From: Homalodisca vitripennis
Taxonomy: Eukaryota > Arthropoda > Insecta > Hemiptera > Cicadellidae
Reading direction: 5' to 3'
DNA length: 64,000 nucleotides
NCBI RefSeq assembly: GCF_021130785.1
Contig: NC_060207.1
Location: 2,006,501-2,070,500 of the forward strand
The position numbers and the translations under genes were made by a program. The notes beneath the pieces were generated by a model. The model made no database searches. It was given only the letters and a program-made list of their open reading frames with translations, and was not told the origin of the DNA. Every line of letters begins with the position of its first letter. Within the stretch, counting starts at the first letter, position 1. Below are positions 1 through 64,000 of this stretch, in pieces.

Positions 1-1
1 C

Positions 2-5
<4 letters not shown>

Positions 6-66
<61 letters not shown>
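6..66. repeat. (CT)n microsatellite
   Basis: Near-perfect CT dinucleotide run at the left edge of the window. It ends in TCTATCTATACC. No gene is associated with it. Confidence 0.98.
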
Positions 67-71
<5 letters not shown>

Positions 72-1149
72 ACCAAATCCCCCCAGTTATATAGTTACAC
101 ATTGCACTCTCCCGGTCCCAGTATTACACGTCAGTGCCACCCCCCATCCCCTCTACCAATAGGTCCTTTGAGAATTCGCCATTACCTACGGCAGTGCTAA
201 TTGATATTGCCGATTCCGAATATGTTGCTTGTATTTGCAGTTTATAAGAGGTTACGTTCTGTAAATAATTTGTCTTAATCATACGTGCAAAACATGTTAG
301 TCGTGGCAATTTGAAGTTAATTCTGACATGACCACCATAAAACATTAATTCCGTAACCCTTCGAGGTTGCTTCCGTACATGATAACTTATTTATCTGTAA
401 TATAAATCACATTCATTCGGGAGGTGAAAATAATTTTATCCCAAAATGCAATTCCTCCTTTCATAATGCTGTATCCCTGTTATCTGATGGCCTGAGGCAT
501 AGTTCTTGTAAATTTAATTTATGTCTAGGCCTGAACGAAAATTTAATTTAACAACGCTATGCAAAAATATAGTATATGAATGCTTACTTTATATGTATTT
601 CGTGTATATACATGGACTGAACTGAAACATTACATATGTGTCAAATTCTACACGTTGTCTGAATAGAAGGTTTAGCTGACACACCTAGCAGTCAACGGAT
701 GTGTTAATTTAACCAGCTGACAAATAAAAGAAGTTCATTATTCATATAATCTTGGCTCCTTTAACTGAAAAATTGAAAGAAATAAAGCTAAAACAATGCA
801 GTGGTGAAAGAATGTTAAGTTGCTCCGGCAAAAAGTAACTACACTCTTACCTAATTTTACTTTCTACTGAATTGTCCTAGTGTTAAATTTTCATAGCTAC
901 AGGGCGTTTCAGATCACCTGTTTCAAATGTCTAATGGTCAAAAAGTTAATTACAGGAATTACATTAAATAGATTCACAGCTAAATCAACCTTAAGAATAA
1001 AAAAATACATTAGGGTCAATTTAACAGGAAAACCGATAAAACTAAATCCATGTAGTTAGCCATTCTACCGTTAGACATTTGAGACAGCTGTTGTGGAAGA
1101 CCCTGTAAAACAATAATTTTATTTTTATATTTCCGAAATATTTTTAATC
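67..1149. other. Unassigned AT-rich sequence
   Basis: No coding signature, tRNA-like fold or repeat recognised. The phrase ACAGGGCGTTTCAGATCACC near 899-918 resembles the CAGGG-type ends of small arthropod repeats (compare 9421 and 15627), but no second end was found. Confidence 0.5.
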
Positions 1150-1560
1150 TCCTCAGACACCCGTGGCTGAGAGTTAACAGCCTTCTCTGGCTCGCCGAGA
1201 GACCCCTGACTCCTACAGTCCTCATCCCGCGACACCCGTGGCTGAGCTTTCTCTGGCTCGCGTTAGCGAGAGACCTCTGACTCCTACAGTCCTCATCCCG
1301 CAACACCCGTGGCTGAGCCTTTTCTGGCTAGCTTTAACGAGAGACCCCTGACTCCTACAGTCCTCATCCCGCGACACCCGTGGCTGAGAGAGAACCGCCT
1401 TCTCTGGCTCGTGTTAACGAGAGACCCCTGACTCCTACAGTCCTTAACCCGCAACACCCGTGGCTGAGAGAGAACCGCCTTCTATGGCTCGCGTTAACGA
1501 GAGAGTTCCCTACAGTCCTCTTCCCGCGACACCAGTGGCTAAGAGTGAACCTCCTCTTCT
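1150..1560. repeat. Tandem repeat, 71-80 bp period, about 5.5 copies
   Basis: The anchor ACACCCGTGGCTGAG recurs at 1157, 1232, 1303, 1374, 1454 and (as ACACCAGTGGCTAAG) 1529. Spacings are 75, 71, 71, 80 and 75. Each unit also holds CTTCTCTGGCTCGC, GAGAGACCCCTGACTCC and TACAGTCCTCATCCCGC. It is much more GC-rich than its surroundings. Period variation comes mainly from presence or absence of GAGAGAACCGC-like insertions after the anchor. Open frames across the array on both strands are by-products of the repeat. Confidence 0.93.
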
Positions 1561-1808
1561 AGGTCATGAAAACATTAAATGTTATTTTTGAAGTTATAAA
1601 AATAATTATAGAAAAATAAATCAACGAAAGCTCATGATCGCTAAAAATAATTATTTCTTCCAAACAATATTAGATAACAACATAAACAAGCAAATAAAAA
1701 TAAAACTCAGGTACGATATGGTGCAGGTGAAGCGGAGGTTGCCTGAGAGTTCAACAGATGTTTCGCAAACCCTGGGCTTATTTTTCCTAATCGAAATGTA
1801 CCTGTACT
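1561..1808. other. Spacer between two tandem arrays
   Basis: AT-rich sequence with no recognised feature. It separates the 71-80 bp repeat from the 104-110 bp satellite. Confidence 0.5.
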
Positions 1809-3715
1809 AGCAGATAAGCTTAAGAGTGTAGATTAGAGTATTACGTTACAACAGTGTTATTAAGTGCCCCCTCGATGTTTACTGTTTTCTTTACGTTTGT
1901 TACTAATGATATAGCAGATAAGCTTAATAGTGTAGATTGGAGTATTACGTTACAACAGTGTTATTAAGTGCCCCCTCGATGTTTACTGTTTTCTTTACGT
2001 TTGTTACTAATGATATAGCAGATAAGCTTAATAGTGTAGATTGGAGTATTACGTTACAACAGTGTTATTAAGTGCCCCCTCGATGTTTACTGTTTTCTTT
2101 ACGTTTGTTACTAATGATATAGCAGATAAGCTTAAGAGTGTAGATTGGAGTATTATGTTACAACAGTGTTATTAAGTGCCCCCTCGATGTTTACTGTTTA
2201 CTGTTTTCTTTACGTTTGTTACTAATGATATAGCAGATAAGCTTAATAGTGTAGATTGGAGTATTACGTTACAACAGTGTTATTAAGTGCCCACTCAATG
2301 TTTACTGTTTCCTTTACGTTTGTAACTAATGTTATAGCAGATAAGCTTAAGAGTGTAGATTGGAGTATTATGTTACAACAGTGTTATTAAGTGCCCCCTT
2401 GATGTTTACTGTTTCCTTTACGTTTGTAACTAATGTTATAGCAGATAAGCTTAAGAGTGTAGATTGGAGTATTACTCGTATGTTACAACAGTGTTATTAA
2501 GTGCCCCCTTGATGTTTACTGTTTCCTTTACGTTTGTAACTAATGCTATAGCAGATAAGCTTAAAGAGTGTAGATTGGATTATTACTCGTATGTTACAAC
2601 AGTGTTATTAAGTGCCCCCTTGATGTTTACTGTTTCCTTTACGTTTTTAACTAATGCTATAGCAGATAAGCTTAAGAGTGTAGATTGGAGTATTACTCGT
2701 ATGTTACAACAGTGTTATTAAGTGCCCCCTTGATGTTTACTGTTTCCTTTACGTTTGTAACTAATGCTATAGCAGATAAGCTTAAGAGTGTAGATTAGAG
2801 TATTATGTTACAACAGTGTTATTAAGTGCCCCCTCGATGTTTACTGTTTCCTTTACGTTTGTAACTAATGCTATAGCAGATAAGCTTAAGAGTGTAGATT
2901 GGAGTATTACTCGTATGTTACAACAGTGTTATTAAGTGCCCCCTTGATGTTTACTGTTTCCTTTACGTTTGTAACTAATGCTATAGCAGATAAGCTTAAG
3001 AGTGTAGATTGGAGTATTACTCGTATGTTACAACAGTGTTATTAAGTGCCCCCTTGATGTTTACTGTTTCCTTTACGTTTGTTAACTAATGCTATAGCAG
3101 ATAAGCTTAAGAGTGTAGATTGGAGTATTACTCGTATGTTACAACAGTGTTATTAAGTGCCCCCTCGATGTTTACTGTTTTCCTTTACGTTTGTAAACTA
3201 ATGCTATAGCAGATAAGCTTAAGAGTGTAGATTGGAGTATTACTCGTATGTTACAACAGTGTTATTAAGTGCCCCCTTGATGTTTACTGTTTCCTTTACG
3301 TTTGTAACTAATGCTATAGCAGATAAGCTTAAGAGTGTAGATTGGAGTATTACTCGTATGTTACAACAGTGTTATTAAGTGCCCCCTTGATGTTTACTGT
3401 TTCCTTTACGTTTGTAACTAATGCTATAGCAGATAAGCTTAAGTGTTACTCGTATGTTTACAACAGTGTTATAAGTGCCCCCTTGATGTTTTACTGTTTC
3501 CTTTACGTTTGTAACTAATGCTATAGCAGATAAGCTTAAGAGTGTAGATTGGAGTATTACTCGTATGTTACAACAGTGTTATTAAGTGCCCCCTGATGTT
3601 TACTCGTATGCTATAGCAGATAAGCAGATTGGAGTATTACTCGTATGTTACAACAGTGTTATTAAGTGCCCCCTCGATGTTTACTGTTTTCTTTATGATT
3701 GTAACTAATGCTATA
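1809..3715. repeat. Satellite array, 104 bp monomers grading into 110 bp monomers
   Basis: The anchor AGCAGATAAGCTTAAGAGTG recurs about 17-18 times. Left-hand monomers are 104 bp apart (CAGATAAG at 1811, 1915, 2019, 2123), one step is 111 bp because of a duplicated TTTACTG, and from about 2442 most monomers are 110 bp because six bases (CTCGTA-like) are inserted after GGAGTATTA. The last copies (3430-3715) are shortened and more diverged, as expected at an array edge. A HindIII site (AAGCTT) sits in each unit. It directly abuts the LINE C fragment. Confidence 0.96.
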
Positions 3716-4083
3716 TTTGATTTGGTATCGTTTACAACAATCATTAAAAACATAGCAAGCCTAATAAAAGTAAACATTGGTACAAACCTGAATTCCAGGA
3801 TATAAAAAATAAACTACTTGACGTGGACTATTTATACCGATTGACCAATGTCCTACTGTTAAAAATAGATTAAATCGATTGAAAACTCATTATAAACATA
3901 ACATATTTGGGAAAATTATACTAATTTATACATTGATCGGAGTTCTAATAAATGCAAAGCAGTCTGGTATCTAATCGAGACATGAATGTTCATTTCAAAA
4001 TAGACCTATTGTTGTAGCTCAGATTAGAAAGACGAGGAAGATGCTTACAAATTTAATGAGAAGCACAGATAAAAAAAATTAAA

Positions 4084-4356
4084 CCATGGATTTCGGAAGA
4101 GTTGGTAAGGGGCATTAGGAAAAGGGATGAAATAAGCAAACTCCTCAAAAAACAGCCATTCAATCTGAATCTAAGAAAATACTACATAGAATTGAGAAAC
4201 AGATTGAATTCGAAAATTAAATCAGCAAAATTTAACTATTACACATCAAAAATTATCAGTAGTAAGAATAATCCGAAACTTTTTTGGCAAATAACAAATG
4301 AATTATCTGGGAGGGTAAATAAAAAAACAGTTTCCCATTACACAATTTACAGGTGA
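4084..4356 (+). pseudogene. LINE C ORF2, pre-RT linker segment
   Basis: A frame beginning PWISEELVRGIRKRDEISK and running through LFWQITNELSGR matches the conserved linker upstream of RT in APE-type LINEs, where a 'PW..' motif is followed by basic helices and 'FW..IN'. The frame closes at 4356 and the RT resumes in another frame near 4470. So there is at least one frameshift or indel in between. Confidence 0.72.
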
Positions 4357-4569
4357 TAAAACAATGAACTGGGACTCTGACCTGAAACTGCAGTTTCGAC
4401 AGGTGGCTGAAGAATTTAAAATAATTATTTTGCACAAGTAGGTTACAATTTAGCTCGGGCTATTGACTCGAGCGGTCCACCTGTCGTTGATAACAATGAC
4501 TATACGGTTAACACAGAATTCACAATTCACACTATCACTGAGACAGAACTTCACCGGTACGTTACTAGC

Positions 4570-4990
4570 ATGCATGGTGGCTCAACTCCGGGGTATGATT
4601 GTATATCCGCGTCCCTCTTGATTGAAAGTTATCATTTCCTCTGCATTCCGCTTCTTCACATAGTTAATTTAAGTATACGTACAGGCAAATTTCCAGATGT
4701 TTTCAAGATCGCCAAAGTCATTCCATTATTTAAAGCGGATGACGTTACTCTGATGTCAAACTACAGACTGATTAGCCTGTTAAGTGTATTTTCCAAAGTC
4801 TTGGAGAAGGTAGTTAAAGACCAATTAGTCTCTTATTTAGAAGAGAATGATATATTAAGTGACTGTCAATTCGGGTTTAGAAAATCTAAGAATATCGCAG
4901 ATGCTGTTTTTAATATCTGTAAGAGTCGGAACGAAGCAATGACATCTAACAAAAAATATTTATTGGCATTCCTCGATTTAGCCTATATAT
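4570..4990 (+). pseudogene. LINE C ORF2, N-terminal half of reverse transcriptase
   Basis: Would copy element RNA into DNA at the target site. Visible RT landmarks in order: STPGYDCISASLL (motif 0/1 region), GKFPDVFKIAKVIPLFK (motif 1), SNYRLISLLSVFSKVLEKVV (motif 2, NYRPIS-like), CQFGFRKSKN (motif 3, QFGFR) and LLAFLDLA (motif A, first catalytic Asp). Downstream of LDLA the frame stays open to 5223 but no longer reads as RT: the KAFD continuation, VPQG, YADD and thumb are all absent. So the RT is cut near 4987 by a deletion or by another insertion. Not functional. Confidence 0.85.
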
Positions 4991-6136
4991 ATTTTATACC
5001 GAACAATATTATTTTAACATCTTATTTCCCTAAGAAAATTATTTTTGAATTAATGGGACTCATTCTCTCACGCACAGGTGCTATGCACCTATGTGAGGAA
5101 ACATTTCTACAATCACTAGAGCATTTCCACAATAAGTATTTAAGGGTGCGCTCTACCACAGGCCAGAAATCGCAGGACGATGTTTCAAAAATCCGCTTGG
5201 AGCGCTGGCAAAATCGGTTGTAGGGAGGGCAATGAGTAGTTGCTGTGGAAGGGATCGGAACTTACCGAGCGCCTCCGACATTTGCCGAGCGGGGGACCCG
5301 AGCCAGGTGCTCGACGTCCGACTCACACACGTGCCGGAGCGCACAGCTTCGTTTTTAACAGGGATGGGCTAGTAGGCCTTTCACTCTTCAGCCACTTTAC
5401 CCACGCCACATGCGAATAAAGCAGACTATGCTTTATTCACATTAGTCTGCCCCTATATACTGACAGTAAATGGACACAAAGATACACATGAAAACTATCG
5501 CTAAACATATATAAAATATTGTAGTATAATTTAGGCAAAACATGATACGTAAAATATTATAGAAAAAATCAGACTAGGAGTGGCTTCCTTAAAATGTTAC
5601 ATGTGAATAACATTACATGACACTTTCACTTTTATAACAGTACATGTTTTAGATTTGTTAAGACTGCGTGTACCACAGGCCAGAGATCGCAGTATCGGGA
5701 CTACGGAGCATCTCAGTTATTTGCCGAAAGAAAATTCGTTCGGTGGCGTACACTCGTAACAACGCACTCGCGCCACGTAGTGTGGAGATTGGCTAAATCA
5801 GTATGAAACTGTAACCGGTACTTTTCCTACAGTTACTCGTTGGTACAACATACTTTTATTATTATGGAATAAAACGTTTTAGTAAAATATATTTTATTTT
5901 TGTTAATTTAAATTCGGTTTACTGAAATATTTGAAAACGAACGTAATCATTCCAGTGATATTGTCATGTCAGAGTGTCTACCGATCTGGAATACGTGGAA
6001 TAACTGGGCAAGGCAGGAATTGTTATGAAAACCATGGAAGATTTAAATAATTTTAATGTTATCAACAAAACTAACATAATTTTATTAATTCTTTGATACA
6101 TAAATTAATCCAGTCGTATTACCTGATTGAAAAATT
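4991..6136. other. Unassigned sequence with a GC-rich patch and a shared 22-bp motif
   Basis: 5220-5345 is distinctly GC-rich (CGAGCGGGGGACCCGAGCC). A 22-base motif with one mismatch occurs at 5154-5175 and 5671-5692 (TACCACAGGCCAGARATCGC followed by AG). 5400-6136 is otherwise AT-rich with no gene recognised. The open frame on the minus strand across 5153-5344 has no protein-like features that I recognise. Confidence 0.5.
5414..5438. other. Short perfect hairpin
   Basis: Ten-base arms GAATAAAGCA and TGCTTTATTC flank a five-base loop. The arm sequence contains AATAAA on one strand. Role unknown. Confidence 0.6.
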
Positions 6137-6789
6137 AAATGTTTTCTTACAGCAAACTAATGGCACAATTTAGTCAAATACATCATAAATAAATAAAAAA
6201 ACCATTCCGAACCAAAATCGTCTATTAGGGGGTATAGGAGGGGTGGTTTTTAGGGGTGAAAATGGTTTTTTGCTACTTGTGAGTAAACAATGCATCCTAT
6301 TGAAAACAGTCTAATGTAAAAGTTGTTGGAAATAAAAAACTCTACAACTTATGTAGTAATCATTTTTGCTCAAAAATTTCCCCAAAATATTCAAAAAACC
6401 GTTTTTTTTGGTTTTTAATTTTTTTCTTTTACAAAAATGGTTCGATTGCGCTGAAAGTTTGATCAAATATACTTTGTGCTATTCTAAAAATACTGCATTT
6501 TTTCATTAAGAAATATTCAGCCGTTATAATAAAATTTCACTTAAAAAAATATTTTGATAATTTTCAATCACCATTTTGAAACATTTTTTTTATCAAAAAA
6601 GGTTCTCTGACGGCTCATTATTTTCGTTTTTTTTTTATCTATTTTGAAGAAATGAAATAAAAAATATGTAGTTTACTTGAAAAAACTGCAGAAAAATTGA
6701 AAATAAACAAAATATTGACATTTATCATTATACATTGTACTATTTACGTGGAAAGATTATTCTTATTTATTTAAATTATAATTTTTTTA
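6137..6789 (+). repeat. Left arm of long inverted repeat
   Basis: Recognisable blocks shared with the right arm in inverted order: TGGCACAATTTAGTCAAATA, GAACCAAAATCGTCTATTAG, GAGTAAACAATGCATCCTAT, AGTTTGATCAAATATACTTT and TTTACGTGGAAA. AT-rich with many poly-A/T runs. Confidence 0.9.
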
Positions 6790-7465
6790 TACCAGTGCTA
6801 TTTGTAAGCATTAAGCAAAATAATAATGGAATCATGCATATTTAACAATTACGTGGACATTTTTAAATAAATCAAAAAACAAAATTCGAGTCTTAGTAAA
6901 TTTTTTTTTAATTTGTATTTTTCATCATATATTTTTTATTTCTTTACAATATTTTTTACAATTCTTGTTGAAATTGAATCACGAAACCATTATTTCTTTC
7001 CAAAAGTTTTTTTTTATGATATTTATGTATTTTTTTCAGTGAACTTAAAAATATAAATATTTTTTTTTTTCATATTCTACGTGATCTGATCGTGATTCAT
7101 ACCATATTCTACTCAATTTTTTCCCTGCTTTTTTTAAATGTAATGATTGTATCTCCTTTTATTGAAGGAAACACAAGATCACTATCAAAACTATCACTCA
7201 ATTTTTTTTAATGTATTTAATGTTGGGATATCACCATCAAAATCTTTTTTAATTTCGTTAATTTTTTTTAAGTAATACACGCAGTAACTTATGAAATCTT
7301 TGGAATCTACACTCGATGTATGTCTACAAGATGTTGAGCTTGTCCCATCATAAAAAGATGACATGCACCTATTATGATAATAAGCTTGAACTTCATCTTA
7401 TTCTTTGAGAAAATTCAGTCTAACTAACAGACTTTTATTAAATGATTCTGAAACATCTCTTCCCT

Positions 7466-7841
7466 TTAAAGTTGATAAAATTTTTCTTTAGTCTCAACCT
7501 TCTGCATGCCGCGAAATGCTCTATTTTGGTTACAAGGTTCTTCACAAAAAACACAATGATGCTCAAAATCAAAATCACATGGTTTTTTTCATAATCTTCT
7601 TCCCAATAGATTTTTTTTCTTGTTTGTTCTTTGGAAGCTGTAACAATTGACCGAGGTCTATTTTATCCGATCGACAACCATTATGAATGTGTGCTTCAGT
7701 CCATTTCTGAAATGTTTTGTACCGCTGATCATTGCTTTGTTTACTTGACGAAATAAGAGTATCTATCCCTCGACTTTTTATTTTCACCAAATCTCCATCG
7801 CGGCTTTTACAAATAATACAAGAAGGTACCTGTTCCACCAT
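7466..7841 (-). pseudogene. TE-borne protein with two cysteine clusters, frameshifted
   Basis: The minus-strand frame starts at 7841 and reads VPSCIICKSRDGDLVKI with a CxxC pair, then a helical stretch with RGIDTLISSSK and an NGCR segment at about residues 54-57. This frame stops at 7575, but the adjacent frame continues with DFDFEHHCVFCEEPC, a second CxxC cluster, to a stop at 7466. The switch falls at an A-run (plus-strand T-run) near 7586, so a one-base indel probably broke one gene. I recognise the plan (N-terminal CxxC, then F.F..HC.FC) from multi-copy transposon-associated proteins of arthropods and cnidarians. The name and function of that family are not known to me. The two clusters probably bind zinc. 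Confidence 0.6.
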
Positions 7842-8301
7842 TTACATGAATCTATAAAATGCAGTAAGCACGATAAAATTAGTATACTGAAAATACGTAA
7901 AAATTACTAGATAAATAGCATGCGTAAAATTGTATGTACAGGGACAAAGTTTTATGATCTGTATTATTTTTAATAATTTTTATTGAATAATTTGTATAAA
8001 AATTTGTTTTGCAGTTTTACTTACGATTTGTATTTTATATGGACACAAATCTTGTAAATTGCTAATCACGAGGCTTATTTCACGACATTACTCTAATATA
8101 ACTTGACTGACGACAAAGCAGCTGCTTATTAAATGCTTAGAAACATACTGAGACCCGTATAATAGAAGAATAGGATTGACCCCGCCCTTTTGCTTCAAGG
8201 ACACTATTATATTATACCTGTACTATATATACCTGTAATCCAACTTTCACATTCAACAATGTTTCTAAACTTTTCAAAATATTCGAAAATTCTTCAACAT
8301 A

Positions 8302-8964
8302 AAAAAAAATTATAATTTAAATAAATAATAAAAATTTTTCCACGTAAATAATACAATGTATGATGAAAAATGTCAATATTTTGTTTATTTTTCAATTTTT
8401 CTGCAGTTTTTTTAATTAAACTACATATTTTTTATTTCATTTCTTCAAAATAGACAAAAAAAAAAACGAAAATAATGAGCCGTCAGAAAACCTTTTTTGA
8501 TAAAAAAATGTTTCAAAATGGTGATTGAAAATTATCAAAATATTTTTTTAAAGTGAAATTTTATTATAACGGCTAAATATTTCTTAATGAAAAAATGCAG
8601 TATTTTTAGAATAGCACAAAGTATATTTGATCAAACTTTCAGCGCAATCGAACCATTTTTGTAAAAGAAAAAAAATTAAAAACCAAAAAAACGGTTTTTT
8701 GAATATTTTGGGGAAATTTTTGAGGTTAGAGCAAAAATGATTACTACATAAGTTGTAGAGTTTTTTATTTCCAACAACTTTTACATTAGACTGTTTTCAA
8801 TAGGATGCATTGTTTACTCACAAGTAGCAAAAAACCATTTTCACCCCTAAAAACCACCCCTCCTATACCCCCTAATAGACGATTTTGGTTCGGAATGGTT
8901 TTTTTTATTTATTTATGATGTATTTGACTAAATTGTGCCATTACTTTGCTGTAAGAAAACATTT
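8302..8964 (-). repeat. Right arm of long inverted repeat
   Basis: Inverted copy of 6137-6789. It includes GTAAACAATGCATCC in complement and ends GTAAGAAAACATTT next to ATTTATTTAACC. Differences from the left arm include an extra GAGGTTA near 8721-8727 and scattered poly-A length changes, so the arms have diverged since insertion. Confidence 0.9.
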
Positions 8965-9420
8965 ATTTATTTAACCATTTTTAACTGCTATTTCTCTTGG
9001 ACTAAATGTAAACCCACACATTTTCTGGTAAATATAATCATTCTTTAATTTTTTTAGAATTATCATATCACATAAGATTTTTAAGACTAACTAACCATTC
9101 TACCAGCAACAGTATATTAAAAAATTACATATTTTATGAGCTCAGTTTATATATTTACGACTTAATACACACAGCTACATGTCACTCTCTGTGCGTCTGC
9201 CAATAATTAGAATGTAATTACAACTTAGTAACAACAATAAACTTTACAGAATTGAACAATAGTAACATAACAAATTTCAGCAACAAAAAACAAAGTCACA
9301 ACAAGACATTAAAATTACAATGAAGCAAAATATCACAAGACCAACATGAGAGAAATTACAGTTTTTACTTAGCAAATTGTATAGGATAAAAATTTACCTG
9401 AGTATATTACACTGAGTATA
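8965..9420. other. Unassigned AT-rich spacer
   Basis: No gene or repeat recognised between the foldback-like element and the short repeat fragment at 9421. Confidence 0.5.
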
Positions 9421-9582
9421 TACAGGGTGAGTGGCTCTTGGTATGACAAAATTTTTTGGGTTATAATGCAATGTAAATGTGATACAATGGTGGTTATAAA
9501 AAATCTAACTCCAAAAATTAGATCTGAAATGAATCATTTTCAGTTTTTCTAAAAAACCCGTGTTTTTGTACGTAAATCTGTC
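9421..9582 (+). repeat. Fragment of a CAGGGTG-ended MITE-like repeat
   Basis: Begins TACAGGGTGAGTGGCTCTTG and contains GGGTTATAATGCAATGTAAA, AACTCCAAAAATTAGATCTG and ACGTAAATCTG. The same sequence, inverted and with few differences, forms 15822-15983. The homology ends abruptly after AAATCTG, so this copy is truncated. Confidence 0.85.
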
Positions 9583-9711
9583 ATGAAGTTCAATGCGCAT
9601 TTCCATCACAAAACCCGTAAATAAAGTGCATATCAGCGTATTCTCCAGTAGTGAACTCCATGGCAGTCTACACTTGGCAAAATTGAGCAGAAAAATAGTT
9701 TATTGGAGGTA
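9583..9711. other. Short spacer before the 3' end of LINE A
   Basis: No recognised feature. Plausibly the pre-insertion flank of LINE A. Confidence 0.4.
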
Positions 9712-9887
9712 GAAGTAAATAAATAAATAAGGTCTTTATTTAGCAAGCGTCCATCAGTACAAAAACTGTTTTTCATGAAAACTCTTGTCAGACATACAGA
9801 ACACATGGAGAACAATAACGTAAACCATAAAATAAACGTAAAACACTAAAGTATACAAACTAAACTAACCTGATGCATATGCATGGG

Positions 9888-10515
9888 TCAGGCAAACACC
9901 ACCTTCACACTCCCCTTAAATTTCTTACAGCTATAACTTTTTAAAGTGGGTGGCAAAGCATTGTATTTCTTTGGTCCAAAGTAACTAAAACCCTTTTTCC
10001 CCGTTTCCAGCTTTGTCTTTGGTAGGTGCAATAGGCTGTTCTGACGGGTACTACGCACGTTAATTTCTTGCCTGAATAACAGCTTATTCCTGAGGTATTC
10101 AGGTTTTCCCGTCTGAAGAATTTTGTGGACCAGATTGACGGTTTGCAAGTCGGAGACACCCATGATAGACAACACCTTAGCATTTAATCTGTACTCGCTG
10201 ATGTGGTCGAATTTTTTCAGATTGTAAACGAATCTCAGTGCTCTGTTCTGCAGACGAGTAAGTATCATCAAATTTTCCTGAGTCAGACAACAAGCAAAAG
10301 CTGGAAGAGCATAATGTATAGCAGGAAATATTGTTGACCGAACAATTTCCAGCTTGGAAGATTCTGGCAAAATTGTGCTTAATCTGTAAAGGGCCTTTAA
10401 TCTCATTGTCACTTTTACATATAGCTTTGACATGATTGGAAAAATCGAGTTGGGGGTCAATAGTAACACCAAGAACCTTTAGACTATTACTTGCCATCAA
10501 AGGCTTACCGTCCAC
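9888..10515 (-). pseudogene. LINE A ORF2 C-terminal (thumb and post-RT) region
   Basis: Continues the RT frame immediately after an in-frame TGA at 10522-10524. It reads LKVLGVTIDPQLDFSNHV, the conserved LGV.ID..L.F..H block of LINE RT thumbs. Near 10440-10470 the frame shifts, and the rest (LKALYRLSTILP, FPAIHYALPAFACCLTQENL, LTRLQNRALRFVYN, GPKKYNALPPTLKS) continues in a second frame to a stop at 9888. The RLQNRALR and YNALP phrases are typical of the C-terminus of CR1/Jockey-group ORF2 proteins. One stop and one frameshift make this part non-functional. Confidence 0.88.
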
Positions 10516-10521
10516 AAATAT

Positions 10522-12117
10522 TCACCGTTCAGCGCAACTATTCACTGACTGACTACTCGAAGATATCCGGTCTACAAGCATCACAGAACATTTATTAGAA
10601 TTCAATAGCAAACCATGATCGTCTGACCATTTCTTTACACTCACTAAATCAGTACTGACATGACGGACAGCCTCAGCCGTTTCTGAGGGTTTAAAAGAAA
10701 TCAATAGTTGTGAATCATCCGCGTAGGAATGCAAAGAACAGTGACTTGAGTGATCTTTCAAATCTGCTGTGTATATAAGAAAGAGAATCGGTCCTAAGCA
10801 ACTGCCTTGAGGAACACCGACGAACCTAGGAAGTGCTGTCGATAACTTCCCGTTTACCTTTGTACGTTGCGTAGGCCCAGACAAATAAGATGAAAACCAT
10901 CTAACTGAGATATCATCAAACTGGTAAAATCTTAGCTTTGCTAGCAACAAATCAAAATTCACCGAGTCAAAGGCTTGGGAGAAGTCAAGGGAAGTAATCA
11001 TACTCTCTAGGCCCTTATCTTTAGCTGAAATAATTTCATCAATGACATTGAGAAGTGCTGAGCAAGTGCTAAAACCCTGCCTAAATCCTGACTGTGTTTC
11101 AGGAAGTAATCCTTCAGATTCCAAATATAAGACTAGTTGTTCTGCCACAACTTTTTCCAGTATTTTGGAGATGACAGGAAGGATTGAGATAGGTCGAAAG
11201 TCTGAAACTAAGGTAGGATTGAGATTCTTTGGCACAGGAACCACCACGCTCTGCTTCCAACTAGAAGGGAAATTGCCAGTTTTCAATGATACATTGACCA
11301 GGTGAGAAACTGCTCCAATGCAAAAGGGACTCAGGCCTCTAACCATTTTTATGGATATTCCATCCACACCAAATGCAGTACTTGTGATACTGTTCATCAA
11401 CTCCTTTACCTTACATTCAGATACAGGAGAAAAAGTGAAAGTAGAATCTATCCCTGCACATTTGTTACTGTTAAAGAATTTCAGTTTTTCCGTGCTCACT
11501 GTCCCGTTACAACCCATAGTTGAGAAGTAATGATTTAAATCTTCTAGTTCAACAGAATGGTCCTTTTCATCTACTGACCTCATCAAACCACCATCTCTTA
11601 AAGTAGCCCAGAAAGTTTTAGAGTTTTTTGTATTCAAAGTCTCAGTAAAATACTTCCTTTTCGCTGATCGTATGGCCACATTGAGTGCATTACGAGCCCT
11701 GCAGTATGCATTCCTACAAATCTGTGTTTTCAGAGACAAATAAGTATGTTTACAATTATTATTCTTTTTTGTAAGGTATGCTATGTTTGAATCTCTCCAA
11801 GGAGCTTTCTTTCTTGTTATTCTTTTTCTCACCAAGGGTGCACATTCATCAAACACTTGGACTATTTTTGATGTTAACACATTAGCGATATCATCCACGT
11901 TTCGATGAGTCATTATGTTATCCCAGTGTATATTGGAAGCAACATCAATAAGCGTATCACCGTCAAAATCTCTAAAATTCCTATATGTAATAAACTTTTC
12001 TTTGGATTTGGATTTTTTGCAAGGCACGTCACAGTAAGTCAACCTGTGGTCGGATATCTGAGGGCTGGGACACACACCTTTTGGCTCAGCAGACACAGCC
12101 TCATAAATTATTTTCAA
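10522..12117 (-). pseudogene. LINE A ORF2: endonuclease remnant plus reverse transcriptase
   Basis: A 531-codon frame. Residues 20-30 (QISDHRLTYCD) are the very end of an APE endonuclease (SDH motif); the upstream catalytic part is missing. Residues 105-170 are the linker (KKAPWRDSNI, SKTFWATLRDG). RT landmarks follow: GNFPSSWKQSVVVPVPK (281-297), SDFRPISILPVISKILEKVV (305-324), SGFRQGFSTCSALL (343-356), SLDFSQAFDSV (376-386, catalytic Asp378), GVPQGSCLGPILF (434-446) and SYADDSQLL (464-472, catalytic Asp pair). The RT core is therefore intact up to a TGA after residue 531. The annotated start is only the first Met in the open stretch and is not the element's real ORF2 start. Confidence 0.93.
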
Positions 12118-12129
12118 TGAGTGAAAAAT

Positions 12130-12843
12130 AAGTCATTTCCCTTCCGATTCAAGTGTGTCCCATCACGCGCTAGATGATGATATTTAACCACAGCGCTAGT
12201 GTCAAGGAACTCGACGTTGAAATTATTGCACATCAGCATTAGCTACTCATTAAAATAAAAAAAGGGCTTTCTGATTGATATCCTTCCTTGTCAGAACACT
12301 ATTTACAATTATGATAGAGTTTGGGAATTCTTGTTTTGCTGTACTCAACAGGTCAGCCATAGAGTGAAGCACCGTGCGCTTACCTTAACCACCATTATAC
12401 CCAGGCCCCCCATTATAACCATGAACAAGGTTATTTGTACCAACAAGAAGATATATTATTTTAGGTTGTGCAGATTTATATTTCCCAAGCTTATCTTTAA
12501 TATGAGAAATTTTAGCTCCCGGATTAATATCCACGATAGCCCCACCATCTGCACACCTCTTCCCTGAGTAACGCAGAAGTGAGTCCCCAATCAACAAAAC
12601 ATTAGACATAGGAGTTTCCTGAATCTTCTCATTTACTTGTATTGTATACTTTGGACCGCTTATGTCACTAGAAACCTTTACTCTTACATCTGAGTGCAGG
12701 ACATTGCGATGAGTAAAGGTTTCTTTACCCACTTTAGAACTACTTTGATTTAGTACATTCACAGAAACCCTAGGTTTGTTTTTTTTGTCGTATGAACGAC
12801 TTTTGTTGCCATTTACCAGATGAATTGCAAATTGTTGTATCAT
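12130..12843 (-). pseudogene. LINE A ORF1, C-terminal SGNH-hydrolase (esterase) domain
   Basis: SGNH/GDSL hydrolases act on ester bonds; in CR1/L2-type LINE ORF1 proteins such a domain is established. Here block I is NVLLIGDSLLRYSG (GDS at 12580-12588, nucleophile Ser), block III is LLVGTNNL (12430-12441, normally GTND), and block V is DGTHLN (12147-12164, catalytic Asp-His) within LARDGTHLNRKGNDLFF. Blocks I and III are in one frame that ends at 12385 after a short GYNGG duplication. The segment from GKRTVLHSMADLL to ALFLF and then block V lie in other frames, so at least two indels separate them. The frame overlaps the upstream protease ORF at 12770-12843; the crossover is the A8 run at 12779-12786. 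Confidence 0.85.
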
Positions 12844-14275
12844 TTATACAGGTACTCTCCAACTCAAGGGCTTGAAAACGGTTTGTAAATTTTACAATGT
12901 GGTTACTTGGGAGGGAATTAACATTTGTATTTTTGGTACGTATACTCTTAGGTTTTACTTTTACCCATTTCCCTGATTTTTTAGTTGGTGGAGCACCATC
13001 ACAATTGATATTGCTAGAACTTAAAACTTGGTCTATACTACGAACATTGACAGCGGATGGTGAACAGTTTGGGACATGATTGGGCCTTGCAGTGGTTGGC
13101 TCAGATGGAGCTACCTCAGACTTATTTCTTATCAAAAGGCCACTAGGACCGTCGACAAACAGTGCATACCAGTTACTGAACAAACTCCCAGCACTTGGCA
13201 TAGTTTTTTGGCAAAAGCCCTCGTTTATGAACTTTGCATTGACCAGTACACTTAGGCCACATTCATAACTATTTTTTTGTTGAGTGCAACTCAACTCATG
13301 GAAACTGTTTGCCTTGAAGCCCAGTTTAATTGTTACTGCTTTTGCAACTACTGAATTTATGCCAAGCAATGAATCCAGATGGTAAACCAAGTGACTAGAA
13401 ATGTCAACAAACAGCAAGCTCAAGTGCGAACCAGTATCTTGCTGTAAAGTAGCTGTGTTATTACTAACACACAAAAACGCATAATCAAAGCTGTTAAACA
13501 TAAGCTCACCTAAAAGAGCTTTTACATCATTACAAGTACCATGGTTTACAACCTGAGTTACAGAGGGACCCATAAAAACTACCCTGGATAAGCTGTCTTT
13601 GTTATTACTACTAAAAGACTGAAAGAAGGTATCGAGAATTGTGTCATCCACCCATATACTTTTAAGCCAGGATTTTTCCTCAGCTTCTTTAACTGAGGAT
13701 TTTAGATCAGTTACAAATCTAGTCAATTCTAGTTTTTGATTATTACTAACCGCAAGGTCTGACTTAAGTTTAGCAATAATTGAATCATTCTCGCCAACTA
13801 AAGACTGCAATGATAGACATTCATCAGACTTATTTTTTAATTTAGTTTTTACATCAGTAAGGCTAGTCAGCATTCCACTGTTATTTTTTAAAACAACGTC
13901 TTTTTCTTCACAGATGATATCCAGTTCGTTAAATGAAGCGTTGAGATCAGATTGCCGCTGTTGTTTTTCTCGTTCCAGTCGGGATTCGAGAGTCAAGATG
14001 TTGCACTGAAGGTCCTTAATAACTGCCCCAGAATTCTTTTCAGAAGCTAAAGCGTTGTTCAAACACTGAAGTAAGCTGGAGATATTCAGCTGAAGGTCTG
14101 ACAAAGTGATGTGAGGGTGATTAGCCTCTAACTTTTTCAAAACGAGGCAGATATTTGTGAGAAGAGTTTCTGTGTCAACGTCCAGATTGTCTGTGTTGGC
14201 AAACGCCTCCTCAATTTGATTGGATGCATAATTAGACATGCCCCGCGTTAACACCATTTTATTGTATTGACACAA
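12770..14275 (-). CDS. LINE A ORF1, N-terminal part: coiled coil plus Ulp1/SENP-like (C48) cysteine protease
   Basis: A 501-codon open frame. Residues about 1-80 are a helical N-terminus; about 85-200 form a long coiled coil rich in E, K, L and N, likely for trimer or oligomer assembly as in other LINE ORF1 proteins. Residues about 203-350 read as a Ulp1/SENP protease: SWLKSIWVDDTILDTFF (the W..D..I..F entry motif), H284 in SHLSLLFVD, D301 in YHLDSL, Q333 and C339 in TQQKNSYECGLSVLVNAK. The H-to-D spacing (17) and Q-to-C spacing (6) equal those of SENP8 and yeast Ulp1. Residues about 380-460 are a polar, basic linker (TKKSGKWVKVKPKS). Likely substrates would be ubiquitin-like conjugates or the element polyprotein; this is inference. 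The frame stops just after an A8 run, and the SGNH domain follows in the next frame. ATG at 14275 or the internal MVLTRG/MSNYAS Mets could be the start. Confidence 0.85.
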   Translation of the reverse strand: MCQYNKMVLTRGMSNYASNQIEEAFANTDNLDVDTETLLTNICLVLKKLEANHPHITLSDLQLNISSLLQCLNNALASEKNSGAVIKDLQCNILTLESRLEREKQQRQSDLNASFNELDIICEEKDVVLKNNSGMLTSLTDVKTKLKNKSDECLSLQSLVGENDSIIAKLKSDLAVSNNQKLELTRFVTDLKSSVKEAEEKSWLKSIWVDDTILDTFFQSFSSNNKDSLSRVVFMGPSVTQVVNHGTCNDVKALLGELMFNSFDYAFLCVSNNTATLQQDTGSHLSLLFVDISSHLVYHLDSLLGINSVVAKAVTIKLGFKANSFHELSCTQQKNSYECGLSVLVNAKFINEGFCQKTMPSAGSLFSNWYALFVDGPSGLLIRNKSEVAPSEPTTARPNHVPNCSPSAVNVRSIDQVLSSSNINCDGAPPTKKSGKWVKVKPKSIRTKNTNVNSLPSNHIVKFTNRFQALELESTCINDTTICNSSGKWQQKSFIRQKKQT

Positions 14276-14475
14276 ACACTTTAACTATCGTAACAACAAT
14301 TCTCCTCTGAGTGAGGGACAGGAAGCCGCCAAACAAGCAGGTATTAGTATTACAGCAAAGAAGTTGAAGGCGTAATCAAAATCACTCGCAGCGGCCAGAA
14401 TGTCTATTAGACGTCGATATATGACGAGCTGCAATCCGCACGCCGCATGGGTAGGTAGGTTGCGGCCAAGAAATT
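14276..14475 (-). other. Probable LINE A 5' UTR
   Basis: GC-richer than the flanks (GCGGCCAGAATGTC, GACGTCGATATATGACGAGC, CCGCACGCCGCATGG). It contains a partial internal echo: GCAAAGAAGTTGAAGGC at 14352-14370 and GCCAAGAAATTGAAGGC at 14464-14480. Internal promoter activity would be expected for a LINE, but none was shown. The boundary is a guess from composition. Confidence 0.45.
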
Positions 14476-14480
14476 GAAGG

Positions 14481-14503
14481 CTCTCTAATAAAGTATTAGA
14501 GAG
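14481..14503. other. Perfect 10-bp hairpin at the LINE A 5' edge
   Basis: CTCTCTAATA and TATTAGAGAG flank the loop AAG. It lies where GC-rich LINE sequence gives way to AT-rich repeats. Confidence 0.6.
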
Positions 14504-14549
14504 TAATAAATATACTTAGATAAAAAATGTGTATAACAAAAAATATTAC

Positions 14550-14785
14550 AGTGTTAAAATTCGGTTTAAAAACTATAAATATAACAAAGTTAAAATTCAG
14601 GTCAACAACTATTAAAAATAATAAATATAACAAGGTTTAAATTCGGGTTAAAAACTATGAAGAATAATAAATATAACAAATTTAAAATTCAGGTTAAAAA
14701 CTATAAATATAACAAAGTTAAAATTCAGGTCAACAAGTATTAAAAATAATAAATATAACAAGGTTTAAATTCGGGTTAAAAACTG
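14550..14785. repeat. AT-rich tandem repeat, about 64 bp subunits in a 128 bp period
   Basis: The string AAAATTCAGGTCAACAAC with following TATTAAAAATAATAAATATA recurs about 128 bp apart (near 14593 and 14721). A related half-unit (TTAAATTCGGGTTAAAAACT) recurs between them. About 3.5 half-units are visible. Confidence 0.8.
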
Positions 14786-14849
14786 ATTAAATAAACGTTC
14801 CTTTGATTGTTTATTTTAAAACAATCAATTTATTTATTATTTGCGGATG

Positions 14850-14940
14850 CAAAAAGTATTCGCCCTGCCGTGGATCCGATCCAAGGTCCGTTGTTGCTTA
14901 TATGTCACAGTCTGAAGCGGTGTCACTGAGCTATAAGTGC
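14850..14940 (-). mobile_element. tRNA-derived SINE-like promoter (A and B boxes)
   Basis: On the minus strand the sequence reads TATAGCTCAGTGACA (A-box-like, about 14920-14934). About 45-50 bases later comes GGATCGGATCC (B-box-like, 14872-14882; consensus GGTTCGAATCC). Order and spacing fit a tRNA with a long variable arm or a diverged SINE head. Downstream on that strand is an AT-rich stretch (AATAATAAATAAATTG) that could be a SINE tail. No clean cloverleaf could be drawn by eye, so a functional tRNA is unlikely. Confidence 0.42.
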
Positions 14941-15625
14941 TTGCAAGAGATACTGAAGGCACTGGTACTTGAGCCGCGCAGATGTTCGAACAGCGAGCGA
15001 TGGGACGTGCTTATTGACATGTGCTTGTCTTGGTTAGCTTGTATTGAGGTTATGTCGTATCTACGACTATCGCCTTTACTCACTCAAATGTTCCAAAATG
15101 TCACTCTAATGCACTATAGACTTGTGAGCAAATAAATTGAGGTGTAGTAGATTAAACAAGAAACATATACAGCAAAAATATGGAAAACTTGAGGCTATAT
15201 TGAAGTACAGGAGGTGTACACTAGGGGTGACACTGACACTGAACCGCTCGCTGACAGACTCGTGTGGACACTGGTCTTACAAAACAAGATAAGGAATGAA
15301 AGTACAATACTGGTGAAAGTGATAAGATAGGGAATAAAAGCATTGATAAAGGATGTGACCATTAATCCGTAACTAGCATCCACAAAATTATTTTAAACTG
15401 CTTTATTTTTTTGTAAACTTCAATTCCTTGTTTTATGAGGCATTTTATAAAACATAAAAATTAAGTACAGTTGTTATTAAATTGCTTTAATCTTTTTGTA
15501 GCTTGCGTGGTTTTAATATTCAAACCGATAAAAGTAGATAACAGAATACTATGGTCATATGGCATACCAATTTAAGGTCTATTAAATGGCAAAGTTTTTA
15601 ATATGACTTGACACATTCTTGTGTA
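14941..15625. other. Unassigned sequence
   Basis: No gene recognised. 15577-15600 (GGTCTATTAAATGGCAAAGT region) is an imperfect inverted copy of 15679-15703 (ACTTTGCCATTTGAATCGACC). The repeat at 15626 may therefore have a nested or older partner here. Confidence 0.45.
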
Positions 15626-15983
15626 CAGGGTGTGGTAAAAAGATGGGGTTCAATGATATTTCAGTTTTTCTTAAACTTAGCAACTTTGCCATTTGAATCG
15701 ACCTGAAGCTTAATTTTCTTTTCTTACCGTTTGAACCGATAACTTTTTCAAGTTGAAAATTTAACGGAGAATCTAAAAATGATGTAGTTTGCTCACATAT
15801 GTACTTTGCTGAGAAATATCAGATTTACGTACAAAAACACGGGTTTTTTAGAAAAACTGAAAATAATTCATTTCAGATCTAATTTTTGGAGTTAGACTTT
15901 TTTATAACCACCATTGTATCACATTTACATTGCATTATAACCCAAAAAATTTTGTCACACCAATAGCCACTCACGCTGTATAC
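15626..15983 (-). mobile_element. MITE-like repeat with CAGGGTG ends
   Basis: The left end reads TACAGGGTGTGGTAAAAAGA. The right end, read inward on the minus strand, is TACAGCGTGAGTGGCTATTG, so both ends share TACAGSGTG. The right 160 bp is the inverted counterpart of 9421-9582. CAGTTTTTCT occurs near both ends in opposite orientations. About 358 bp with no coding capacity: a small non-autonomous element is the simplest reading. Confidence 0.6.
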
Positions 15984-16600
15984 TGGATTAGATGCAAAAT
16001 GAGTTAAATGTCTCTAACATTTTTCTTCAAATTTTGGAAACAACTTATTTTAGTTATAAAAATACAATTTTTATTACCCTCATTACGCAAAAATATTAAT
16101 GTTGCATTGAACTTAATAACACATACGGACCTAACATTCTGTCATATTTAATTGTGTAGTTTGTTTTTTAACAGGTACCACTAGTCTCCATGACTGTAAG
16201 GGATAATATAGGTATACATGTGAATAAAATGAATTACTATATCAGCTGCTCTTGTCACGTCTATTGCATTATACTAACATAAAATTGTAGTTATAAAACA
16301 TCTAGTCTGTCTCTCACAGGAAGCCCTCGAGGGTATCTTGGGTCAATTAGTTCTGGCAATATGCATTTGTAGTAAACAGTTAAAAGTGGAATATTAATTT
16401 AAAATGTTAAAATTTGAATTCCTTTATTTTGTAATGGATAATAGCTGCTCATGTAATGAGATTTGTTTAACAATCAAATGAAGCAATCATACATTAAGTC
16501 AAATAAAAGCTATTATAATTAGACTATAATATTGCACTAAACAAAATACCTCATAATGAGGTATGTCACTCATATTTTGAAAATATTGATGATATGAAGA
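15984..16600. other. Unassigned AT-rich sequence with a possible short terminal exon
   Basis: Mostly AT-rich. At 16304-16397 a pyrimidine-rich CTGTCTCTCACAG precedes a short frame EALEGILGQLVLAICICSK ending at TAA (16395-16397). It looks like a 3' splice site plus last exon, but it is too short to identify. Confidence 0.3.
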
Positions 16601-16606
16601 TGTATA

Positions 16607-16800
16607 TCAGAGCTTCCATACGACACGATCATTCATAGCATGGGCGCGCGCAACGGTGGCGCGTAAGTAGTGTTTCGTCCATGGCCGTTGGAAAGACCCG
16701 GCGCGGCGCGTTCCTTTGACACCGCCGCCCGTGAGCTCAGTGGCGCCTGTAATCCTATGTGATCCTATCCTTTCACACTGATCGGATGACGAATAAATAA
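16607..16800. other. GC-rich patch, possible short repeat
   Basis: Contains GGGCGCGCGCAACGGTGGCG, ACCCGGCGCGGCGCGTTCC and GTGAGCTCAGTGGCGCC, the last resembling a pol III A box. No matching B box was found. It differs sharply in composition from its AT-rich neighbours. The open frame on the minus strand is not protein-like to my eye. Confidence 0.35.
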
Positions 16801-16964
16801 AAATATTGTAGTTCATACTTTATACATACTTGTTCATAATACATTATTATTTAAAAACAAAATATTGACTACAATTTTTCATTTGTGCAAGACTTGATTA
16901 TTAATGTATGAATATATATTATAAATCAACAAATTGAAGGAACACCAACACTGAAAGGCCACAC

Positions 16965-17100
16965 GTTATAACCTAGCGAAAGCGGGTGAGGGGAAATATC
17001 CAGCAGGTAGTGGTGGGAGAGTTGCCTACAGTTTCCGGCTGTAGCCGCCACGCGCGCCACCTGACAGAGCGTTGAATAGTGCTTGCAGAACTTTCATGTC
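16965..17100. other. GC-rich patch
   Basis: Contains ACCTAGCGAAAGCGGGTGAG, GTTTCCGGCTGTAGCCGCC and ACGCGCGCCACCTGACAG. It could be the head of a short repeat. No coding or RNA identity was recognised. Confidence 0.3.
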
Positions 17101-17722
17101 CGCCTTATTGTACCTTAACTTCAGAACTTTTTAATAAACCGTTTGCAGTTTTACTTTTACTATATTTCAATCTACGAATGTCTGTATTTTATTCTTTAAT
17201 AAAAATTCTTGTTTTTATTTTATGAAACGTTGAAAATACCCTTTTTTAAAAAACTTTCCACCTGATGTGCAGCTTAAGTTGAATCGAAATTGAAATTTCA
17301 AAAACTAATGCATGTATACGAATATTTGGTTACGTAAATTACATGAACATGTTTGTAATAGCTCAAAAAATGGGCCTACAATGAGGCAGATTCAAAACCC
17401 TTGCATCAGCGTTCACCAGAGTGGTAGAGCGCAACCTTAATTTGTTTGCAATTTTATGTTTTGGTGTTAATTACTAAAGTAATTTTATATTATAAATATA
17501 AAATTGTGGTCCTATGATTTCTAAATTTTTTGTACAATAATGGAAATAAAGATGTTTTTTTTATTTTTATTTTTTTTATTTTGTTGAGGATTCTTTAAGT
17601 GCAGTTAAATAAATGAAAAACTCTAACAGACAGGATATGTATTTTATGTACGAGAACAACAGAAAAAAGTAACTAGTAGCACTGTTAACCCTCCAACTGT
17701 CTGTTAGACTATAGTTTTGTAC
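17101..17722. other. Unassigned AT-rich sequence
   Basis: Includes T-rich simple sequence around 17552-17582. No gene recognised. Confidence 0.5.
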
Positions 17723-17833
17723 AGGGACATTTTTCCCAAGGAAATTAAAGTCTCTCGTGTCTGTCCGTATTTTAAGAAAGGCCCTAAAGACAAACCAGAA
17801 AGTTTCCGTCCAGTTTTAAATCATTCTCTATGA
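17723..17833 (+). pseudogene. Short LINE reverse transcriptase scrap
   Basis: A frame too short for standard ORF lists reads DIFPKEIKVSRVCPYFKKG and then PKDKPESFRPV before TGA at 17831-17833. This matches RT motifs 1-2 of APE-type LINEs (G.FP...K...V.P.FKKG....NYRPI). The preceding 'ACAGGGACATTTTTCCC' is part of the same motif. Nothing before or after continues the RT, so this is a relic of about 110 bp. It resembles the equivalent parts of LINE B and C but is not identical to either. Confidence 0.65.
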
Positions 17834-19009
17834 TCAGGTTAGTAGATATTTTTATAGTTATTTTTTACAATTATTAGCATTTTAGGAGTTCCTGGTACCA
17901 TTATAAACAAGTGTCAAAAAATGTTTCTCTGATCCTAAAATAGTCAAAATTTAATATTACTCGAATTTAGGACAAAAATTAACTACATTAATGCTTTCAT
18001 AACTCATATAATCCATTTCGATTTAGATTATATGAACACTTCTTAAAGGACCGAAGATATTATTGATAACTGGAACATGAAACATGATAGAAAAGGCACA
18101 TAGGTAATGTAGTAAATTTTCCAAATATTATTACTTAAGAAACTCAGATGGGATTTGTACACCGAGGGCCTATTCATCGGGGTGGTCATGGATAGTGTTA
18201 AACTGTAGAACCGATCGTGGTCGGAGATAGTTTAGCATAGGCCTTCATATAGGCCTACTACATTTTCGAATCTTGTAACTATAAAAAATAGTAGTATCCT
18301 TGCTAATTGCATTGAATTCCAAACAACATGATATTTAACGATATTATTGATTTTTTACATTCATTTATTTTTTTATGTATTTGTATTGTGTAAGGTCACG
18401 ATTTAAGATGGTTGTGAAGTCTTAAATCGAGGCATGTACGGATTTTTTCCTACACATGATTCTTTATTCTTACACAGTACGCATATTTCTGTTGTTGGCC
18501 AAAATAATTATGTAGTAAAAACGATAAATTCTAATCTTCATGTTTTACTTCTAACCGTTCTTATATATACTCATTTTTATATTAAACGTTATATATAATT
18601 GGCTTCATTTAGTTCGTAGTATGAATAAGTTGAAAATATTTTGTCAATTATTCAAATTCTCATGTTAGTTTGGTTTTAGATTGTTTTTAATGTATAAAAT
18701 ACTGAGGATTGTGATTTTATGGAAATTTACGCATGTGTTGTAGTTGAAAAAGAGATAAATTTATAAATCTGTCAAACTGGAGTATTATTATTTCAAAATT
18801 GCTGAATTAATTCTTAGTCGGGTGTAAAGTAGTATATAATACAAGCATTAAATATTTTTACAGGCGAAAATTATGTTAATATTATACAGACAAACAAATA
18901 TTTTTGAGACCTTAAATATTTTTAAATAAAGCTTGATTGATGAACACTATTTTTACTTTTTGAATTAACAAATAAATATTTTTCAATCGATTATAGCTTA
19001 TTTATAAAC
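17834..19009. other. Unassigned AT-rich sequence
   Basis: No coding, RNA or repeat feature recognised. The palindromic phrase GTAGGCCTATATGAAGGCCTATGC (complement, around 18235-18258) is a minor local symmetry. Confidence 0.5.
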
Positions 19010-19300
19010 AGTATAGTGACACACGGCCGGCCTAATGCCTGACGTTCTACAGTATAGCAACACACGGCCGGCCTAAAGCCTGACGTTCTACAGTATAGCG
19101 ACACATGGCCGGCCTAAAGCCTGACGTTCTACAGTATAGCGACACACGGCCGGCCTAAAGCCTGACGTTCTACAGTATAGCGACACATGGCCGGCCTAAA
19201 GCCTGACGTTCTACAGTATAGCGACACACGGCCGGCCTAAAGCCTGACGTTCTACAGTATAGCGACACACGGCCGGCCTAATGCCTAACGTTCCACAGTG
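19010..19300. repeat. 41-bp tandem repeat, seven copies, with GGCCGGCC palindrome
   Basis: Unit anchor AGTATAGCGACACACGGCC, then GGCCTAAAGCCTGACGTTCT. Copies start at 19010, 19051, 19092 and every 41 bp after. Differences are single bases (TGG for CGG, AAG/ATG). The first and last copies are the most diverged (AATGCC in place of AAAGCC). The 8-bp palindrome GGCCGGCC is present in every unit. Strong GC contrast with the AT-rich flanks. Confidence 0.97.
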
Positions 19301-20740
19301 TAGTTAACTATATAGCATTCTATTAAAGAAAAGGTAAATATTTGATTTGCAACTTTTAAAAGTTATTTATACAAAAATATAAGAAGTTTTCCTATTTAAA
19401 TGCCTAGAACTGATATAAAAACTAAGAAATAACAAAAATTAGGATACCCTAATTAGACAGACAAAATTAGTTTTTGTATAAATCACAGAATACCACGTAA
19501 GTCTATTTATGAGATATTTGCAAGAATATTGAATCACCAATGTTAGTATATCATCGAGATGACATACTGTAAATATAAATACATTTATATTGTTATTATA
19601 CGTATAGAGGTAGATCATATACTGCATATTTTAACATAACGGTACTCATACCGGTTTATTAAATTGTTGTAGACAATTATGAATAATTTTGATAAATTGA
19701 ATAAACTATTACTATTAATTTGACATTAGTCAAATATGACATTAGTAAACAATCTAAATTTCTTATTGAATTTTCCAAACAAAAAATGTACACTAAAGAT
19801 GTAAAATTATTGTTATTTTTATTAAAATAACTGCTCTTGTATGAATACTAAAAATACTCTAGTGTTACATGATTTTTTAGTAGAGTCACAGTTACAGTTT
19901 CTGTATTAAAATGTATACTTATATTTGAACGTATCCCGCTGTTATGTAGACGAGCGATTAGGGAATGGATTGTCTGTTGACACAAACTGTGTACACAAAG
20001 AGAGTCGGGTGTACGCCTTCCGCGTCTGCATCTGGAATGAGGGTTTGGTTCGAGATTATAAAAACAAAGTTTAATATTATGAACTTGATTAACCCTATTC
20101 TGATGGGTGGAATAACGATATTAATGAAGAGTCTAGAAAGTTGCAATTCTGCTTCTTTGTCTGTATATGTGCCTGTCTGTCCGCACGATATCTCGAAAAC
20201 GAACTGGTCTTTAGACTAATAATTTAGCGTGAAGATTCATTTACATAAATGAAATTATGAGTATCATGATGATGCTTATCACTCAGTGAGATTTTGCTGA
20301 TCATAATTGAATATTTTTATATTGATTGAACGGGTAACCTTAATGGCAATGAGAAATTGTATAATAAGAAAATTTGTAAAGAAACTGAGTACAACTGTAC
20401 GAAGTTTAACATGAGACATGGTAACACATGCAACATTACGTTTTGGTTGCTTTTTAAGTTGAAATTATTCTCAAAGTTAAGGGAAAAATATCAGTGTAGA
20501 AGCATTTAAGTAAGTGGTATATTAGAAACAGATTTATTATGTGAACTGTGATGTGATGTGGTTTTTCATCTCAAAAGTTAGATATATTCACACTATATGT
20601 CTATATGACATGTAAAACAAATTCCTTTAATCTAAAGTTTTTCTTTGTTTGAAGGTTATTTTTGACGATGGAAGGATTGTGAAGGAAACATGATTTTTCC
20701 GGACATTTGCCATCGTTCATTGAAACAATAAATCAGTAAC
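19301..20740. other. Unassigned AT-rich sequence, possibly transposon-derived in part
   Basis: The stretch around 20150-20215 (TGTGCCTGTCTGTCCGCACG, ATCTCGAAAACGAACTGG) has the look of repeat-derived sequence common in insect genomes. No coding part was recognised. Short open frames at 19965-20219 lack features. Confidence 0.4.
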
Positions 20741-20779
20741 ACTACGTTTCGAGATCTGCAATCTGATCTCTTCTTCAGG
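20741..20779 (-). ncRNA. Hammerhead-ribozyme-like motif, Penelope-like element type
   Basis: Read on the minus strand: CTGAAGA (20772-20778; fits the invariant CUGANGA core), one A, then stem GAGATC (20765-20770), an 8-base loop, stem GATCTC (20751-20756), GAAAC (20746-20750) and GT. The six-base stem is perfectly complementary. CUGANGA-stem II-GAAAC is the core of the minimal hammerheads found in Penelope-like elements. The single A between CUGAAGA and the stem, and the short stems I and III, leave activity uncertain. No Penelope RT is visible nearby. Confidence 0.45.
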
Positions 20780-23700
20780 TAAAGAACTAACCTAATACAT
20801 AATATTACAAACTAGGTTAAAATAAACAAATCTTACGAAAGCGTTGTGGCACGCCTAAGTCAGGAATCACAACCTACATGTTGTTGTTTGTCAACTTCAC
20901 TAACTCTATAAACATGCATTTAATAAAAAACTGTACAAAACACTAATCATTAAAACTGAACTACGGAATACAGGTCACAATGCGTCTTCATTCGTCTACT
21001 AACCACCTACGACTAACCTAAATTTTATTACAAGTAGCATGTAAAGCACTAATTGCAAAGAGTGTATTTGGAAAACTAATCTTTTCAGTTTCTTAACTAT
21101 TCAATTTCTACGGCTATATGAAGATATAGCCTACATTAAATTTGTTGACTTATTCACTAGTCTTAATGGGTTTTGTGAAAACAAACATTAGTAATGCTCT
21201 TAACATTAAGATTATTAGTGTTGATCCGTTTGAAGTCTGATTCAGCAAGGGATAATTTAAAGGGCTTAGGGATCAAACATTTCTGGCCTTAATTTGCCGA
21301 CTGCTTTCTTGCTGACTCTCGTTCAAATATCTCTTGTTCTTGTCCGTAGTTAAATACATAATTACAGCACCCAGCAACGGTTATTCATTCATTTATGGCG
21401 AGCTCAAATATTCTATCTCTTCTAATACATTCATTGTTTAAAAGATTTGATTGATTTCAATTTATAGTAAGTTTAAATAAATTACTATACAACAGATGTA
21501 ACAGCGCTTTTAAATAGTGTGCCGAGTACAAGCATACGAGATTCTTCTTCATACAGTGAAATGAAAAATATATAATAATGGAAAATCCTTGTTAAATATT
21601 ATAGGGCAGTATTAATAACAGCGCAATCTTGCGTAGTAGTTGCCTTTCTTGCTCAAAACTACTTTAGTTATTAGGACATTGCTCTGAAATGTAAACAAAT
21701 TTAAAAATTGTGAACCAGGTGGCAAGTTATCCCAAAAATATTGTATCTATAGACTTTCATGAAACTTCATTTTACCTATATAAGAAAATTGAAAAGTTAT
21801 AGATATAGGAAAATATAAGTTTGATACGAACTTAATGTTAGCAGCCTACACCAGTTTGAGAAAGAGAGATCACAAATGAAAAAAATATTGATTAAATTTT
21901 GGTTTATTCGTTCAGATGCTAGTATTAAAAGCTGGAAGCCAGACTTACAATTTCATCTTTTAACCAATTTCTGATTTTGTTTATACAGCTGACATTATCT
22001 ATTGCAATCCCCTTTAACGTTACTTGTGTGTTTATCCTGTATTTAATGCTCAGATTTTCTCTCTAAAGAACCGACTTTAATCAACCAGTTCACTAAGTCA
22101 CGTAAACGCTTGCTCGTCAGTTATGAACTGCTGGAATTCAATGCTTCAAATTGCAATTCCCACACACTAAAACGTGTGGTATTGAATATTGAAGTGGTTT
22201 CTTTCATACTATTTTAATTTCTTCTTTGATTTCAATAGTCCAATATAACAATAAAAGTATAGGAATTATATTTTAAGTAAATTAATATATAACTACTGAT
22301 GCTTTTTTTCTGAGAAAATAAAACTTTTTATCTCTATGAAATAACCATTTTTATAATAACAAAATACTATTAATCACCTAGTTACAATTGTCATGTATTA
22401 CACAATTTATCTTTGTGTATACAAATTTTATATATATATATATAATTTTAGTTTTAATCACCTTAATTAAAATAACATATAAAACTAAACAAAAATAAGT
22501 ATTAGAAGAAAATGTTGTTTTAAATTGGTTGTAATAATATTATTTCATTGCAAGAAGAGTTTTAGACCAAAAACGAGATTTGGATAGTGAATGCATGCCA
22601 TTGCGTGTTTCACAATGATTGATTGAAAAGTTTATTCTGTTTTTCATAGCATAAAAGGGTTTCAATATAGTTTGATGTAGTGTACTACATTTCTTGTGCT
22701 ATACTTTTAAACATAATGTTGTTTTATTCAGATCTTAATAAAAAAGTTCAAAAAGTTTGTGATTTGAGGTTAAAAAAAGTTAAAATTGTGTTAGTCAAGG
22801 TCCTAAAACTTATTACAGACAACGTTTTAGCAATTTTGGCCATAAATTTTGTATAACTAGCCTATTAAATTTGTAGAATTTTTTATTTCGGTTATCATTT
22901 AATGCTATATTTTCAACCATGTTGTTGAATATGTGACAACAATTTTAGGTTTACAATTCGTAGCTAACTTGTTTTATTGTTTGATTATAAAAGCTCTGAA
23001 TATTGCAGTTTGTGGCATCATTATGCTACTCTCGGAAATATATCCATTTCCTAACTGATGTGTTAAATCATTAGTACATACAAAAAAGGTTTTGATAAAT
23101 ACCTAGTGATAAAATATACAATTAATAAGCGTGTAATAACTGTCCAACGTGAGGATGATGAAACGTTGCATTTAAAATGTATCCTTGTATTCCACCTCTA
23201 TATTACAATTACAGAAAACGGTGAGAGACATTAAAACGTTTGATTACGTTTAGTGATTGTATATTTATAACAATTACTATTTTCAATCCAATCCTAAATA
23301 TTTTTGTGCACAGATTTTACTTTGTCAAAGAAATGTAAGATTCTAACTGGAAGATTATTAAGATAGTAGTGATTATCAATTATAATACCAAAGCTATTAT
23401 TTAGATTGTTCATTACAAAACACATAAGTTACGAAGTGCTACAATGTAGCTTTATCTTTATCCTGAAAATGTGTGCACGCAACTTATATTCTACTCCAAT
23501 AGAGCCACGTTATCTTCTCAATGGTTGAAAAATAGGAACGAGTTTGCGCTACAAACATATAACCGTACCTGTATCGGGCACAAATACAAAGTAAATGGTG
23601 TCCTTTTTTAAAAATTTACTCTCTTGATTTACATTTAAAGTAACTTTGTAGGGAAATCTTCAATTTTGTAATCTCGACATATTTTATGTAAAATAATAGC

Positions 23701-23946
23701 AAGAGAGTAGTAAACTACAGCACTTTTTGCGTAAAAGACTTTGGAGGTTAGCATACTATAATACAGAGGAAGGATATAGTATAATATAGTTAATTTTATT
23801 CTTACGAAGCCCTGCGCAAAGAAAGACAGAAAAAAGTACATCCTCCAGCAAATAATACAAAATCTGTACTCACTGATAGGCTATAATGACACTCAGTCAA
23901 ATCCTACAGATGTACCGAACATCATAAAACTTATTCTTCACTACGT
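20780..23946. other. Unassigned AT-rich sequence
   Basis: No gene recognised over about 3.2 kb. A short (TA)n run lies at 22429-22444. Small open frames such as 23635-23841 (minus) are low-complexity and unsupported. Confidence 0.5.
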
Positions 23947-24640
23947 AGAATGAAGTTTCATATAAAATGTAAAGTCTACAGACGCAGTCTTGTCACACTC
24001 TCCTCATATTTAGGCTGCATGTGTTACTATATCACAGGTTACAAGTTACACGATTGCAAACTCTTTGTTCACAAACTTATTCATGACTACGTAGAATGGA
24101 GCTTCATACAAAATTTCAAGTCTACAGACGCAGTCTTGTCACACTCTCCTCATATTTAGGCTGCATGTGTTACTATATCACAGGTTACAAGTTACACGAT
24201 TGCACTCTCTTTGTTCACAAACTTATTCATGACTACGTAGAATGGAGCTTCATACAAAATTTCAAGTCTACAGACGCAGTCTTGTCACACTCTCCTCATA
24301 TTTAGGCTGCATGTGTTACTATATCACAGGTTACAAGTTACACGATTGCACTCTCTTTGTTCACAAACTTATTCATGACTACGTAGAATGGAGCTTCATA
24401 CAAAATTTCAAGTCTACAGACGCAGTCTTGTCACACTCTCCTCATATTTAGGCTGCATGTGTTACTATATCACAGGTTACAAGTTACACGATTGCACTCT
24501 CTTTGTTCACAAACTTATTCATGACTACGTAGAATGGAGCTTCATACAAAATTTCAAGTCTACAGACGCAGTCTTGTCACACTCTCCTCATATTTAGGCT
24601 GCATGTGTTACTATATCACAGGTTACAAGTTACACGATTG
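23947..24640. repeat. 146-bp tandem repeat, about 4.8 copies, near-identical
   Basis: The anchor GAATGGAGCTTCATACAAAA recurs every 146 bp (start codons of the same chance frame at 23950, 24096, 24242, 24388 and 24534). Internal copies look identical. The first copy differs in a few positions (AAGTTTC, GCAAACTC) and the last diverges after CACGATTG. Each unit holds CTACAGACGCAGTCTTGTCA and TATCACAGGTTACAAGTTAC. The repeated 69-residue open frame is a consequence of the array, since 146 is not divisible by 3 and the frame restarts in each unit. Confidence 0.97.
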
Positions 24641-27600
24641 TTATGTTTTTGTTTATAAATTTATTTACTGTAGGATTTTCTCGTTTGCTATTCCTGTAAA
24701 CCATAACACCAATGTAATATCTGAGACATATATAGGTTTATCTATTATCTGATGGAAGCTCACAAAACAATTTTGTCCTGAGATTACATGCCTTGTTCCA
24801 ATGAACTCTAAATTTGCAACACAGAATTTATCAGTATTCAAATACAGCATAGCAAAAATTATGATATTTTCAATTAGTGTAACCTTGTAGCAGTCAATAA
24901 AGCCGTAATATACTTTGGGATGTATTTAATTATATAAATTATTGAAATCTTAAAAAATAACCACTACTAAAATATGCTTGTTATATTATCTATGTTTGCT
25001 AACAAAATTGGTTTGCTCACAAATCTCAAGACAAGAAAAAATCACTTAGAAGTGTAATTATTGCTCGGTCGTGGTTTAGCTCAAGAGATATGACGTCACC
25101 CACTAGCAGCACGTGTGCAAGTGTACTCAGATCTCACCAAGCAATGGTGTTTATTGACACAATCAATATCACGTTAATGTTTTAGAGCGCTGTAATGTTT
25201 AAAAAGCTCACCTAAAATAAGACTTTGCATATAGACTGGGTTTAAAGCCATAACGAGTAGCTAAGAATCTATATATAACAGAAATTAATTCATTAATTAT
25301 CATTTAACATTAGAATAATGTAACTGGACTTTGCCTCATTTATTGATCATACACACCATACACCTCCCCGATTTGTAAATATTATAAGCTTAGTTCAACA
25401 TACGTTCAAATCAGTAATAATCAGTAACCTCAAATGATTTAATGCGGTTGAATCTGCCATTTTATTAAAACATGTACATATCTCTGTAAATAAAGATATC
25501 ACTTAGTGTATGAAGTCGGACGAGTTCTGCATACCTCTTTTAAGTTGTTTTTAGATAGAAATATTCCCTGTAATGGTTACTTATTGGAATTTCGAGGCAT
25601 TGTATTAATTCCATTGATGAATACAAAACCTACTATCCAGTCCTTTGCAGTTGTTCTTGAATATTTCACAGCTCTTCGTTATTCATTAATCAACGCTATG
25701 AAATTCATTGATATATATTGGCTATTTACGATTGGAAAGAAGTTTAAATTTGTTTCTTATTATATCGAGTAAATATTTAATTCTTCTGCCTTTTCTATGT
25801 AAATGTACCATTGGCCTATCGCAAATATTTTATTTTACATATTCCACTACGTATAGAAAATAAAATATACGTTTTAATCCCTAATTTATAATAAGTAACA
25901 GAATCTATTAGAATTGTTTAAATGAGTATCATTAAGCGACTAAGTGCAACAACAATGCAAGATAATTAGTGCGACATGACGAGTGTATTTGTTGTTTTAT
26001 CCAAGGTACAGTTGCTACTGCTACTGCCTCGGCTAATGCTTGCGGTATCCCGGCAGCGCCAGTTAAACGCCGCGCCGTCCTCCGTTTCATTTACATAATC
26101 TTTACGACGGTATTACATTAGCAGTTTGGATATGAACTAATCCTAAATAATAGAGATATTGACCACTATAACTACTAAAACATCACTGCAAATTATAGTT
26201 AAAAAATATAAATATAATAAAGTTTCTGTAGTATTTCTTAAGTGCAATGCCATTATAATATATCATGATTGAAAACAACACTACATGATATTATAAAGGG
26301 TTTGTATTCATATTGACACTTTACCAGCAAACAGGACTATTTGTTTTTTTCTGTAATCGCATGACGATGGCACATTTTGTTTCACAGACACCAATTTACT
26401 TATCATTCCCCAAACAATAAGTGATTATTTAAACAATAAATGCTATTCTGTACGTTTGACGCAGGTTTGGTGTTGTAGGGTAATATGCATAAGAGATATG
26501 CGTTTAATGTTAAAATGAAACTAGACACAAGGTAACTTGGCTTGGTAAAGGAGAAAGCAGGGCTTGAATAGCTTATTCTATACTCTGCCGCTCCACCGGG
26601 CTTTGGGATCATATCAGCAAGCGTCGCAGTGCACTCAATTGTGCACCTCATCAGACAATGAGAATACATCTTCACCTAGACTGCACTAATTCGTAACTGC
26701 CGGAAACTGATCAACTTCTGGCGGGAACTGAAGCCCACTGAAAGCCTCTATAATGTACACTACACAACCTCTAAAAACACTCTAAGCTCTAAAAGTGGTG
26801 TTATTTCAACATTCTGCATCGCTAGGTTTATTTAACAGGTTGCTATTCCGTCTACGTTTGAATAGTCTACTTCCAAAAATTCATTTCCAACCTCTGTTCT
26901 GCTACAAATCACCCCAAGCCGCGAAATATACAATAGACTGCGTGCCTAACAAAGTACAAGGGGGTAAATGCTAGAAGGCATGACATTATTCCACTTCCAT
27001 TTACTGTGGAATAGCTAAGGCATTCGAGGAAAAAACTTTCACTGTGTATTTTCAATCGTTCATATTTGGCAGTAAGAGTAGTCCAGGTGGCCTTTTACTA
27101 AACCTTTGTAATAAATAAAATTTCAATTTTTTTAAAGTACAGATATTCAGAAAAAACTAAACTCATCATAAACAGAGAAAATAATATCCATTTTAAAATC
27201 TTGCTTTAAAGTCTTACAGTCCCTAAATACATTTTAAAACATCTACAAGATAGAAATTAATAATCTTGATTAAAAATGAACTTGATTTAAAAGAACCCTC
27301 ATTGGTTCAAATCATCATAATTTTTTACTGTAATAATAAAGACAATACAATTAATAAAATAATTTATTTTGGAATTTTCTCATTGATGTAAACGTATTGC
27401 TTAGCGTGCAACTTGTAGAAATTCTCTCACTTTGGTTTTCAACCAAAGGTCTTCCTTAATAATTTAAGAAAAGTATTACAATGATCCTAGAATTGCTGAC
27501 CTTGAAATACGAAATAACACTTCAAAATTGAAGATGTTTTTCTAACTTTTTAGCTATTATATTTTTCTAGTATTATCCCTTAAATATCTTAATAGCTTAA

Positions 27601-28831
27601 TTATAAAATCTGTTTAGAATTGAATACACAAAAAGGGATCCGAAAATGGTCAAAATGCATTTAAAATTAAGTGTAAATGAAATTTATATACATAAAAAAC
27701 ACACATGCACACATACTCGTACACAATACAAAGTTAATATTTCTCTTCTGAGTTTAATAAAACGTGCACAATTTTGATTTTCTTCAATAGTAATGTTGCT
27801 TCTCCGTCTTTCGTTCCTCCCAATAAAAGAGGAAAACACGTCAATAGTTCTAGGACAGTGTTAGAGCTTCATTTGTAACTGAACTGGCAAGTACTGCAGA
27901 AATGTCGGGGCGGAATATATCGCATAGTGTCGTGCTTTACTGAAATATTTAAATCTCTCTTGCCTGGACAATTATACCACATAACAATCTTTATTTAAAA
28001 CCAGTTCAAATTTATTTAAACTGTTTTGTACATTTAAGGTAAATATTTTACCTTTATTTTATAAAAATGAATTAGTTTAGATAGTATGACAATGTACACT
28101 TTTACCAACACCTTTAGAGAAATGTACATGTATTTCTGACACACCGAAAATACATTTTTCGGAAAAAATATTCCTCTTACATAAAGTGATATAAATTATT
28201 GAAAATCTTACTTAGTACGTAGAACGTTATTGGCATTATTCTTATTGACGTTGAATATTCTGTTGTTGCGTATTAGCTAGTATACGAGCTATCACACTTC
28301 CTGATTGCCTGAGGTCGTCGAGTACCTGAATTAGCTTTGAACCCGCCTTCTCATACTAACATGGACAGGTCATACTGTGTAAAACATTTTTTATACCGAG
28401 ACACGAGAACATATCAACACTCAAATAAATATGTTTAATATTTCATACATGTACAATATTCATGCAATTTGCATTCACATGTTATCCATAAATTAAAATT
28501 TTTTAAATCTTTGTCATAAATAGTGTTTAATTAATTTTTACAAAACACTATACATTCTTTGCTTTGGAATGTAATATTGCTGATTAAGTGTAGTTATTTA
28601 TTTAGCTGTAGGCGAAATAAACATTGTCATCATTCTTCAATGATTTAACTGACATTGATTTGTGATAAACTGCATTATGCTGAAAGATTCTAAGTATTTT
28701 AATCATTGTTTAGAATAAACTTTCAAGCACGCACTTATAAAACAAAATACAGAAATTATTGCTGATATTGTGGTTTATCTTTTATTGACAATACATAATA
28801 TATAACTAATTTCAATATCACTATAGATTAT
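24641..28831. other. Unassigned AT-rich sequence with isolated GC-rich spots
   Basis: No gene recognised over 4.2 kb. A GC-rich patch at 26005-26095 (GCTACTGCTACTGCCTCGGC, CGGCAGCGCCAGTTAAACGC) and one around 25075-25140 (GCAGCACGTGTGCAAG) stand out but could not be assigned. The 90-codon minus frame at 26403-26675 lacks protein-like features. Confidence 0.45.
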
Positions 28832-28854
28832 TTAACCCGGGATTACTCGCGCTA

Positions 28855-28869
28855 TTAGATTGAATCTAA
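28855..28869. other. Subterminal palindrome in the piggyBac-like left end
   Basis: TTAGATTGAATCTAA is a perfect 7-1-7 palindrome just inside the left inverted repeat. piggyBac elements carry internal repeats near their ends that bind transposase; this may be one, but the right end has no copy. Confidence 0.45.
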
Positions 28870-29043
28870 CATTTTTAGTTCCTCTGAAGAAATTTTTTTT
28901 AATTATGAATATATGTGACTGAGCGTTGAATAATGGTTTCGTTAGTAGCCTAACAAACCACCACAGTAGTTGGGGAATTTTAGTGTGTTGGGGATGGTAG
29001 CAGTGGAGGGGGGAAGGAGCGTGCTCCGCTTTGTTAGTGTCCG

Positions 29044-29110
29044 CCTAACTGCGCGAGCGTTCATGTGACTGCTAGTGTTAGCCCAGATCTAACGGCGCGA
29101 GTGATCGCGG
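29044..29110 (+). promoter_or_regulatory. Left subterminal repeats, GCGCGAG-GATCGCGG type
   Basis: CTAACTGCGCGAGCG (29045-29059) and CTAACGGCGCGAGTGATCG (29089-29107) match CTAACGGCGCGAGCGATCG at the right end (29946-29964). They also resemble the terminal repeat read inward (GCGCGAGTAATCCCGGG). Candidate transposase-binding sites. The region is also probably the promoter and 5' UTR of the lost transposase gene. Confidence 0.6.
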
Positions 29111-29162
29111 AACTGTCCGTGTGGTGATTGTGTTTCTGACGCGTGGATGTGTTTTGTTCAAT

Positions 29163-29246
29163 ATGGCTCAGGTAACGAGTAATGACGATGATATTCGTTG
29201 CTGGTTGGATGGAAAAAGTAAAAAGTTTGGAAATTTTTGTTCATAA
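29163..29246 (+). pseudogene. Remnant start of a piggyBac transposase gene
   Basis: ATG followed by AQVTSNDDDIRCWLDG, then read-through into the tandem repeat and a stop (TAA, 29244-29246). A short acidic 'S.DD.I...L' N-terminus downstream of the left end is what many piggyBac transposases show; the rest of the protein is gone. The position about 330 bp inside the left end fits. Assignment depends on context as much as on sequence. Confidence 0.5.
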
Positions 29247-29870
29247 ATGCATTTTTTATAAACAAATAAGTTAAAAAATTAAAATAAAACATGTTAATGT
29301 GTGATTTGAGATGTGTTAACAATTATTAATTCTACATTATTTCTATATTATACTAAATTTTTATATTCTATATTGTTTAAAATAAGGTGATTTGGAAAAA
29401 AAGTAAAAGTTTGGAAATTTTTGTTCATAAATGCATTTTTTATAAACAAATAAGTTAAAAATTAAAATAAAACATGTTAATGTGTGATTTGAGATGTGTT
29501 AACAATTATTAATTCTACATTATTTCTATATTATACTAAATTTTTATATTCTATATTGTTTAAAATAAGGTGATTTGGAAAAAGTAAAAGTTTGGAAATT
29601 TTTTGTTCATAAATGCATTTTTTATAAACAAATAAGTTAAAAATTAAAATAAAACATGTTAATGTGTGATTTGAGATGTGTTAACAATTATTAATTCTAC
29701 ATTATTTCTATATTATACTAAATTTTTATATTCTATATTGTTTAAAATAAGGTGATTTGGAAAAAATAAAAGTTTGGAAATTTTTGTTCATAAATGCATT
29801 TTTTATAAACAAATAAGTTAAAAATTAAAATAAAACATGTTAATGTGTGATTTGAGATGTGTTAACAATT
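29211..29870. repeat. 183-bp tandem array inside the piggyBac-like element, about 3.6 copies
   Basis: Units start with GGAAAAAGTAAAAGTTTGG at 29211, 29394, 29577 and 29759 and include TTTTTTATAAACAAATAAGT, AACATGTTAATGTGTGATTT and TAAAATAAGGTGATTT. Copies differ only by one- or two-base indels in A or T runs. The fourth copy stops after ATGTGTTAACAATT. Confidence 0.97.
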
Positions 29871-29942
29871 TATTTATTTCCTATACTATGTGTATATACA
29901 ACATATACATCAATTTGTAGAAGAATGTCAAATGTTAGGAGC

Positions 29943-29969
29943 GCCCTAACGGCGCGAGCGATCGCGGGA
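29943..29969 (+). promoter_or_regulatory. Right subterminal repeat of the piggyBac-like element
   Basis: CTAACGGCGCGAGCGATCG followed by CGGGA, the same orientation as the left subterminal copies. It lies 10-30 bp inside the right inverted repeat. Confidence 0.6.
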
Positions 29970-30000
29970 GTTTTTACGGGCGCGAGTAATCCCGGGTTAA

Positions 30001-33000
30001 AGGATGACTAAATTATTGAAACGAAATTTGTAATATTTACTCTTTGCACCTCACCTAAGACGTATTCATGGAAACATAATTACTTTCATTGTTACGTATT
30101 CTTGGTATTGGGTAATAATGAATGTTTTGTTGCACGATTAAATAAGCAGAGTCTATAGTATGTATGCTATTTTTATGAAATCCATATTCTATTTTGTCTT
30201 AAATCAGACTTTGTAAATTACCTAACTTCATTTCATGAAACCACAAAATATAATACTTATTTAACACAGATGTGCCTTGGCAAAAAGTGTTATTGTAAAC
30301 ATTATTTAAACATATACATCCTACACATATAGATGCATGGTGAAATGAGGTTAAAATTGTACGATGTAAGTTATTTTATAAATAATACATGTGACTGCAA
30401 TATTCTACAAAATATATAATAAATAAACTACTTTTGAAAAATAAATGCATTTTATTCATTTAAATATTTGAAATCTGTATTGCATTGTACATTGTGCAGT
30501 ACAGTAAATTGGTTTTGGTTATACATAATAAATGAATATAACTTTATTTATTGATACTATCACTTCTCAGGTAATTCATTAAGCTTGCTGTAGAGAGACA
30601 GTTCATAAAGTTCCCTCTAAATAATATTATGATTAGGTTAACTGCACTTAACTATCCAATTTAAAATCTAATTTGCTATATTTATTAGGGAAGATGTACA
30701 GGAGAATACTTTCTTTCTCACATATCCTTAAAAGTTGTTTATCAAGTAAAAGTTCATTAATTTCACGTTGCATTGGACTTAAAAGAAAAATCCTTGAACT
30801 TATCAGATAGTTAAATTTAACTGCAAATTATATACAAAAAGTTTTGCTGTAAAAGTTGTCTAAAGGAAAAAACGTTTCTTCTTTCAAATAATATTAATTG
30901 AATTATTGTTAACTTCTCGTTTCAAAAATAAAATCGAACTAAAGATTTAACGTTCCCATAAACCTGGAATAAAATAAATTCCATATTTTAATTCAAAATA
31001 ATATGTACTTTTATCTACTATAAACGATGTTATATACATCTAAACTAAACATTTCTTAAAGACTTCCTCGAACACAATTGTGTATGTCACAACTTGTTAC
31101 TGTTGGTACAGATCCAAAGTTCAAACTGTAATTTAACTATGCTTCACCTAAAACTATTTACTCAAAACGTTATATTTTCATTTATTTAAAATTATCTGAC
31201 TGAAATATATTGAATACTAAATGGTTATTACAAGTAACTTTGAAATAATATTAAAATTAAAGAATGTACCTTCAACAACACTTGCCACTACATGTGCTTT
31301 CTTGAAAAATTGCGTTAATATTATTCATTGAATTAAAATCTTCTTATTTCCATTTTCTACGGTACCAAAATTATACAATATCTCCCAAAATTAGTTTACA
31401 TTAGTTGACAGCAAAATTCTCATCTTAAAAGTAAAATTCGACCATAGAAGAGCTGCTTACGCAATATCCCGCTGCTAGGGTAAAAAGAAAAACGCAAACC
31501 ACAAACAATTAACCGCAAAAATACGCCGTGAAGCGCGTGTCGGAGGTGTTTATAACGACCCCTTCCATAACCGGTTAACTATAAGCGACGCCTTTGACTG
31601 GCCTCCAACTATCCAATCACAAGGTCAGAGAGATGAAAATTCAACTGTCATTGTAAATTTTTTGACAAAGTACACTACCAGAAAAACTGCCCTCTTACCG
31701 TATCATCCTACATACGCATTTTTTAATAATTTACCCAACTTTTGACATCAGTATTTACTCTAAAATATTTTCGCATATGATTTATCCCATCTATATTTAA
31801 TAAATAAACTTGAAATTTCCTATGTAGCTACACTTGCTCTTGCAGATGTTACGTTTTATCTTTCAGTGTAGAACAATGCTAGGAAACCTGTCAGGAGACA
31901 TTCTGGGTTTTCTTAAACCTAAATAATTTTTTAATATTATCTAACTCAAAAGAGCTTTACTGAATATTTCTGAAAGTTTGTGTATGAAGCTATAAGTAAT
32001 AAAGTTAAATGAAAATTGTCTTTTCTGTAACTAAGGGTTATATAAAGTACGCAAGAGCATTTCTTGGTTGATAAGGATTATGTGATAGTCAGTAAGAAGT
32101 TCTTACATAGGTATAGTTATTTAGGTATAAAGGAATTTTTAACTATATTGTTTATACAGTATTAGGCGATAATAAGGAAATAAGTATTGTTTTTAAATTT
32201 TCAATGCAGTAAATTACAATTTATTGTCAATGTACATTTTTGTACAACAAATTTTATTAAGATATCGTTTTATATATAACATTTTTTGAATATAAAATTA
32301 ATTATTTGAATTATCTGGTAGTCAATCTGTATGAATAGATTATTATTACATGAACACTCTCGAGAGCCTACATATAATCATTATTAATGTCATATTTATT
32401 ATATAAAATTTCAGTAGTTTTATTCGCTAATGGATTCCTAATCATATGGGTTTCCATTAACGCTGACTACAAAGTTGCACATCATTTTGTAAATTTGGCT
32501 TGGAATATGTCGATTTCCAATAATTATCTGAACTGTTATTCAACTATATCAGTAAACATTATATCTCTAGTATTTTCCAAGGCCTTAATAATCATAAATT
32601 ATAATGAAAATCCCAATTAAGTTTTTTTGACATAAATAAAGAACATTTTAACATTCATTCTATCACATTCATATGACAGATGGATTTCCTTTGCGGCTGT
32701 TACTTTGTAACATGTCAAAACTATTAATAGCTTATATCCTAGACAAAGAGAGCAATATGGTGCATCTATGAATATATATTATGATTGAGAGCTCCACTAT
32801 CGCAGCCGAGTCGTCTGATTACTAAGTAGCACTTTCTACTAAACGCAGGTGGGGTTTTATACTAAGCAGTTTTTGTTACCTTATATTTGAGTTATAGAAG
32901 TGTTGACACATAAAATCATAAAATTACTTTCTTTCCAGCTAAGAACTGGACTATAAAATAACACGTTGGAATATGCTAACTTACAGTCGATCTACGTTGT

Positions 33001-34181
33001 TACAAAGATATATCTTAGTAATGAAGCTGTAATACATCTCAATGTTCATTTAAGACTAAAACCCTATTCGAGTTAAATAAAATTATAAATATGATGTAGT
33101 TAATATGTTGCCTTATATGTATTAGATATTACACAATTAAAAAATTACATTTTAAAGTGAATTAGACACGTTTATTTAATCTGGAGGTTTTGAAACCCAA
33201 CCGCTACGGTAACTCACAGGACTAGAAATTTTCTATGACCATTTATTTTAGTTCATAAATATGCGAAGACCTCTATACGCAACAGGTAAACATGATATAA
33301 ATGTAAAAATCAGCTTCCTAAAATTATTAGCTCACGTTTAGTCACAAGTCAGCTCTTTTCAGGTTAAAAAAATAACAGATTATTTCTAGCTACACAATCT
33401 GTACTCAAATTTCTTAACTTTTGCCTTTTTGGATTGAAATGATAATAAAAATTAGTTCTTATAGAATCTTTAACTATAAAAATAACATATAAGTTAATTG
33501 TCATCAATTCGTTTTCAAGGTGAAACTAATTAAGTTGCAATGTAACAATGAGTGCCAAATGATTTCATGTTGTTGTTAACATAGCCAAACAAATTACATT
33601 ACAACAAACACAAAAAAGTGATACAGATTTCATTAAATGACTATAAGTCTGCATAAAGATTTTACGCGATTGACAGCATAAAGTGGGATGCACGGGTGGG
33701 TTACAGGTTATGTAATCAACTCAGTTCTCTCTGTCACCAGTAAATACAGTAGGAACAGCTGATGTACGTTTATTCTGAAAGAGGATGGTATAATATTGAT
33801 ATTTGACTGCAATATTTATTTTGCAGTTAACAGATTCCACAATCTATTTACATAAAAAACACACCTCAACCGTAACTTATATTTTAATTTAATAGCAACT
33901 TACTATTTTCAAAATTCAGTTTTATTTTAATAGAAGCCACATCACTTTATTTATTAAAACATATGCATAATAAATCTTAAACCCTCTTTATTTAGTCGTC
34001 GCCAACAACATTGTGAATATAGTAGCCAGTAATATTTATATTTTACGAAGTATCTGTCTATTAAATACTAGTCAGACTATTCTCTAAGTTGGATCCACAT
34101 TTTTTCCATTAAAGAAACATTTCATAAGATCAGTCAAGCAAAGCACTGGATCCCAGTTAAAACTGAGGAACTTGGGTAAGT
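30001..34181. other. Unassigned AT-rich sequence
   Basis: No gene recognised over 4.2 kb. 31515-31630 is GC-richer and holds a CCAAT (TATCCAATCACAAGG) next to AACCGGTTAACTATAAGCG, which might be a promoter, but no downstream exon could be identified on either strand. Confidence 0.45.
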
Positions 34182-34866
34182 TTTGTGAAAGACAAGGGAA
34201 AGAAAACACTCTTCTAATCACATTCTGATGGTTTAGTTTAGCCCAACGTATCTGAAAACATTTTTGTTATTTAATTTTTCTATAAGTTGATAACGTATCC
34301 AAATTGTATTAGTCCACGTGTATGTGTTTACAACGAGTTAACCCTATAAAAAATTACCTTAAAGAGTACATGATTTCAACAACATATTTTAGTAAATCGT
34401 AAGCTAAAAAAAACAAAACAATTATTAAACAAATGTACGACTTGTTGTGTTATATAAATTTTATTGAATTAAAATAATTAATGGATTTGCAATGTTTACG
34501 TGCAACCGCAGTGAAGCCTGTTACGACACGTAATTTAAGTACTTCCACCATATAGATATTTGTGTTAATCTATAACCTGTTTTAACAACGTAATATTATG
34601 ACGTACTTACTGATTCTCCTATTACTAATAGTATTCTATAAAAGTACAAAATCTCTTTAAATATTTCCTAATGCTATATTTTTCCTGCTACTATTGTTTA
34701 TAAATAATTACGTTGTTCACTTTCACAGTATATCGGTTTAGGCGGGTTTCGCTATTTTCATTATGACAATTCGTGAGCATTAATCGTTCAACTTATTATT
34801 GGTCATGGAAAGGGGTTTTATAAAACACATGGAACCAATAACAATGTTGTATCAGATAATGAAGAT
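34182..34866 (+). repeat. Captured unit, copy 1 (about 690 bp, non-satellite)
   Basis: Same sequence as 38092-38784 and 43509-44214: GTGAAAGACAAGGGAAAG, ACGTATCCAAATTGTATTAG, ACCGCAGTGAAGCCTGTTAC and TATATCGGTTTAGGCGGG, leading into satellite at ATAATCGCATACC. Only this copy has non-satellite DNA on its left, so it is likely the original flank; the other two are embedded in satellite. Confidence 0.95.
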
Positions 34867-37800
34867 AAATAATCGCATACCTACTTATCATATCTAAAGT
34901 ATGAAATTTGTTATATACAACGACTAGAATATGCCTCAGCAGCGGCTGTTGACTACAATTACGGCTGTGCCATTGTACACTAGACAATAGTATGTACCTA
35001 ATAATCGCATACCTACTTATCATATCTAAAGTATGAAATTTGTTATATACACCGACTAGAATATGCCTCAGCAGCGGCTCTTGACTACAATAAGGCTGTA
35101 CCATTGTACACTAGACAATAGTATGTACCTAATAATCGCATACCTACTTATCATATCTAAAGTATGAAATTTGTTATATACAGCGACTAGAATATGCCTC
35201 AGCAGCGGCTCTTGACTACAATAAGGCTGTGCCATTGTACACTAGACAATAGTATGTACCTAATAATCGCATACCTACTTATCATATCTAAAGTATGAAA
35301 TTTGTTATATACAGCGACTAGAATATGCCTCAGCAGCGGCTCTTGACTACAATTACGGCTGTGCCATTGTACACTAGACAATAGTATGTACCTAATAATC
35401 GCATACCTACTTATCATATCTAAAGTATGAAATTTGTTATATACACCGACTAGAATATGCCTCAGCAGCGGCTCTTGACTACAATTAAGTCTGTGCCATT
35501 GTACACTAGACAATAGTATGTACCTAATAATCGCATACCTACTTATCATATCTAAAGTATTTAATTTGTTATATACAGCGACTAGAATATGCCTCAGCAG
35601 CGGCTCTTGACTACAATAAGGCTGTGCCTTTTTACACTAGACAATACTATGTACCTAATAATCGCATACCTACTTATCATATCTAAAGTATGAAATTTGT
35701 TATATACAGCGACTAGAATATGCCTCAGCAGCGGCTCTTGACTACAATTACGGCTGTGCCATTGTACACTAGACAATAGTATGTACCTAATAATCGCATA
35801 CCTACTTATCATATCTAAAGTATTTATTTGTTATATACAGCGACTAGAATATGCCTCAGCAGCGGCTCTTGACTACAATAAGGCTGTGCCTTTGTACACT
35901 AGACAATAGTATGTACCTAATAATCGCATACCTACTTATCATATCTAAAGTATGAAATTTGTTATATACACCGACTAGAATATGCCTCAGCAGCGGCTCT
36001 TGACTACAATAAGGCTGTGCCATTGTACACTAGACAATAGTATGTACCTAATAATCGCATACCTACTTATCATATCTAAAGTATGAAATTTGTTATATAC
36101 AGCGACTAGAATATGCCTCAGCAGCGGCTCTTGACTACAATAAGGCTGTGCCATTGTACACTAGACAATAGTATGTACCTAATAATCGCATACCTACTTA
36201 TCATATCTAAAGTATGAAATTTGTTATATACAGCGACTAGAATATGCCTCAGCAGCGGCTCTTGACTACAATTACGGCTGTGCCATTGTACACTAGACAA
36301 TAGTATGTACCTAATAATCGCATACCTACTTATCATATCTAAAGTATGAAATTTGTTATATACAGCGACTAGAATATGCCTCAGCAGCGGCTCTTGACTA
36401 CAATAAGGCTGTGCCATTGTACACTAGACAATAGTATGTACCTAATAATCGCATACCTACTTATCATATCTAAAGTATGAAATTTGTTATATACAGCGAC
36501 TAGAATATGCCTCAGCAGCGGCTCTTGACTACAATTACGGCTGTGCCATTGTACACTAGACAATAGTATGTACCTAATAATCGCATACCTACTTATCATA
36601 TCTAAAGTATGAAATTTGTTATATACAGCGACTAGAATATGCCTCAGCAGCGGCTCTTGACTACAATAAGGCTGTGCCATTGTACACTAGACAATAGTAT
36701 GTACCTAATAATCGCATACCTACTTATCATATCTAAAGTATGAAATTTGTTATATACAGCGACTAGAATATGCCTCAGCAGCGGCTCTTGACTACAATAA
36801 GGCTGTGCCTTTGTACACTAGACAATAGTATGTACCTAATAATCGCATACCTACTTATCATATCTAAAGTATGAAATTTGTTATATACAGCGACTAGAAT
36901 ATGCCTCAGCAGCGGCTCTTGACTACAATAAGGCTGTGCCATTGTACACTAGACAATAGTATGTACCTAATAATCGCATACCTACTTATCATATCTAAAG
37001 TATTTAATTTGTTATATACAGCGACTAGAATATGCCTCAGCAGCGGCTCTTGACTACAATTACGGCTGTGCCATTGTACACTAGACAATAGTATGTACCT
37101 AATAATCGCATACCTACTTATCATATCTAAAGTATGAAATTTGTTATATACACCGACTAGAATATGCCTCAGCAGCGGCTCTTGACTACAATAAGGCTGT
37201 GCCATTGTACACTAGACAATAGTATGTACCTAATAATCGCATACCTACTTATCATATCTAAAGTATGAAATTTGTTATATACAGCGACTAGAATATGCCT
37301 CAGCAGCGGCTCTTGACTACAATAAGGCTGTGCCATTGTACACTAGACAATAGTATGTACCTAATAATCGCATACCTACTTATCATATCTAAAGTATGAA
37401 ATTTGTTATATACACCGACTAGAATATGCCTCAGCAGCGGCTCTTGACTACAATAAGGCTGTGCCATTGTACACTAGACAATAGTATGTACCTAATAATC
37501 GCATACCTACTTATCATATCTAAAGTATGAAATTTGTTATATACAGCGACTAGAATATGCCTCAGCAGCGGCTCTTGACTACAATAAGGCTGTGCCTTTG
37601 TACACTAGACAATAGTATGTACCTAATAATCGCATACCTACTTATCATATCTAAAGTATGAAATTTGTTATATACAGCGACTAGAATATGCCTCAGCAGC
37701 GGCTCTTGACTACAATTACGACTGTGCCATTGTACACTAGACAATAGTATGTACCTAATAATCGCATACCTACTTATCATATCTAAAGTATGAAATTTGT

Positions 37801-38091
37801 TATATACACCGACTAGAATTTGCCTCAGCAGCGGCTCATGACTACAATAAGGCTGTACCATTGTACACTAGACAATAGTATGTACCTAATAATCGCATAC
37901 CTACTTATCATATCTAAAGTATGAAATTTGTTGTATACAGCGACTAGAATTTGCCTCAGCAGCGGCTCTTGACTACAATTACGGCTGTGCTATTGTACAC
38001 TAGACAATAGTATGTACCTAATAATCGCATACCTACTTATCATATCTAAAGTATGAAATTTGTTATATACACCGACTAGAATATGCCTCAG
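34866..38091. repeat. 131/132-bp satellite, block A, about 24.5 monomers
   Basis: Monomer landmarks: TAATCGCATACCTACTTATC, ATATCTAAAGTATGAAATTT, ATGCCTCAGCAGCGGCTCTT, and then either CAATAAGGCTGTGCC (131 bp) or CAATTACGGCTGTGCC (132 bp). Across much of the block the two types alternate, giving a 263 bp dimer (chance frames at 36118 and 36381 are exactly 263 apart). Other variant sites are ATACAGCGACT/ATACACCGACT and CCATTGTAC/CCTTTGTAC. Minus-strand frames of 99 codons recur because of this structure and are not genes. Confidence 0.98.
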
Positions 38092-38784
38092 AAAAATTTG
38101 TGAAAGACAAGAGAAAGAAAACACTCTTTTAATTACATTCTGATGGTTTAGTTTAGCCCACCGTCTCTGAAAACATTTTAGTTATTTAATTTTTCTATAA
38201 TTTGATAACGTATCCAAATTGTATTATTCCACGTGTATGTGTTTACAACGAGTTAACCCTATAAAAAATTACCTTAAAGAGTACATGATTTCAACAACAT
38301 ATTTTAGTAAATCGTAAGCTAAAAAAAACAAAACAATTATTAAACAAATGTACGACTTGTTGTGTTATATAAATTTTATTGAATTAAAATAATTAATGGA
38401 TTTGCAATGTTTACGTGCAACCGCAGTGAAGCCTGTTACGACACGTAATTTAAGTACTTCCACCATATAGATATTTGTGTTAATCTATAACCTGTTTTAA
38501 CAACGTAATATTATGACGTACTTACTGATTCTCCTATTACTAATAGTATTCTATAAAAGTACAAAATCTCTTTAAATATTTCCTAATGCTATATTTTTCC
38601 TGCTACTATTGTTTATAAATAATTACGTTGTTCACTTTCACAGTATATCGGTTTAGGCGGGTTTCGCTATTTTCATTATGACAATTCGTGAGCTTTAATC
38701 GTTCAACTTATTATTGGTCATGGAAAGGGGTTTTATAAAACACATGGAAACCAATAACAATGTTGTATCAGATAATGAAGATAA
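38092..38784 (+). repeat. Captured unit, copy 2
   Basis: About 690 bp, nearly identical to copy 1. It is joined on the left to satellite at GCCTCAGAAAAATTTGTGAA, a junction also present at copy 3 (43505), so copies 2 and 3 descend from one embedded ancestor. Confidence 0.95.
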
Positions 38785-40270
38785 ATAATCGCATACCTAC
38801 TTATCATATCTAAAGTATGAAATTTGTTATATACAACGACTAGAATATGCCTCAGCAGCGGCTGTTGACTACAATTACGGCTGTGCCATTGTACACTAGA
38901 CAATAGTATGTACCTAATAATCGCATACCTACTTATCATATCTAAAGTATGAAATTTGTTATATACACCGACTAGAATATGCCTCAGCAGCGGCTCTTGA
39001 CTACAATAAGGCTGTACCATTGTACACTAGACAATAGTATGTACCTAATAATCGCATACCTACTTATCATATCTAAAGTATGAAATTTGTTATATACACC
39101 GACTAGAATATGCCTCAGCAGCGGCTCTTGACTACAATAAGGCTGTACCATTGTACACTAGACAATAGTATGTACCTAATAATCGCATACCTACTTATCA
39201 TATCTAAAGTATGAAATTTGTTGTATACAGCGACTAGAATATGCCTCAGCAGCGGCTCTTGACTACAATTACGGCTGTGCCATTGTACACTAGACAATAG
39301 TATGTACCTAATAATCGCATACCTACTTATCATATCTAAAGTATGAAATTTGTTATATACAGTGAATAGAATATGCCTCAGCAGCGGCTCTTGACTACAA
39401 TAAGGCTGTGCCATTGTACACTAGACAATAGTATGTACCTAATAATCGCATACCTACTTATCATATCTAAAGTATGAAATTTGTTATATACAGCGACTAG
39501 AATATGCCTCAGCAGCGGCTCTTGACTACAATAAGGCTGTGCCATTGTACACTAGACAATAGTATGTACCTAATAATCGCATACCTACTTATCATATCTA
39601 AAGTATGAAATTTGTTATATACACCGACTAGAATATGCCTCAGCAGCGGCTCTTGACTACAATAAGGCTGTGCCATTGTACACTAGACAATAGTATGTAC
39701 CTAATAATCGCATACCTACTTATCATATCTAAAGTATTTAATTTGTTATATACAGCGACTAGAATATGCCTCAGCAGCGGCTCTTGACTACAATAAGGCT
39801 GTGCCTTTGTACACTAGACAATAGTATGTACCTAATAATCGCATACCTACTTATCATATCTAAAGTATGAAATTTGTTATATACAGCGACTAGAATATGC
39901 CTCAGCAGCGGCTCTTGACTACAATTACGGCTGTGCCATTGTACACTAGACAATAGTATGTACCTAATAATCGCATACCTACTTATCATATCTAAAGTAT
40001 TTAATTTGTTATATACAACGACTAGAATATGCCTCAGCAGCGGCTCTTGACTACAATAAGGCTGTGCCTTTGTACACTAGACAATAGTATGTACCTAATA
40101 ATCGCATACCTACTTATCATATCTAAAGTATGAAATTTGTTATATACACCGACTAGAATATGCCTCAGCAGCGGCTCTTGACTACAATTACGGCTGTGCC
40201 ATTGTACACTAGACAATAGTATGTACCTAATAATCGCATACCTACTTATCATATCTAAAGTATGAAATTT
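38783..40270. repeat. 131/132-bp satellite, block B, about 11 monomers
   Basis: Same monomer as block A, with both CAATAAGG and CAATTACGG types. The last monomer before 40270 begins to diverge (AATATATACAGCCGACTATG) and passes into the scrambled patch. Confidence 0.97.
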
Positions 40271-42130
40271 AATATATACAGCCGACTATGTAACTCACTG
40301 ACTCAGCAGGGCTCTTGACTACAATAAGGCTGTGCCACTTCTAGAAGTGCTGGACAATAGTATGTACCAAATTTTGCACGCACGTAGCTTTTACCTTCAT
40401 ATCTAAAGTATGAAAAGTCTGAACACCGGACTATTTTTTACTTTTAAACGGCCCTTGACTACAAAAAATTGTGCAACACTTTCGCACTTTTCACTCTTGC
40501 AGGCATTTTCTTTGAAGCCCGATAGCGGGCGAACCGTTAGAGCTAGCTCGGATCTGAGGAAAATCGTTAGTCGGGAATGGAGTGATCTACAAAAAAGGTC
40601 AAGTGGATTTTTGCTCTATCTCTATTGGTTTGGCCGCAAAACGCATTTATGTGTAAAATTTTCGCAATTTTCACTTAATCATTTACCTCCAGGCTCGATA
40701 GCCGGCGAACCGTTGTGTCGCAGCTCAAAACATAATTTTCAAATGGGATTTAGGAAAACGGCGCGATCTACAAAAAAGGTCAGTAACATTTTACCCTATC
40801 CTTAATGGTTTGGCCAAAACGCATTTAAATGTGTCGCTTTTTCAAGTTTTACTTCATAAATTTTGTTTCTGGGTTCTATTAATGGCAAATCTTTAAAGTT
40901 AGGGTAAATTAAAAAGCGGATTTTAATACAAAATAAGACGATCTACAAAAAAGGTCTAGTGACTTTTTGCCCTATCTCTATCGGTGTGCCAATAAATGCT
41001 AATATTTTGTCATTTTGACGTGGAAATGTTTTTACTGGAGTACGATATTGGTTATAACCCGTATGATCCTAGCTTGACTACTTAAACACTAGACAATAGC
41101 CTAATAATAGGATACCTACAAAAAAGGTTCAGTAGCTTTTTGTCGTATACCTTTCCGTAAGCGACTAGTTATATGCTCTCAATGGCACAATCTTTGCCAT
41201 TGTGAATTGGGTATTTACCTAAGGGTTTTTATTTTTTTCGAATAGAATTGGTATATACAATTGAATAACAGTTTCATATTGAATTTATATTAATTCGTAA
41301 ACCAGTGACTAGTGTACAGTGGCTAACAGAGGCATCGCGAATTCGCATAGCGTTAGCAAAGGTTATCATATTTTAATTTTTTTTAACATTATTTAATTCA
41401 GCGACTATAATATATCAGATTTTGTTTCTTTTTTATAACCATACGGTACCATTGTATCAATCTAGACATTTTATGTACCTAACAATCGCATACCACCTTA
41501 TCATATCTAAAGTATGCTAGCTTGTAATATCCGACTAATTATACAGCCGCATATGTAACTCACTGACTGATAGGGTATACTAGACAATATTAACCTAATT
41601 CTAGAAGTACTGGAAACACCAAAGTATTTGCACGCACGTAGCTTGTTAACCTTCAAGAATATGCCTCAGCAAGGCTCTTGAAAACCGGATATTTTTACTT
41701 TGTAAACCCCTCAGACAATAATTGGCAAACCTAATAATCGCACTTTTCACTCTTGCAGCCTTTTTGTTGAATACAGCGACTAGCGAATATGCCTCAGTGC
41801 GGCTTTTGACTACACGGCTGTGCCTCTTTACTGACTAAACCACAGGTCGGAGATAATAATCCGACAGCACAATCCTTCTTCATATCTAAAGTATGAAATT
41901 TTACACCGACTAGAAAAGGTCCAGTCAGCATTTTGACTACTAATAAGGCTGTGCCTGTGTACAGCCGTAAAACGCTCTCAAAGTCAAAAGTTTGGGTCAA
42001 ATCCAGAAAATTAAACTATGATATACAACTATAATGTCTGACTTTAGTTACCATACAATTCTTTTTGTACACTTCTATTTTATTTCGCGAATAATCACAT
42101 ACCTTAACTGTTCTACGATATCCATTGATT
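40271..42130. repeat. Scrambled patch: satellite pieces interleaved with a second repeat
   Basis: Recognisable 131-bp-satellite phrases (CTTGACTACAATAAGGCTG, ATATCTAAAGTATG, ATGCCTCAGCA, ACCTAATAATCGCA) are broken every 15-40 bases by foreign phrases. Several of these occur twice (ATGTAACTCACTGACT at 40288 and 41549, TTCTAGAAGT at 40338 and 41600, TTTGCACGCACGTAGCTT at 40374 and 41629, CGCACTTTTCACTCTTGCAG at 40482 and 41739). 41380-41520 and 42000-42130 are diverged monomers. The pattern could be real shuffling or a consensus error where two sequences were merged. Confidence 0.75.
40520..41150. repeat. Diverged tandem repeat, 171-181 bp period, four copies
   Basis: The anchor GATCTACAAAAAAGGTC recurs at 40584, 40765, 40940 and (as GATACCTACAAAAAAGGTTC) 41111. 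Each is followed by CAGTAGCTTTTTGCCCTATC-like text; between the first three copies TATTGGTTTGGCC and AAAACGCATTTA also recur. It is unrelated to the 131 bp monomer but mixed with it at both edges. Confidence 0.85.
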
Positions 42131-42234
42131 AATATTTGTTACACTACACATCAATTGGCTGAGCGTTAGCGAAGCATTAAGAGCCGTACGATTCCCAAAA
42201 ACGGATACATAAAATTTGGAAACCTATGTCTGAA
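42131..42234. other. Short unassigned spacer
   Basis: Links the scrambled patch to the C-rich repeat. No feature recognised. Confidence 0.4.
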
Positions 42235-42600
42235 TTAACCCCCGGTAACATTAAACCCCCCCCCAGGGAATTTTTCTGGCATGACCTCATGTCCAAATTT
42301 TACCAATCACTAAATCTCGTAACCCCCCCCTTGGGAAGTTACTGGTATGACCAAATAACCCCCTGATGTCTTAACCCCTGGTAACATTAAACCCCCCCCC
42401 CAGGGAACTTCCTGGCATGACCTCATGTCCGAATTTTTACCAATCACCAAATCTCTTAAACTTCCCCCCCCCCCTGGGAAGTTCCTGGTATGACCAGATA
42501 ACCCCCCTGACGTCTTATCCCCAGGTAACGTTAACCCCCTCCCTGGGTATTTCCTGGCATGAAATCATGTCCGAATTTTACCTATCTCCAAATCAATCAT
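42235..42600. repeat. C-rich tandem repeat, about 140 bp period built of about 70 bp halves
   Basis: GGTAACATTAAACCCCCCCC-type phrases begin at 42244, 42380 and (GGTAACGTTAACCCC) 42524. Between them GGGAAGTTACTGGTATGACC and GGGAATTTTTCTGGCATGACC are clearly related halves. C runs of 8-11 and TACCAATCACCAAATCTC recur. Strand asymmetry in C is striking for this AT-rich window. Confidence 0.93.
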
Positions 42601-42647
42601 ATTTTTCCCCCGAATAATTAAGGCACTTTACAGTATTGGTTTAGGGC

Positions 42648-42666
42648 CTGGGGGCGTAGCCCCCAG
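42648..42666. other. Perfect GC-rich hairpin
   Basis: Arms CTGGGGGC and GCCCCCAG around the loop GTA, followed by CGAGCCGAAGGCGAG. It sits between the C-rich repeat and the point where the 131 bp satellite resumes. Confidence 0.8.
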
Positions 42667-42683
42667 CGAGCCGAAGGCGAGTT

Positions 42684-43508
42684 TGTTAATATACAGCGAC
42701 TGAAATATGCCTCAGCAGGGGCTCTTGACTACAATTATGACTGTGCCTTTGTACACTAGATAATAGATAATGAAGTACCTAATAATCGCATACCTACTTA
42801 TCATATCTAAAGTATGAAATTTGTTATATACAGCGACTAGAATATGCCTCATCAGCGGCTCTTGACTACAATAAGGCTGTGCCTTTGTACACTAGACAAT
42901 AGTATGTACCTAATAAACGCATACCTACTTATATCTAAAGTATGAAATTTGTTATATACAGCGACTAGAATATGCCTCATCAGCGGCTCTTGACTACAAT
43001 AAGGCTGTGCCTTTGTACACTAGACAATAGTATGTACCTAATAATCGCATACCTACTTATCATATCTAAAGTATGAAATTTGTTATATACACCGATTAGA
43101 ATATGCCTCAGCAGCGGCTCTTGACTACAATTACGACTGTGCCCATTCTACACTAGACAATTGTATGTACCTAATAATCGCATACCTACTTATCATATCT
43201 AAAGCATGAAATGTGTTATATACACCGACTAGAATATGCCTTAGCAGCGGCTCATGACTATAATAAGGCTGTACTATTGTACACTAGACAATAGTATGTA
43301 CCTAATAATCGCATACCTACTTATCATATCTAAAGTATGAAATTTGTTGTATACAGCGACTAGAATATGCCTCAGCAGCGGCTCTTGACTACAATTACGG
43401 CTGTGCCATTGTTACACTAGACAATAGTATGTACCTAATAATCGCATACCTACTTATCATATCTAAAGTATGAAATTTGTTATATACACCGACTAGAATA
43501 TGCCTCAG
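42684..43508. repeat. 131/132-bp satellite, block C, about 6 monomers
   Basis: Same monomer as block A, with more variants (GATAATAGATAATGAAG insertion near 42758, missing CAT in CTTATATCTAAAG at 42928, CATCAGCGG). It ends at the GCCTCAGAAAAATTTGTGAA junction with the third captured unit. Confidence 0.96.
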
Positions 43509-44214
43509 AAAAATTTGTGAAAGGCAAGAGAAAGAAAACACTCTTTTAATTACATTCTGATGTTTTAGTTTAGCCCACCGTCTCTGAAAACATATTTTAG
43601 TTATTTAATTTTTCTATAATTTGATAACGTATCCAAATTGTATTATTCCACGTGTATGTGTTTACAACGAGTTAACCCTATAAAAAATTACCTTAAAGAG
43701 TACATGATTTCAACAACATATTTTAGTAAATCGTAAGCTAAAAAAAACAAAACAACATTATTAAACAAATGTACGACTTGCTGTGTTATATAAATTTTAT
43801 TGAATTAAAATAATTAATGGATTTGCAATGTTTACGTGCAAACCGCAGTGAAGCCTGTTAAGACACGTAATTTAAGTACTTCCACCATATAGATATTTGT
43901 GTTATTCTATAACCTGTTTTAACAACGTAATATTATGACGTACTTACTGATTCTCCTATTACTAATAGTATTCTATAAAAGTACAAAATCTCTTTAAATA
44001 TTTCCTAATGCTATATTTTTTTCCTGCTACTATTGTTTATAAATAATTACGTTGTTCACTTTCACAGTATATCGGTTTAGGCGGGTTTCGCTATTTTCAT
44101 TATGACAATTCGTGAGCTTTAATCTTTCAACTTATTATTGGACATGGGAAAGGGGTTTTATAAAACACATGGAACCAATAAACAATGTTGTATCAGATAA
44201 TGAAGATAAATAAT
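43509..44214 (+). repeat. Captured unit, copy 3
   Basis: About 705 bp. It differs from copy 2 by small insertions (AACAACATTATT, TTTTTTCCTG, GTGCAAACCGC) and by scattered substitutions. It passes into satellite block D at ATAATCGCATACC. Confidence 0.95.
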
Positions 44215-44676
44215 CGCATACCTACTTATCATATCTAAAGTATGAAAATTTGTTATATACAACGACTAGAATATGCCTCAGCAGCGGCTGTTGACTACAA
44301 TTACGGCTGTGCCATTGTACACTAGACAATAGTATGTACCTAATAATCGCATACCTACTTATCATATCTAAAGTATGAAATTTGTTATATACACCGACTA
44401 GAATATGCCTCAGCAGCGGCTCTTGACTACAATAAGGCTGTACCATTGTACACTAGACAATAGTATGTACCTAATAATCGCATATACTACTTATCATATC
44501 TAAAGTATGAAATTTGTTATAATATACACCGACTAGAATATGCCTCAGCACCGGCTCTTGACTGCAATAAGGCTGTGCCTTTGTACACTAGACAATAGTA
44601 TGTACCTAATATTCGCATACCTACTTATCATATCTAAAGTATGAAATTTGTTATATACATACACCGACTAGAATAT
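44212..44676. repeat. 131/132-bp satellite, block D, about 3.5 monomers
   Basis: Same monomer family. It is interrupted at GACTAGAATAT (44666-44676) by the 5' end of LINE B. Confidence 0.96.
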
Positions 44677-44877
44677 CAGTCAAGCAAACTGATAAGCGTT
44701 GACTGATTAGAGGCTACCGCTAACCGTTGCATTATTGACCAGCCTTCAACTTAAAGTAGGCAATAACATTCCCCTTGTAAGAAAGGTGCATCCATATTTT
44801 ACGGGCGCGCTTATTTATTACAACTTTAATTTAACAAACTAATTAATTAATAATACTTCCAAAAATACTAATAAATA

Positions 44878-45345
44878 ATGAAGTTTACCATTGAACTTTC
44901 CCAAAAAGGTAAACCGTGTCTTCATTACGATGGATATAAATATAGAGAACACCGTACTCTTTGTAAATGGAGACATAAAACTGGCGCTGTTTGGGCCGCA
45001 CGTGTGGTGCATCTGTACGGACAGACCAAAATCGAACTGAACTGACTGTGTGCAATAAAAAAACACAGTGGTACGCACCCTGTTACTATGCACACATTAT
45101 CACAATCACCTGCCACCCCTCGCCCAGCATCTTCCTGCTCCTCAATGACACCAACGTTATCACCTCTCATTTCGGAGCTGATTAATAAAAAGAAATGCTA
45201 TACTGTAGAGACTCAAACTGATGACGACAGCCTTAGATCTAAAGATCAACTTCTGGCTAGAATATCCGAATTAACTGACAGACAGTCTAGCTTGATCTCG
45301 TATATCCAGGAAATTAAAAAGGCTCCTGGAGATAGCAGAAGATAA
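44878..45345 (+). pseudogene. LINE B ORF1, N-terminal FLYWCH-like zinc finger and coiled-coil start
   Basis: ATG at 44878 opens a 55-codon frame that stops at TGA 45043-45045; the same frame then stays open to 45345. The first 70 codons read FTIELSQKGKPCLHYDGYKY, then CKWRHKTGAVWAARVVH, and after the stop KHSGTHPVT. KG.P.L...GY.Y, WR, AR and a terminal H.H-like GTHP are the landmarks of a FLYWCH finger (C2H2 zinc binding, DNA or protein contact), although one expected Cys is missing. Next come a Ser/Pro-rich spacer and a helical stretch LLARISELTDRQSSLISYIQ. FLYWCH fingers are known in Mutator-like DNA transposons. Degenerate, so moderate certainty. Confidence 0.6.
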
Positions 45346-45409
45346 ACCCAATAAAAGTACAGCTAAAATCAGTAACGGTAGGTGAGGAGAATGAAGATAT
45401 CAAGCTGCT

Positions 45410-45673
45410 GTGACAACAGTACTCAAAACCGAGCCGCTAGGTGAATCTTCGAGAATTTGTAGAGATTGTAACGTAGCGCAGATCAAAATGGCTGAATTTG
45501 AAGAAATTAACTTAGGATTTCAGACTGAACTTGTTATTGTTAATGAAAAATATAATGACCTCCTCAAATTGCACGAAGAGCTTCTTCTTACAGTTGGTAA
45601 ACGGGAAAGGAACGAGACAGTCTTGTTAGTGAGCCGTTGGAGATTCATTCTGCCAATAATTTCTCTTCCCTAA
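45410..45673 (+). pseudogene. LINE B ORF1, coiled-coil segment
   Basis: Frame with RICRDCNVAQIKMAEFEEI and LVIVNEKYNDLLKLHEELLL, a charged helical region typical of the oligomerisation part of LINE ORF1 proteins. It is offset from the preceding frame by an indel near 45345-45410. No His-Asp-Gln-Cys protease pattern occurs here, unlike LINE A. Confidence 0.65.
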
Positions 45674-45703
45674 ATGATCTGCCGGTCCTAACATCTGAGT
45701 TAA

Positions 45704-46450
45704 ATGAGAGTTTCACCCGTCTCACAGTCGAAAAGAAGAAGAAAAAGAAGTAAAAACAAAATGAAGAAGAATATAAACATGCCACAGGAACAAGTCATTG
45801 CACCGGGGAACCCACAAAAAAACTATATGTATTCTCGGACAGTCACGGAAAGGATTTATGTCAGCACCTTGAAGGATTTGTGTGTAATAACTACACGGTG
45901 TTTGTTTGTTCTAACCCTGGCGCTCAATCTAATCATATATTGAGAAATGCCAAGGAAATGTCAAGTGAAATGACAGAGACAGATATAGGTGTAATATTTG
46001 TAGGAACAAATGATGTATCATCTTGTACACCACGCAATAATCGTCCTGCAAAACAGTTACCAAAACTTATAACTCAATTTGTCCAAACAAACAAACACAC
46101 GCAATGGATAATAGTGCCGATACTCCATAGACACGATCTACATTGGAGGAACTAATCTAAACTATCAAATAAATCACATAAATAGTAAACTTAAAAAACT
46201 CTATGGTACTTGGGTTGTCGATATAAAAGACTTTGGAAGAAGATTTTTTACCAACCACGGACTCCATCTTAATAAATACGGAAAAATTGAAATAAGCAGA
46301 AGAATTTCGAACTGTGCACTGCAAAATACAAAAGTAAACTCTTCAACACAGTCAGAACCAAGAGATATAGCCACTTCGCAGCCTATAAATGAGTCTCTTC
46401 CTGTCCTACGAGAAATACCCAAATTATCTAACCGGTCACTAACAGCATGA
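45704..46450 (+). pseudogene. LINE B ORF1, basic linker and SGNH-hydrolase domain
   Basis: A lysine/arginine-rich linker (SKRRRKRSKNKMKKNINMPQ) is followed, after a shift at an A7 run near 45816-45822, by the esterase. Block I is VFSDSHGKDL (from 45829), block III is IFVGTNDVSS (about 45998-46025), and block V is TNHGLHLNKYGK (HGLHLN at 46256-46273). These are the canonical SGNH blocks in LINE form. Block V is in a different frame from I and III, which end at a stop at 46155. The Ser, Gly-Thr-Asn-Asp and His residues expected for catalysis are all still legible. Confidence 0.85.
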
Positions 46451-46489
46451 TGTCCTCGACGCCTGCCTCAGCTCCTCTGAGGATGGACA

Positions 46490-47460
46490 ATGGAACAACT
46501 CTTCCTTCTCCACCAGTATCCATGCAACAGTATGACACCTACTCTGATGCCCTCAAGAACCACCTGCAACAGTAGTCATGCGGCTGCGACGGAGCCATCT
46601 GCAATTTCAACTGCAAGTGATGTTTCTGAAAAGGACTTTGAAAATCAGCGCACTTCACATCTTCAATCATTGAGTACTCAATGCGTAGGCCTACCTGATC
46701 CAGATGGAGTTTGCAACACCAATTCAAAGAAACATTTTTATAGTAAACGTAAAAGAGCCTTTAACACATATAAAGGATTGTCATCGCCCCTGCAAAGTGT
46801 CTCAAGCTCAGGAATTTTAACTATCGTACACCCAAAATGCGCCAATCAGCAACTAATAAAACTCCAGGAGCTGGAGTTACTCTGTGACGAGCTCAAACCG
46901 GATATTCTGCTTTTGTCCGAACACGGTTTTTAATGACAAAAATATTGATCTCTTTGTTATAGAAAACTACACACTTGCCAATAGTCTTAATAGGACCCAC
47001 TTTAAAGGAGGCGGCGTTGCTGGTTTTTGTCAAACCATGTTTTGAATTTAAAAAGTTGGATTGTAAAGTGGAGGAAAGGTATTTGAGCTCTCGGGGTATT
47101 TCTGTTAGTCTCAGTAATGGTCGCTCAATCTCGGTTTATGTGGTTTATAGATCTCCAGAAAGCTCGGAAAGCAAATTCTTTGAATATCTTGAGAATTTTC
47201 TAGTAGAGTTAACATCAAAAAATCGACAATTTTCTGATAGCTGGAGATTTCAATATTAACGTATTGAATCGGGGTTGTAGCAAAACCAGAAAGTTCCGAG
47301 ATTTACTGGCTAGCTTCAATCTGGGATGGTTGGTGAATTCACCTACGAGAGTGTTTGGTGGTTCTCAGACAGCTATAGATAACGTTGTGACCGACATACC
47401 CGGGACGTTTCGTGTCCGTTGTAGCCACTGCCATATCTGACCATGATGCGGCAATTAATC
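46490..47460 (+). pseudogene. LINE B ORF2, APE-type endonuclease
   Basis: Would nick target DNA to prime reverse transcription. Landmarks: LTIVHPKCANQQLIKLQELE and KPDILLLSEHGF (N-terminal part, Asn and Glu positions), THFKGGGVAGF near 46990-47030, VYRSPESSESKFFEYLENFL (about 47140-47200), LIAGDFNINVLN (GDFN, about 47235-47270), DNVVTD (about 47380) and ISDHDAA (about 47435). All classical APE motifs are present in order, but across three frames with a stop at 46931-46933 and frame changes near 47020 and 47230. The first 300 bases of the open stretch at 46490 are ORF2 leader rather than endonuclease. Confidence 0.88.
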
Positions 47461-47939
47461 AAAATCAGTCAACAGGTTAAAAAAATACAAGACGTCACTA
47501 TATATAGAAGAGATACACGTCCTTCTAACATTAACCTGTTAAACAAACGGTTGAATCGAGAACTTTGGCAATTCAAAAAAACCCAAAATTCCTCGGAAAT
47601 GTTCGATTATTTAAATGATTGCTTCATTTACAATCTAAATGTATACTGTCCATTAAAAAAAATTAATTATAAAGAGAAAAGAAAAACTAATTGGATTACT
47701 CCAGGAATAATTGTTTCTAGAAATAATTTACGGTTGTATTGGGAACAATCAAAACTATCAACAAGTGTAGAATTCAAAATTTTGTAAAAAAGTATAAATT
47801 AATTTATCGAAAGGTTATTAAAAGCGGCCAAAGCCTATGAATTTAATAAAGCAATTAAGGTAACAAAAAATGTACAAAAAACCGCTTGGGGTATAATTAA
47901 TAAGCACAAAACTAAGGCACCCAATAAACCTATAGAAAT
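47443..47939 (+). pseudogene. LINE B ORF2, linker between endonuclease and RT
   Basis: Frame with IYRRDTRPSNINLLNKRLNR, then KRKTNWITPGIIVSRNNLRL, the 'W.T..I..S...L' linker motif, to a stop at 47787. 47790-47939 continues in other frames (KKYKLIYRKVIKSGQSL, NKAIKVTKNVQKTAWGIINK). The 'TAWGIIN' phrase is the conserved tryptophan motif before RT. Confidence 0.78.
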
Positions 47940-48965
47940 TTGAAATCAATCGGGAAATTATTAAGGACCATTCAGATGTGGCAAACATTTTTTAATGACT
48001 TTTTTTCTAATGTTTCAAATCAAAATCTTAGCTGTTCTTTTGAAACGAGTCAAACACCAAGTCCCGTCATGTCAATGGCGTTAACTCCTGTAACAGAGGA
48101 GGAAGTGGCTGGCGTGATGCGTTCTCTAAGGGTGTCGAAGTCAACTGACGTAAATGGCGTGTCGACATGGCTTTTCAAGCAATGTTACATGCCTCTGCTG
48201 AAACCACTGACAATGATGATCAATAAATCTTTCCAAGAAGGCATGTTTCCTACGGCACTGAAAAGAGCTGTAGTAATCCAATTTTTTAAGAAACATGATC
48301 CGTTGAAAGTAAATAATTATCCGGCCAATCTCAATCCTACCAGTGCTAAGTAAGGTTTTTGAAAAACTTTTCTTAAGTAGGATGCTAAATTTTTTTGAGA
48401 AAAATAATATATTATCTCCAAATCAGTTTGGCTTTAGGCGAGGTAAATCCACAATCGATGCAATCACGCACTTAATTGAGCTGATTGTTGATAGCTTGGA
48501 CAAGAAAACAGTAACGCTCAGCGTTTTCCATGACTTGACTAAGGCTTTCGATTGTGTGGATCACACCATTCTACTCAACAAATTGCACAGTAACGGTATT
48601 AGAGGTTTGCCGCTAAAGTGGCTTCAGTCATACCTCTCCGATAGAAAACAACAAGTATCAGTTCAAAATTCATTTTCACGTACAACCAGTCTTAGATATG
48701 GGGTTCCCTCAGGGATCCATCCTCGGACCAGTTTTTGTTCCTGGTGTACGTAAACAATTTGAATTCAAAGATTCATAAAGGACACATAGTCCAATATGCA
48801 GATGACACGACTCTCTCTTTCACATGCAAGTCAAAATTTCAAGTTGAAATTCAAGCTTACGAAGAATTAAACGTATGTACACAATACTTTGAAAACATAA
48901 ACTTGAAACTTAATTGTTCGAAAACAAATTACATGGTTTTTGGTGGAAGAGCAGACCTACTGTGA
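47940..48965 (+). pseudogene. LINE B ORF2, reverse transcriptase domain
   Basis: RT landmarks: MFPTALKRAVVIQFFKKHDP (motif 1), LSKVFEKLFLSRML (motif 2 end), NQFGFRRGKSTIDAI (motif 3), LSVFHDLTKAFDCVDHTIL (motif A with catalytic Asp), a frame-shifted VP.G motif near 48704-48735, and VQYADDTTLSF (motif C, catalytic YADD, about 48795-48812). Three overlapping frames (47940-48353, 48343-48753, 48735-48965) are joined by small indels, each falling inside otherwise well-preserved text. Sequence between motifs 2 and 3 is intact, so decay appears modest. Confidence 0.92.
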
Positions 48966-49630
48966 TGTTGGACGACAAGGTCCTGGATGAAGTTGACTGT
49001 ACGAAACTCCTGGGAATATACCTCGATAGAGGGTTGACTTGGAGGAACCATGTGGACAGTGTTTGTGCGAAACTATCAAGTAATATTTATCTCTTAAGAG
49101 GTCTTGCCGAATACTGTTCAGATAAAATAATGAAAATTTGCATATTACGGTTTGTCCACCCACATTTATCCTACGGTATTATATTGTGGGGTGGCTGTTC
49201 AAATGGCGACTTCCACAGACTTTTTGTCTTACAGAAGAGAGCTATTAGAATTATTGCTAAATTAAACTTTAGAGAGTCGTGTAGAAATTCATTTAGGGAG
49301 CTCAAAATACTAACATTGCCATGTTTGTATATACTGGAGACTACTGTACATTGTCGGTTTAAGAGCCAAATGGTTCGAGGTCGTGACATTCACAACTACG
49401 ATACGAGGTATCGAGAAAATGTCAGACCTGCTCAGCAGCATAGATTGAGAAGATACGAGCAACTTCCTTCTCAAGCCGGCATAAAGTTTCTAAATGGGCT
49501 CCCTGAAGAAATAAAATCAATAAATGATCTAAATCGGTTCAAAATTACACTGCGACACTTTTTAGTGTCTCATTCTTTTTATACAGTTGGTGAATTCATG
49601 GACCATCTCACTAGCTCCAATGTGCGGTAG
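48914..49630 (+). pseudogene. LINE B ORF2, thumb and C-terminal region
   Basis: A 238-codon open stretch. The true overlap with RT is after CSKTNYMVFG. Landmarks: TKLLGIYLDRGLTWRNHVD (LG..LD..L.W..H thumb motif), HPHLSYGIILWGG (YG...WG), RLFVLQKRAIRIIAKL (LQKRAIRII) and a C-terminus ending VGEFMDHLTSSNVR at TAG 49628-49630. This is the best-preserved part of the element. The QKRAIRII phrase is typical of Jockey/CR1-group ORF2 C-termini. Confidence 0.9.
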
Positions 49631-49718
49631 TACAGGGGCGCTGATATCCAAAGTTATTTTTGTATTATATTAATGTTTACTGCTTGACAACTTTTATTGT
49701 TAACTAAAATCGATATTG

Positions 49719-49861
49719 TTTATCATATCTAAAAATTAAATTTGTTATTTAGCATAGAATATTTCATTATTTTTAATAATTATACAAATTAATTATTGTA
49801 CGCATGCTATGCAATGTTAAAATTGTTTCTGGCAATAAAGTATATTTGTTATATATTGTAT
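49719..49861. repeat. Degenerate satellite-like segment at the LINE B 3' junction
   Basis: TTATCATATCTAAA (49720-49733), AAATTTGTTATTTAGC and TAGAATAT match the middle of the 131 bp monomer. After an unrelated AT-rich stretch, AAAGTATATTTGTTATATA and AATATGCCTCAG match the same part again. Either the satellite resumes here as an aberrant monomer, or the LINE 3' UTR resembles the satellite. AATAAA at 49834-49839 could be the LINE polyadenylation signal if the second reading is right. Confidence 0.55.
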
Positions 49862-51477
49862 AATATGCCTCAGCAGCGGCTCTTGACTACAATAAGGCTG
49901 TACCATTGTACACTAGACAATAGTATGTACCTAATAATCGCATACCTACTTATCATATCTAAAGTATGAAATTTGTTATATGCACCGACTAGAATATGCC
50001 TCAGCAGCGGCTCTTGACTACAATTACGGCTGTGCCATTGTACACTAGACAATAGAAAGTACCTAATAATCGCATACCTACTTATCATATCTAAAGTATT
50101 GAATTTGTTATATACAGCGACTGAAATATGCCTCAGCAGGGGCTCTTGACTACAATTACGACTGTGCCTTTGTACACTAGATAATAGTATGTACCTAATA
50201 ATCGCATACCTACTTATATATCTAAAGTATGAAATTTGTTATATACAGCGACTAGAATATGCCTCATCAGCGGCTCTTGACTACAATAAGGCTGTGCCTT
50301 TGTACACTAGACAATAGTATGTACCTAATAATCGCATACCTACTTATCATATCTAAAGTATATAATTTGTTATATACAGCGACTAGAATATGCCTCAGCA
50401 GCGGCTCTTGACTACAATAAGGCTGTGCCTTTGTACACTAGACAATAGTATGTACCTAATTAACGCATATCTACTTATCATACCTAAAGTATGAAATTTG
50501 TTATATACAGCGACTAGAATATGCCTCACCAGCGGCTCTTGACTACAATTACGGCTGTGCCATTGTACACTAGACAATAGTATGTACCTAATAATCGCAT
50601 ACCTACTTATCATATCTAAAGTATGAAATTTGTTATATACAGCGACTAGAATATGCCTCATCAGCGGCTCTTGACTACAATAAGGCTGTGCCTTTGTACA
50701 CTAGACAATAGTATGTACCTAATAATCGCATACCTACTTATCATATCTAAAGTATGAAATTTGTTATATACACCGACTAGAATATGCCTCACCATCGGTT
50801 CTTGACTACAATTAAGGCTGTGCCATTGTACACTAGACAATAGTATGTACCTAATAATCGCATACCTACTTATCATATCTAAAGTATGAAATTTGTTATT
50901 TACAGCGACTAGAATTTGCCTCAGCAGCGGCTCTTGACTACAATAAGGCTGTGCCTTTGTACACTAGACAATAGTATGTACCTAATAATCGCATACCTAC
51001 TTATATCTAAAGTATGAAATTTGTTATATACAGCGACTAGAATATGCCTCATCAGCGGCTCTTGACTACAATAAGGCTGTGCCTTTGTACACTAGACAAT
51101 ATTATGTACCTAATAATCGCATACCTACTTATTATATCTAAAGTTTGAAATTTGTTATATACACCGACCAGAATATGCCTCAGCAGCGGCTCTTGACTAC
51201 AATAAGGCTGTGCCATTGTACACTAGACAATAGTATGTACCTAATAATCGCATACCTACTTATCATATCTAAAGTATGAAATTTGTTATATACAGTACAC
51301 CGACTAGAATATGCCTCAGCAGCGGCTCTTGACTACAATTACGGCTGTGCCATTGTACACTAGACAATAGTATGTACCTAATAATCGCATACCAACTTAT
51401 ATTATCTAAAGTATGAAATTTGTTATATACACCGACCAGAATATGCCTCAGCAGCGGCTCTTGACTACAATTACGGC
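49862..51477. repeat. 131/132-bp satellite, block E, about 12.3 monomers
   Basis: Same monomer, with more private variants (CATCAGCGG, CACCATCGG, TTATATCTAAAG with lost CAT, ATACAGTACACCGAC insertion at 51291). It stops abruptly after GACTACAATTACGG, where the 123 bp satellite begins. Confidence 0.96.
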
Positions 51478-54400
51478 GTCATTACTGGGCTTGTTGTTTA
51501 CGTGTACGGAGATAGTTCAGCTTAACACTCTGTGGTGGGCTGGCAGCGCTCGATATCTCTGTTACCCTTTAAAAAGAGAACACGCTACAGCTAACTTAGC
51601 GTCAATACTGGGCTTATTGTGTACGAGCACGAAGATAATTCAGCTATACATTCTGCGGTGGGCTGGCAGCGCTGGAGATCTCTGTTATCCTCTGTACAGG
51701 CAGCACGCCATAGCTAACTAAGCGCCATTCATGGGCTTATTGTGTACGAGCACGTAGATAGTTCAGCTATTTACTGTGTGGTGGGCTGGCAGCGCACGAG
51801 ATCTCTGTTATTGTCTATACAGACAGCTCGCCACAGCTAACTAAGCGCCATTCATGGGCTTAAAGAGTACGAGCACGAAGATATTTCAACTATACACTGT
51901 GAGGTGGGCTGGCAGCGCTCGAGATCTCTGTTACCCTCTGTACAGACAACACGCCACAGCTAACTTACCGACATTACTGGGCTTATTGTGTACGATTACG
52001 TAGATAGTTCAGGTAAACACTCTGTGGTGGGCTGGCAGCGCTGGAGATCTCTATTATCCTCTGTACAGACAGGACGCCACACGTAACTTAGCGCCATTCA
52101 TGCGTTTATTGTGTACGAGCACGAATATAATTCAGCTATACACTCTGTGGTGGGCTGGCAGCGCTGGAGATCTCTGTTATCCTCTCTACAGACAGAACGC
52201 CACAGTTAACTTAGCGCTATTCCTGGGTTTATTGTGTACGAGCACGAAGATAGTTTCATCTACACACTGTGTGGTGGGCTGGCAGCGCATGAGAACTCTG
52301 TTATCCTCTGTACAGACATCATGCCACAGCAAACTTAGCGTCCTTCCTGGTCTTATTGTGTACGATTACGTAAATATTTCAGCTATACACAGTGTGGTGG
52401 GCTAGCAGCGCTCGAGATCTCTGTTATCCTCTGTACAGACAGCTAACCACAGCTAACTAAGCGCCTTTCCTGGGCTAATTGTGTACGAGTACCTAGATAG
52501 ATCAACTATACACTGTGTGGTGTGCTGTGCAGCGCACGAGATCTCTGTTATTGTCTATACAGACAGCTCGCCACAGTTAAATTAGCGCTATTCCTGAGCT
52601 TATTGGGTACGAGTACGTCGATAGTTCAGCTATACACTCTGTGATGGGCTGGCAGCGCTCTAGAACTTTGTTATCCTCTGTACAGACAGCACGCCACAGC
52701 TAACTTAGCGTCATTCCTTTGCTTAATGTGTACGAGTACGTAGATAGTTCAGCTATTTACTGTGTGGTGGGCTGGCAGCGCACGAGATCTCTGTTATTGT
52801 CTATACAGACAGCCCGCCACTGCAAACTTAATGCTATTCCTGAGCTTTTTTGTGTGCGAGTACGTAGATAGTTCAGCTATACACTGTGTAGTGGGCTGGC
52901 AGCGCTCGACATCTCAGTTATCCCCTGTACAGACAGCACGTAACAGCTTACTTAGCGTCATTCTTGGGCTTATTGTGTACGAGTACGCAGATAGTTCAGC
53001 TATACTCTGTGTGGTAGGCTGGCAGAGCTCACGATCTCTGTTATCTCCTGTACAGATAGCTCGCCACAGCTAACTTAGCGTCATTCCTTGGCTTATTGTC
53101 AATGAGTACGTAGATAGTTCAGCTAGACACTCTGTGGTGAGCTGGCAGCGCTCAAAATCTCTGTTATCCTCAGTACAGACAGCACGCCACAACTAACTTA
53201 GTGTCATTCCTGGGCTTATTGTGTACGAGTACGAAGATAGTTAAACTAAACACTGTGTAGTGGGCTGGCAGCGCTCGAGATCTCTGTTACCCTCTGTACA
53301 GACAGCAAGCCAAAACTATCTTAGCGTCATTCCTGGTCTTATTGTGTACGAATACGCAGATAGTTCAGCTATACTCTGTGTGGTAGGCTGGCAGAACTCA
53401 CGATCTCTGTTATCCTCTGTACAGATAGCTCGCCACAGATAACTTAGCGCTATTCCGGGGCTTATTGTGTACGAGCACGTAGATAGTTCAGCTATTTACT
53501 GTGTGGTGGGCTGGCAGCGCACGAGATCTCTGTTATTGTCTATACAGACAGCTCGCCTCAGCTAACTAAGCGCCATTCATGGGCTTATAGAGTACGAGCA
53601 CGAAGATAGTTCAACTATACACTGTAAGGTGGACTGGCAGCGCTCGAGATCTCTATTATCCTCTGTACAGACAGAACGCCACAGCTAACTTAGCGCTATT
53701 TCTGGGTTTATTGTGTACGAGCACGAAGATAGTTCATCTACACACTGTGTGATGGGCCTGCAACGCTCGAGATCTCTGTACAGACAGCACGCTACAGCTA
53801 ACTTAGCATTATTCCTGAGCTTATTGTGTACGAGTACGTAGATAGTTCAGCTATAGTCTGTGAGATGGGCTGGCAGCGCTCGAGATCTCTGTTACTCTCT
53901 GTACAGACAGCACGTAACAGCTTACTTAGCGTCATTCTTGGGCTTATTGTGTACGAGTACGCAGATAGTTCAGCTATACTCTGTGTGGTAGGCTGGCAGA
54001 GCTCACGATCTCTGTTATCCTCTGTACAGATAGCTCTCCACAGCTAACTTAGCGTCATTCCTTGGCTTATTGTCAATGAGTATGTAGATAGTTCAGCTAG
54101 ACACTCTGTGGTGAGCTGGCAGCGCTCAAAATCTCTGTTATCCTCAGTACAGACAGCACGCCACAACTAACTTAGTGTCATTCCTGGGCTTATTGTGTAC
54201 GAGTACGAAGATAGTTCAGCTATACACTGTGAGATGGGCTGGCAGCGCTCGAGATCTCTGTTACTCTCTGTACAGACAGCACGCCACAGCTAACTAAGCG
54301 CCTCTCCTGGGCTTATTGTGAATGAATACGTAGATAGTTCAGCTATACTCTGCGAGGTGGGCTGGCAGCGCTCACGATCTCTATTATCCTCTGTAATGAT

Positions 54401-55159
54401 AGCTCGCCACAGATAACTTAGCGCTATTCCCAGGCTTATTGTGTACGAGTACGTAGATAGTTCAGCTATACACTGTGTGGTGGGCTAGCAGCGCAGGAGA
54501 TCTCTGTTATTGTCTATACAGACAGCTAGCCACAGTTAACTTAGCGCTATTCCTGAGCTTATTGTGTCCGAGTACATGGATTGTTTAGCTACACACTGTG
54601 TGGTGGGCTGGCAGCTCTGGAGATCTCTGTTATCCTCTGTACAGACAGAACGCAACAGATTACTTAGCGTCATTCCTGGGCTTATTGTGTACGAGCACGA
54701 AGATAGTTCATCTATACACTGTGTGGTGGACTGGCAGCGCTCGAGATCTCTGTTACCATCTGTACAGACAACACGCCACAGTAACTTAGCGTCATTACTG
54801 GTCTTATTGTGTACGAGTACGTAGATAGTTCAGCTAAACACTCTGTGGTGGGCTGGCAGCGCTCGAGATCTCTGTTACCCTCTGTAAAGACAGGACGCCA
54901 CACCTAACTTAGCGCTATTCCTGCGTTTATTGTGTACAAGCACGAGGTTAATTCAGCTATACATTCTGTGATGGGCGGGCAGCTCTGGAGATCTCTGTTA
55001 TCCTCTGTACAGACAGCACGCCACAGCTAACTAAGCGCCATTCCTGGGCTTATTGTGTACGAGTACGTAGATAGTTTAGCTACACACTGTGTGGTGGGCT
55101 GGATGCGCTCGATATCTCTGTTATCCTCTGTACAGACAGAACCCCACAGCTAACTTAGC

Positions 55160-55680
55160 GCTATTCCTGGGCTCTTTGTGTACGAGCACGAAGATAGTTC
55201 AACTATACAATGCGTGGTGGGATGGCAGCGCATGAGAACTCTGTTATCCTCTGTACAGACATCACGCCACAGCAAACTTAGCGTCATTCCTGGTCTTATT
55301 GTGTACGATTACGTAAATATTTTAGCTATACACTGTGTGGTGGGCTAGCAGCGCTCGAGATATCTGTTATCCTCTGCACAGACAGCTAACCACAGATAAC
55401 TAAGCGTCTTTCCTGGGCTTATTGTGTAGGAGTACGTAGATTGTTCAGCTATACACTGTGTGGTGTGCTGGCAGCGCACGACATCTCTGTTATTGTCTAT
55501 ACAGACAGCTCGCCACAACTATCTTAGCGCTATTCTTGAGCTTATTGTGTACGAGTACGTAGATAGTTCAGCTAGACACTCTGTGGTGGGGTGGCAGCGC
55601 TTGAGATCTCTGTTACCCTCTGTACACACAGCACGCTACAGCTAACTTAACGTCATTTTTGGGCTTATTGTGTTCGAGCA
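55160..55680. repeat. Higher-order block in the 123-bp satellite (three copies)
   Basis: A run of about four unusual monomers (GGGCTCTTTGTGTACGAGCA; GATTACGTAAATATTTTAGC; TTGTGTAGGAGTACGTAGAT; CGCACGACATCTCTGTTATT; CACAACTATCTTAGCGC) recurs in the same order at about 56975-57500 and 58970-59480. The TGTAGGAGTACG marker lies at 55428, 57245 and 59240, spacings of about 1817 and 1995 bp. Confidence 0.9.
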
Positions 55681-57535
55681 CGAAGATAGTTCAACTATAC
55701 ATTGTGTGATGGGCTGGCAACGCTCGAGATCTCTGTACATACAGCACGCAACAGCTAATTTAGCGTCATTCCTGGGCTTATTGTGTACGAGTACGTAGAT
55801 AGTTCAGCTATACACTGTGTGGTGGGCTGGCAGCGCTCGAGATCTCTGTTATCCTCTGTACAGACAGCACGCCATAGCTAACTTAGCGTCATTCCTGGGC
55901 TTATTGTGTACGAGTACGTAGGTAGTTCAGCTGTACACTGTGTAGTAGGGTGGCAGCGCTCGAGATCTCCGTTATCCTCTGTACAGACATCACGCCACAG
56001 CTAACTTAGCGTCATTTCTAGTCTTATTGTGTACGAATACGCAGATAGTTCAGCTATACTCTGTGTGTTGTGCTAGCAGCGCTCGAGATCTCTGTTATCC
56101 TCTGTACAGATAGCTCGCACCAGCTAACTTAGCACTATTCCCGGGCTTATTGTGTACGATAACGTATATAGGTCAGCTATATACTGTGTAATGGGCTGGC
56201 AACGCTCGAGATCTCTGTACAGACATCACGCCACAGCTAATTTAGCGTCATTTTTGGGCTTAATGTGTACGAGTACGTAGATAGTTCATCTATACACTGT
56301 GTGGTGGGCTGGCAGCGGTCGACATCTCTGTTATCTTCTGTAAATACAGCACGCCACAGCTAAGTTAGCACCATTCCTTGGCTTATTGTGTACGATTACG
56401 TAAATATTTCAGCTATACACTGTGTGATGGGCTAGCAGCGCTCGAGATCTCTGTTATCCTCTGTACGGACAGCTAACCACAGCTAACTTAGCATTATTCC
56501 TGGGCTTATTGTGTACGATTACGTAAAATTTTCAGCTATACACTGTGGTGGTGGTGGTAGGCTGGCAGCGCTCGAGGTCTCTGTACAGACAGCACGCCAC
56601 AGCTAACTTAGCGTCATTCCAGGGCTTATTGTGTACGAATACGTAGATAGTATTCAGCTATACAACTGTAAGATGGGCTTGCAACGCTCGAGATTTCTGT
56701 TACACTCTGTACAGACAATTCGCCACAGCTAACTTAGCGCTATTCCTGAGCTTATTGTGTACGAGTACGTTGATAGTTCAGCTATACTCTGTGTGTTGTG
56801 CTAGCAGCGCTCGAGATCTCTGTTATCCTCTGTACAGATAGCTCGCACCAGCTAACTTAGCACTATTCCCGGGCTTATTGTGTACGATAACGTATATAGT
56901 TCAGCTATACACTGTGTAATGGGCTGGGCAACGCTCGAGATCTCTGTACAGACAGCACGCCACAGCTAACTTAGCGCTATTCCTGGGCTCTTTGTGTACG
57001 AGCACGAGATAGTTCAACTATTCAATGCGTGTCGGGATGCAGGCATGAGAACTCTGTTATCCTCTGTACAGACAGCACGCTACAGCTAACTTAGCGTCAT
57101 TCCTGGTACTTATTGTGTACGATTACGTAAATATTTTAGCTATACACTGTGTGGTGGGCTAGCAGCGCTCGAGATTATATGTTATCCTTTGCTTTAACAG
57201 CTAACCCACAGCTAACTAAGCGCCTTTCCTGGGCTTATTGTGTTAGGAGTACGTAGATTGTTCAGCTATACACTGTGTGGTGTGCTGGCAGCGCACGACA
57301 TCTCTGTTATTGTCTATACAGACAGCTCGACACAACTATCTTAGCGCTATTCTTGAGATTATTGTGTACGAGTACGTAGATTAAAAAAGTTTCAGCTAGA
57401 CACTTTGTGGTGGGCTGGCAGCGCTCGAGACCTCTGTTACCCTCTGTACACACAGCACGATACAGCTAACTTAACGTCATTCTTGGGCTTATTGTGTACG
57501 AGCACGTAAGGTAGTTCAGCTATACACTGTGTGGT

Positions 57536-58600
57536 GGGCTGGCACGTGGGTCGCACGAGAACATTCTCTGTTATCCTCTGTACAGAATACAGCACGCCAC
57601 AGCTAATGGTTAGCACCATTCCTTGCTTATTGTGTACCCCCCCCCCCCCGCCCCCCCCCCCCCCCCCCTCCGAGTACGTAGGTATTTCATCTATTACACT
57701 GTGTGATGGGCTGGCAACGCACGAGAGATCCTCGTTATCCTCTGTATACAGACAGCAACGCCACAGCTAACTTAGCGTCATTTCCTGGGCCTTATTGTGT
57801 ACCATGAGTACGTAGATATTTCAGCTGTACACTGTGTTGTGGTTGGCTAGCACCGCTCGAGATCTCCGTTATCCTCTGTACAGACACGCGGCTAACCATC
57901 AGCTAACTTAGGCGTCATTTCAAGTCTTATTGTGAATACGCAGATAGTTCAGCTATACAGTGTACACGGTGTGTTGTGCTTAGCAGCGCTCGAGATCTCT
58001 TGGTTATCCTCTGTACAGATAGCTCTCGCACCAAAGCTAACCTTAGCATCCTGTTATTCCTCTTATTGTGTACGACTACAGAAAATATTTCAGCTATACA
58101 GCTAGTGTCTGCTTAGCTGGCCACAGCTAGGCATTGCGCTCCGAGATCTCTTATATCTCCCTGTACGAAAGCTACAGCACGCACCAGCCTACACATGCTA
58201 GACTGATGGGTTGCAATTATTGTTACTCGTCTATTCCTTGGCTTATGTGTACAGATACACTGTAGCTCGGATTCTGTTACAGACGCTCGCCACAGTAATG
58301 TTTTCCTCTGTACGCGTCCTTTTTAGGGCTTATGTGTCAGTGGTGGGCTCGGCAGTGGTCGTCATCTTCTGTAAATACAGCACGCCACAGCTAAGTTAGC
58401 ACCATTTCATTGGTTATTTGTGTTACGTTAAAATTTTCGAAATATTTCAGCCTATACACTGGGTGAAGGGCTTGCTGGTAGATTCTCTGTTATCCTCTGT
58501 ACGGGCAGCTAAGTTAGCATTATTCGAGGTCTCTGTGTACACTGTGGTGGTTGGCTAGAACCGCTCAGTTATCTCTCTGTTACAGCCACAGCTAACTTAG
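57536..58600. repeat. Insertion-rich, disordered part of the 123-bp satellite with a long C tract
   Basis: Monomers here contain frequent extra bases (CTGGCACGTGGGTCGCACGA, CTCTGTACAGAATACAGC, TTAGGCGTCATTTC) and broken order. A C tract of about 31 bases, interrupted by a single G, lies at 57637-57668 and is followed by TCC. Quality recovers near 58580. This could be a poorly resolved assembly region. Confidence 0.8.
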
Positions 58601-61600
58601 CGCCATTCATGGGCTTATTGTGTACGAGCACGAAGATAGTTCAGCTATACACTGTAAGGTGGGCTGGCAGCGCTCGAGATCTCTGTTATCCTCTGTACAG
58701 ACAGATCGCCACAGCTAACTTAGCGCTATTTCTGGGTTTATTGTGTACGAGCACGAAGATAGTTCAGCTATACACTCTGTGGTGGGCTGGCAGCGCTCGA
58801 GATCTCTGTTACCCTCTGTAAAGACAGGACGCTACAGCTAACTTAGCGCCATTCCTGGGCTTATTGTGTACGAGTAACGTAGATAGTTCAGCTATACACT
58901 GTGTGGTGGGCTGGCAGCGCTCGAGATCTCTGTTATCCTCTGTACAGACAGCACGCCACAGCTAACTTAGCGCTATTCCTGGGCTCTTTGTGTACGAGCA
59001 CGAAGATAGTTCAACTATTCAATGCGTGGTGGGATGGCAGCGCATGAGAACTCTGTTATCCTCTGTACAGACAGCACGCTACAGCTAACTTAGCGTCATT
59101 CCTGGTCTTATTGTGTACGATTACGTAAATATTTTAGCTATACACTGTGTGGTGGGCTAGCAGCGCTCGAGATATATGTTATCCTTTGCTTAGACAGCTA
59201 ACCACAGCTAACTAAGCGCCTTTCCTGGGCTTATTGTGTAGGAGTACGTAGATTGTTCAGCTATACACTGTGTGGTGTGCTGGCAGCGCACGACATCTCT
59301 GTTATTGTCTATACAGACAGCTCGACACAACTATCTTAGCGCTATTCTTGAGCTTATTGTGTACGAGTACGTAGATAGTTCAGCTAGACACTTTGTGGTG
59401 GGCTGGCAGCGCTCGAGACCTCTGTTACCCTCTGTACACACAGCACGATACAGCTAACTTAACGTCATTCTTGGGCTTATTGTGTACGAGCACGTAGATA
59501 GTTCAGCTATACACTGTGTGGTGGGCTGGCAGCGCACGAGATCTCTGTTATCCTCTGTACAGACAGCACGCCACAGCTAACTTAGCGTCATTCCTGGGCT
59601 TATTGTGTACGAGTACGTAGATATTTCAGCTATACACTGTGTGATGGGCTGGCAGCGCTCGAGATCTCTGTTATCCTCTGTACAGACAGCACGCCACAGC
59701 TAACTTAGCGTCATTCCTGGGCTTATTGTGTACGAGTACGTAGATAGTTTCAGCTATACACTGTGTGGTAGGCTAGCAGCGCTCGAGATCTCTGTTATCC
59801 TCTGTACAGACAGCTCGCCACAGCTAACTTAGCGTCATTTCCTAGTCTTATTGTGTACGATTACGTAAATATTTCAGCTATACACTGTGTGGTGGGCTAG
59901 CAGCGCTCGAGATCTCTGTTATCCTCTGTACAGACAGCTAACCACAGCTAACTTAGCGTCATTTATAGTCTTATTGTGTACGAATACGTAGATAGTTCAG
60001 CTATACACTGTGTGGTGTGCTGGCAGCGCTCGAGATCTCTGTTATCCTCTGTACAGACAGCTCGCCACAGCTAACTTAGCACCATTCCTGGGCTTATTGT
60101 GTACGATTACGTAAATATTTCAGCTATACACTGTGTGATGGGCTAGCAGCGCTCGAGATCTCTGTTATCCTCTGTACGGACAGCTAACCACAGCTAACTT
60201 AGCATTATTCCTGGGCTTATTGTGTACGATTACGTAATATTTCAGCTATACACTGTGTGGTGGTAGGCTGGCAGCGCTCGAGGTCTCTGTACAGACAGCA
60301 CGCCACAGCTAACTTAGCGTCATTCCTGGGCTTATTGTGTACGAGTACGTAGATAGTTCAGCTATACACTGTGTGGGGCTGGCAACGCTCGAGATCTCTG
60401 TTATCCTCTGTACAGACAGCACGCCACAGCTAACTTAGCGTCATTCCTGGGCTTATTGTGTACGAGTACGTAGATAGTTCAGCTATACACTGTGTGTTGT
60501 GCTGGCAGCGCTCGAGATCTCTGTTATCCTCTGTACAGACAGCACGCCACAGCTAACTTAGCGTCATTCCGGGCTTATTGTGTACGAATACGTAGATAGT
60601 TCAGCTATACACTGTGTGGTGGGCTGGCAGCGCTCGAGATCTCTGTTATCCTCTGTACAGATAGCTCGCCACAGCTAACTTAGCAAAATTCCTGGGCTTA
60701 TTGTGTACGATAACGTAGATAGTTCAGCTATACACTGTGTGGTGGGCTGGCAGCGCTCGAGATCTCTGTTATCCTCTGTACAGACAGCTAACCACAGCTA
60801 ACTTAGCACCATTTCTTTGGCTTATTGTGTACGATTACGTACATATTTCAGCTATACACTGTGTGGTTGGCTAGCAGCGCTCGAGATCTCTGTTATCCTC
60901 TGTACAGACAGCTAACCACAGCTAACTTAGCGCCTTTCCTGGGCTTATTGTGTACGAGTACGTAGATAGTTTAGCTATACACTGTGTGGTGTGCTGGCAG
61001 CGCTCGAGATCTCTGTTATCCTCTGTACAGACAGCTCGCCACAGCTAACTTAGCGCTATTCCTGAGCTTATTGTGTACGAATACGTAGATAGTTCAGCTA
61101 TACACTGTGTGGTGGGCTGGCAGCGCTCGAGATCTCTGTACATACAGCACGCCACAGCTAACTTAGCGTCATTCCTGGGCTTATTGTGTACGAGTACGTA
61201 GATAGTTCAGCTATACACTGTGTGGTGGGCTGGCAGCGCTCGAGATCTCTGTTATCCTCTGTACAGACAGCACGCCACAGCTAACTTAGCGTCATTTCTG
61301 GGCTTATTATGTACGAGTACGTAGGTAGTTCATTTGAACACTTTGTGGTAGGGTGGCAGCGCTCGAGATCTCTGTTATCCTCTGTACAGACATCACGCCA
61401 CAGCTAACTTAGCGTCATTTCTAGTCTTATTGTGTACCAGTACGTAGATATTTCAGCTATACACTGTGTGGTAGGCTAGCACCGCTTGAGATCTCTGTTA
61501 TCCTCTGTACATACAGCAAACCACAGCTAACTTAGCGTCATTTCTAGTCTTATTGTGTACGAATACTCATATAGTTCAGCTATACTCTGTGTGTTGTGCT

Positions 61601-63640
61601 GGCAGCGCTCGAGATCTCTGTTATCCTCTGTACAGACAACACGCCACAGATAATTTAGCGCTATTCCCGGGCTTATTGTGTACGAGCACGTAGATAGTTC
61701 AGCTATACACTGTGTGGTGGGCTGGCAGCGCTCGACATCTCAGTTATCCTTTGTACAGACAGCACGTAACAGCTTACTTGGCGTCATTCTTGGGCTTTAT
61801 GTGTACGAGTACGTAGATAGTTCAGCTATACTCTTTGTGGTGTGCTGGCAGCGCTCGAGATCTCTGTTATCCTCTGTACAGATAGCTCGCCACAACTAAC
61901 TTAGCGTCATTCCAGGTCTTATTGTGAACAAATACGCAGATAGTTCAGCTATACTATGTGTGTTGTGCTGGCAGCGCTCGAGATCTCTGTTATCCTCTGT
62001 ACAGATAGCTCGCCACAGCTAAACTTAGCACTATTCCTTGGCTTATTGTTTACGTTTACGTAAATATTTTAGCTATACACTGTGTGGTGGGCTAGCAGCG
62101 CTCGAGATTTCTGTTATCCTCTGTACAGACAGCTAACCACAGCTAACTTAGCATTATTCCTGGGCTTATTTTGTACAAGTACGTAGATAGTTCGACTATT
62201 CACTGTGTGGTGGTGGGCTGGCAGCGCTCGAGGTCTCTGTACAGACAGCACGCCACAGCTAACTTAGCGTCATTCCTGGGCTCATTGTGTACGAATACGT
62301 AGATATTTCAGCTATACACTGTGTAATGGGCTGGCAGCGCTCGAGATCTCTGTTATCCTTCTGTACAGACAGCACGCCACAGCTTACTTAGCGCTATTCC
62401 TGGGCCTATTGTTTACGAGTACGTAGATAATTTCAGCTATAAACTGTGTGGTGGGCTGGCAGCGCTCGACATCTCAGTTATCCTTTGTACAGACAGCACG
62501 CAACAGCTTACTTAGCGCTATTCCTTAGCCAATTGTTTACGAGTACGTAGATAGTTCAGTTATACACTGTGTGGTGGGCTAGCAGCGCTCGAGATCTCTG
62601 TTATCGTCTGTACAGACAGCACGCTACAGCTAACTTAGCACTATTCCGGGGTTATTGTGTACGAGTACGTAGATGGTTCAGCTACACACCGTGTGGTGGG
62701 CTGGGTGCGCCCGAGATCTCTGTTATCCTCTGTACAGACAGCACGTAACAGCTTACTTAGCGTCATTCTTGGTCTTAATGTAAACGAGTACGTTGATAGT
62801 TTAGCTATACAACGTGTGGTAGGCTAGCAGCGTTTGAGATCTATGTTACCCTCAGTACAGACAGCGAACCACAGCTAACTAAGCGCCTTTCCTGGGCATA
62901 TTGTGTACGAGTACGTAGATTGTTCAGCTATACACTGTGTGGTGTGCTTTCAGCGCACGAGAGCTCTGTTATTGTTTATACAGACAGCTCGCCACAGCTA
63001 TCTTAGCGCTATTCCTGAGCTTATTGTGTACGAGTACGTAGATAGTTTAGCTACACACTGTGTGGTGGGCTGGATGCGCTCGAGATCTCTGTTATCCTCT
63101 GTACAGACAGAACGCTACGGCTAACTTAGCGCTATTCCTGAGCTTATTGTGAACAAATACGCAGATAGTTCAGCTATACTCTGTGTGGTGGGCTGGCAGC
63201 GCTCACGATCTCTGTTATCCTCTGTAATGATAGCTCGCCACAGATAACTTAGCGCTATTCCCGGGCTTATTGTGTACGAGTACCTAGATAGTTCAGCTAT
63301 ACACTGTGTGGTGGGCTGGCAGCGCTCGAGATCTCTGTTATCCTCTGTACAGACAGCTAACCACAGCTAACTTAGCGCTATTTCTGGGCTTATTATTTAC
63401 GAGTACGTAGATATTTCAGGTATACACTGTGTGGTTGGCTAGCACCGCTCGAGATCTCTGTTATCCTCTGTACAGACAGCTCGCCACAGCTAACTTAGCG
63501 CTATTCCTGAGTTTATTGTGTACGAGTACGTAGATAGTTCAGCTATACACAGTTATCCTTTGTACAGAGAGCACGTAACAGCTTACTTGGCGTCATTCTT
63601 GGGCTTATTGTGTACAAGTACGTAGATAGTTCAGCTACAC

Positions 63641-64000
63641 ACTGTGTGTTAAGTATTTATTGCATTAAATAACTTGTTTTTTATTGCCTAATATGAAAAG
63701 GCTACTTTTAATTGAATAATAATTATGTATATATTTTTTGTGCAACTTATACTCTATATTTGCTTTTATTTACTAAACTGTATATACTACATTAATTCCA
63801 TATCTCTTTCTGCGGCCTAGTGCCTACAATACCATTCCTTACTGGATTAAAATATTCACGTACAGTGACAGACCAATGAACCATTGTTTCCTGAATCAGC
63901 TGTTTACTGTAAACTCACCAACCAATCACAACTGTCGTTCACCAAACCGCCACTTTGGACCTCTCTCCAAGACATAACGGGACTCCGCCCAGCTCCGAAT
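63641..64000. other. Non-satellite right flank
   Basis: The satellite ends after CACTGTGTG. AT-rich DNA follows, then a more GC-rich end with CCAACCAATCACAACTG and GGGACTCCGCCCAGCTCCG (CCAAT-like and GC-box-like). It could be the start of a promoter or of another repeat; nothing can be assigned inside the window. Confidence 0.4.

Follow-up and report, generated by a model that had tools for sequence, protein, structure and literature searches.

Organization of the LINE A copy

The window, which is the whole stretch of DNA analysed, comprises 64,000 nucleotides of Homalodisca vitripennis (assembly GCF_021130785.1, contig NC_060207.1, positions 2,006,501 to 2,070,500 of the forward strand). A broken copy of a LINE, here called LINE A, lies on the minus strand and contains frames of an ORF1 and of a reverse transcriptase (RT). 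Positions are given within the window, and proteins numbered P0001 to P0025 are relatives of the window ORF1. The features of LINE A were as follows:

9700..14490 (-): LINE A, broken APE-type LINE copy with ORF1 and RT frames; both ends approximate
12773..14257 (-): first frame of ORF1, an open frame of 495 codons with N-terminus, coil-like region, C48 protease and linker
13661..14033 (-): coil-like region, about residues 76-199; weak coiled-coil PDB matches (0.0045-0.0055)
13190..13660 (-): SENP8-like C48 protease domain, residues 200-356; SENP8 match 8.4e-12
13424..13426 (-): catalytic His278, with Leu as the next residue in the window copy; from an alignment with SENP8 and 23 proteins
13373..13375 (-): catalytic Asp295; same alignment of 24 sequences against SENP8
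13277..13279 (-): catalytic Gln327; same alignment
13259..13261 (-): catalytic Cys333; same alignment
12100..12606 (-): SGNH esterase domain split between two frames and interrupted by an in-frame stop; approximate boundaries, 69% identity to P0002
12025..12063 (-): last APE endonuclease residues (ISDHRLTYCDVP) fused to the ORF1 tail; from comparison with P0012 and P0014
10525..12024 (-): ORF2 frame coding for the reverse transcriptase; RVT_1 6.2e-33, 95% identity with P0012 across 369 aa
9888..10478 (-): probable ORF2 C-terminus; open frame, same strand

The ends of LINE A were placed by eye. A TTTA-type tail lies near 9720 at the 3' end and coding-like sequence stops near 14490 on the 5' side; no target-site duplication was established for this copy. 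Directly upstream of the 5' end there is an AT-rich tandem repeat with units of 46 to 128 bp (14554-14793). The best protein match of the window ORF1 was P0001, also from H. vitripennis, with 96% identity over 99% of the query. The ORF1 tail of the window copy leads into ISDHRLTY and then into the RT. The ORF2 frame is disrupted again near 10.5 kb and continues in later frames on the same strand; the probable ORF2 C-terminus had no Pfam match. In comparison with P0012 and P0014, nearly the whole APE endonuclease is gone from the window copy, which is not autonomous because the rest of that enzyme is missing. With its frames broken and the endonuclease nearly all lost, this copy is probably inactive.

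Relatives of the window ORF1

Protein searches, each of which scored the 8000 candidates with the most shared words, yielded 25 relatives (14, then seven more, then four more). Seven of these encoded C48 and the SGNH type seen in the window (type 1) in a single frame: P0002 (753 aa), P0003 (809 aa), P0004 (788 aa), P0009 (755 aa), P0011 (741 aa), P0015 (876 aa), and P0016 (812 aa). P0010 and P0017-P0025 contained C48 together with a second type of SGNH (type 2). P0012 and P0014 contained small pieces of ORF1 and an endonuclease, and partial or altered models accounted for P0001, P0005, P0006, P0007, P0008, and P0013. The start of an endonuclease suspected by eye at the end of P0015 was unsupported by PDB, by Pfam and by comparison with P0012 and P0014. 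In H. vitripennis, eight of the 25 relatives carry the name 'SUMO1 sentrin specific peptidase 8'.

Viral contigs contained no relative when P0002 was the query, and matched in the C48 region only with query A2 (two loci) and with the ORF1 profile A1 (five loci). Among genome contigs, the A1 profile matched 51 loci (L008-L058), again in the C48 region only. The titles of these bacterial loci named Bradyrhizobium, Mesorhizobium, Ensifer, Sinorhizobium, Rhizobium or Microvirga, and the loci are presumed to be NopD-like, judging from the PDB match described below.

The C48 protease domain

The original prediction placed the catalytic residues H284, D301, Q333 and C339 of a Ulp1/SENP-type protease in this ORF1. 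All four were present; counted from the ATG at 14257, and not from 14275 as before, they are H278, D295, Q327, and C333. The predicted spacings, 17 between His and Asp and 6 between Gln and Cys, were also recovered. Using phmmer with the window ORF1 alone, SENP8 was matched at 8.4e-12 over residues 200-356, a resemblance beyond chance. The Pfam comparison was divided: the window copy scored 18.4 bits for Peptidase_C48, below the cut-off of 20.7, whereas 10 of the 13 relatives scored individually were above it, the three below being P0010, P0017, and P0018. A profile built from 10 relatives and compared with PDB chains matched SENP8 at 86.5 bits (1.5e-23), NopD-type proteases at 71.2 bits, XopD at 25.6 bits, Ulp1 at 25.3 bits (4.9e-5), and SENP1 at 12.3 bits. 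By these bit scores the LINE C48 domain appears closer to SENP8 than to Ulp1 or SENP1.

Conservation of the active site was assessed in an alignment of 24 sequences (23 proteins and the window) against SENP8, from which P0012 and P0014 were dropped as they have no C48. The predicted tetrad was kept in the other copies, with His and Asp in 24 of 24 sequences and Gln and Cys in 23 of 23, the latter count leaving out P0008, whose gene model cuts the C48 domain; the alignment includes the near-duplicate rows window/P0001, P0007/P0015, P0011/P0013, and P0020/P0021. This conservation is somewhat selected for, because the relatives were found by similarity to the window ORF1 and only the top 8000 word-sharing candidates were scored. 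The entry Trp was kept in 22 of 23 sequences, with Leu in P0025 and P0013 uncounted since it is without the region. The residue directly after the catalytic His was Trp in 22 of the 24 sequences and Leu in the window and P0001. The active site kept by the intact relatives suggests that such elements use the protease, a type with which cells remove ubiquitin-like tags.

The SGNH esterase, coil-like region and linker

An SGNH esterase had been placed in the next frame after the protease. The domain does follow C48, but it occupies two further frames and not one: GDS and GTN lie in 12388-12843, and DGTHLN (about 12164-12147) lies in a third frame of ORF1. The in-frame stop in the window domain comes after NGG. 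Pfam assigned none of the window pieces given to it to a GDSL/SGNH family, and its GDSL families were under their cut-offs in every protein scanned. The window domain was recognised through relatives, the piece that aligned with P0002 being 69% identical, and the 10-relative profile matched 4c1b, the LINE ORF1 esterase of ZfL2-1, at 31.2 bits (8.1e-7). Because the Pfam GDSL families remained below cut-off, the SGNH call rests on the 4c1b profile match together with the motifs. A GY[ND]GG insert was present in the SGNH of the window (about 12385-12430) and in nine of nine type-1 proteins covering the site; 4c1b has a gap there. A full SGNH domain was present in 18 proteins, of which eight kept the Asp of the DxxH motif and 10 had another residue. 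The C48 residues are thus kept more strictly than the esterase triad.

For the coiled coil that was predicted ahead of the protease, the results were mixed. Residues 76-192 of the window ORF1 contain no Pro, but the heptad signal of the window was reached by 72 of 500 shuffles and was not significant; for seven relatives, between 6 and 163 of 500 shuffles scored as high as the sequence itself. A coiled coil in the N-terminal part of ORF1 is weakly supported. In the 21 pairs formed by the seven type-1 relatives, identity averaged 54.0% for C48, 55.8% for SGNH, 39.6% for the N-terminus and coil, and 22.1% for the linker. C48 and SGNH are the two best conserved parts of ORF1, a pattern that suggests purifying selection on both enzymes.

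Assignment to an APE-type LINE

The ORF1 is assigned to an APE-type LINE because parts of it are joined to an APE endonuclease in two gene models of H. vitripennis. P0012 combines an ORF1 linker 94% identical to window positions 12947-13201 with an APE endonuclease (28.3 bits, against a cut-off of 24.5) and with an RT whose region is 95% identical to that of the window. P0014 combines an ORF1 coil 88% identical to 13901-14098 with an APE endonuclease (29.8 bits, same cut-off), and a further 302 aa, 95% identical to the window, end where the RT starts. A weak MADF-like match (17.9 bits, cut-off 22) precedes the LINE sequence at the start of P0014. As P0012 and P0014 are predicted gene models, we infer from them the order of ORF1 and endonuclease in the genome. 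The restriction-like endonuclease that marks NeSL and Utopia elements was not what was found here: the enzyme is of the APE type in both gene models, and the window retains an APE remnant.

The single-frame relatives and the two gene models agree with the original prediction that C48 and SGNH occur together in the ORF1 of an APE-type LINE. Judged from these sequences, an ORF1 of an APE-type LINE with a coil-like part, C48 and SGNH is highly probable. P0019-P0025, with which no ORF2 was seen, would also be LINE ORF1s according to their shared C48-SGNH core.

N-terminal domains and a TARG1-like domain in relatives

Outside the window, the relatives were diverse at their N-termini. PHD-like fingers started P0019 (23.5 bits) and P0022 (21.4 bits), both below the cut-off of 24. 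A PWWP domain was found at the N-terminus of P0021 (43.3 bits, cut-off 25.6), and FLYWCH-like fingers started P0024 (17.8 bits) and P0025 (24.3 bits; cut-off 23.6). The C2 domain at the start of P0020 may be a gene-model fusion.

P0019, P0020, and P0021 contained, after the esterase, a domain resembling human TARG1/OARD1. TARG1 was matched at 1.3e-6 by the P0019 piece, at 0.0061 by whole P0021, and at 6.2e-10 by a P0019/P0021 profile; no macro family of Pfam matched this domain. According to PMC9411070, the catalytic residues of TARG1 are Lys84 and Asp125. Both positions (LITK and GCVRD) were kept in P0019 and P0021, the gene model of P0020 is without the second motif, and P0022 had neither TARG1 motif.

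Phylogenies of the C48 and SGNH modules

The trees of the two modules conflicted at two places, in topology tests for which the groups were named after the trees were seen. Among P0002, P0003, and P0004, the C48 data rejected P0003 with P0004 (p 0.007) and the SGNH data rejected P0002 with P0003 (p 1e-13). P0010 and P0017 were paired in the C48 tree with 99/99 support, and the SGNH data rejected this pair (p 0.0099). With one SENP8 and long branches in the C48 tree, the domain may stem from a host SENP8 or from another source. Module exchange is a likely source of these conflicts; alternatively, they may come from chimeric assemblies among the 'lgn' source entries. An ancient exchange of SGNH types within a single C48 lineage was considered and set aside, since a clade uniting the type-2 rows was not rejected by C48 (p-AU 0.145).

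Comparison with known systems

OTU-type proteases occur in Dualen/RandI LINEs. Ulp1-like cysteine proteases are described for NeSL and Utopia LINEs, where, according to PMC4640811, protease and restriction-like endonuclease belong to one protein with the protease N-terminal; the word 'esterase' is absent from that paper. LINE A shares with these elements a Ulp1-like protease in a LINE, and differs from them in being of the APE type, in carrying the protease in a separate ORF1, and in the resemblance of that protease to SENP8. The esterase-type (type IV) LINE ORF1s, such as that of ZfL2-1, have a coil and an SGNH esterase (PMC3905857 and PMC4120745). The ORF1 described here resembles them in its SGNH domain and possible coil, and contains a C48 protease between the two. 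In PMC4120745, 'protease', 'peptidase', and 'ulp' were absent, and in PMC3905857 'protease' occurred twice and 'peptidase' once, all in reference to other enzymes or assays.

Ginger1 DNA transposons have Ulp1, OTU and PHD domains and an integrase-like transposase core (PMC2836005). Like LINE A, these mobile elements carry a ubiquitin-like protease, which a PHD finger accompanies in one case; unlike LINE A, they have no reverse transcriptase. A LINE of H. vitripennis with a virus-like helicase in ORF1 has been reported (PMC5563155). It is comparable to LINE A in having an added ORF1 enzyme in the same insect, there a helicase and here a protease; the words 'protease', 'peptidase', 'ulp', and 'c48' are absent from that paper. 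SENP8 and the rhizobial NopD-type proteases gave the best C48 matches, and neither is part of a retrotransposon ORF1.

In open-access literature on LINEs and proteases, no APE-type LINE whose ORF1 combines C48 and SGNH came up among the papers listed, as far as their accessible text went. The element may be listed elsewhere, since Repbase reports and most subscription journals were outside this literature. Within the literature searched, the element would be the first example of an APE-type LINE that carries a ubiquitin-like protease.

Possible functions of the protease

The reading preferred here is an APE-type LINE ORF1 with a likely coil, C48 and SGNH, in which C48 would remove modifiers; its probability as a whole is put at roughly 0.5. 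In working copies, the ORF1 protein would coat the RNA of the element. The C48 domain would then cleave a ubiquitin-like modifier, presumably NEDD8, ubiquitin or SUMO, behind its Gly-Gly tail, on the element RNP or on nearby host proteins. Removal of the modifier could protect the RNP against turnover or silencing that depends on it. The esterase may serve in lipid or membrane binding, as proposed for other LINEs. Such a reading would open to test whether LINE RNPs come under the control of NEDD8, ubiquitin or SUMO, and whether elements resist it.

The LINE enzyme might instead cut ORF1p, for example the coil from the esterase, or free parts of the RNP, much as related proteases of clan CE do in some viruses. 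The position of C48 between two other modules, with a long and poorly conserved linker to the esterase, would suit such processing. However, the 24 sequences scanned had no Gly-Gly recurring at one place outside the esterase, and seven of them had no Gly-Gly at all, including P0017, P0020, P0021, and P0023, which all have both domains. The sequences lean against self-processing at Gly-Gly in comparison with modifier removal, although a cut at another sequence is possible, and processing of the element's own protein is, on the whole, improbable. A C48 domain that binds without catalysis, docking a ubiquitin-like modifier or only supporting RNP structure, is likewise assigned a small probability. 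It would fit the Leu after the catalytic His in the window and P0001, and also the adjoining SGNH domain, where loss of the DxxH Asp in 10 of 18 proteins indicates that the enzymes in these ORF1s can change. Yet the whole tetrad was kept wherever the region was present, which binding alone would not require.

Given the SENP8-type name carried by eight of the 25 proteins in H. vitripennis, the sequences could instead be host SENP8 genes, or fusions of a transposable element with such a gene, and not retrotransposon ORF1s. This is highly improbable: SENP8 chains in PDB are stand-alone and about 212 aa long, whereas the relatives carry C48 behind an N-terminal coil-like part and, if complete, ahead of SGNH, and the window and two gene models alike show the ORF1 next to endonuclease and RT. 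As a warning for annotation, part of the apparent SENP8 genes of H. vitripennis would be retrotransposon ORF1s.

Modifier removal, the preferred function, could belong to a broader scheme in which an insect LINE lineage has an ORF1 that acts as a multi-enzyme remover of host protein marks, countering silencing or repair signals of the host where the element inserts. The parts would be an N-terminus that reads chromatin (PHD-like or PWWP), a coil, the ubiquitin-like protease, the esterase and, in some, a TARG1-like hydrolase. The relatives with a TARG1-like ADP-ribose hydrolase and with PHD-like or PWWP domains would match this theme. As a whole, this scheme is speculative and rather doubtful.

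Other repeats in the window

A second LINE, LINE B, lies at about 44878-49630 (+) between stretches of a 131-bp satellite. It contained a FLYWCH-like start (18 bits, below the cut-off of 23.6), an SGNH ORF1, and similarity to endonuclease and RT. Used as a control within the window, LINE B had no match with the C48 parts of the 25 proteins. A third LINE fragment was found at 4060-5223 (+), with RVT_1 at 37.1 bits. Satellite arrays with 131-bp units were located at 34868-40337, 42682-43508, 44209-44659, and 49862-51471, and arrays with 123-bp units at 51476-57637 and 58585-63550.
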